Origin: Bacteroidales bacterium | Lineage (GTDB): Bacteria; Bacteroidota; Bacteroidia; Bacteroidales; F082 | Direction of reading: 5' to 3' | Length of the DNA: 42,846 nucleotides | Assembly (NCBI GenBank): GCA_017460915.1 | Contig: JAFUAA010000036.1 | Coordinates: 1-42,846 of the forward strand | Shown: in pieces, positions 1 through 42,846 of the stretch | Position numbering within the stretch: the stretch's first letter is position 1 | Layout: each line of letters starts with the position of its first letter | Notes under the pieces: model-generated | Seen by the model: only the letters and a program-made list of their open reading frames with translations | Told to the model about the DNA's origin: nothing | The model's database searches: none | Program-made: the position numbers and the translations under genes

Positions 1-2
1 CA

Positions 3-92
3 GACACTACCGTCCTGAAAACCTTGTTCGGCTTATCTAACTTCAACAATGTCAAAGAACAAATTGATAATAGTGAACTGTTATTATTTTAA
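3..92 (+). CDS. C-terminal end of an unidentified protein (partial)
   Basis: An open frame enters from the left edge and ends at TAA (90-92), giving 29 residues that finish in NSELLLF. It is too short to assign a family. The next gene starts about 70 bases later on the same strand. The call rests only on the frame being open from the edge, so it could be chance. Confidence 0.35.
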   Translation, partial: DTTVLKTLFGLSNFNNVKEQIDNSELLLF

Positions 93-161
93 GTTAAACA
101 TTCAAATTAAAACCGTCCAATTTTTTAGTGGACACTAATGTTTTTGCAACGTAAAAGCATT

Positions 162-1476
162 ATGAAAAAAGTATTCAGTTTTTTAATGGCACTGCTCTTG
201 TTAACTTCATCGGCATTCGCCCAAAAGGCTTTCGAAAAGCAATGCGAATATGCACTTTCCCTATTGCCAAATGTCCCAAAACCTTGCCTCTCTATAACAA
301 ATCGAGTTGATCCTTATCCTTTATGGACTGATGTCATTGTTTCGCAACCCGAGGGATACGTCGTAGATGCAGAAGGGAATGTGGAAATTTCTTCGTCTGA
401 TGGGTTGATTTGGTTGATTTCTGCCGTAAACGGATTGAACGGATGCGAGCCCAACGACTTTGATGGCCGCACTGTGAGGCTGACCAACGACATTGACTTC
501 GGGGCAGAAGGAAGGCTCTATTGTTTTAGCCCCATCGGCACACGGGAAACTCCTTTTTTAGGCACTTTCGACGGCGATGGCCATAGAATCCATCGGCTTG
601 AACAACACTATTCCCGATTCGACACCTTAAACAACTACTATTTCGACATGGGAGTATTCGGTTACATTCGCCACGCCACAATAAAGAATGTGACGCTGGA
701 TTCAACATGCCAAATTGGCTCCACCTGCGACTATCCTGGCTATTATCGCGGAAACTTGGTGGGCTTTGCCGATTCGCTTTCGCTTGTGGATAACATCTTT
801 AATCGCTCGAGAGATGCTCATCACTATGGAAGCTCTATGGTGGGCATGAAATGGCAAACAGGCCTTCATAAGGAATTGCCATAGCACACCAACAGACTTT
901 TTCATGGGGTATATCGACTATGGCGCTTTTTCAGTGTTCAACAACGAAGGTAGCAGCATTAGCCATTGCTACGCCGATTTTTCGAAGACGTTACCCTACA
1001 CGCAAATGGTGGGCCGAAACCAAGAAGGCGAGCTTGTGGAGTGTTCGGCATACACCAAAATTAACGGTATGGATACCTTGAGCACGCCTGTCACGTTCAA
1101 CGGGACCGCCACTGATGACCTTCTCGAAGCGCTCAACTTGTGGATAGCCGAGCAAGAGCATCCCGAACTTTACAGGACATGGACGATGGCCTTCGACACC
1201 ATCCCAGTGTTTGGTGATTACTTTGTGGGACTTCCCGAAGATGGGACTTCTGCTTCAACGATAACCGTCTATCCTAATCCGACCAAGGAAAAGGTGACCG
1301 TAAAAGGCATGAAGCCTGCCGAAATAAAGGTTTACAACGTCCATGGGCAAATGGTGAAGGCCGTGCGCGACTCAAATGAAATCAATGTCAGCGACTTGCC
1401 CGAAGGGCTTTACCTGCTGCGCATTTCTGACAAGGCGGTATCTACCACGTGTCGCATTGTCGTTATGAGACCATGA
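162..1476 (+). pseudogene. Secreted GLUG-like repeat protein with T9SS sorting domain, frameshifted
   Basis: Two adjacent frames make one protein. The first (start MKKVFSFLMALLLLTSSAFA, position 162) has a signal peptide ending AFAQ and a beta-rich body (FSPIGTRETPFLGTFDGDGH). It stops at 884. The second frame carries the rest and ends in a type IX secretion C-terminal domain (TVYPNPTKEKVTVKG ... LPEGLYLLRI) that would direct export to the cell surface. Removing one A from the AAA at 849-851 restores VGMNGKQAFIRNCHS, a normal GLUG-like repeat, and joins the frames. The lesion is therefore a one-base insertion in a short A run, either a real pseudogene or a sequencing error. ATG at 138 is possible but would put extra residues before the signal peptide. 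Confidence 0.75.
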
Positions 1477-1534
1477 CACGGAGGGGTAAGATTAAGATTA
1501 CATAAACAGATGGAATAAAATAAAGAATAATTCG

Positions 1535-1542
1535 TAAATTTG
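1535..1542 (+). promoter_or_regulatory. Probable -7 box for mltG
   Basis: TAAATTTG lies 20 bases before the mltG ATG and fits the Bacteroidota -7 pattern TAnnTTTG. The -33 element is not clear. Confidence 0.4.
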
Positions 1543-1561
1543 TGGCCTCAAAACGTCACAA

Positions 1562-2665
1562 ATGGTCAAAATACAAACCACGCTACCCAAAGAGAAGAAG
1601 ACGAAGAAAGGCAAAAAAAACAACGCCAAATATACCCGAATCACCGTGCTGTTGGTCTTGGGCATACTGTTCATTTTTGCCCTGGCCTTCGGCTACTGGC
1701 TCTACAAAACCGTCATATCGCCCAATGTGCAAACCCCTGACGGAAAAGAAGTTGAACTGTTTATCCCCACAGGCTCGGACTACACTCAGGTGAAAGACCT
1801 GTTGGCCGAAACTCACTGCATCACCAACGAGAAGAGTTTCGACTGGGTGGCACAAAAGAAAGAACTGCCCGCCAACGTCCATCCCGGGCGCTACATCGTG
1901 AAAAACGGCATGAGCAACAACCAGCTGGTCAACATGCTGCGCGGCGGACTGCAAACACCCGTCAAGGTCAAATTCAACAACATACGTGACGTGGATCAAC
2001 TGGCAGGACGTATCGCCCAACAAATCGAGGCCGACTCCACTTCCATCGCCAACCTGCTTCACAATCAGCAATATGTCAACCAACTGGGCTTCAACCAATA
2101 CACCCTCCCTGCCCTCTTCCTGCCCGACACTTACGAGTTTTATTGGAACACCGATGCCGAAGGCTTTGTCAACCGTATGTTCCAGGAATACAATAAATTC
2201 TGGAACGAGGAACGCAAACAACAAGCCCAAGAGAAAGGTCTCACGCCCGTGCAAGTCAGCACATTGGCCGCTGTCGTCAACAAGGAAACCAACATGACCG
2301 ACGAAATGCCGCGTGTGGCTGGCGTTTACATCAACCGACTGAAAAACAACTGGTTGCTTCAAGCTGACCCAACGCTCATTTTCGCCTGGAACGACTACAG
2401 CATCCGCCGCGTCCTCGACCGCCACAAGGAAATTGAGTCGCCCTACAACACCTATAAATATATAGGTTTGCCTCCAGGTCCCATCTGCATCCCCTCCATC
2501 GCCGCCATCAAGGCCGTGCTGAACGCCGAGGAACACCATTATTTCTACTTCTGCGCCAAAGAGGACTTCTCTGGCTACCACAACTTCGCCAAGACCTTGG
2601 CCGAGCACAACCGCAACGCCGCCAAATACCAACAAGCGCTGAACCAAAAAGGAATAACGAAATGA
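1562..2665 (+). CDS. mltG: Endolytic murein transglycosylase MltG (YceG-like)
   Basis: 367 residues. A basic cytoplasmic N-terminus is followed by one membrane segment (about 27-48), a LysM-like linker region and the YceG domain. MltG cleaves nascent peptidoglycan glycan strands in the periplasm near the inner membrane and so sets their length. The catalytic Glu is E242 in AAVVNKETNMTDEMPRVAGV, followed by the family signatures YINRL, LQADPT, YNTYKYIGLPPGPI and the C-terminal NPA-like substitute. Length is normal for the family and there is no lesion. It has its own weak upstream promoter and no operon partner downstream, where a 214-base spacer follows. Confidence 0.95.
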   Translation: MVKIQTTLPKEKKTKKGKKNNAKYTRITVLLVLGILFIFALAFGYWLYKTVISPNVQTPDGKEVELFIPTGSDYTQVKDLLAETHCITNEKSFDWVAQKKELPANVHPGRYIVKNGMSNNQLVNMLRGGLQTPVKVKFNNIRDVDQLAGRIAQQIEADSTSIANLLHNQQYVNQLGFNQYTLPALFLPDTYEFYWNTDAEGFVNRMFQEYNKFWNEERKQQAQEKGLTPVQVSTLAAVVNKETNMTDEMPRVAGVYINRLKNNWLLQADPTLIFAWNDYSIRRVLDRHKEIESPYNTYKYIGLPPGPICIPSIAAIKAVLNAEEHHYFYFCAKEDFSGYHNFAKTLAEHNRNAAKYQQALNQKGITK

Positions 2666-2879
2666 TTTCTATATTGCTTCGTCGTTCTCCTCGCAAATCG
2701 AAGATTCGACGTAGTCAAAGGGCGACACTACTTCATCGGGGATTTCAATCCCCGCAAACGGCTGCCCAATCCCCCTCCCCCCCATCGGAAGGGGGAATTG
2801 TGACAACCCCGCAACGGACGCATTCGATGCGTCCCTACAACTGAACAACTGATAACTGAACAACTGACAACTAATAAAA
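2666..2879. other. Repeat-bearing intergenic spacer with hairpin
   Basis: No gene seen. The spacer holds a perfect hairpin, GGACGCA-TTCGA-TGCGTCC (2816-2834), followed by CCCTACAA. A 15-bp tandem duplication, CTGAACAACTGAyAA, sits at 2841-2855 and 2856-2870 just before the next start. The CCCTACAA edge resembles the end of the MITE-like element at 20101-20203, so this may be a remnant of the same kind of dispersed repeat. Confidence 0.5.
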
Positions 2880-4223
2880 ATGAACGCATTCAAAGCATAC
2901 GACATCCGCGGTGAATGGGGCACCGACCTCAACGCCGACATTGCCTACCGCATTGGCTATTTCCTGCCCGACGTGCTCGACACCGACACCTACCTTGCGG
3001 GCCGCGATATGCGCCTCTCGTCTCCCACTCTGTTCGAAGCCCTCACCCGAGGCCTCACCGACCGTGGCAAAAACGTGGACAGCATCGGTCTCTCCACCAC
3101 GCCACTGGTGTATTGGGCCACAGCGAAATACGGCTATGGCGCCTCCGTGCAAATCACGGCATCGCATAACCCGAAAAACCATAACGGCCTGAAAATCTCA
3201 GCCTCCAACGCCCTTCCCGTAGGCTACGACACGGGATTGAACCGACTGGAAGCCTTGGTGGGAAGCGACAAAGCCACTGTTCCGAGCGAAAAGAAAGGCC
3301 ACATCACCGAAAAAAACGTCTACACCGATTATCTGGCGTTCCAAAGGCAGTTTGTGGGCGAGCACGACAACCTCAACATCGCCGTGGATTGCAGCAATGG
3401 CATGTCGTCGCTTTTTGTCCATGACCTAATCGGCAAGGCCCATTACATCAACGACACCTTGGACGGCAACTTCCCCAACCACGAGCCCAACCCATTGGAA
3501 GCCAATGCGCAAGAACAAATCAAGACTTTGGTTTTGAAAGAAAAATGCGACATCGGCCTACTCTTCGATGGTGATGCCGACCGCATCACCTTCATCGACG
3601 AGAAGGGACGCTTCATCTCCCCTGACCTCATCATTGCCTTCTTGGGTGACTATTTCATAGGCGAGCAGAAGCAAGAAGGCATTGTCCTTCAAGACATTAG
3701 GAGTTCACGCGCCATTCAGGAATACTTGAACCGCTATGGAGCCAAAGTGGAGACTTGGCGTGTGGGTCGCGCCTACGCCGCCCTGAAACTCCGCGAGTTG
3801 GACGGTTGCTATGGCGGTGAGTTGGCCGGACACTACTATTTCCGCGACTTCTATTATTCCGACTCTGCTCTGCTGGCCGCCTCCATCGTGCTGCGCCTCT
3901 TGGCTGAACGCAAAAAGAAAGGCCAGACGCTGAGCCAAATCATCGACGAAATCGCACCTTATTACAACTCGGGTGAAATCAACTTCAAGATTGAGAAGAA
4001 ACAAGAAGCCATGGATGCCGTCCGCGACCATTTCACGAAAATCGAGAAGCCCGAGCGTTTCCTTGACTTCGACGGCTATCGCCTCGATTATCCCGATTGG
4101 TGGCTCAACATACGACCCTCAAACACAGAGACTTATCTCCGTTTCCTATGCGAAGCGAAAAGCGAAACGCGATTGAACGAAATCGTCTCCATTGTTCGCG
4201 GTCTCATGGAGTGGCTTTCGTGA
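2880..4223 (+). CDS. Phosphomannomutase/phosphoglucomutase (alpha-D-phosphohexomutase)
   Basis: 447 residues with the four signatures of the superfamily in order: the phosphoserine loop ITASHNPKNHNGLK (Ser95), the Mg-binding loop LLFDGDADR (230-235), the sugar-specificity loop GELAGHYYF (313-321) and the phosphate-binding loop RPSNTETYLRF (412-417). The enzyme moves phosphate between C1 and C6 of mannose or glucose phosphate through a phosphoserine, feeding GDP-mannose or UDP-glucose routes to surface glycans. The GELAG loop fits bacterial PMM/PGM enzymes, but substrate preference cannot be decided here. Starts at the first ATG after the repeat-bearing spacer. Intact and monocistronic by spacing. 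Confidence 0.93.
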   Translation: MNAFKAYDIRGEWGTDLNADIAYRIGYFLPDVLDTDTYLAGRDMRLSSPTLFEALTRGLTDRGKNVDSIGLSTTPLVYWATAKYGYGASVQITASHNPKNHNGLKISASNALPVGYDTGLNRLEALVGSDKATVPSEKKGHITEKNVYTDYLAFQRQFVGEHDNLNIAVDCSNGMSSLFVHDLIGKAHYINDTLDGNFPNHEPNPLEANAQEQIKTLVLKEKCDIGLLFDGDADRITFIDEKGRFISPDLIIAFLGDYFIGEQKQEGIVLQDIRSSRAIQEYLNRYGAKVETWRVGRAYAALKLRELDGCYGGELAGHYYFRDFYYSDSALLAASIVLRLLAERKKKGQTLSQIIDEIAPYYNSGEINFKIEKKQEAMDAVRDHFTKIEKPERFLDFDGYRLDYPDWWLNIRPSNTETYLRFLCEAKSETRLNEIVSIVRGLMEWLS

Positions 4224-4293
4224 TTCTACTGCATAAATGGAATTAAAACCCATCTAAACTGCTGAAAATCATTTTTCATTCAGAAAAAACACT

Positions 4294-4302
4294 TACCTTT
4301 GC
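4294..4302 (+). promoter_or_regulatory. -7 promoter box for TPR lipoprotein
   Basis: TACCTTTGC is a textbook Bacteroidota -7 box, 17 bases before the ATG at 4319. Confidence 0.7.
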
Positions 4303-4318
4303 AGAAAAATAAACCGAG

Positions 4319-4729
4319 ATGAAAAAACTAAGTTTTGTATTATCCATCCTTTTCCTTTTCGCCCTTTCGAGTTGCGAAAACCCAGCAAAATCAAGGATCT
4401 ATACTGAGGAAGGCTCAAAATTGTTGCTGCGATATAGCAAGTATGAGGAAGCCGAAGAAACGTTGACCAAAGCCATTCGTTACGACAAGCACAATGTAGA
4501 GGCCTACTACTATCGCGGCTGCGCCAAGGTAAACTCGAAAAAGTATAAGGAAGCCATTGAGGATTTCGAAAAAGCCATCGAAATCAAGCCTGACTATGCC
4601 GACGCTTATTTCAACATTGGCAGGACCTATTTCCTGATGAACGATGAAGAGAAGGCTTGCGAATATTACAAATTGGCCGACCAATATGGTCGTCCTAATT
4701 TGGAGGATTATTTGAAAAGGTGTAACTGA
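4319..4729 (+). CDS. TPR-repeat lipoprotein
   Basis: 136 residues. The N-terminus is a lipoprotein signal with lipobox LSSC (Cys19), so the protein is lipid-anchored in the envelope. Residues about 28-130 form three TPR units, the clearest being VEAYYYRGCAKVNSKKYKEA and ADAYFNIGRTYFLMNDEEKA. TPRs bind peptides or partner proteins, and no partner can be inferred. It has its own promoter and converges with the MORN-repeat gene three bases downstream. Intact. Exact role unknown. Confidence 0.85.
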   Translation: MKKLSFVLSILFLFALSSCENPAKSRIYTEEGSKLLLRYSKYEEAEETLTKAIRYDKHNVEAYYYRGCAKVNSKKYKEAIEDFEKAIEIKPDYADAYFNIGRTYFLMNDEEKACEYYKLADQYGRPNLEDYLKRCN

Positions 4730-4732
4730 GAA

Positions 4733-5416
4733 CTAATTGATTTCTGGTTCTCCGAAAGCTTCCTCGGCGATGATGTCGCCGTCCTCGTTGTAAGTCTTCC
4801 ATAATCCCACTTTCTCGCCTTTGCTGTATTGTCCTTCTTCCTTCAAGGCCGAACTGGGATAATAGGTCTTGGCAAGACCGTCAAGCAAGCCGCTGTGATA
4901 TTGGCATTCCATAATCAAAACGCCAGTGTCTGAGTATTTGCGGCATTTCCCTTCGGGCTGACCCTCAACATATTGCATCTCCTCGACAAGCACCCCGTTG
5001 TTGGGATTGTAAAGCTTCGACCAGCCTTGCACCTTGCCGTTTTTGTTGTCCTCGACCAGTCGCAATTGCCCCGACTTCGCATCAAAGTATTTCCACTCGC
5101 CTTCCTTTTTCTGGTTGACGTAATAACCTGTCGCCACCACACGGCCATTCGGGGCGTAGGTCTTGTTCAAGGCCTTGTCGCCCGACTTGTCGAACTCGTT
5201 GGTAGCCTTCAAGTTACCTTGTTCGTCATAATACTTGAACGTTCCCTTGCACTTATCGTTCTTGAACTGGCCTTCATAACGCAACTGCCCGTTGGGATAA
5301 AAATCGCGCCAAGAGCCCTGTCGACGGCCTTTGGCATCGGTTTGGTTGAAGTCTTGCGCGACAGCCGTAGCAACGGCAAGTAACAGAGTAACAAGGATTA
5401 AGGCGAATCTTTTCAT
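4733..5416 (-). CDS. Secreted MORN-repeat protein
   Basis: 227 residues. A signal peptide (ending TAVAQ, about residue 21) is followed by roughly seven MORN_2-type repeats of the form G.W..Y..nG.l...g.y (GSWRDFYPNGQLRYEGQF, GEWKYFDAKSGQLRL, GLWKTYNEDGDIIAEE). Such proteins are often labelled YwqK-family antitoxin, but no toxin partner is adjacent and that label should not be read as function. The protein is probably periplasmic or outer-membrane associated. Its promoter lies back to back with that of recR. Confidence 0.85.
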   Translation of the reverse strand: MKRFALILVTLLLAVATAVAQDFNQTDAKGRRQGSWRDFYPNGQLRYEGQFKNDKCKGTFKYYDEQGNLKATNEFDKSGDKALNKTYAPNGRVVATGYYVNQKKEGEWKYFDAKSGQLRLVEDNKNGKVQGWSKLYNPNNGVLVEEMQYVEGQPEGKCRKYSDTGVLIMECQYHSGLLDGLAKTYYPSSALKEEGQYSKGEKVGLWKTYNEDGDIIAEEAFGEPEIN

Positions 5417-5437
5417 GATTTCTTCTGTTTTGAGGAT

Positions 5438-5446
5438 GCAAATTTA
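5438..5446 (-). promoter_or_regulatory. -7 box for the MORN-repeat gene
   Basis: On the minus strand the site reads TAAATTTGC, 22 bases before the ATG at 5416. It lies within 12 bases of the divergent recR box. Confidence 0.55.
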
Positions 5447-5457
5447 AGGAAATAACT

Positions 5458-5466
5458 TAATTTTGC
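5458..5466 (+). promoter_or_regulatory. -7 box for recR
   Basis: TAATTTTGC, 13 bases before the recR ATG, so the 5' leader is very short. Confidence 0.6.
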
Positions 5467-5478
5467 GCCGTTTATTGT

Positions 5479-6090
5479 ATGGCAGAATTCTCATCCATAT
5501 TGCTAGAAAACGCTGTCGAGTCGCTGTCTAAGTTGCCGGGCATCGGGAAAAAGACCGCGCTCCGTTTGGCTTTGCATTTGCTTAACGAGGACCAGCTGGA
5601 GACGGAGCAACTTGCTGATTCACTGCTCAAAATGAAGCACAACATCATGCTTTGCGAGCGGTGCTACAACATCAGCGACACCAAGGTGTGCTCCATTTGC
5701 AGCAATCCCCGCCGCGATGAAAACACGCTTTGTGTGGTGGCCGACATGCGCGATGTGTTGGCCATTGAGCGGACAGCCTCCTACAATGGCCTCTACCATG
5801 TCCTAGGTGGCGTCATCAGCCCAATCGAAGGCATCTCGCCCAACGACTTGAAGATTTCACAATTGGTGCAACGCACGCAAAAAGAGGACATTAAGGAAAT
5901 CATTTTGGCTCTGCCTGCCACCATTGAAGGCGATACGACCAACTTTTACATTTTCAGGCAATTGAAGGATTTCCAAGGGAAAATCTCGGTGATTTCGAAA
6001 GGCATTGCTGTAGGCGACGCCTTGGAATTTGTGGACGAGGTCACGTTGGGACGGTCGATACAGAACAGGATTCCGTTCAGTTCTCACTAA
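5479..6090 (+). CDS. recR: Recombination mediator protein RecR
   Basis: 203 residues, full length. Order: helix-hairpin-helix LPGIGKKTALRLALHLL (19-35), a C4 zinc finger (Cys59, 62, 71, 74), a TOPRIM domain from about residue 84 (VVADMRDVLAIE) and a C-terminal Walker-B-like part. RecR with RecO/RecF loads RecA at gapped DNA. The 3' end overlaps by 14 bases with the convergent small gene at 6077. Confidence 0.97.
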   Translation: MAEFSSILLENAVESLSKLPGIGKKTALRLALHLLNEDQLETEQLADSLLKMKHNIMLCERCYNISDTKVCSICSNPRRDENTLCVVADMRDVLAIERTASYNGLYHVLGGVISPIEGISPNDLKISQLVQRTQKEDIKEIILALPATIEGDTTNFYIFRQLKDFQGKISVISKGIAVGDALEFVDEVTLGRSIQNRIPFSSH

Positions 6091-6307
6091 ACAGATCCAA
6101 CTGGTTTTCTGTCAGATACAATTCCTGTGGCACTTCATATTCATAGGCCGTGATGAAGCGCGATATGTTCTTCTTAATCAATTTGATGGGCGTCGTTCGG
6201 CGTGCCTTGCAGTAGTTGCGCAACGAGCGGTATTGTCCCGCCGACAGCTTGAAGGTAATCGCATGGTAATGGTAGTTGCGACGCTTCCGTTTCTTGTTTT
6301 GTGCCAT
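6077..6307 (-). CDS. Small basic hypothetical protein
   Basis: 76 residues starting at ATG 6307 (MAQNKKRKRRNYHYHAITFK); an upstream ATG at 6358 would add 17 hydrophobic residues that look like untranslated leader. The N-terminus is strongly basic (KKRKRR) and the C-terminus acidic (QLDLFSEN). No family recognised. The overlap with the recR stop and a clear coding feel support it as real, but with only moderate certainty. Confidence 0.55.
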   Translation of the reverse strand: MAQNKKRKRRNYHYHAITFKLSAGQYRSLRNYCKARRTTPIKLIKKNISRFITAYEYEVPQELYLTENQLDLFSEN

Positions 6308-6404
6308 AACCCCTTGATTTGAAGGCACGAAATAACAAAATAAAATCGGAAAAAGCAAATTATCGCAAAAGTTTTCTATTTTTGTCGGCTTTTATCATGA
6401 GAAA

Positions 6405-7298
6405 ATGAACATCACTGTCATCGGAGAATCCAACATCGACATTGCCGTGAAGCCCCAAGGCGAGCTGCGGCAAGGAGGCTGCACCCCCAGCGACATTGCT
6501 TTCCATCACGGCGGTGTGGCGCGCAATATCGCCCACAATCTCAGGCTTTTGGGACATGAGGTGCAGTTGGCCACCGTGTTTGGCGACGATGCCTTCGCCG
6601 AAAGCCTTATCGCAGAATGCCACGACTTAGGCATCGACCTTTCGCTTTCCTCGCAATACGAAAACATCAAAAGCCCTATTTTCCTCAGCGTCAACGACGA
6701 AGTGGGTAGTATGCAATCCGCTTTTTCCGACATTGAGCTCAACAGTTTCCTGGATTTGGATTGGCTCATAGCCCGCATCGATGCCGTCAACCGTTCCGAC
6801 ATGGTGGTGGCCGACACGCTTTTGAGCACGGAAGCCCTCGCTTTCCTCATCGACCATTGCATGGTTCCACTTTACATCGACACAGTATCGTCCAACCGAA
6901 CATCAGTGCTTTCCGAAGCCCTGAAAAAATCTTGGAAGAAATCGTTCCATGCAGTGAAGTGCAACCTCTCCGAAGCCCAAGCCCTGACGGGGTTGTCGGA
7001 GGCCCATGACGCCGCCATGAAGTTGGTCGACATTGGCACGGAACGGGTCTATCTGACCATGGGTGCCGATGGCGTGATCTTCTGCACTCGCAAAGACATC
7101 CGCCTTTTTCCCGCGATTGAGACCGAAGCCGTCAACGTGACAGGCTCCGGCGACGCCTTCTTGGCTGGCGTGGTTCATGCCCACGCCATCGGGGTTCGAG
7201 ATGAAGCCGCTGTCGACTTCGGCATCAAGGCCGCCTGCCATAACGTGAAAAGCGAAGCACCGGTCAACCCGACGCTTCACCCATTATTGTTATTTTGA
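6405..7298 (+). CDS. PfkB-family carbohydrate kinase, PsuK-like
   Basis: 297 residues. The first PfkB signature is at HHGGVARNIAHNLRLLG (GG 36-37, N41), and the second, with the catalytic Asp250, is in NVTGSGDAF (244-252). The family phosphorylates a sugar hydroxyl with ATP. The arrangement FHHGGVARNIAHNLRLLG, then SPIFLSVNDEVGSMQSAFSD, then ADTLLSTEALAFLID, follows the order seen in E. coli pseudouridine kinase PsuK. Pseudouridine is therefore the best substrate guess, but no psuG neighbour is present, and ribokinase-like alternatives remain. A likely -7 box, TATTTTTG, lies at 6377-6384. Confidence 0.85.
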   Translation: MNITVIGESNIDIAVKPQGELRQGGCTPSDIAFHHGGVARNIAHNLRLLGHEVQLATVFGDDAFAESLIAECHDLGIDLSLSSQYENIKSPIFLSVNDEVGSMQSAFSDIELNSFLDLDWLIARIDAVNRSDMVVADTLLSTEALAFLIDHCMVPLYIDTVSSNRTSVLSEALKKSWKKSFHAVKCNLSEAQALTGLSEAHDAAMKLVDIGTERVYLTMGADGVIFCTRKDIRLFPAIETEAVNVTGSGDAFLAGVVHAHAIGVRDEAAVDFGIKAACHNVKSEAPVNPTLHPLLLF

Positions 7299-7340
7299 GT
7301 TTCCATGAAACACAAGTTATTTGGGTTTAATGGTACAGCT

Positions 7341-9240
7341 TCACTGCATTCCCAAGCACCATTTTGCCGAGTCATATCCATTCTTGTCTTTCATGATATT
7401 ACATATAAATAGGGGCTGTGGAATTCCACAACCCCAATTAGTCACCAATAGTTTTCTATAGCCGACACTACCATTTTTTGTTACCAGAATCAAAACATAT
7501 ACCCCTTTTGACAACCCTTCAAGACTCATTTCGTTACAGGTTGTCATCTCGATGCTATGCAATCGGTTCCCTAACAAGTCGTATAGAATTACCGTTTTGA
7601 TGTCCTCCCCTTCAATATGAACTACGTCCTTAGCTGGATTGGGGTAGAGTTTAACTTCGGGAAGACCAAATTCGTACACGCCCATTCCGCTGAACGAAGC
7701 AAATATAGTGTGGTCGCGGCTCACATTAGTGAACGTGTAGGAAGCCACGGAGCCAATATCAATGCCGTCCACCACGACGGCGGCAACGCGGGCGCCAAAA
7801 TTGGGCGTGATGGTAAACGTCATGTCAGTGCCTTGAAAAACTTGCATGTCGCCTTGCGGCGAAATTGAGCCGTTGGCACCGGCCAAGGCCGTAATCGTGA
7901 AGGAGGGCAGTTGTCCACCGAGCCTCCTTCCGTAGGGTCAATCGTAACATCGATGCTATAGCTCAAGGCTTGGAAGTTGGCCTCCAACACACGGTTGCCT
8001 GTCACCGTGAAGCTGTAGTTACTGGTGGCGTTGACTTGGGTGCCCCCTTCGGTCCAGTTGACGAAATAATAACCCGTGTTGGGTGAGGCAGTGACCGTAC
8101 ACTGCTGTCCTTGCTGGTAGGTGCCTCCGCCCGTCACCGAACCTCCGTTGGTGGGATTGGCCAACACATTAATCGTGTAGTTACTTTCACTCTGTTGGAA
8201 AACAGCCACATAGGCCGCGTTTCCAGTTACAGTGAAACTATAGTCGGGCAAGGTGGATTGTGTGATTCCGTCCTTCGTCCAACGCTGGAAGGTGTATCCA
8301 CTATTGGGCGTAGCATGCAGGGTGCAGGTGGTTCCCGAAGGATAAGACCCTCCACCCGTGACAATGCCTCCGTTGGTCGGACTAGCCGAAACGGTGATGG
8401 TGTAGTAAGTGGCACTTTGCTGGAATTGAGCCACCAAATAGCGATTAGCGTTTATGGTGAAAGTATAGTTGGCATTTTGCGAGACTTGGCTCCCATTCTC
8501 GTCGGCATAAGTCCAAGTCAGCACGGGCTTGTTAGCCGTCACCTTGATTTGCGTCAGGTTCAGGGTCTTCTCCCCTTCCCACAGCCACAAGCCATCGGAT
8601 GATTGGATTTGGGCGCGTAGCTTGCAACTTCCTGCATCTTGTTTCACGAAAGGCCTGAAGCTGAAAGAATAAGTGTCCATATCTTCCATGCCGTTGCCCT
8701 TGTCGAAGCTCAAGGACACCTTGTCCAAGGCGTTGGGAATTTGGAGGGCGAAATGCTGGTCGTCGCACTCTGGCCCATGATAGACGCGCACGGGGTTGTC
8801 GTCGGGCCAGTTGGCCTCAAACTTACCGTCGAGCAACTGCAACACGCCATATTTCCCGCCAACGGCTGCAATGGCATAGCCTCCCGAAAAGCCTTTGGCG
8901 TCGCTGAACTGCGGAGGTAGGATTGGTTGTCCGTCAATGGAATAGGTATACCCTCCATTGCTGACGATTTCGATGGTGTTGTCAGGCGGAAAGCCATTGA
9001 CGCCTCCAGCAGGGCACGGTTCCTGATGGCCTTGACGTTCTGGAAACGCTCCTTCACCCGCTTCACGGCAATCTTCTGTCCGTTGTCCACCTTGTAGCCA
9101 AGCTAAACCGTTCCCATGGCGCCATCGCCCAAGGGTGGCGTATTGGGGTTGTAGCAATACCACTCCTCGTCCACAAGCAGATACGGATATGGGTCGCCTT
9201 TCCGTTGGTACACCGTTTTTCTTATGGGCTTTGCAGGCAT
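7341..9240 (-). pseudogene. Decayed kinase N-lobe / WG / InlB-repeat / T9SS-tail mosaic
   Basis: Starting 14 bases after the upstream kinase gene (ATG at 9240), the first 39 codons lead into a Gly-rich loop, GDGAMGTV*LGYK, where the conserved Tyr is a TAG (9103-9105). IAVKRVKERF (ATP-binding Lys) follows. At 8984-8985 a missing base shifts the frame; restoring it gives AFRHDNTIEIV. No kinase C-lobe follows. Instead come a WG-type repeat (GGKYGVLQLLDGKF), a beta domain, and InlB/List-type repeats (TPNSGYTFQRWTKDGITQST), the last cut short at GGSVD with another frame change near 7890-7905. The end is a T9SS domain (LPEVKLYPNPAKDVVHIEG). The tail runs past its expected end (KLLVTN) into a hairpin, suggesting a lost stop. 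A cytosolic kinase lobe joined to a secreted tail suggests fusion by deletion. Confidence 0.75.
7412..7435 (-). terminator. Hairpin, probable terminator of the T9SS-tail gene
   Basis: 12-base arms with one mismatch around AATT (GGGGCTGTGG-AATT-CCACAACCCC in plus orientation), followed on the minus strand by TATTTATAT. It sits inside the reading-frame extension beyond KLLVTN, which argues that the original stop lay just before it. Confidence 0.6.
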
Positions 9241-9254
9241 GTTTTGTCTGAGTT

Positions 9255-10849
9255 TTAGGGTTTTTTGGACGTTTCCTGTATTTGTTTCCGTTTTTCTTCG
9301 CTAGCCGTTTGGTATCGTGAGTCATTCGTCGAAAGCTCTTTCACCTGCTCGAAGCACCATTTGGCCTCGCCGAACTTCTTTGCAACGCCTTGGGCATAAA
9401 GGAAGTCGCAGCCTAATTCGTAGAGCATCCGATAGTCGTTTTTCCCAGCCTCCATCCGATAGGCATCAAACAGCAGTTGGTGTGCCCTCGCATTGTCGGC
9501 AACCAATCCGCTGTTGCGCCGTTGCGTAGCCCAGTTCGGGTCATAGAATTCAACCTTGCCATAAGCCGCTTCGGGGTCGAAATACAACCGGCTCAAGAGG
9601 AAGGTGGCTTCGTAATTCCCCCACTCGGCAAGGCTTGTAAGCATGTCGAGACCATCCTTGGCCATGGCTGCATCCGCCAACAGCGAAACGGCCTGTTCCA
9701 CAGATGGTTCGATGATTGGCTCTGCTTCTTGGTCGGGCTGAGGTTCAGGATACACTTTGAGCGTGTCGTTTTCTTCCTCCAGCACCACGATGAGGTTCTG
9801 TGCAGGCTTGTACGTGATGGCAAGATAGGCGATTGCGCCAATGGCGACAATTGCAGATGCCAACAAGGCCACTTTATTCATCGGGTAGCGCGGCCTGGGT
9901 GTCTCGTTCAGCCACTTGTCGATGTCAACCCTGAGCTGGGCGGCGCTTTGATAGCGGTTTTGCTGTTTCTTGTCGGTGGCTTTCCTGATGATTTTCCTGA
10001 CAGTCTTGTCGTCCACTTCGTGCAACGGCAACTCATCACGCAGTTGTTTCTCCGACACTTCGTGCGCCAGGCCATCGAAAGGCAGATGCCCCCACAACGA
10101 GTTGAAACAGCATGATGCCCAAAGCGTAGATGCCTGTCGTATAGCTTTGGTGCACAATGTCGCCCGTAATCAATTCGGGTGCAGCGTAATAGGGTTTTCC
10201 TACGAACTGTCCCGTTTTGGTCAGGAGCTTGTCCTGCGAACCGATGGCGTTCACCTGACGGGCAATGCCGAAGTCGATGAACTTGAGCTTCTCGTCGGTG
10301 GTCACCATGATGTTTGACGGGTCGATGTCGCGATGGATGTAACCTTTGTCGTGCAAGGTCTGCACTCCCGACAGAATGCTGCGAAACACCGTCCCGACAA
10401 AGGCCTTGCGATTTCCGCTGTATTCGCTGAGCAGCCTTGTTGCCAGGGGATTGGTGCTGCCGTCGTGGTTGTTGGTGTTGCCGTCGAGGAACTCTTCAAG
10501 AGTTATTCCTTTCAACAATTCGCTCACCACATGGTAATGCGTAGCCACAACCTGCCCTTCGGCATTGGTATCGTTCACCTCCACGAAATCAATCATTTCC
10601 AGAAGATTGTCGTTTTTGATGCGGATGGCCGCCTCGCGCCTCGACCGGTCAATGGCCGACTGGGGCAGTCCTTCAAACAGTAGCTTGATGGCAACCTCGC
10701 GTTCCTTCTTGGCGCTGCCTTTGCCTTCCACCTTGCTTACCACGGAAGACGCGGCCCATTCCTCCCTCGCCGAGGACGTTCTTCAGGTCGGGGTCAAACT
10801 CGTAGTGAAGGTTCGGGGTTCCTTTGTCGTTAAGAATGATAATTGGCAT
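9255..10849 (-). pseudogene. Ser/Thr protein kinase with membrane anchor and repeat tail, two frameshifts
   Basis: ATG at 10849 begins MPIIILNDKGTPNLHYEFD and the Gly-rich loop VLGEGGMGRVFRG. Two bases appear missing near 10741 (cgtggtaagc; cgtggtgtaagc would restore VFRGVSK). The frame then continues with the ATP Lys in REVAIKLLFEGLP, the catalytic loop YIHRDIDPSNIMVT (about 10315-10340), FIDFGIA and YAAPEL. At the C5 tract 10089-10093 (G5 on the coding strand) one extra base shifts the frame; with four the protein reads LFQLVVGHLPFDGLAHEV. After the kinase come a transmembrane segment (ALLASAIVAIGAIAYLAI) and Sel1/TPR-like helices, ending at 9255. All kinase motifs are kept, so the loss may be recent, or the G5 change may be a read error. 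Confidence 0.8.
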
Positions 10850-10970
10850 TATGCATTAATATATTAATGAGGCATCACATCCCCTCGGTCTTGTGTTTCG
10901 TTCCGCTGCCAAATTGACCGCCGTCAATCGGGCGAGTGCCTTGCGCCTTGTCGGGGGCAAAAACCGGTTC

Positions 10971-11582
10971 CTATGGTCTCCGTTTGTCCTTTCCGGTATA
11001 GGTATAGGGTGCGTCGGTAAAGAATGCACCACTGTCGACTGGGATGAAGTTCTCCGCTTTCTTAAGTCCTATTTCCCTAACATCAAAGAGGATAAGCATA
11101 CATTCGTAACTACTTCCGAAGCGAAGGATGTCGCCATTCTTGCATTCTTCGGTGCGACCATAGAACACGGGCTTCCCGTTGATGAAAGTGCCGTTCTTCG
11201 AACCTTTGTTCTCCAAGACAACGATGGTCATGTTCGGATTGGCGTATTGCTCGACGACCAAGGCAGCATGTTCGGTCGAGACCGTGCCTTCAAGCAGGTT
11301 GACGGTGTTTTCGACTTGTTCTACATCCCTGCCAATTAGATTCTTGCCCACATAAAGCGGCCAATATTCACCAAATGGGGTTCGCGACACCGAATAGAGG
11401 AAACCCACGATGGGGTCGTGTCGGTCTTCCTCCACTTCGTTCAAATCGTCCATATTAGGGATTCTCGTGCCCTTGCTCGGGTTGGGGCCGTAGCCCGTCT
11501 CACCGCCGAAAGGCTCGCGGCTGTAAGGATTGCTGGAGCTGCCGTTCTCCACACCTGGATACTGCGTTTTCTTTTGTGACAC
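10971..11582 (-). CDS. FHA-domain protein, possibly cut short by TAG
   Basis: 203 residues. A Pro/Gly-rich N-terminal linker is followed by an FHA domain at about 76-155 with the core residues: NLIGRD (G84, R85), VSTEHA (H105) and GSKNGTFING (127-136). FHA domains bind phosphothreonine and commonly read the output of Ser/Thr kinases, matching the kinase genes directly downstream. The stop is TAG (10971-10973). The same frame stays open for 31 more coding-like residues (from EPVFAPDKAQGTRPIDGG) to TGA at 10875-10877, 25 bases before the kinase ATG. The TAG may therefore be a nonsense mutation and the intact gene would be 10875-11582. Confidence 0.85.
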   Translation of the reverse strand: MSQKKTQYPGVENGSSSNPYSREPFGGETGYGPNPSKGTRIPNMDDLNEVEEDRHDPIVGFLYSVSRTPFGEYWPLYVGKNLIGRDVEQVENTVNLLEGTVSTEHAALVVEQYANPNMTIVVLENKGSKNGTFINGKPVFYGRTEECKNGDILRFGSSYECMLILFDVREIGLKKAENFIPVDSGAFFTDAPYTYTGKDKRRP

Positions 11583-11722
11583 TGCGTTAAAGTTAGGATT
11601 GATACTGTGTTGCCGTTTTCTTGTCTAAGACATTGACGTTGCAAAAGTCGGGAAAAAGGAAACTCTTACCGTTTGGTCAATGTAGCGGGAATGCAACATG
11701 TAGCAAAATTGCTACATAATTT

Positions 11723-11956
11723 TCACTTTTCCCTGTTCTGGTTGATTTTCGACCGTATGTCCTCCGAGTAGAGGCTGAAGAAGTCGTAGTCCAAAATGAC
11801 ACTCAGGCGCGAAAGAATGCCGCTGTCCACCGTTGGCGACTCGAAAATGCGGTAAACGTTGGTGCGATGGCAGCCCAATTCTCGCGATAGGCCAACCACG
11901 GTCTTTTTCCGTTCTTCGACCTTCTTCTTGATCTCCTTACCAATGTGAACCGACAT
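11723..11956 (-). CDS. XRE-type helix-turn-helix regulator
   Basis: 77 residues with the pattern HIGKEIKKKVEERKKTVVGL ... SRELGCHRTNVYRIF ... LSRLSVILDYDFFSLYS. This is a small single-domain HTH family, also represented in the window by the 19143 gene (HIGQMIKT ... RRIHTARSNVYFIF). HTH at about 20-42. Such proteins bind DNA as dimers; the targets are unknown. Its leader (11957 to about 12290) has its own promoter and a GCGTGGG/CCCACGC stem, a feature shared with the other XRE gene. Confidence 0.75.
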   Translation of the reverse strand: MSVHIGKEIKKKVEERKKTVVGLSRELGCHRTNVYRIFESPTVDSGILSRLSVILDYDFFSLYSEDIRSKINQNREK

Positions 11957-12297
11957 ATTGTTCTCAATTCTTTTCCCGCACTGAGCAAACTTCCTCTCAA
12001 TGTGCGATAACCTACGAAAAGCGTGGGAGCTTCAACCTTTTGCCCGTCCGACAACCTGAGGCCTTCGCATGCCCACTCCGTCATGACGAGCAACGAAGAA
12101 CCCACGCCGATATGTCATGTTTTGATGAACCATAGCGATCCTAAAACAATTGAGAACATATCAAACCGTAGCCCGTTGCCTTGAATTTGACGGAGTTGAA
12201 AGTTGCGAAGTTTCAGGTTGTCAAAACCAAAGCGCAAGTTACGCTTCATCAATAAATTGCACATCAACCACCGACAAAAGGCGAAAGGATGTGCGCC
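11957..12297 (-). promoter_or_regulatory. Long untranslated leader of the XRE gene
   Basis: About 340 bases between a clear minus-strand -7 box and the XRE start, without a convincing gene on either strand. On the minus strand GCGTGGG (12107-12101) can pair with CCCACGC (12027-12021), which is followed by TTTT. An inverted copy of AATTGAGAACA also occurs, at about 12142-12152 against TGTTCTCAATT near 11959-11969. It could be a structured leader or a small RNA. It does not match tmRNA, SRP or RNase P signatures that I know. Confidence 0.4.
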
Positions 12298-12306
12298 GCA
12301 AAAATA
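12298..12306 (-). promoter_or_regulatory. -7 box facing the XRE gene
   Basis: Minus-strand TATTTTTGC followed by GGCGCACATCC. It lies about 340 bases before the XRE start, implying a long leader. Confidence 0.55.
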
Positions 12307-12404
12307 CAAAAAAGATTTGAATCAAAACTTGTACGACTCACACCTTAATTATATAATACAAGGGTTTTAGCAATTATTACATGGCCACATTTCGAAAACT
12401 TTCG

Positions 12405-12413
12405 TACTTTTGC
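12405..12413 (+). promoter_or_regulatory. -7 box for the membrane gene-ligA operon
   Basis: TACTTTTGC, 19 bases before ATG 12432. It places the RNA start downstream of the ATG at 12381 and so decides the start codon. Confidence 0.65.
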
Positions 12414-12431
12414 GTTTTCAATACTTTTAAT

Positions 12432-15205
<2,774 letters not shown>

Positions 15206-15226
15206 GTATATATCAAGAAAAAATGC

Positions 15227-15235
15227 TATCTTTGC
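15227..15235 (+). promoter_or_regulatory. -7 box for the small TA-like pair
   Basis: TATCTTTGC, 20 bases before ATG 15255. Confidence 0.65.
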
Positions 15236-15254
15236 AGTGTAATAAAAGTACACT

Positions 15255-15410
15255 ATGAGTTACGAATTAACCGAAAAAGCAACAACAACGGTCTATGAAC
15301 CCATAAACGCTTTGAGCAGAAAAGATTTGGAGAACGAGTGCTATTCATTGGAAGAGTCTAAAGCACTACTTCTGAAGAAGGTTCACCACCATTATCATCC
15401 AGAAGCATGA
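15255..15410 (+). CDS. Small protein, possible antitoxin
   Basis: 51 residues (MSYELTEKATTTVYEPINAL ... HHHYHPEA). It has its own strong promoter and ends in ATGA overlapping the next start, the usual layout for an antitoxin made before its toxin. No fold recognised: acidic in the middle (LENECYSLEES), His-rich at the end. The role is inferred from context only. Confidence 0.6.
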   Translation: MSYELTEKATTTVYEPINALSRKDLENECYSLEESKALLLKKVHHHYHPEA

Positions 15411-15718
15411 AGGTCTTTATCGACAAAAAGGTACATCTTCAGATTGAATCGTTCTATGAGGCTGCAATGGCACATCATATTGCCCTTGACGAAGCTGTTG
15501 TAATCAAAAAGATCGACAGGCTATATGATGCTATGGAATCTCTTGGGACCTACGCTGAAATATATCCAACCGCCCATTTGAATAACGATTGGATTCCTAA
15601 AGGCTACCAAGAGTTCATTTGTGAAGACTTTCATTTTGCGTACAAAATATACACTTTGGAGGATGGAGAAAGAATTGTGAGAATACATGATGCTGTTCAT
15701 AGTTTATTGTATCATTGA
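15407..15718 (+). CDS. RelE/ParE-like small protein, possible toxin
   Basis: 103 residues. The helical N-terminal half (IESFYEAAMAHHIALDEAVV) and the C-terminal strand ending GERIVRIHDAVHSLLYH resemble the RelE/ParE superfamily layout, where C-terminal Arg/His residues act on mRNA or gyrase. Family membership is a guess from shape, size and the coupled 51-residue upstream gene. Ends 7 bases before the eno promoter. Confidence 0.65.
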   Translation: MKVFIDKKVHLQIESFYEAAMAHHIALDEAVVIKKIDRLYDAMESLGTYAEIYPTAHLNNDWIPKGYQEFICEDFHFAYKIYTLEDGERIVRIHDAVHSLLYH

Positions 15719-15724
15719 ATTTAT

Positions 15725-15733
15725 TACCTTTGC
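15725..15733 (+). promoter_or_regulatory. -7 box for eno
   Basis: TACCTTTGC. It supports the start at 15808 and a leader of about 70 bases. Confidence 0.65.
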
Positions 15734-15765
15734 AACCCTATTTTGAGTATCATTTTGATTCTTAA

Positions 15766-17115
<1,350 letters not shown>

Positions 17116-17136
17116 TTGATTTTTCAATGACTATAA

Positions 17137-17170
17137 TGAAAAAGCCTGCCTTTTCAGACAGGCTTTTTCA
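17137..17170. terminator. Bidirectional intrinsic terminator
   Basis: Perfect 12-bp stem TGAAAAAGCCTG / CAGGCTTTTTCA with a 10-base loop between convergent eno and the AbiEii-like gene. A and T tracts on both sides suit both directions. Confidence 0.9.
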
Positions 17171-17962
17171 TCATTGTAATCTGTCTATCAACGTTTCCTT
17201 TACAAGTTGGTAGGCAATCATAGGGTCAAAAGACCTTTCTGGGCGCAGTAGTCCCATGGTATCTCCCAAAAACTCCTCATCACTCATTTTTGCCTCCATG
17301 TTATTCACAAACTGTTTGTAAGTTGGCGTATTCTCTACCGTGAATGCCATGTATCGTTGGTAGCACTGGATGATTTCTTCCGCATTGTACTGCCCTTCGG
17401 TGAGACCAACGTACAAATCAAACAAGTCGCGGCCCTTCCTGCGCTGATACAAAGCCCTCATTTTGGTACCCAACAACTCATTGAACTGGTAAGTGGTCAA
17501 CTCAGCTTGCCCTGTGAACCAACTGTTTTCTACAGAAAATGGCATTTTGACCAGGCCCAACACATCGAAGTGCTCATAGCAGTTGATTTCTACTTTCAAA
17601 CGAATGGGAACCGTAGGTGGTATTTCCGACTCCATACGGAAAAGCATCGTATTGTTGTAGCGCTTGGGCATGGTCACACGGTTGGGCATGAAGTCCAGGA
17701 CCTCTCCCAACATGAACAAAATGTCCTTGATTGGCCCAGGATGGATTTGCACGAGGTCTATGTCCTCGCTGTAGCGAGGCTGTGGCGAAAGATACAATTT
17801 GTGCAAGGCCGTTCCACCGCGAAAAGCCAGCTGCGAAGCAAGAAACTCGTCGCTGTAAATGGCCACAAGCGAGCGGCAGATAAGGAGGTCTTGCTCGACA
17901 TGAGCATCGCTTTCCCAAGGCTTCTCCTTTCTCCATTGTGTTATTGCTGCTTGGTCAATCAT
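17171..17962 (-). CDS. AbiEii/MenT-type nucleotidyltransferase toxin
   Basis: 263 residues. The nucleotidyltransferase core is clear: FRGGTALHKLYL (47-58), then RYSEDIDL (63-70) with metal ligands D67 and D69, and downstream GTKMRALYQRRKGRDLFDL. AbiEii toxins halt growth by transferring nucleotides, in studied cases to tRNA 3' ends, and are held in check by AbiEi. The start overlaps the stop of the upstream antitoxin gene as ATGA (17959-17962). This is a type IV pair able to act in phage defence by abortive infection. Confidence 0.9.
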   Translation of the reverse strand: MIDQAAITQWRKEKPWESDAHVEQDLLICRSLVAIYSDEFLASQLAFRGGTALHKLYLSPQPRYSEDIDLVQIHPGPIKDILFMLGEVLDFMPNRVTMPKRYNNTMLFRMESEIPPTVPIRLKVEINCYEHFDVLGLVKMPFSVENSWFTGQAELTTYQFNELLGTKMRALYQRRKGRDLFDLYVGLTEGQYNAEEIIQCYQRYMAFTVENTPTYKQFVNNMEAKMSDEEFLGDTMGLLRPERSFDPMIAYQLVKETLIDRLQ

Positions 17963-18765
17963 AAATCATCCATTTCTATTTGTGTATTAATCAGAATCTT
18001 CCAACGATGGTCGCGCCCCACATCACTGCTGCATTTTGCGTAATGGCTTAGCGCCACATATCCAAAACGTTTGCCAGAACGAACCAATACATCATATAGG
18101 TCATCGGCCATAACTTGTTCCATTATCACATGCTCCAACATAAAGCCAAGGCGTTGCAAGGTGGAAACCGTTGTGTAATCCAGAATCATTTCTGTGATTT
18201 TCGAAACATCCATAACTTCAACGAGTTCCTGAATAACCGTTGCCGCCCTTGACAAGCCACCGATGCTTCGGGCATATTGCACAAGGTCAATGGCCGTCAA
18301 TTCTGGAGAAGAGAATTTCACCGTACCCGTTTCCGTGTTTTTGGTTTGCAGAAACGGTTCTGGAACATCTCTTCTGAATTGCCATGCAAGAATCGAATTC
18401 TTTCTCTTGGACGACTGAAAAGAGGGAAATATCGTTGTGACATAAAACTGTTGTGGACGTTGGTGGGCTGCTCCCAACAACTCACCGGCGCTTAATAAAC
18501 TCACATAATAAGGCTTGTCCAAATACCTCATCAGATGGTCTATATAATAATAAGGTGGCACAACGCCCTTCGCCGCATAGTGAGGCGGAATGATGACATA
18601 AAACTTCTTGTAAGGCGACACGACAACCTTTTGGCTTGCCAAACGGTACAACTCATTGCTAACCACCTGCTCTGACAAATTCACAAAAACAGTCCTCACC
18701 TCCTCATACGAGAAAGTCGGCAGCCCGCTAACCGACCGTTCATATATCCAGTTTCTTATTGTCAT
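17959..18765 (-). CDS. AbiEi-type antitoxin/transcription regulator
   Basis: 268 residues from ATG 18765 (MTIRNWIYERSVSGLPTFSY). An ATG at 18783 lies inside the -7 box and is excluded. An N-terminal winged-helix region (TFSYEEVRTVFVNLSEQVVS) is followed by the AbiEi fold with YYVSLLSAGELLGAAHQRPQ and LQRLGFMLEHV. AbiEi proteins repress their own promoter through the N-domain and neutralise AbiEii with the C-domain. First gene of the two-gene operon. Confidence 0.88.
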   Translation of the reverse strand: MTIRNWIYERSVSGLPTFSYEEVRTVFVNLSEQVVSNELYRLASQKVVVSPYKKFYVIIPPHYAAKGVVPPYYYIDHLMRYLDKPYYVSLLSAGELLGAAHQRPQQFYVTTIFPSFQSSKRKNSILAWQFRRDVPEPFLQTKNTETGTVKFSSPELTAIDLVQYARSIGGLSRAATVIQELVEVMDVSKITEMILDYTTVSTLQRLGFMLEHVIMEQVMADDLYDVLVRSGKRFGYVALSHYAKCSSDVGRDHRWKILINTQIEMDDL

Positions 18766-18779
18766 TGCTGAAATTTTAT

Positions 18780-18788
18780 GCAAAGATA
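18780..18788 (-). promoter_or_regulatory. -7 box for the AbiE operon
   Basis: Minus-strand TATCTTTGC, 14 bases before ATG 18765. It overlaps the alternative ATG at 18783 and so rules that start out. Confidence 0.7.
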
Positions 18789-18938
18789 ATCATTTTTTGA
18801 TTATGTACGCAATATTTTCTAGATTATTTTGAAAAAATTACCTACACATCCTTTTTACAATCCATTTTTTCCCTACTCTTGTCCCATATCAACTAAAGCA
18901 CCTTTTATGTGAATTAGGAAGAACATTTTTTTGACATA

Positions 18939-19117
18939 GAATTATTAGCGATTTGAGGCTAATTCTTGATGCTCATTTACCACAAAGCCCCTTTGGGAGC
19001 AACTAACTCAAGAGTAAGTTTCCAAATGGCCGTATTATACGGCGTGGAAAACTTGTGAGAGTTAGTGGGCGTGGTAACCCGAGCATCTAGCAAGAGATTT
19101 TTCCACGCTTTTTATAT
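18939..19117 (+). promoter_or_regulatory. Multi-hairpin leader ending in a terminator, upstream of an XRE gene
   Basis: Four structures in series in a 377-base gap with no gene: a bulged stem (AGAATTA..AGC / GCTAATTCT, about 18939-18968); CAAAG-CCC-CTTTG near 18982-18994; a long stem whose arms are ACTAACTC (19002-19009), AAGTTTCCA, GCCGTA-TTA-TACGGC, TGGAAAACTT and GAGTTAGT (19059-19066); and GCGTGG (19069-19074) with CCACGC (19103-19108) followed by TTTTTAT. A second GCGTGG at 19042-19047, inside the long stem, could compete for CCACGC. This allows a terminator/antiterminator switch for the regulator gene that starts at 19143, or a small RNA. Confidence 0.55.
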
Positions 19118-19142
19118 GTTAGCATCCAAACGACACCGCAAT

Positions 19143-19487
19143 ATGACCACGCAACAGAGACTCCATATCGGACAAATGATAAAAACCGTTTTCGACGAAA
19201 GCGGCTTAAGTGTGTCTGAATTAGCGCGACGTATCCATACTGCCCGTTCTAATGTGTATTTCATCTTTGAGCGGTCCAGTATTGATTTGGGGCAACTTCT
19301 TGACCTTTGCGATGCTCTCGACCACAATTTCTTGGACGACATCCAAGTCCAAAGAAAAATGAAATCCAACCTTTGCCCTCGCGAACTGCACATTGACTTG
19401 AATTTGGATGATTTGGCTGATGACAAGGCCATTCGTGTGGGGCGTTTCCTGGAGGAATTAAAGGGAGAAAAATGTCTGGTATTATGA
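19143..19487 (+). CDS. XRE-type helix-turn-helix regulator
   Basis: 114 residues from ATG 19143 (MTTQQRLHIGQMIKTVFDES); the frame is open from 19065, but that part lies in the leader hairpin and terminator. The HTH (about 22-43) reads LSVSELARRIHTARSNVYFI, then SSIDLGQLLDLCDALDHNF, the same family as the 11956 gene. A C-terminal extension (LHIDLNLDDLADDKAIRVGR) is acidic and may bind a partner. The target is unknown. The flanking AbiE pair and the hairpin leader make an accessory-module regulator plausible. Confidence 0.75.
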   Translation: MTTQQRLHIGQMIKTVFDESGLSVSELARRIHTARSNVYFIFERSSIDLGQLLDLCDALDHNFLDDIQVQRKMKSNLCPRELHIDLNLDDLADDKAIRVGRFLEELKGEKCLVL

Positions 19488-19542
19488 CGGAAAATGACTG
19501 GAATAATGACAGTTAGATTATTGGGAGCATCTCGTTTATGTA

Positions 19543-19551
19543 TACTTTTGC
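19543..19551 (+). promoter_or_regulatory. -7 box for the Cys-rich secreted protein
   Basis: TACTTTTGC with TTGGG about 20 bases upstream as -33. Confidence 0.65.
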
Positions 19552-19583
19552 AGCGTTAATCTAAGTCTAACTTAAACACACAA

Positions 19584-19997
19584 ATGAAAATGAAAAAAGT
19601 ATTATTTATTTTTCTGCTAATTGCAGGAATTGGGATTTCGAACACGTTTGCTCAAGAACAGGAAGCGTATTATGTCAATTGCTGGAAATGCAATGGGCTT
19701 CGATATACTTCTACTACTTGCAGCTCATGTAATGGAAGTAGAGGCGGAGACCGATATAGTTACAGGGATTGTCGTGCATGTAAAGGGACTGGATACCTAA
19801 AAGAGCTAGCTGGATATGTTGATGGTCAGGAAGTTTATAAACAAGTAAGATGTAGCTACTGCAATGGCACCTGTAAAGAAAAAGCTAGTGTCGAATGGAT
19901 ACCCTGTTCTGCTTGTAATGGTACAGGGGAGAGAAGGCACCCATGTGATGCTTGTAATGGAACAGGGTCGATTAGAAAGTATAGGCCAAAACAATAA
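19584..19997 (+). CDS. Secreted DnaJ-type zinc-finger protein
   Basis: 137 residues (start 19584 or 19590). The signal peptide ends NTFAQ, so the protein is exported. The mature part is almost only CxxCxG units: CWKCNG, CSSCNG, CRACKGTG, CSYCNGT, CSACNGTG, CDACNGTG. In DnaJ these bind zinc and help hold unfolded protein. An exported stand-alone version without a J domain may be an envelope chaperone, redox or metal-binding protein. No partner gene is adjacent. Confidence 0.8.
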   Translation: MKMKKVLFIFLLIAGIGISNTFAQEQEAYYVNCWKCNGLRYTSTTCSSCNGSRGGDRYSYRDCRACKGTGYLKELAGYVDGQEVYKQVRCSYCNGTCKEKASVEWIPCSACNGTGERRHPCDACNGTGSIRKYRPKQ

Positions 19998-20100
19998 AAG
20001 GATTCAATTCATTCTCATCACCGAGGAATACGTCCAAGTCCAAGTCGTTAACGTCAGCACTGGAGAATTTGAGGGGAATGTGACGGTAAATCTGTGATTT
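19998..20100. other. Spacer between the Cys-rich gene and a MITE-like element
   Basis: Short region with open frames in both directions (plus: ITEEYVQVQVVNVSTGEFEG), ending at TGA 20095-20097. It may be a remnant of a coding end; nothing firm can be named. Confidence 0.3.
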
Positions 20101-20203
20101 GTTTGTAGGGCGGTCACATCGTCCTTTGATAAGCTCAGGAACCATGGCAGCCGCATTATTGCAATTTGCATTATGCGGCTGCCCTAATAGGACAACCCTA
20201 CAA
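20101..20203. repeat. MITE-like element with 9-bp terminal inverted repeats
   Basis: The ends are TTTGTAGGG (20101-20109) and CCCTACAAA (20195-20203), exact inverted repeats. The interior is mostly one long hairpin with arms GGCAGCCGCAT / ATGCGGCTGCC (20145-20155 and 20172-20182). No coding capacity. Similar CCCTACAA ends occur after the hairpin at 2816-2834. Confidence 0.55.
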
Positions 20204-20228
20204 ATCACCGTGGTACGACAATCCTACG

Positions 20229-20259
20229 ATTCCTCCGGCCAAGGCTTGGCCGGAGGAAT
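20229..20259 (+). terminator. Intrinsic terminator
   Basis: Perfect 15-bp arms ATTCCTCCGGCCAAG / CTTGGCCGGAGGAAT with a one-base centre, followed by TTTTGTTT on the plus strand. It also lies 6 bases past the stop of the convergent aminotransferase gene. Confidence 0.8.
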
Positions 20260-20264
20260 TTTGT

Positions 20265-21431
20265 TTATCCAAACACGGCCTTCAGCCGTTTCATTGCCTC
20301 CTCCACCGTTGCCCTCGGGCAGGCCAAGTTGATGCGGAAGAAACCGCTGCCAGCCGCTTCGCCGAATTCCTTGCCACGGTTGAGACCCAGTTGCGCTTCC
20401 TGCGTCATCTTGAGCCAAAGCTCTTCTTCCGAAAGGCCGTAGCCGTTGAAGTCGAGCCACATCATATAAGTGGCCTGCGGCTTGTGGAACTTCATTTTGG
20501 GCAGGTTAGCGGTCAGAAAATCTGATACATAGTCGATGTTGCCTTGCACATAGTCCAGCAATTGGTCGAGCCACTCGTCGCCTTGGGTCATGGCGGTTTG
20601 CGTGGCCACCTTGCCGAAAATGTTGCCCAAGTGCGCCTCCAAGGCTTCCACATAGTCGTTGTATTTCTTCCTCAACTCGTCATTCGGGATGATGGCCGTC
20701 GAAGTGGCCAAGCCCGCAAGGTTGAAGGTCTTGGAAGCCGCGTGGAAGGTGATGCTGTTTTGCGCAAAGCTCTCATCGAGCATGGCAAACGGGCGGTGAC
20801 GGTAGCCCGGCAGCACCAAGTCGCAGTGGATTTCATCGGAGATGACCAACACATTGTTTTTCACACAGATTTCGCCCAGAAGCAGAAGCTCGTTCATCGT
20901 CCAGCAACGGCCCACGGGGTTGTGAGGATTGCAGAGAATCAACATCTTGGCGGTTTTGGCTTGCTCAGCCAGTTGGCCGAAGTTGAACTCGTAGCCGTCG
21001 CCTCTATTAATTAAGGTGTTGTAGACCAGCTTCCTTCCATGGCTCGTGACAGCGTGATGGAACGGCGGATAGACCGGCGGCTGGATGATGATCTCGTCGC
21101 CAGGCTCAGTGAAGGCCAGCACCGCCATATTGAAGCCGCACACCACGCCAGGCACATACGACATCCATTCCGTCTTAACGCCCCAATGGTGACGACGTGC
21201 CAGCCATTCGGCAATGGCTTGATAATAAGGTTCATCCTTGAAGTGATAGCCATAAACAGGGTGCTCCGCCCGCTTGATGACAGCCTCGCGTACGAAATCA
21301 GGGGTCTCAAAGTCCATGTCGGCCACCCACATGGGCAACACGTCGGGATTGCCAAACACCTGTTGTCTCAAATCATACTTAACGCAGTTAGTATCAGAGC
21401 GATTGACAGTTTTGTCGAAATCATATTTCAT
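20265..21431 (-). CDS. PLP-dependent aminotransferase / C-S lyase, PatB/MalY family
   Basis: 388 residues, full length. Fold type I PLP enzyme: NPHNPVGR (168-175), SDEIHCDL (198-205) and the PLP Lys234 in HAASKTFNLAG. The N-terminal WVADMDFETPDFVREA and PVYGYHF are typical of PatB/MalY, which cleave cystathionine or related C-S substrates; some members act as aminotransferases. Substrate cannot be fixed from sequence. Divergent from tRNA-Tyr, with ACTTTGC upstream as a probable -7 element. Confidence 0.9.
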   Translation of the reverse strand: MKYDFDKTVNRSDTNCVKYDLRQQVFGNPDVLPMWVADMDFETPDFVREAVIKRAEHPVYGYHFKDEPYYQAIAEWLARRHHWGVKTEWMSYVPGVVCGFNMAVLAFTEPGDEIIIQPPVYPPFHHAVTSHGRKLVYNTLINRGDGYEFNFGQLAEQAKTAKMLILCNPHNPVGRCWTMNELLLLGEICVKNNVLVISDEIHCDLVLPGYRHRPFAMLDESFAQNSITFHAASKTFNLAGLATSTAIIPNDELRKKYNDYVEALEAHLGNIFGKVATQTAMTQGDEWLDQLLDYVQGNIDYVSDFLTANLPKMKFHKPQATYMMWLDFNGYGLSEEELWLKMTQEAQLGLNRGKEFGEAAGSGFFRINLACPRATVEEAMKRLKAVFG

Positions 21432-21503
21432 CTTTTCTGAGGTTTTAGTGCTGCAAAGTTCGAAATTTTTTGCGGTTTTTGCAGCGCGAATGAAAAAAAG
21501 TTG

Positions 21504-21512
21504 TACTTTTGC
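21504..21512 (+). promoter_or_regulatory. -7 box for tRNA-Tyr
   Basis: TACTTTTGC, about 35 bases before the tRNA 5' end, with a TTTTTGC element upstream near 21473 as -33. Confidence 0.65.
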
Positions 21513-21547
21513 ACCCGCAAAAAAGAAGAAACCGTTCTTTCACATTT

Positions 21548-21629
21548 GGGGGAGTCGCATAGTGGCAATTGCAACAGACTGTAAATCTGTCCGGGTATCC
21601 GTTCGGTGGTTCGAGTCCACCCTCCCCCA
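21548..21629 (+). tRNA. tRNA-Tyr (GTA)
   Basis: Acceptor GGGGGAG pairs with CTCCCCC, with discriminator A. The anticodon stem ACAGA/TCTGT encloses loop CTGTAAA with anticodon GTA (21581-21583). It has a long variable arm, as tRNA-Tyr does, and T arm GGTGGTTCGAGTCCACC. CCA is not encoded. Confidence 0.95.
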
Positions 21630-21751
21630 CTTTCGTCATACATAACGAGACTGACAAACAAAAGAAGTGCAATTTTCTGCATAGCATCAAAATCCATGAC
21701 TTTTTTTCAAAAATTTCAAGACTGTTTTGTTAATTGAAAGGAAATAATAGA

Positions 21752-21760
21752 TACTTTTGC
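21752..21760 (+). promoter_or_regulatory. -7 box for the RRM protein
   Basis: TACTTTTGC with TTG at 21734-21736 as -33, 20 bases before ATG 21780. Confidence 0.7.
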
Positions 21761-21779
21761 ATTGTAAAATTACCATCAT

Positions 21780-22109
21780 ATGAAGATATTTGTCGCCAAA
21801 CTAGCATTTAGGACAACAGCAGATGATTTGAAAACACTATTTGAGCAATTCGGCGAAGTGGAATCCTGCAAAGTAATCATGGATCACGAAACGGGTCGTT
21901 CGAAGTGTTACGGCTTTGTGGAAATGCCCAACGACGCCGAAGCCTACAAGGCCATCGTGGAGACTGACGAGTGCATTTTCATGGGTAACGAACTGCAAGT
22001 CAAGAAGTCGCGTCCGCAGACCTATGCGCCTGTCAAGCACACGAAACAGTCCAAAGGCAGGCGTCAGCACCGTCAGCACACGCCTCCCGCCCAGGAATCT
22101 CAAGTGTGA
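21780..22109 (+). CDS. RRM-domain RNA-binding protein
   Basis: 109 residues. One RNA-recognition motif: RNP2 KIFVAKL (2-8) and RNP1 SKCYGFVEM (41-49), both with the aromatic or hydrophobic residues that stack on RNA. A basic Gln/His-rich tail follows (KHTKQSKGRRQHRQHTPP). Small single-RRM proteins are common in Bacteroidales, where they act as post-transcriptional regulators. Monocistronic, between two tRNA genes. Confidence 0.92.
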   Translation: MKIFVAKLAFRTTADDLKTLFEQFGEVESCKVIMDHETGRSKCYGFVEMPNDAEAYKAIVETDECIFMGNELQVKKSRPQTYAPVKHTKQSKGRRQHRQHTPPAQESQV

Positions 22110-22157
22110 TTTGCAATTTTTTTCGCAAAAACAGACCCACACATTGAAAAAAAGCCG

Positions 22158-22166
22158 TATCTTTGC
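22158..22166 (+). promoter_or_regulatory. -7 box for tRNA-Arg
   Basis: TATCTTTGC, 15 bases before the tRNA 5' end. Confidence 0.7.
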
Positions 22167-22180
22167 AACCGCAAAGCGAT

Positions 22181-22254
22181 GGTCTGGTAGCTCAGCTGGA
22201 TAGAGCAACAGCCTTCTAAGCTGTGGGTCTTGGGTTCGAATCCCAACCGGATCA
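22181..22254 (+). tRNA. tRNA-Arg (TCT)
   Basis: Acceptor GGTCTGG pairs with CCGGATC (two G-T wobbles), with discriminator A. The anticodon loop CTTCTAA has anticodon TCT (22215-22217), reading AGA. D arm AGCTCAGCTGGATAGAGC and T arm TTGGGTTCGAATCCCAA are standard. Confidence 0.95.
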
Positions 22255-22260
22255 CGAATT

Positions 22261-22288
22261 AAAAAGGACTTCAATTGAAGTCCTTTTT
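22261..22288 (+). terminator. Intrinsic terminator after tRNA-Arg
   Basis: Palindrome AAAAAGGACTTCA/TTGAAGTCCTTTTT followed by T residues. It lies 20 bases before the lolD start, so lolD needs its own start or read-through. Confidence 0.85.
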
Positions 22289-22307
22289 TAGATTTAAAGC
22301 TATAGAT

Positions 22308-23018
22308 ATGATCCAAGCGACAGACATCCACAAGTCCTACGGAAGCCTCGAAGTGCTGAAAGGCATCGACCTGCATATCGCCAAACGCGAAATCGTCAGC
22401 ATCGTGGGCGCCTCGGGTGCAGGCAAGTCCACCCTGCTCCACATCATCGGCACACTGGACAAGGCCGGCCGAGGGCGGCTCTTCATTGATGGTACCGAGG
22501 TCAGCAAGTTGAATGACACGGCTTTGGCGGCCTTCCGCAACCAAAAGATTGGATTTGTGTTCCAGTTCCACCATCTTTTGCCCGAATTCACCGCCATCGA
22601 GAACATCTGCATTCCGGCCTATATCAGCGGCATAGGCAAGAAAGAAGCTACTGAGAAAGCCGAAAAGTTGCTTGAATACCTCAACCTTACCGACAGGAAA
22701 AACCATAAACCCTCGGAGCTCTCGGGGGGCGAACAGCAACGCATCGCCGTGGCTCGTGCCCTCATCAACGAGCCCGCAGTTGTGTTGGCCGATGAGCCTT
22801 CAGGCAACCTCGACTCAAAATCGGCTCAAGAACTCCACAAGCTCTTCTTCCGCCTCCGCGACGAGATGAACCAGACCTTCGTTATCGTCACCCACAACCC
22901 GGAACTGGCCGCCATGTCAGACCGCACCATCACCATCAAAGATGGAAAGATATTAGATGAAGAAGGGGCAAAACACAATATTATAAAAGGATTTCCGTTA
23001 AGTATTGATAAATTTTGA
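22308..23018 (+). CDS. lolD: ABC transporter ATPase, LolD-like
   Basis: 236 residues from ATG 22308 ([20 protein letters not shown]); an upstream ATG at 22275 lies in the tRNA terminator. Walker [10 protein letters not shown] (34-42), Q-loop [11 protein letters not shown], signature LSGGEQQR (138-145), Walker [14 protein letters not shown] (158-170). The [11 protein letters not shown] and [10 protein letters not shown] forms are those of LolD, which powers release of lipoproteins from the inner membrane. A LolC/E-type permease is present 4 kb away (26670-27902), consistent with a split Lol system. Confidence 0.92.
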
Positions 23019-23019
23019 A

Positions 23020-24927
23020 ATGATGAACAAAAAACTCATATTTTCCTTGTTGTTCGGTGCGTCACTGGTCATGAGTGCCGATTTTATCCAAGCCCAAAAC
23101 GCCGAATCATACGAGTCGTTGATGAAGAAAGGCAATGACAAATATGCCGCCAAAGACTACATCAGCGCCAAGACCTATTATGAAATGGCACTGAAACAGA
23201 AATCGGGCGACGCCACGGCCAAACAAAAGCTGAACGAGACCGTCAAGAAGATCCAAGAGGACGGTGCACGCCAGGAAGTGTTTTACGCCCATCTTGACGC
23301 CGGCGACCAATACTATGGACAACAGAAATATGAGGACGCTTTGTCGGAATACGAAGCCGCGCTGAAGGTCTTCCCAGAGGACAAATACGTTGGCGGTCAG
23401 GCCGATGCCGTGCGTGCCATCCTCAAGGAGCGCCAGGACAAACAAGACGCCTTCGACCTGGCCATGAGCCAAGGCGAAACATTGCTGAACGAGGAGAACT
23501 TTGATGCCGCCATCTTGCAGTTCGAAACCGCCAACGGCATCTTCCCCAATGACAAGTTGCCCAAGGAAAAAATGGCCGAAGCCCGTCAGAAGAAGCAACT
23601 CTACAATGAGAAAGCGACTCGCTTTGACAACTTGATGGAAGAAGCCCGACAGTTGGGCCTGCGCAAAAACTACGAGGCCGCTTTGCAGAAAATCGACCAG
23701 GCTTTGGAACTCTTCCCCAACGACATGGAAGCCAACGCCAAACGCAACGAATGGCAAAATGCCAAGGGCGTGGCCGATCGTTACAACGGCATCATTGCCG
23801 AGGCCGACAGGCTCTATGAAGCCAAATCCTACAAAGAGGCCAAGTCGCAATACCAGAGCGCGTTGGCCATCGTGGCCGGCGACGCTTACGCCACCGACAT
23901 GATTGCCCGCCTCAACCCGCTCATCGCCGAACAAGATGCAGAGGAAGCCGCGCGCATCGCAGCCGAACAGGAAGCGGCGCGCTTAGCCGCCGAAGCAGAG
24001 GCCGCACAGTTGGCCGCCGAGGCAGAGGCAGCACGCCTCGCGGCGGAACAGGAAGCCGCCAGATTAGCTGCCGAGCAAGAAGCCGCGCGTATTGCTGCTG
24101 AAGAAGAGGCTGAACGTCTCGCTGCCGAGCAAGAAGCCGCGCGACTGGCCGCCGAGGAAGCCGCCCGTATCGCCGCTGAGGAAGAGGCCGCCCGATTGGC
24201 CGCCGAGGCAGAAGCCGCAAGGCTTGCTGCCGAACAAGCCGAAATCGAGGAGCACTACAACCATGCCATGGGTGCGGGCAACACTGCCATGAGTGCCGAG
24301 AAGTTTGCCGACGCCATCACACATTACCAATCGGCTTTGATTTACAAGCCTGAAGACCCGACTGCAACTGCACAACTTGCCGCTGCCGAGAAGGCCGAAA
24401 GCGACCGCATCGCTGCATTGAGGACACAGTACAACGCATTCATCAAAGATGGCGACGCCAACTTCAAAAGCAACACCTTCGACAAGGCCATCGAAGCCTA
24501 CACCAAGGCCGAAGAGCTGGGCTTGGAGACCTACCCCACAGAGATGATTGCCCGCATCGGCGAAATCATTGAACAGAACAAGTTGTACGAGCTGAACAGC
24601 GAGCCGATTCTGCTTGCCGCTGGACAAGCCCAACGCTTTGATTTCAACAAGATTGACGTGGCAGTGCGCCGCTCCAACTACATCATCATCAAGGTGCGCA
24701 ACCCGCATCCAGAAAAGACCTTCCCGATGATTGTCTCCTTCGGCGGTGCCGGCGGTAAGAACGGCGGTTTCGTGCTTCCCATTGCCGCTACCGAAGAAGA
24801 AAAGACCTTCATCTTCCGCATCGGTTCGCAATACAAGTGGTTTAGCGAAGACAACACTTGGATTGAAATCGTCTCGGAAAACAACGAGGTGGAAATCGGT
24901 AAATTGGAGGTCTCCAGAAGTAATTAA
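23020..24927 (+). CDS. TPR protein with long alanine-rich coiled coil
   Basis: 635 residues from ATG 23020 (23023 also possible), two bases after the lolD stop. Signal peptide MMNKKLIFSLLFGASLVMSA ... QAQ. The N-terminal half has TPR-like units (GNDKYAAKDYISAKTYYEMA, GDQYYGQQKYEDALSEYEAA). About 103 residues (23935-24243) then repeat EAARLAAE/EAARIAAE, a regular helical rod. A second TPR set and a C-terminal beta domain (VSFGGAGGKNGGFVLPI ... WFSEDNTWIEIVSENN) follow. Exported and probably a periplasmic scaffold. Co-transcription with lolD is likely. Confidence 0.85.
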   Translation: MMNKKLIFSLLFGASLVMSADFIQAQNAESYESLMKKGNDKYAAKDYISAKTYYEMALKQKSGDATAKQKLNETVKKIQEDGARQEVFYAHLDAGDQYYGQQKYEDALSEYEAALKVFPEDKYVGGQADAVRAILKERQDKQDAFDLAMSQGETLLNEENFDAAILQFETANGIFPNDKLPKEKMAEARQKKQLYNEKATRFDNLMEEARQLGLRKNYEAALQKIDQALELFPNDMEANAKRNEWQNAKGVADRYNGIIAEADRLYEAKSYKEAKSQYQSALAIVAGDAYATDMIARLNPLIAEQDAEEAARIAAEQEAARLAAEAEAAQLAAEAEAARLAAEQEAARLAAEQEAARIAAEEEAERLAAEQEAARLAAEEAARIAAEEEAARLAAEAEAARLAAEQAEIEEHYNHAMGAGNTAMSAEKFADAITHYQSALIYKPEDPTATAQLAAAEKAESDRIAALRTQYNAFIKDGDANFKSNTFDKAIEAYTKAEELGLETYPTEMIARIGEIIEQNKLYELNSEPILLAAGQAQRFDFNKIDVAVRRSNYIIIKVRNPHPEKTFPMIVSFGGAGGKNGGFVLPIAATEEEKTFIFRIGSQYKWFSEDNTWIEIVSENNEVEIGKLEVSRSN

Positions 24928-24950
24928 TCTTGAATGTTTTTCATCTCAAG

Positions 24951-25006
24951 CCTTCCCTCCAATAGATTCGTTCGGCTAAAGCCTCGGAACGACACGGGAG
25001 GAAAGG
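24951..25006. terminator. Hairpin between convergent genes
   Basis: Arms CCTTCCCTCC (24951-24960) and GGGAGGAAAGG (24996-25006) enclose a second stem, CGTTCGGC-TAAA-GCCTCGGAACG. It lies in the 96-base gap between converging genes. No strong T tract, so terminator function is likely but not certain. Confidence 0.5.
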
Positions 25007-25023
25007 GGGAATGCCTTTCGTCA

Positions 25024-25488
25024 TCAGAACAGTTCTGAAGGAATCGTAGCGGGCTGCGTATCAACTGGCACATTCAATTCGCTGACGGTAAGCACGCTGT
25101 CCACCACAAACTTCGTCATACCGCGCCATGGCAAGGTGCCGAGGTACTCCTTGTAGTGTACCTGCACGAATTTCCCGGCGCAAGTCTCCAGTTGTCTCGC
25201 CACCTCTTCATCAGTGACCGAAAACTCGAACTTGTTTGATTGCACACCCGTATTGCTGCCTTGGTTATTGTAGCCAGCCTGAATAATGAGCCCCTCATGG
25301 GTCTTGAAGACATAACCTTTGTAGACGATGCGGTTCAACTCGCCCGCTTTTACGCCGCTACCGAACACGAAATAGAATTTGAAGAAAATGAAACCCGCTG
25401 CCGCCAACACGACGATGGTGGCCAAAATGGCCAAGATTCTTCTTCCAGTTCTGTTTTTCTTTTTTGGTTGTTCCGAAAATTCATCCAT
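25024..25488 (-). CDS. Single-pass membrane protein, conserved in Bacteroidales
   Basis: 154 residues. Cytoplasmic basic N-terminus (KKKNRTGRR), one membrane helix (about 18-42, ILAILATIVVLAAAGFIFFK), then an extracytoplasmic domain (IVYKGYVFKTHEGLIIQAGY ... FVQVHYKEYL). It resembles a widespread Bacteroidales family sometimes mislabelled 6-phosphogluconate dehydrogenase; there is no dehydrogenase motif. Five bases downstream of nth, so it shares that operon. Confidence 0.75.
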   Translation of the reverse strand: MDEFSEQPKKKNRTGRRILAILATIVVLAAAGFIFFKFYFVFGSGVKAGELNRIVYKGYVFKTHEGLIIQAGYNNQGSNTGVQSNKFEFSVTDEEVARQLETCAGKFVQVHYKEYLGTLPWRGMTKFVVDSVLTVSELNVPVDTQPATIPSELF

Positions 25489-25493
25489 AATAA

Positions 25494-26150
25494 CTATTTG
25501 TTTTTCTGTTTGTTACAATAATAATCGCATATTACGGTGATACCGCATCCCTCACATTTCGGTTTTCTCGCAAGGCAGACATAGCGTCCGTGCAAGATGA
25601 GCCAATGGTGCGCTTTCGAAAGCACTGCTTGGGGCAGATGCGCCACCAGGGTCTTCTCGGTTTCCAGTACGTTTTTGGAGTTTTGGGTCAAGCCAATGCG
25701 ATTCGACACCCTAAAGACATGGGTATCAACAGGCATGGCCGGTTGCTTGAAAGCCACGGCCATCATCACATTGGCGGTCTTGCGGCCCACGCCAGGTAGT
25801 TTCTGCATATCTTCCATATTGTCAGGGACTATGCCGTTGAAGTCACGCACCAAGGTTTGCGCCATGCCCAAGAGGTTCTTGGCCTTGTTGTTGGGATAAG
25901 AGATGCTTTTGATATAGGTGTAGATCTCTTCCACCGACGAAGCCGCCATATCCTGAGGCTCTGGAAAACGCCCAAACAAGGCTGGCGTCGTCATGTTGAC
26001 ACGCTTGTCAGTGCATTGCGCCGAGAGGATCACCGCTACCAAGAGCTGATACGGGTTCTTGTAGTGCAACTCAGACTCGGCAATAGGCATGTGTTCCTCG
26101 AAATAGGCGACAAAAGCCTCGTATTTCTGCTGTAACTTATTCGTTTTCAT
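25494..26150 (-). CDS. nth: Endonuclease III
   Basis: 218 residues from ATG 26150, which overlaps the upstream stop as TGATG; an upstream frame from 26189 lies inside the neighbouring gene. Helix-hairpin-helix LPGVGRKTANVMMAVAF with catalytic Lys124, catalytic Asp142 in VDTHVFRV, and the 4Fe-4S motif Cys192-x6-Cys199-x2-Cys202-x5-Cys208. A DNA glycosylase/AP lyase for oxidised pyrimidines. Complete. Confidence 0.96.
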   Translation of the reverse strand: MKTNKLQQKYEAFVAYFEEHMPIAESELHYKNPYQLLVAVILSAQCTDKRVNMTTPALFGRFPEPQDMAASSVEEIYTYIKSISYPNNKAKNLLGMAQTLVRDFNGIVPDNMEDMQKLPGVGRKTANVMMAVAFKQPAMPVDTHVFRVSNRIGLTQNSKNVLETEKTLVAHLPQAVLSKAHHWLILHGRYVCLARKPKCEGCGITVICDYYCNKQKNK

Positions 26151-26602
26151 CAAATAATGTCTCCCTGTTCGTCGACCAGAACGCCCCAACTCACAGCTGT
26201 CATCGCGTCGCCCTCAAAGAAGAAGTCGATCATGGCATCCTCGAAGGAAACCCGTAGCTCGCCGTCTTCTTCCTCTTCCGTAAGATCGTTGAAGCCTTTG
26301 GCTTTCATCACCTTGACAAGCTCCTCTTTCTTGAGGTCGAAGACTTTCGTTCCAAACAACGTAGCTGCTTCGTTCTCCGTCTCGAAGCAAGCCACCACCG
26401 ACTTGGTAATGCCCTCGAAATAGATATTCGTCTGAATATCATCGTATTCGTAATAGATGGAACGATTGCCCGTCTCTTCCATGTCGTTCAGCTCTTCGTA
26501 AAAGTCGGGCATATTCAGCAACTTGACTGTGTCGTCAAGCGTCATTCCGAAAGGTATTTCGCCGTAGCCTTTCAGCGGCATAATGGTAAAGTCCTTCATC
26601 AT
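26150..26602 (-). CDS. Acidic hypothetical protein coupled to nth
   Basis: 150 residues (start 26602 or the second Met at 26599). Begins KDFTIMPLKGYGEIPFGMTL and is strongly acidic (LTEEEEDGELRVSFEDAMID). I do not recognise the family. The stop overlaps the nth start, so it is likely co-translated, but no functional link to repair follows from that. An immunity/SMI1-like fold is conceivable, without motif support. Confidence 0.75.
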   Translation of the reverse strand: MMKDFTIMPLKGYGEIPFGMTLDDTVKLLNMPDFYEELNDMEETGNRSIYYEYDDIQTNIYFEGITKSVVACFETENEAATLFGTKVFDLKKEELVKVMKAKGFNDLTEEEEDGELRVSFEDAMIDFFFEGDAMTAVSWGVLVDEQGDII

Positions 26603-26669
26603 ATTACTGTTGATTTGGCCGCTAAAATAGGGATTTTCCTATTACCCACCTTGTTTTTTCCGAAAAAAA

Positions 26670-27902
26670 TCACTCAAACCGTATTGACTTGGTCGGACTG
26701 ATGCGATTGATGACCGAGGTTGGGATGAGCAACATCAAGACCCAAAGCAAGAACGTCCCCAGATTGATGAAAACAACCGTGCTGAGATGCAGTTCGATAG
26801 GCACCGACGATAGGTAATACGTGGCAGCATCGAGTTTGATGAGACCCGTGTATTGTTGCAAGAAACAGAAGCCCAAGCCGATGACGTTGCCAATCAGCAT
26901 CCCGATGAGCAGAATGTGCAGCGAGCGGCGCAAAAACACCTCGCGAATGAATTTGTTGTTGGCGCCCATCGCTTTCAGCATGCCGATGGTTGAAGTGCGT
27001 TCGATAATGATAATCAGCAACATACTGACAACCGTAATGCCCGCCACCAACAACATCAAGGCCATGATGAGCCAGACGTTGGTATCGAGTAAAGCCAACC
27101 AATCGAAAATCTGTGGGTTGCTTTCGCGCGCCGTGTAGGAGGCCAAATTGGACGGCAAGGCGTAATATAGTTTTTCGTTCACCAGTTCCGCGTCGGCACC
27201 GTTTTCCAAGGCGATTTCCACTAGTCCGGCTTCGTCGTCCGTCCATCCGTTCAGTTTGCGGATTTGGTTGAGGTCGGCGAAGACGAAACGCTCGTCAAAC
27301 TCGTGCAATCCCGTCTCGAAAATGCCTGATACCGTGAATTTTCGGCCTCGCGCCTGCATATCCTTGTCGATGAACCACACGCGCACGTCGTCGCCCACCC
27401 CGAGGAGCATCTTGTCGGCAATCACCTTTGAGACCATTACATCGGTTGAGCGTTCGTCAGGCTTGAAAGTGGGTGTTTCGCCAGCAACCAAGCAATTGCG
27501 GAAATAAGTCCAGTCATAGTTTTCGTCCACGCCCTTCAAAACCACGCCATGGATTTCGTCGTCGGTTTTTATCATGCCCGCCTTGTTGGCCACCATTTGG
27601 TAATGGCTGATGCCCTCAATGGAACCCAACCTGCTGATTAACAGCGAATCCAACCGAAAAGGTGTCTCCTCCACCGACTCGTTCTTGTCAAACGACTGCA
27701 CATGAATGGGTGCCACGAAGCCGATGACTTTGTCGCGGATTTGGTTCTTGAAGCCCACCACGACGGCCCAGGCGATGAGCATCACGATGATGGCTAAAGC
27801 CACGCTAGTAACGGCCAGTCGCATCACCGTCGAGGAAAGATTTTCCTTCGAAAGCGAAAAAATTCGGTCTGCTATGAATTTTGGGCCCGACATTTTATTC
27901 AT
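26670..27902 (-). CDS. ABC transporter permease, LolC/LolE (FtsX) type
   Basis: 410 residues from ATG 27902, which overlaps the upstream stop as ATGA (27902-27899). One N-terminal membrane helix (about 27-50, VTSVALAIIVMLIAWAVVV), a large periplasmic domain with ETPFRLDSLLISRL and FVFADLNQIRKL, then three C-terminal helices (MALMLLVAGITVVSMLLI onward) with the FtsX/MacB cytosolic motif ERTSTIGMLKAMGANN. Partner to a LolD ATPase in lipoprotein release. Complete and clean. Confidence 0.92.
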   Translation of the reverse strand: MNKMSGPKFIADRIFSLSKENLSSTVMRLAVTSVALAIIVMLIAWAVVVGFKNQIRDKVIGFVAPIHVQSFDKNESVEETPFRLDSLLISRLGSIEGISHYQMVANKAGMIKTDDEIHGVVLKGVDENYDWTYFRNCLVAGETPTFKPDERSTDVMVSKVIADKMLLGVGDDVRVWFIDKDMQARGRKFTVSGIFETGLHEFDERFVFADLNQIRKLNGWTDDEAGLVEIALENGADAELVNEKLYYALPSNLASYTARESNPQIFDWLALLDTNVWLIMALMLLVAGITVVSMLLIIIIERTSTIGMLKAMGANNKFIREVFLRRSLHILLIGMLIGNVIGLGFCFLQQYTGLIKLDAATYYLSSVPIELHLSTVVFINLGTFLLWVLMLLIPTSVINRISPTKSIRFE

Positions 27903-28798
27903 AACACACTCCATTTTCCATTTGTTTTCGATCCAATGCGTTCAATTCTTTTCATCTCTTGCAACAAAGACATTTCACGATTTATCGTTCTCATCGACAC
28001 CCTTAACTGTTTTGACAATACTTCCATCGTAATAGAACCGTCTTTCTTCAACATATCCACAATGGTTTTCTGTCGATTTGTCAAGTTCTTTATGCCATTC
28101 TTTATGCCATTCTTTGTGCCATTTTGAGCATTGTTTTTTTGGACATTTTGCGCAATCTTTTGGACATCAGGGTCATTCATTTGGACATTTATTGGGTCAT
28201 TCACGACTTCCACTTCCAGTCTAACCGTAGTCCTTTCGGGATTGTAAGTCACTTGATAATGCGGAGTCACATCCAATAATTCTTGCCAACTATCAATAGC
28301 CTGAGGGATACCCATTCCTGTCCTTTCCACTTTGTCAATCAAAGCGAACATCTTCATAATGACTGCATTACGTGAATCGGAAACGCCACCGCTAAGCGCA
28401 ACGTTGAGCCCAATCCGAATGTCACCTGGATTGGAAAACGAATAAAAATCCTTTGTTTTGACGACCACAATGCCTTGTCTACCATAATGGTCGGCATGAA
28501 CCAAGGCATTTAACAATAGTTCGTGTAAGGCATCATGCAAAGGCGTTTCATCGATACGAGAAGAATTCCTCATCACAAAAGGACGCGGAAGACCATCTGT
28601 TAATCTTGGGAAAACCTTGAAAAAGAAGTCAAACAGGTTGCCACTCCACTCGCCAGAGCTCAAAACCAATCCACCGTCAGTGTTGGCAAACGCCGAATAG
28701 GTTTCCCAAAGGCTCATTGGCAGCCCTTTTTGAGCCAATTTGACTTCAAGACGATTCCCCTCGCGGTATTGCTCAATATTGTTCAGATTGATTTTCAT
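27899..28798 (-). CDS. AlbA_2-type ATP-binding regulator with internal deletion
   Basis: 299 residues from ATG 28798. The frame extends to 28828, but that ATG precedes the likely RNA start. It opens like an AlbA_2/Schlafen-type protein (GNRLEVKLAQKG ... YSAFANTDGGLVL) and then jumps to SSGEWSGNLFDFFFKVFPRL and the HATPase_c_4-like ALHELLLNALVHADHYG. The central stretch, usually about 150-200 residues, is missing in frame. The C-terminus has a linker with repeated NGTKNGIKNGIKN and a winged helix (SITMEVLSKQLRVSMRTINR). Probably a remnant or a shortened regulator; its end is coupled to the LolC/E permease. Confidence 0.8.
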   Translation of the reverse strand: MKINLNNIEQYREGNRLEVKLAQKGLPMSLWETYSAFANTDGGLVLSSGEWSGNLFDFFFKVFPRLTDGLPRPFVMRNSSRIDETPLHDALHELLLNALVHADHYGRQGIVVVKTKDFYSFSNPGDIRIGLNVALSGGVSDSRNAVIMKMFALIDKVERTGMGIPQAIDSWQELLDVTPHYQVTYNPERTTVRLEVEVVNDPINVQMNDPDVQKIAQNVQKNNAQNGTKNGIKNGIKNLTNRQKTIVDMLKKDGSITMEVLSKQLRVSMRTINREMSLLQEMKRIERIGSKTNGKWSVL

Positions 28799-28816
28799 TT
28801 TGGAATGATTTTGGTT

Positions 28817-28825
28817 GCAAAAATA
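28817..28825 (-). promoter_or_regulatory. -7 box for the AlbA_2-permease operon
   Basis: Minus-strand TATTTTTGC, 18 bases before ATG 28798. Confidence 0.6.
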
Positions 28826-28876
28826 CAAACATTTTGGAAAACAGTGAAAAACGATTATGTGAACCGATGCGTGCGA

Positions 28877-30042
28877 TCAATCAAAAAAATGCGTCAAATC
28901 ATAGTCAAAGATGCCGAATCGTGTAAAATCATGCCTCTTAAGCAACATGGTTTGCCTAACATTGAAATTCTCCCAATGGGACAACACGCCACAATATGAC
29001 CTGATTGCATTGCCGATACGATCCGAACTCGACCCTGTCTCCAACTCCCCCAATTTCTGGTCCATACGTTCCAAAGTGGCTCGGCTCAAGTAAATAGAAA
29101 AGGAAGCAAGAACGCTCCAAGATACTCTATGCCTTTCTCCACAGGGCGAATTATGGTCTTTCCCTCGTTAATCGAAAGACCAAGGCGGCTTGAAAGGAAG
29201 TCTGTAATCTGCGACACCAACGATTCAAGCCAATTCTTGTTGCAACTAACCACGAAGAAGTCATCCACATAGCGTCCATAATGCCTGCAATGCAACTCGC
29301 GCTTCATGAATTGGTCGAATTCGTTAAGATACACATTACTAAACAATTGCGAAGTCAGGTTTCCAATGGGTAAGCCACAACCTTTCGGGCTATGGAAAAG
29401 GCTTTTGTCGTGTGGCAAATTGTTCCAGTCGCTTCTGTCGCCGACGATGTGGCAGCCTTTTGTCGGGTCAAGGAGAACAATCTCACGGGTCAGATAATGC
29501 GCAAAGTTAAAGTCAACATAGTCGCTCCAGCATGTAGGCAAACATTTGCTCATGCGATGGCCGCGCATCTTTTCCAACGACTCAAGGCAAATGGCAAGCA
29601 GTCGTTCTCTGTCAATGCTCATGAAATAGCCTCGGATGTCCATTTTCAGCACGAAACAAGGTTGCGTATAGTTCCGGCTCTCTTTCAGGACATGTTGCCG
29701 CAGACGGTTAATGCCGTAATGTGTCCCCCGTCCTTTGATGCAACTATAACTATCTTGGATGAAAGTGCGCTCAAACATTTCGTGGGTATAGTTGAAATAG
29801 AGGTGATGCACTATACGGTCGCGAAAATGGGCGGCAAACACTTCGCGCCGCTTGGGGTCGGTGATGATGAAGCATTCGGAAGGCAGGGGCTTGTAGGTGC
29901 GTAGCCACAAAGCCTCGCAAAGCGAATCGAGGTTTTCTTCGATATTGGCCTCAAAGCGAAGCTGGTAAGGCTTGTGGCGCTTGTGGCGGCGGGCATCATA
30001 ATAGGCTGTATAAAGGTCGGACAGAAGTTGGTCTCGTGTCAT
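28877..30042 (-). CDS. DGR-type reverse transcriptase, frameshifted near the C-terminus
   Basis: The first frame (30042-29086, 318 residues) holds the RT palm: LKMDIRGYFMSID (Asp135), GLPIGNLTSQLFSNVYLN (223-240), YGRYVDDFF (YVDD 258-261) and KGIEYLGAFLLP. The IGNLTSQ motif, with SQ instead of the SP of group II intron and retron enzymes, marks DGR reverse transcriptases. The thumb continues in another frame to 28877: SRATLERMDQKL ... IRSYCGVLSHWENFNVRQ. One extra T in the T4 run opposite 29098-29101 would give FLLPFSIYLSRATLERM, so a single base is missing. The joined length, about 388 residues, is normal. The gene starts directly after the template repeat. Confidence 0.88.
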
Positions 30043-30087
30043 GTGTTGTTGGATTCAACAAAAAAAGGGATAGTTCTCGGCAGGGCA

Positions 30088-30270
30088 AACGAGGCGGACG
30101 GATTGACCGTTGTAACGGTTGTTGGCGTTGTCAGTGTTGAGGTTGCCATCGTTGAAGTTCACGTTCCACGCGTTGTTGCTATTGTTGTACGAAGCCGACC
30201 AGTAGTTGCCGTTGCCGCCCACATTGTTGACCGAAGTCCCGTTGCAGTAGCCAGCGGCAGGCAGGAAGAC
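30088..30270 (-). repeat. DGR template repeat (TR)
   Basis: Read on the minus strand from an in-frame TAA (30273-30271), the sequence encodes VFLPAAGYCNGTSVNN, then VGGNGNYWSAS, then a run in which almost every second residue is Asn, ending NRYNGQSVRLV. There are 18 Asn codons (16 AAC, 2 AAT) in about 61. This is the C-terminal C-type-lectin/FGE-sulfatase-like signature of DGR targets, written with AAC so that adenine mutagenesis can vary each site. There is no start codon, and the frame runs on to a TGA overlapping the RT start codon (ATGA). Exact TR edges need the matching variable region, which is not in this window. Confidence 0.88.
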
Positions 30271-30273
30271 TTA

Positions 30274-30748
30274 TGTACGCGTCGGCGGTTGTCTTTTACG
30301 CCATGCCAAAAGAACGGTTTCCAAATCGAATGATTCCTATTTGGCTTTGAATCTCAATTAGTTACCATTGCAAAAGAAGAAACAGGTAACACTTTAGAAA
30401 CGAGAGGACTTACATATTCCCACACGTTTTACACAAATCCAAAGAACGCTCTTACTGGATGCAAAGGTACAAAAGAATGCGCAAATGCCCAAACTTTCTT
30501 TGGACTATTTGCGTCTCATAACATCTGTTGCTCGCCTTCCTACCAAACATAAGTGCCGTAATCAATATCATTCCCCCTCTCTCAGTTACATGCGGGTTAC
30601 ATAATATTTACAACTGAAAATCCCTTTATTTATCGGCCCTTTCAAAAACCACTCTTCTATAAAAACATGCCTCCAGTTACATACTGGTTACATACCCTAT
30701 GCTCGGAATAGCACATATTTATTACTCTAACCTAAGGTCACAGTCTCT
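30274..30748. other. Gene-free region upstream of the DGR template
   Basis: No coding sequence on either strand. It contains the minus-strand promoter below and two copies of CAGTTACATrynkGGTTACATA (30583-30603 and 30674-30694), each with two GTTACAT half-sites. An Avd accessory gene, often found here, is absent. Confidence 0.6.
30461..30469 (-). promoter_or_regulatory. -7 box for the DGR template RNA and RT
   Basis: Minus-strand TACCTTTGC with TTTG about 20 bases upstream (30493-30490). Transcription would begin near 30455 and carry about 180 bases before the template repeat. Confidence 0.65.
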
Positions 30749-32119
30749 TCACTTGCCTTCTTTCAATAACATCCATCTACCTGCACTTGTATTACCAGTA
30801 CGGCTGAGGATACCTTTTTTTTGCAAGTCAGCGAGATTGCGTTCCAATGTGCGTTTAGCTACCGCCAAAGCTACCGCCATTTGTGCAACAGTAATGCGTG
30901 AGTCATTTTTTATCAACTCACATATCTTTATTTGTATCTCTGACAGTTGCACTACCGCCAAACTACCGCCACTACCGCCAGAATTACCGCCATTACTGTC
31001 ATTATTTACATTTTTGATCTCGTCAGAATTGTATTGGTATTTCTTTTTGAAAACAATCTTCACCTCATGACCATCAGTCATATATTCGGGCTCTGGCACA
31101 CCTTGCTCACGGCATAGTTCTACCATACGGCTCACACCTGTACCCCATCTTTCAAGATTAGTCGAAAGATATAGCACTTGAGCTATTCTCAAATTATAAG
31201 GGTAAGAGCCATGAGGCTCCTTGATGGTCTCAGGAGTCAGTGGTACAGGCAAACGGCCAGGATTGGTTATCTCCAGCCGGTCATCAAAGATTGCCAACGA
31301 CACTGTAGCCCGTGGATCATCATATCGACGATGGCAAAGGGCATTGGTCAGAGCCTCACGAAGAGCTTCTATCGGAATTTCCAAATGTTCCTCACGCAAC
31401 AAACCTTTCACCTCACCGCTCAGGCTAAGATGACGGAAACAAAACGCTATGCCAGCATCAAGCAGATTATAGAAGTTTCCCTCAGCTTGCTTGTTATCAA
31501 CAAACACAAGTTTATCCTTACCACGGAAGTATGCCATTCGCAGCATCAACTGAGGATAATCGTAGAGGTTTTTGCCGAACAATACAACTGCTGCATTGGT
31601 AATCTTGCCTTCTCTCAATAACTTGAATTTATCCAATAAAGATTCCAGACCATCATTCTCGGCAGATGCATTAATGCGACCTCCTGTTATACCACCACGC
31701 ACAGCGTTACGGATACGCTCCTCACTTAGGTCGGCAATTGTAATACTATCGGCTACTTGCGCCTCCCAAGCGAACTTATTAGGATTACTACTACGCAAAC
31801 GCTCATCATAAATCTCACGAGGCATTAACCGTGTTATACTCTCCATGCGAATATATGGACGACCTTGATAAGTGTAAGGAATCTGCCCCTCTTCCCAACT
31901 GTCAAAATGCAGGGCAATTACCTGCTTGCCGCCACTATCTGGAACTTCTATGTATTGTGCTCTAACATCTATAGCAGGTTCCATACCTGATAATGCTTGT
32001 GCCAACTCCCGTTGTGTGTTGTCGGTCACCATTTGCCCAACTATCTTCAATGATGTAGGTGCGATGCCAAATATCAACCAACCGCCTTCTGTATTAAGAA
32101 AGGCACAAGCAGACTGCAT
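30749..32119 (-). CDS. AlbA_2/Schlafen-type ATP-binding protein, N-terminus missing
   Basis: 456 residues. It begins at MQSACAFLNTEGGWLIFGI, which is already inside the AlbA_2 core. Typical members have about 20-30 residues with a [E/F]K-rich strand before it. In frame, KCSRFFKDG precedes the Met, then TAA. The rest is complete: REALTNALCHRRYDD (ATP lid and Asn box of HATPase_c_4), GTGVSRMVELC and a C-terminal winged helix (SRITVAQMAVALAVAKRTLERN) after a Gly/Ser linker. Probably a transcription regulator or NTPase of the island. It lies 19 bases after the HEPN-like gene; its 5' end may have been lost when that cargo was inserted. Confidence 0.8.
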   Translation of the reverse strand: MQSACAFLNTEGGWLIFGIAPTSLKIVGQMVTDNTQRELAQALSGMEPAIDVRAQYIEVPDSGGKQVIALHFDSWEEGQIPYTYQGRPYIRMESITRLMPREIYDERLRSSNPNKFAWEAQVADSITIADLSEERIRNAVRGGITGGRINASAENDGLESLLDKFKLLREGKITNAAVVLFGKNLYDYPQLMLRMAYFRGKDKLVFVDNKQAEGNFYNLLDAGIAFCFRHLSLSGEVKGLLREEHLEIPIEALREALTNALCHRRYDDPRATVSLAIFDDRLEITNPGRLPVPLTPETIKEPHGSYPYNLRIAQVLYLSTNLERWGTGVSRMVELCREQGVPEPEYMTDGHEVKIVFKKKYQYNSDEIKNVNNDSNGGNSGGSGGSLAVVQLSEIQIKICELIKNDSRITVAQMAVALAVAKRTLERNLADLQKKGILSRTGNTSAGRWMLLKEGK

Positions 32120-32138
32120 ACCATCCTTGAAGAATCTG

Positions 32139-33626
32139 CTACATTTTTAATAGTGATATTAATTTTTCCGTAGACTGATTCAAGCTCTCCTTGACCTCTT
32201 CGTCTCTGCAAGATTGAAGAACTATATTACGTATATTCTCCAATTTATTAATCATTTCGCGGTTTCGCTGGTCTTGTACTCTTTTAATATCTGTATATCT
32301 GATATTTGCTACTTCTTGGTCTAATCTCATAACATCTGGCAAGATCTTCAAGAATTTTAGAGCCTTGTTCATTTCAACGAGAGGGTTCATCTTTATCAAT
32401 TTGTCTGTAAAGCGTGGGATATAGTCTGAATCATTCTTCTCACGTATATGTACAGACATATTTCTTAAATCCTCATCGTTGATAGAGGAATCATATGCAA
32501 GTGTTTCTAATTGTTTTTCTATTACCAATGCTCTATTTCTCCAATCATCGTTTCCCTCTCCTATTATTATAGGATACAAGAAATCTTTCCAGAATGCACT
32601 TTGTGCTTTTTCATTATTATTGTTTCCTTTTGTATTGCTATTCTTAAACCCATACATTTTTTTCATCCCCTCATATACAATTACATTCAAATGGCGGAGG
32701 TTTAATTGTTTCTCTATATAATGCTCTGAACTGAAATATGCGATAACAGCACAGCAGATGTCAATATAAATGAACAAAAGGAGCATTCCTGGATGTATGG
32801 ATTCTCTTATTGGCTGCACATGGGATATAATATTTTCGGCTCCGAACTTTTTGCCCACGATTTCTGGTAACCTATAACTATTGGCAATACTGTCCAGAGT
32901 CTTGCAATAAGAATTTAAACTCGATTTTGTCTTTAGCAACAGCTGGTTATCCTTATCTGGAAAAAAGTTCAATCTCTCCCATAAAGAGTAATCTTGAATT
33001 TGTGGCATCCCCAATGGCAAATGCATTTCTGACGAAATCTTATAGACCAGTTCTAAAAGCCTGTGACAAATTTCCAGGAACTTGGAAACTTGCTTCATCT
33101 CCTCTTCTTCAGATAATCTGCATAGAAAATCATAGACTTTTATCGGGTCAAAATCATAATGTATAGCGAAATCCCGTCTATCTTTAGAATCTGTATGCAA
33201 AAAAGTACCACTGTAATCGGCTACTAATGCATCTATTTCTGTTCTATCTTTCTCATCAATGTTTATTCCATTATTACAAAACTTTTTCCACAAACAATGC
33301 TTGGCTTTACCAAAGCCGAACATCGCCTTGAAAATCTCTGTCTGAATAACATTAAGATATTTCAAGTGAATCCGTTTTTCCCACACGGTTTCTGCTCTTT
33401 GTTCTGCTCTAATGGCAGTAACGATGTCAAGATGGCAGAAAAGGACAAAGTAATCTACACGCAATAAATCCATCCAGAATCTCTTCCCTTCAGATTGCTC
33501 ATCTATAGAACCCAAGACTCTGTATAATTCTAAAACACTTAATAAGGAAGGGTACATTGATGAAATATTCTCTCCCATGCTCTTATAGATAGTGTCCAAT
33601 TGCTGTTTTGTTGCTTTTCGTCCCAT
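32139..33626 (-). CDS. Tandem-duplicated HEPN-like protein, possible RNase effector
   Basis: 495 residues, no known family recognised. The two halves are copies: LKYLNVIQTEIFKAMFGF (about 88-106) matches LRHLNVIVYEGMKKMYGF (about 310-327), preceded by hydrophobic helices VLFCHLDIVTAI and LLFIYIDICCAVI, and followed by LWKKF and FWKDF. Each copy then has Arg-x4-His: RDFAIH (R151, H156) and RNMSVH (R388, H393). Rx4-6H in an all-helical domain is the catalytic signature of HEPN ribonucleases, used as effectors in many defence and toxin systems. AT-rich compared with the flanking methyltransferase gene. Starts 22 bases after the membrane-protein gene, so the two form one unit. Confidence 0.7.
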   Translation of the reverse strand: MGRKATKQQLDTIYKSMGENISSMYPSLLSVLELYRVLGSIDEQSEGKRFWMDLLRVDYFVLFCHLDIVTAIRAEQRAETVWEKRIHLKYLNVIQTEIFKAMFGFGKAKHCLWKKFCNNGINIDEKDRTEIDALVADYSGTFLHTDSKDRRDFAIHYDFDPIKVYDFLCRLSEEEEMKQVSKFLEICHRLLELVYKISSEMHLPLGMPQIQDYSLWERLNFFPDKDNQLLLKTKSSLNSYCKTLDSIANSYRLPEIVGKKFGAENIISHVQPIRESIHPGMLLLFIYIDICCAVIAYFSSEHYIEKQLNLRHLNVIVYEGMKKMYGFKNSNTKGNNNNEKAQSAFWKDFLYPIIIGEGNDDWRNRALVIEKQLETLAYDSSINDEDLRNMSVHIREKNDSDYIPRFTDKLIKMNPLVEMNKALKFLKILPDVMRLDQEVANIRYTDIKRVQDQRNREMINKLENIRNIVLQSCRDEEVKESLNQSTEKLISLLKM

Positions 33627-33648
33627 TTCTTATTCCATTCTCATTTTA

Positions 33649-34464
33649 TTAATTGCTTTCTATTTGTTTTGCTGCTTGCTGTTGTCCTATTGCCATAGAC
33701 TGGATGGCATTAGACATGTCTATCTGAACTTTCGCACTCTTGTACATTTCATAGTTGCCAAAAAGACAATTATCCCATAGCCCCATGTCTATCTCATGAA
33801 GCATTTGGTCAATTCTTTCTGGAACGGCTTTACCCGTTTGGTCATATAACACATCAGAACAGGCTTGCTCATGTAGTATACGCAAAGAAAGATATTCTCC
33901 TAAACCAAAATCTGACACCCAAGTTTTAGGATATGAGACTTGTTTGGTTTCACTATTATACTGGCTTTTTGCCAGGACCTCTCTTACATATTTCTTCCCA
34001 ACCGCTCTGACAGCAGCATATTGACGATTTGAGTTGAAATAAGTTTCTGCGTCAATAAAGAACAAGTTGTCGCAATGTTTCTGACTTATCTGGAGTATTA
34101 TCCCATCTATTTCTTTCTCGTCAACGACCTTCTCGTCAAAATGGATTCTATGAATGTCGAAAGTCTCATTTGCAGGAACAATGATAGGTACTCCCAATTT
34201 GTGCAGCAAAACTATAATCGTTCTTTTTTGTGCGATAGTCAAATCTGTGTTAAATTGGTTTTCTGCCTTAATATAGGATTGATTGTTGTAGTGTTTAATA
34301 ATGTCTAATGCTTTAATAGCGATATTCCGTACTGCCTCCATCTTTTTGTTTTCTTGAGCCTTTTGATACTTATTACCAAAGTATGCACCAACCCAGCCGC
34401 CAAGAACGGCTGCAAGAATTGGAATTAGGATATATGCCCCAATGTTAAATGTTGTCAGTTCCAT
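33649..34464 (-). CDS. Membrane-anchored protein of the HEPN-like module
   Basis: 271 residues. One N-terminal membrane helix (about 8-30, IGAYILIPILAAVLGGWVGA), a basic coiled segment (KYQKAQENKKMEAVRN), then a cytosolic domain of unknown family (TIIVLLHKLGVPIIVPANET ... DFGLGEYLSLRILHEQACSD). It has no enzyme motif I can name. Its position behind a 183-base operator-like region and directly before the HEPN-like gene suggests a membrane sensor or anchor for that effector. AT-rich. Confidence 0.75.
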   Translation of the reverse strand: MELTTFNIGAYILIPILAAVLGGWVGAYFGNKYQKAQENKKMEAVRNIAIKALDIIKHYNNQSYIKAENQFNTDLTIAQKRTIIVLLHKLGVPIIVPANETFDIHRIHFDEKVVDEKEIDGIILQISQKHCDNLFFIDAETYFNSNRQYAAVRAVGKKYVREVLAKSQYNSETKQVSYPKTWVSDFGLGEYLSLRILHEQACSDVLYDQTGKAVPERIDQMLHEIDMGLWDNCLFGNYEMYKSAKVQIDMSNAIQSMAIGQQQAAKQIESN

Positions 34465-34647
34465 TTCGTTATGAATTTTATGTTGCTATATTTTTATTTG
34501 GCAATGTGCGACTTGCACTTTTTGAGTTACCCATTAACTATAATTGAGTTACCCACTAACTCTATTATAGTTACCCACTAACTCAGAAGGCGCTAATGTC
34601 TTGCATATCTATATTCCTGCTTTTATTTTATACATATTTAGCCTCTG
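34465..34647. promoter_or_regulatory. Operator-like region with three 22-bp phased palindromes
   Basis: Three copies of AGTTA-CCCAy-TAACT (AGTTA and TAACT are inverted repeats) start at 34525, 34547 and 34569, exactly 22 bp apart, about two DNA turns. No coding sequence. The site lies between the ATPase stop and the start of the membrane/HEPN-like pair, where a dimeric repressor would act on an internal promoter. Confidence 0.6.
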
Positions 34648-36192
34648 TTAATTCTTTTTAAAGTAAGTTTGCAACACATAATGCAATATATAAGAACCTT
34701 CAGTATTTAATTCAACTATTTGGCCTGATGTTTCTCTATATTTAAAACCAACGTTTCCATTTTCGTCATAATTGCCAATGAGCGAATAATCAAATAAATC
34801 TGAAATGATTTTTGCAGTATTGTTAAGGCCATTACTGCGTAGTTCTGACACAATCGTGCTATGCTTAAATGGCCTTCTATAAGTACCATAACTATCTCTT
34901 AATGCGTCAAAAATGCTTTCAATTTCATTAGCATCATAATTAACAGATAGTTCCCCTTTTATGTCTGTAATCATTTCACGAGCATACCTATCCATTAATA
35001 TGTTATTGACATCATTGGAAGTTATAGGTAAACTTAGGTCAAGACTGCCAATATCTTTAAAGAATAGTATCAAATCACGAGGCCTAAAAAAAGTATGGTC
35101 TATAATATGTTTAAAACCAGTTTTTTCACCATAGAAACTTTTTTCGTCAATGAAAGATGTCCATGGGTCATTATTATCGTTAATCACTAAACCTTTTTTC
35201 TGAAAATTTACAGATATTCTTCTGTTTATAAATTGCCTAAGAAGAAGTTTTGGCTCATTATACTTATAGATATCTTCATACCATCGTAATTCTGTTGCAT
35301 AACTAGAAAAAATCTTTGGCATATCTGCAGAATAAATAAGATGCTTTTGAATATCAGTACGCAGAAAAACAATTATTTTGGATTCAATAGCATTCCTTGC
35401 AAATATATCATTATTATAATATTTTATAGTTCTTATTAGTTCAGTTAATGTATCAATACTTTCTTGATTATTCAAGTTTAGACCAATGTCTAAATCGTCA
35501 AACATTAAGATGTACTGGTTGTCTTTATCTGCTTTCAGAATATCTGTAACGACTTTCTCCAAATCAGGGATTAGTTTGTAAAATTCTGCTTTTTCGTACT
35601 TATATTGTTTGTTTGTATTTCCAGAAGCACTGAGATATCTCTTGAAATATTCAATACTTACAGATAAACCGTACTGGTGAATTATCTCTTTAACCTCGTA
35701 ATTCTTTATATTAATAAATCCACGGCTCTTTTTTATAAAATCAGAAAGATAATTCATGCCTTTTACGCATGCTAAACTCTGATTCTCTGCAAATAGGGCC
35801 ACAAATTTAGTAAGGACAATCCACTTATACAACAAGCCTCTTTCAATAATAACTCCTTCTTCTTTTCCTATCTGCACAATCTTTTCAATATCTATATCCT
35901 CTTTCTTAATGAAATCACAAAACATATTAGCTTCATTTTTAGCTAAAGAAAGAACATGTTCCCCTATTGCAGATTTACCAGTTCCTTTACGTCCAAGAAC
36001 TATAAACTTTTCATTGTTCAATTGTTTTAGAACATCTAAATAGTCAACAAAGAAGGTATCTAATTTAATAGATGCTGTTGTTGCCTCAGCTTCTGCTTCT
36101 GGTATGCCAATACAAAAGCCTTTTGTTGTTGCATGATAGGAGTTGCCTCCATTAATATTAGTCTTGGTTATTAGTTTGTCAAAAACTCCCAT
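34648..36192 (-). CDS. P-loop ATPase of the defence-type Sll1717-like family
   Basis: 514 residues. Walker A GRKGTGKS (67-74), Walker B QYILMFDDLD (226-235, D232/D233), and an arginine-sensor-like FLRTDIQKH. It also has FFRPRDLILFFKDIG, common in the P-loop ATPases called the Sll1717 family; that family name is from memory of the motif pattern. STAND/AAA-like ATPases of this kind often sense or drive effectors in defence islands. It starts 25 bases after the methyltransferase stop. Markedly AT-rich compared with the methyltransferase. Confidence 0.8.
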   Translation of the reverse strand: MGVFDKLITKTNINGGNSYHATTKGFCIGIPEAEAEATTASIKLDTFFVDYLDVLKQLNNEKFIVLGRKGTGKSAIGEHVLSLAKNEANMFCDFIKKEDIDIEKIVQIGKEEGVIIERGLLYKWIVLTKFVALFAENQSLACVKGMNYLSDFIKKSRGFINIKNYEVKEIIHQYGLSVSIEYFKRYLSASGNTNKQYKYEKAEFYKLIPDLEKVVTDILKADKDNQYILMFDDLDIGLNLNNQESIDTLTELIRTIKYYNNDIFARNAIESKIIVFLRTDIQKHLIYSADMPKIFSSYATELRWYEDIYKYNEPKLLLRQFINRRISVNFQKKGLVINDNNDPWTSFIDEKSFYGEKTGFKHIIDHTFFRPRDLILFFKDIGSLDLSLPITSNDVNNILMDRYAREMITDIKGELSVNYDANEIESIFDALRDSYGTYRRPFKHSTIVSELRSNGLNNTAKIISDLFDYSLIGNYDENGNVGFKYRETSGQIVELNTEGSYILHYVLQTYFKKN

Positions 36193-36217
36193 ATTAATTG
36201 TACTTTAGTTTATTCTG

Positions 36218-39200
36218 TTATTTGTTATATTCTTCTCGTGTTATTGGAGTCTCTGGGTCTATGATGAGAACTTCATCGTAGGTCAGGCCATAGAGGTGAT
36301 AGACAAGGAGGTCGATTTTGTCCTCCAAGTCTTTCGTGTCGGCTGCAGGGTCTGCCTCTTTTGCTTTCAGAATGTTGTTCACTAAGTCAATGATAGTATT
36401 TTGCTTTTCTTGAATAACAGAAGGGATGGGGATTTGTTTTAGCATTTTCATGCTTACTCTCGGAAACAGTGTCTGATTAGATTTGTCGCCGAAAGAAGCA
36501 ATATAATACCCGACTGCTTTTGAGTTGAGAATTGCAAGTATATACTTCAAATTTGTTCTAGAAGAATAACTTCTTATATTGAAAACTGACTTGTTGAATA
36601 GGGCAAATGTTTCTATATAAGCGCATATTAATGTATTGGAGGGTATTTCCCGAATAACAATTCTTGGCCCATCAAAAAACCTCCTGGCGGGTTTAGTGTA
36701 AAACTCCGCTCCATAATCTATCCATTTACTTGGCAACTTATTGATGACATATTTTGAAAAATGCTTACCACCATAGTCTCTAACATAATTATCATTTACT
36801 CGATAATCACTATGCAAGAATTTGGACTTCATTTCTTCTGCTGTGTGAATAGAATTATGATATGGTTGTGCCCCTAAGCACATTTCTATTCCGTCAACAT
36901 CGTTCAGCAAAGAAGAATCTTTTTGCATTTTCTCCTTTATAAAGAAAGCTGCGTTGTCCGCATTTATTGGTATTTCGTAAAGCGATGTCGATTTAATTCT
37001 GGTGGTGTCTAATTGCACGGAACTTGTTCCTTGGGCAGAATGTAGATGTACTGCTATTGCATCTGTAACAGAATCCTTCAACAAAAGAAATACGATACTG
37101 TTTACAGATGCCTCAAATACGCTTTCATCATAATTGTCAATAAATTCTATGCTATTCTTATCAATTATAAAACGCCGTAACTTAGCACAATTTTTAATTG
37201 AGAGGAAAGTATTAGGGGTTATAAATGACAGACAGCCTTTTTCGGAACACAAATACAGTCCTTTTTCTATAAAGAGCCTATATAAATCAATTTTTCCTTC
37301 TTGGTATTTATAGAATTTCTCATAAAGGATTTTGAATACGTCCTTACCAATGAGAACATACGGTGGATTTCCTATCACGACATCAAATCCACCTTTCACT
37401 CCAAACATCCATTCGGCATCGAAGTAGGAAGATGAGGCATTCTGGTCGAACATGTCCCAGCCTGCAAGGAGTTCGGCTTCGCTGTGACCGACAAAGCCAG
37501 TGTCTTCAATGGCTTGTGCAAGGGCAACACGGGTTTCTTTGATACTACGTTTTAAACGGTCTTTCTCAACTTTCCGCTTTACCAAAAAGCACTTGTGGTT
37601 GAGTTCTTTCAGCCGGTCTTTATTCTGTCGGACTTCTGGGTTGCTGTCCACCAGTGTGGCATCATACTCTATAGGGATGAGTGTGTTGGCTGCCACAAAC
37701 TTCGATTCGAGGTTGGGCAGAGGGCGAATGCCAAAGTTCTGGGTGGCATCCGTCGTGGGCTTCTGGTCGACAACCAGCGAGATGAAGAAACGTAGTTTAG
37801 AAATCTGTACGGCAATGGGCTGGATGTCCACACCGTAGATGCAATGCTCTATGAGATAGAGTTTGCGGGCATAGTCCGGATCATTGATGTTTCGGTTGAA
37901 AGCCTCCTCAATGTCAGCCAGTCGAGCCTTGCGCTCTTCCTCGGCATCGGCAGAGAAGGCTACACGCGACTGCTCGATGGCAAGGTCAACCATAAACTCT
38001 TTCCACATCTCGTTGGTGGGGTCAAGTTGGCGAAGTATATGTACCATCTGCTGAAGCACACCCATCGGGAAAGCCCCAGACCCACAGGCAGGGTCGAGCA
38101 CACGGCAGTTATAAAGGGCATGCATCACCTGTTGACGTTGTTCCTCGGTAAGCGTGGTCTCGTCGGTGGCATAACTGAGCAGTCGGCGGTATTCCGTTTC
38201 CATCTCGTCGCCACAAGTGCGCTTGAGGTGTGCCACCAGACTTTCGTCCACCATATACTGTACTATCTCGCGGGGTGTATAGAATGAACCTGTCTGTTTG
38301 CGTGCAGAGGTCTTGGTCTCGGGATTGTAAGAGGCCAATAGGTTCTCGAAAGCCTTTCCCAGCAGTTCAGGGTCAAGCGACACTTCTTGGTCGAGTGGCG
38401 TATTTTCCTCAATGGTAAAGTTGTAGCGTTTCAGAATGTCGATGATGCCGCGAGCAGACACCTTTTTCTTCTTGGCATCGCCATACCACTGCGAGAGGTC
38501 AACGCTGCGCCCCCATCTCGTCGCCAAAGAAAAGCCAATCGGGCAAGTAAAGTTGTTCGAGCGAACGCTTGTACTCCGAAAAACCATCGTAGTACATCTT
38601 GTTAGGCTTGTCGTCAAGACAATCGAATAGACCACCATTAAGGAAGGGTACACTGTTGTTAGCAAGGGCCATGAATTCGTCGGCACCACCTTCCTTGAAG
38701 TCATCCTTATAGCGCATCAAGTTGTTGATGTCATTCTCCGTATTGTAGAAGCCATAACGCTTGCTGTCGCGGAAACGCCGATTATTGGGCGCATCTTCAC
38801 CATCTGCCACAATGGGGCAGTTCAGCATAGCAAAGAAGAGGTTTTGCAGAATGAGACGGTAATACTTACTCTGCTCTGCATCATAAAGCAACGTCTTCCG
38901 CTCATGTGGATTGAACTCGTCAATAAAATGTTCACGGATATATCGCTCATCAAAGAATTCCTCTGGAATGAGGTGTTTCTGTTTGAGGAACCACACAAAG
39001 ATGAGGCGAGTGATAAGACGGATGCAACTCTCATGGTTGAACTTGTCATCGTCCTCATTGGTGTTGAGGTCGTTAGGGAAGCGAGCCACTTGCACCGCCC
39101 ACGCATACCAGTCGCTAAGTTCGGAGTAGAACTTCTTGGTAAGCAGTTCGGAAGAAAAGACCTGCATCCAATGCTTGTAAAGTTCCTCGAAGGTGGGATA

Positions 39201-39767
39201 AGGCTTGTCACCGATAGACTCCAGAATGTCAATATGCCCACGGTGTGGATGCTCACAGTTGATGCCACGCAGAATACTCACCTTGCCTAATTTCTCACCG
39301 TCACGCCACTGCTGGGTATAGTCGCTGCGTTCACAGGTGGCCAGTGCCAACTGCTTACCTTGCTTGATGAACAGAATGACAGGCTGAGCAGCGGCAATGC
39401 GATTGAAACCACGGGTGAGTGTTGCCATCTCGGTACGTGTCAGCGACTCACCATTATAGACATCTACCGCGAATATCATCATTCCTGCATATCGCCCTTC
39501 GGCGGCTTGGCTGGTTATATCGTCAATATCCTTGTCCTCTGCATGGCCTGACAGCGAAGCCTCATCCACCGTGCCAATGAAATAGGTTCTTTCCACTTTC
39601 GGCAAGACAGCCTGTAATGCCTTTGTCAGCGGCATGGGATAAAGGCTTTCGAAAGACACAGGTGTGCGTGTCACATCATTGTTAAACTGGATGTGCAGGT
39701 GTTCGAGCAGGGCTGCACATGCATTGAACAGCGAATCGGTGGTAAAGGTTTTCAGTGTTGCTTTCAT
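36218..39767 (-). CDS. Eco57I-like N6-adenine DNA methyltransferase, frameshifted at a G5 tract
   Basis: About 1,180 residues in two frames. The first (39767-38499) is the helical N-terminal part and ends GDEMGAQR. The second, used from about 38510, continues RSVDLSQWYGDAKKKKVSAR, TGSFYTPREIVQYMVDESL, motif I VLDPACGSGAFPMGVLQQM and motif IV DVVIGNPPYVLIG, ending in a target-recognition domain (QIPIPSVIQEKQ). One G fewer in the G5 run opposite 38510-38514 gives GDEMGRSVDLSQWYGD, so the break is a one-base slip. The gene may be truncated, phase-variable or misread. It is the DNA-modifying part of the island and is similar in layout to BREX PglX or DISARM DrmMI enzymes. Confidence 0.85.
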
Positions 39768-39851
39768 TTTCTTTTCTCTTTTAGGGACAATTATTGGGAC
39801 AATTATTGGGACAATTATTGGGACAATTATTGGGACAATCTTTACCGAATG
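39768..39851. repeat. 12-bp tandem repeat between AlbA_2 and methyltransferase genes
   Basis: GGGACAATTATT is repeated four times plus nine bases (39784-39840). It ends about 16 bases before the methyltransferase ATG (minus strand). On the minus strand the in-frame reading is (I)VPIIVP repeats without a start codon. Confidence 0.85.
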
Positions 39852-41351
39852 CTATTTAAGAATTAACCAGAAGCCCTTCTTTGTTCCTTTGCGTTCGATG
39901 TAATTATCAACTTTCAGTTTGTCAATCAGATATTCAACTCTCCTCTTTTTAATTTCTAACAAATCCGCAATTTGCTGCATGGTAATACTTGGATTGTCTC
40001 GAATGACAAAATAAATGTCTCTTATTGCATCATCCAATCCTTCAAAAATATCTTTTTGACTATCCAGATCAATCCTTTCACCTTCAAAGTCGGGATGACA
40101 TGGTATGTCAATCAGGAAATACGTACGACCTTCATCCGTTTCGATGGTGGCAGGTGAAGAACCATTTTTCTTCAAAGCTGCCTGAATGGTTGGTATGCCT
40201 GTGGCCCGTCCTTCTGTCAAACCAAGTTCCTTTAAGAAATCTCCCAACCTTCTGTTCTTGTATCTGCGTGAACGTAATGATTTAGCTTGTTTAATAGCTT
40301 CGTCACTAATGGAACGGTCCGGTCCGGAATAGCTTAATATACTGATTCTTCCAGGTTCTATCGTAATCTCAACAGGCTCGTATAGTTTATAATCTCTATG
40401 GTATAACGCATTTGTTACAGCCTCTTCCAAGGCGGCATAAGGATAATTAAAGTATTTCCGGGGTTCCTGCTTATTGGGCAGTTTTTCAATACGCTCTTTA
40501 ATTACATTGGTTCTTAAATAGTCAAGCGTTGCGCTAATCATGTATGGAACCGGCCCTTTTATAGTAGGCGCCTCAATAATATTGTCGGGGTCTTGTTCTC
40601 GGCCATTTGGAAATAAGACAATATCAACTTGAGTATAAGGGAAGAAAGTATCTGGCTTTTCGCAAAACATCATTGTTGCAACATTCTTGATGAGTCTTTT
40701 TTCTGTTGGTCCTGTTAACAAGTTCATGTTAGCGAGAATGTCTTTCATCGGAATACGGCCAATATCTTGCCCTAAGCGGCTGTCGACCTTTACCAGATAG
40801 TCACGTAATTGGACTAAAGATATGTCCTCCAAACGAACGTTTTCATTACCTCTGTCGTCGAACGGAACTTTTTCCGACATTTCTCTTAGTTGGTCTAATA
40901 AATCACCTTTCGCCTCAATAGAACTGGTACCATATCGCACATAGAACACAGGCTTCTTCAATTTAGCCATGACATTTTCGGGAGCAGTATATGGGCGCTC
41001 AGTGCCACTGGGCACCCAAATGGCAAGGATATTCTTTCCGTCAATTTCTTCGACAGAAATGCGAGGTGCATAAAAAGGTTCGATGAGATTATTGTATCCC
41101 ACCATTTCCTTTTGGATTTTATCCAATTGCTCGATAGGAAGGCCTTTAACGGGACGCTTCGCTATTCCGTTCTCTTCCTCAACTCCCACAAGAATGTATC
41201 CCCCGCCAAGATTGTCAATGTCGTTGGCAAAGGCACAGATGCTGTGATAGATACTCTGAGGGTTCCATCCTGTCTTGAATTCAATCCTGTTAGATTCGAC
41301 CTTGCGCTTGTTAAGCAGGTCTTCTATATTAATAGGTATAGCCATATCCAC
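39852..41351 (-). CDS. AlbA_2-type ATP-binding protein (complete)
   Basis: 499 residues. N-terminal AlbA_2 domain: SNRIEFKTGWNPQSIYHSIC, AFANDIDNLGGGYILVGVEE. The middle has EAVTNALYHRDYKLYEPVEI (HATPase_c_4) and GRATGIPTIQAALKKNG, and the C-terminus a winged helix (SITMQQIADLLEIKKRRVEY). It is the only complete one of three AlbA_2 proteins in the window and gives the reference for the deletions in the others. It starts 7 bases after the helicase stop and so belongs to the same operon. Probably a regulator or nucleic-acid-linked NTPase of the defence system. Confidence 0.88.
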   Translation of the reverse strand: MDMAIPINIEDLLNKRKVESNRIEFKTGWNPQSIYHSICAFANDIDNLGGGYILVGVEEENGIAKRPVKGLPIEQLDKIQKEMVGYNNLIEPFYAPRISVEEIDGKNILAIWVPSGTERPYTAPENVMAKLKKPVFYVRYGTSSIEAKGDLLDQLREMSEKVPFDDRGNENVRLEDISLVQLRDYLVKVDSRLGQDIGRIPMKDILANMNLLTGPTEKRLIKNVATMMFCEKPDTFFPYTQVDIVLFPNGREQDPDNIIEAPTIKGPVPYMISATLDYLRTNVIKERIEKLPNKQEPRKYFNYPYAALEEAVTNALYHRDYKLYEPVEITIEPGRISILSYSGPDRSISDEAIKQAKSLRSRRYKNRRLGDFLKELGLTEGRATGIPTIQAALKKNGSSPATIETDEGRTYFLIDIPCHPDFEGERIDLDSQKDIFEGLDDAIRDIYFVIRDNPSITMQQIADLLEIKKRRVEYLIDKLKVDNYIERKGTKKGFWLILK

Positions 41352-41358
41352 TATTGTT

Positions 41359-42846
41359 CTATTTGCTTACATACTCCCAAACGATTAGGTCGAAATTCTC
41401 TTTCTTGAACTTCTCTTCCAGTAATTGTGCATTCTTGTCTTGTGCTGCTTGCTTTAGCACACCATTTCTTGACTGAGCGATTTGCAGAATGGCAGCAGTA
41501 GCCTGTTGTGGAACCTTTGTTTCCATCCATTGCTCAATGATATTCGAGAGGCGGCTAATGCGGTCAGACTGGTGAGTTTCTATCCATTCGGGGACAAACC
41601 GTTCTTCTGTTTTATTTTGTCGAAGAAAGCCAAGCACCTCGGCACGGTTCAACTCTGTGTAGGTCGCTGGTCGCTGGTTGTCCACAGGCTGGCACATCAG
41701 GTAGATCTCCCTGTAGGGCTTATTACTGCCCTGCTCACGATGTGGATATCCGATGACAGCCACAAGGCTTTCTGGAATCTGTTCAAACAGCGTATCCGTA
41801 TGTTTAAACCCAGAGAAGATGCCATTAGGCATCCGACGGAAGACCTCTTTATTCTTCTCAAAATAGTCTATTAGGTCTTGGCGATAGACCTCAAAGGAGA
41901 AGTCCTTCAGCGAGAGAGTGCGTGGCGATTCAATGTCGCTGATGCTGTTATTCTGCAATTCTTCTAACAATCGGTCAGCATTCTTATCCTGCAAGGGATT
42001 GTCGGCCTCCATTTTGATATAGGCATCGTTCAACTGTTGCGTTTCAGAGCCGACAAGGTTCATGGCTACCATACGGTTCATGATACGCGTTTCCAAATGC
42101 AGATAATCCTCGAAAGACTTGGCTGGCCAAAAGTTGACACAACGAATAAGGTGACATGGCGAGCCAATACGGTCGATACGTCCGAAACGCTGAATCAGAC
42201 GGACGGGATTCCAGTGTATGTCGTAATTGACTTGCATATCGGCATCCTGTAGGTTTTGACCCTCCGACAGACAGTCGGTGGCAATCAAGATGTCAATGGG
42301 GTCGTGAAGCAAAGCGGCATAGTGTAGACGGTGTGTCTCAATGAGTTGCAACCACAGGTCGTAGGGCACATCCCATCGCCGCCGTTCGTCATCATAATAC
42401 GCAGGCCGGCTCAGATGTGCATCCTCATAGAGATCGTTCCAGTCGCGTTCCTTATAGAGTTTGCTGTAAGGAGCAAAACATTGAAGCACTTCGTTGAAGT
42501 TGCTGGTCTGCTGTCTGCCTGTTGTATGAATGTCTTGACCTGACACGGAGGCAATATGCGAGAAGCCACGACGGGTGAGCTCGTCAAACAGAAATTTCGC
42601 TGTGTCTGCGTATGCCGTAAAGATGACAACTTTCTTATTCTCTGCTTTTTGCTTACCTTGAAGAATTGTAACCAACTCTTCCAGTTTTTTGTCTTGCTCG
42701 AATCCATTGCGGTAGTCTTTTGCAAACGCTTCAAGACTGTCACATATCTCGCGCAAGCGGTTCACGTCATAGCGCAGTCCAGCCTCAAAGCCACCAATAT
42801 TCTGCATGTCGGCCAAATTGATGGTCCCCTTACGCAGAGTGAAACG
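41359..42846 (-). CDS. SNF2-type helicase, C-terminal part (runs off the window)
   Basis: 496 codons open to the right edge. Helicase C-terminal lobe: [19 protein letters not shown] (motif IV area), [19 protein letters not shown] (motif V) and [14 protein letters not shown] (motif VI, with the Arg finger), followed by a long helical tail. Such SNF2/RapA-like helicases pair with large adenine methyltransferases in DISARM (DrmD with DrmMI) and in some restriction systems. The ATP-binding lobe lies beyond 42846. First visible gene of the operon. Confidence 0.88.

Follow-up and report, generated by a model that had tools for sequence, protein, structure and literature searches.

Probable splitting of a Bacteroidales diversity-generating retroelement inside a predicted leader RNA by an integrative defence island, and its likely recent stalling

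Diversity-generating retroelements (DGRs), the MSL (MutS-like) accessory class and remote targets are already known. In the DGR of Bordetella phage BPP-1, for which we know of no leader RNA of the kind described below, mutagenesis is directed at template adenines, as it is here, but the accessory protein is Avd and not MSL. As far as the accessible parts of the sources go, the spacer between template repeat (TR) and reverse transcriptase (RT) takes part in the template RNA of BPP-1 (PMC12875486), whereas the gap measures just 33 nt here, and BPP-1 homing needs a hairpin downstream of the variable repeat (VR) (PMC3240598). The DGRs of Treponema denticola resemble the present one in their lipoprotein targets, some of which lie far from the RT; their core, however, keeps a target of its own, the accessory is HRDC, and the accessible portion of the report mentions no island (PMC4891356). 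MSL-type DGRs of gut Bacteroidales and of viral contigs (L058, L062, L031 and others) share with the present DGR an RT identity of 55-68%, a TR directly upstream of the RT, MSL and adenine-specific differences, and 31 of the 32 scored have target and MSL in cis, whereas the DGR studied here is divided over two contigs, very probably by an island. The window that we analysed is one entire contig (C6, 42,846 bases) of a draft genome of 79 contigs and 2.98 Mb (G000). Taken as a whole, the data make it likely that this is a Bacteroidales DGR of the MSL type, that an integrative defence island has cut its operon, and that it has recently stalled.

The TR extends over 196 nt of the window (30076..30271, minus strand; limits set by ungapped identity to the VR) and contains 49 adenines. 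A genome-wide search with the TR returned a single VR, on contig C43 (1766-1961, minus strand), where it forms the C-terminus of a 689-aa open reading frame (ORF). Over the 196 ungapped nt the two repeats differ at 26 sites, and 25 of these are TR adenines (13 A>G, 11 A>T and 1 A>C; hypergeometric P about 5e-17 for at least 25 of 26); 146 of the 147 non-adenine sites are the same in the VR, the sole change being T>C. The other eight matches in the genome were at most 32 nt long, with E 0.007 or worse, and were rejected as a second VR of the same TR. A repeat search of the window gave no second copy of the TR. The TR reading frame (FLPAAGYCNGTSVNN...NRYNGQSVRLV, 65 codons) has 16 AAC and 2 AAT codons and lacks a start codon because a stop lies directly upstream. 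A preliminary description of the window had proposed a DGR with an Asn-rich template frame (18 Asn, 16 of them AAC) that lacks a start codon and has no repeat copy in the window, and had placed the VR elsewhere in the genome, where a search should find a second copy differing almost only at template adenines. The DGR-type RT and the TR/VR pair bear this out; the limits proposed for the template (30270-30088) mark the right locus but have to be widened.

The one non-adenine difference falls in a codon that reads TGC in the TR and CGC in the VR. The matching codon in the TRs of 23 relatives is CGN in 17 and TAC in 3; since it is TGC in none and CGN in so many, the TR was probably altered after the last homing event, and comparison with the relatives suggests that the difference is probably drift in the TR. 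Within the VR on C43 (L011:1766-1961), adenines were changed at 19 of 21 first codon positions and at 6 of 26 second positions (Fisher P 5e-6), and 9 of the 17 altered Asn codons became Tyr. The skew by codon position may reflect mutational bias or selection.

Directly after the TR, as had been described, follows an RT with the motifs IGNLTSQ and YVDD (318 aa; 29086..30042, minus strand), which is 55-68% identical to the RTs of loci with TR/VR pairs. The profile comparison proposed earlier assigned it to the RT family PHROG 1423 (E 1e-84). Its best PDB match, 8ub7 (E 5e-32), is presumably the BPP-1 DGR RT; a group II maturase was matched at E 5e-11. The open frame of the RT ends early, and a C-terminal piece that resembles the C-termini of the relatives (LSRATLERMDQK...SYCGVLSHWENF...FGIFDYD) lies in another frame (28877..29089, minus strand). 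Among 38 distinct relatives with the RT end on the contig, 36 have an aligned RT frame of at least 355 aa, against 320 aa in L032 and 339 aa in the distant L148. In L032 (= L071), whose TR/VR pair has 5 non-adenine differences, the RT frame ends near the same place as in the window, and in the viral relatives L143-L146 315 residues are matched over 946 nt, i.e., the frame changes near the RT N-terminus. The methyltransferase encoded in the window (see below) is, like the RT, split into two frames, and with two such breaks in the same window both could be sequencing errors. The RT frame break is present in this assembly and may stem from a sequencing error.

Close relatives (RT at least about 55% identical) number 42; their sources are the same genus, Bacteroidales metagenome-assembled genomes (MAGs) that stem mostly from ruminants and horses, and viral contigs. 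One of the 42, L142, repeats L140. RT relatives below 54% identity (L039-L048, L082-L136, L148, L149) and the duplicates L065 and L071 were left out of the counts. For the cis count we used the 32 relatives with at least 1.5 kb of sequence upstream of the RT, those with less being L037, L038, L072, L077, L079, L080, L142, L143, L146 and L147. The operon order target, MSL, leader, TR, RT is found at one locus in 31 of the 32 as to target and accessory gene, and the leader model introduced below matched in 26 of the 32 and left 6 unmatched (L033-L036, L067 and L141). In the 31 cis relatives, about 1.0-1.7 kb separate the VR from the RT start downstream of it, and the accessory gene is placed between VR and TR. 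Summed over the 31 cis relatives, TR and VR differ at 692 adenines and at 24 other sites, counts that lean toward the adenine outcome since only non-adenine mismatches were penalised in the scoring that picked out the pairs, and that cover part of the repeat only in some relatives (L057, L034, L035). In the cis exception, L067 (yak reticulum MAG, 3676-7134), the target with the VR stands immediately upstream of the RT, and TR, MSL and leader are missing, an arrangement that recombination between TR and VR might leave; with the target abutting the RT and the three other parts absent, we rejected it as a second split DGR. In L031, L034 and L060, a single TR goes with two VRs, both no more than about 6 kb from the RT, so that one template serves two targets. 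Within the genus, 16 of 99 genomes have DGR-like RT matches. The genome studied here has a second, distant cis DGR on contig C75 (L039; RT 35% identical; TR 10667-10790, VR 9957-10080), in whose pair 14 of 39 TR adenines are changed, with zero other differences in the scored stretch.

The accessory protein is taken to be MSL, a class equated with PF01624 (MutS domain I) in the accessible part of the source (PMC10053308). Matches to this family stayed below its cut-off (E 0.062 for the protein on C43 and 0.0013 for its homolog in L031), and the predicted structure (pLDDT 87) has MutS as its best PDB match (prob 0.99, E 0.03). Altogether, 31 accessory proteins were aligned. The gene on C43 (953-1486) has the same relative place as in 31 relatives, and here it does not adjoin the RT.

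Parts that form one operon in the relatives are distributed as follows: C43 carries the target, MSL and the 5' half of the leader, and the window carries the 3' half of the leader, the TR and the RT. Both contigs leave the sequence of the relatives at the same 12 bp, GGAAACCGTTCT (window 30311..30322 and C43 751-740, minus strand), beyond which unrelated island DNA begins. These 12 bp, a direct repeat present at each junction and so at both island ends, are a candidate att core or island target duplication. With the flanks joined through the 12 bp, an unbroken BLAST match to L062 of about 170 nt is obtained (E 1e-15). Of 24 relatives, L062 alone has a match that spans the junction; the others match one side. 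Taken alone, the window flank has, apart from a single chance hit of 12 nt, matches only from a point some 10 nt beyond the junction, and the C43 flank has matches before the junction only. From these comparisons it is very likely that the DGR operon was split inside the leader RNA by the island. C43 and C6 are unjoined in the assembly, a genome-wide search for a bridge gave no further match to either contig end, and the middle of the island, with any integrase therein, is missing. Should C43 and C6 adjoin in the genome, the distance between TR and VR would be 14.3 kb or more.

A draft assembly as fragmented as this one, with its 79 contigs, invites the explanation that the island was mis-joined to the DGR and that the true operon is intact. 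Such an artefact would presuppose that two misjoins arose independently at the same 12 bp, and two further element ends in the genome resemble that of C43; we regard an artefact as very unlikely. The thought that TR and RT were always separate from a lipoprotein that is simply their normal trans target has a precedent in Treponema denticola, as far as the accessible text goes (PMC4891356), and is hardly credible here: C43 also has MSL and the leader 5' half in the order of the cis relatives, the same 12 bp mark the break on each contig, and both helices of the leader are divided over the two contigs. On these grounds an independent remote target was rejected. The variable region had earlier been thought to lie simply elsewhere; it is indeed remote, on another contig, but it is not an ordinary remote target, the arrangement being in cis in 31 of 32 relatives and the operon here apparently split by the island.

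The leader is, judged by sequence comparison, a structured and covarying RNA. Unguided, RNAalifold on 22 relatives predicted a 7-bp helix, P1, which closes the leader right before the TR and has two-sided changes in 5 of its 7 pairs. A second helix, P2, and a 3-bp hairpin were added by eye on the same alignment, and their share of the covariation count is therefore biased upward; P1 is independent of that choice. P1, P2 and the hairpin together pair in 85% of cells versus 68% in shuffles, have 84 cells with two-sided changes versus 30.9, and reach a covariation score of 0.595 versus 0.279, with 0/500 shuffles as high in all three measures. The signal falls when the partner is slid by 1-3 columns. 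Weaker measures gave 14 pairs with a two-sided change versus 11.5 (40/500) and 37 pair types versus 32.6 (16/500).

The 12-bp junction sits in the apical loop, that of P2, and the strands of both helices are found on different contigs. The 5' strands lie on C43 (P1 800-793, P2 765-758), and the 3' strands lie in the window half of the leader (30272..30310, minus strand; P2 30309-30302, P1 30291-30284). Across the two contigs, 8/8 positions are paired in P1 as well as in P2. As a control, the C43 strand of P1 pairs fully with 163 of the 42,839 8-mers of the window minus strand and that of P2 with 7 of 42,839; in the reverse direction, the window strand of P1 pairs fully with 1 of the 11,993 8-mers of C43 and that of P2 with 26 of 11,993. 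A covariance model trained on the 22 relatives, without the window or C43, and run over 58 sources recovered 30 full leaders, namely the 22 used for training, 2 duplicates (L065, L071) and 6 new ones. Its two weakest matches are the junction halves, window 30366-30256 (15.9 bits, E 0.44) and C43 812-691 (14.4 bits, E 0.89); searched as regions alone, they gave E 0.0006 and 0.002, respectively. Rfam had zero matches in three whole relatives at the gathering cut-off and in window 29900-30900 at E 0.1.

On the window side, the island (30323..42846, minus strand) carries defence genes. The genes on this side encode an AlbA_2/HATPase_c_4 protein (30749-32119), two unknowns (32139-33626 and 33649-34464), a Sll1717-type ATPase (34648-36192), a type IIG/PglX-like methyltransferase in two overlapping frames (36218-38704 and 38499-39767), an AlbA-like protein (39852-41351) and the C-terminus of an SNF2-type helicase that runs up to the contig end (41359-42846). 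Three genomes of the genus contain close homologs of both the helicase and the methyltransferase (in one of them, the methyltransferase is covered only up to the end of the contig), and the other island genes were not found beside those homologs. In L172 and L173, the methyltransferase homologs align collinearly through the frame-break point of the window gene (36218-39767). Between two island genes lies an imperfect inverted repeat with 37-nt arms (76%; window 34515-34593). At 23915-24260, the window has nine overlapping repeat copies, mostly 27 bp apart and AARLAAEQE-like in translation, inside a 640-aa ORF that is TPR-like by eye.

The 590 nt of the window-side island end have zero matches in 98 other genomes of the genus, and this end is therefore not independently defined. 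The C43 island end, from about 133 nt inside the junction, is 73-74% identical to element ends on two further contigs of the same genome, C62 and C20. The C62 end is followed by two tyrosine recombinases and a type I restriction-modification (R-M) system. Over the matched 188 nt, this tyrosine-recombinase element with R-M cargo has an end 74% identical to that on C43, but it has kept its two recombinase genes, whereas the C43 element has other cargo and just a 27-nt remnant resembling an integrase start. PF00589, the one family searched, has six matches in the genome as assembled without the island middle, and none on C6 or C43. The relatives L158, L172 and L173 do not bear out a reading in which an HTH gene, located at the end of C43, leads on to the helicase. 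The island is most likely an integrative element.

The target ORF on C43 contains fn3 repeats upstream of its C-terminal VR. Its start, LFGGLMFFVSSCKKE, resembles a lipoprotein signal by eye, in agreement with the earlier suggestion that the target is perhaps a secreted or surface protein. As to a CLec-like fold, the TR frame matches Pfam Lcl_C with E 1.6e-5, below the family cut-off, and the model of the target (pLDDT 64), too weak to place the variable residues, has the Lcl C-terminal domain as its best PDB match at E 0.55. The C-terminal domain family of the target has matches in 56 of 100 genomes searched, with up to 27 in one (G038). Among viral contigs, no occurrence of the target protein was confirmed. 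A perfect 22-bp inverted repeat begins 25 nt downstream of the VR on C43, whereas the best stem downstream of the TR has 6 bp; BPP-1 likewise has an inverted repeat downstream of its VR, according to the accessible part of the report (PMC3240598). For 29 of the 31 cis relatives (L057 and L081 left out), the mean length of the best stem is 8.8 bp downstream of the VR, 5.9 bp downstream of the TR and 5.6 bp in shuffled sequence. Stems of at least 10 bp follow the VR in 10 of 29 and the TR in 0 of 29, the VR stem being weak in many.

We conclude that the DGR was active until recently. Just one non-adenine difference in 147 sites means that homing is recent or still ongoing, and separation alone need not stop a DGR since remote targets are known (PMC4891356, in its accessible part). 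The main rival of a stalled system is therefore a working trans-acting DGR, in which TR and RT are transcribed from an island promoter, the 5' half of the leader is either not needed or contributed by C43, and the remote VR continues to be rewritten by homing. A Bacteroidetes-type promoter-like sequence (TTTG-N20-TACCTTTG; 30462..30493, minus strand) does lie in the island end, about 190 nt upstream of the TR, and points at TR and RT. The strict pattern, TTTG-N19-21-TANNTTTG, has one match in the window, with 0.5 expected by chance and at least one in 42 of 100 shuffles, so that the match is notable for its place alone; within 750 nt upstream of the RT, 0 of 24 relatives have a strict match. 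The preliminary description had let this promoter supply the template RNA; the strict match is present, but it belongs to the island and not to the DGR, and it is a candidate only. A working trans system would also fit the identity of TR and VR at nearly all non-adenine sites and the perfect inverted repeat that the VR has kept, like the BPP-1 hairpin, and the RT break may be an error, breaks being found in other relatives as well. However, both conserved helices are without their 5' strands, for which the 200 nt preceding the junction offer at best 6/8 (P1) and 7/8 (P2) paired positions, and the stretch upstream folds no better than shuffles (z -0.68). Furthermore, the RT frame is broken in this assembly and the TR carries a probably derived non-adenine change that is absent from the VR. 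Continued homing in trans thus seems rather unlikely to us, and we lean toward the view that the DGR is now stalled.

The split and stalled DGR may be pictured as follows. Before the insertion, the TR RNA would have been made together with the leader, its copying by the RT would have been error-prone at A, and the resulting cDNA would have rewritten the C-terminal region of a surface lipoprotein. The integrative defence island would then have entered the apical loop of the leader, adjoining the TR, and any TR RNA made after the insertion would have to start in the island, without the 5' strands of both helices. With these strands lost and the RT frame broken, homing would probably have stopped or been strongly reduced, leaving the VR frozen at its last diversified state. 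It is also imaginable, as a long shot, that the leader, as an undescribed RNA of MSL-type DGRs, is needed for homing and that the island uses the apical loop as an attachment site, so that excision and integration would switch the hypermutation of the surface lipoprotein on and off.

A search of the open literature (titles and abstracts, with most subscription papers outside the search) found neither a leader RNA of this kind nor an island-split DGR; it also found no mechanistic work on the MSL accessory class, the search not being keyed to the word MSL. That an island-split DGR within a covarying leader, and the leader itself, are new to the literature is offered as a lead and not as proof. 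The method of the survey by Roux et al. would, according to the accessible part of the paper, not detect remote targets (PMC8144416). Where a fragmented assembly has a TR-RT pair but no target beside it, the other contigs should be searched for one.

In sum, the split amounts to a natural experiment, in which TR and RT have been parted from the target, MSL and half of the leader, and it asks which of these parts homing needs in cis. The leader is a testable candidate for the site where the RT or MSL may grip the template RNA. The split further illustrates how a diversification system can be disrupted by mobile defence islands.
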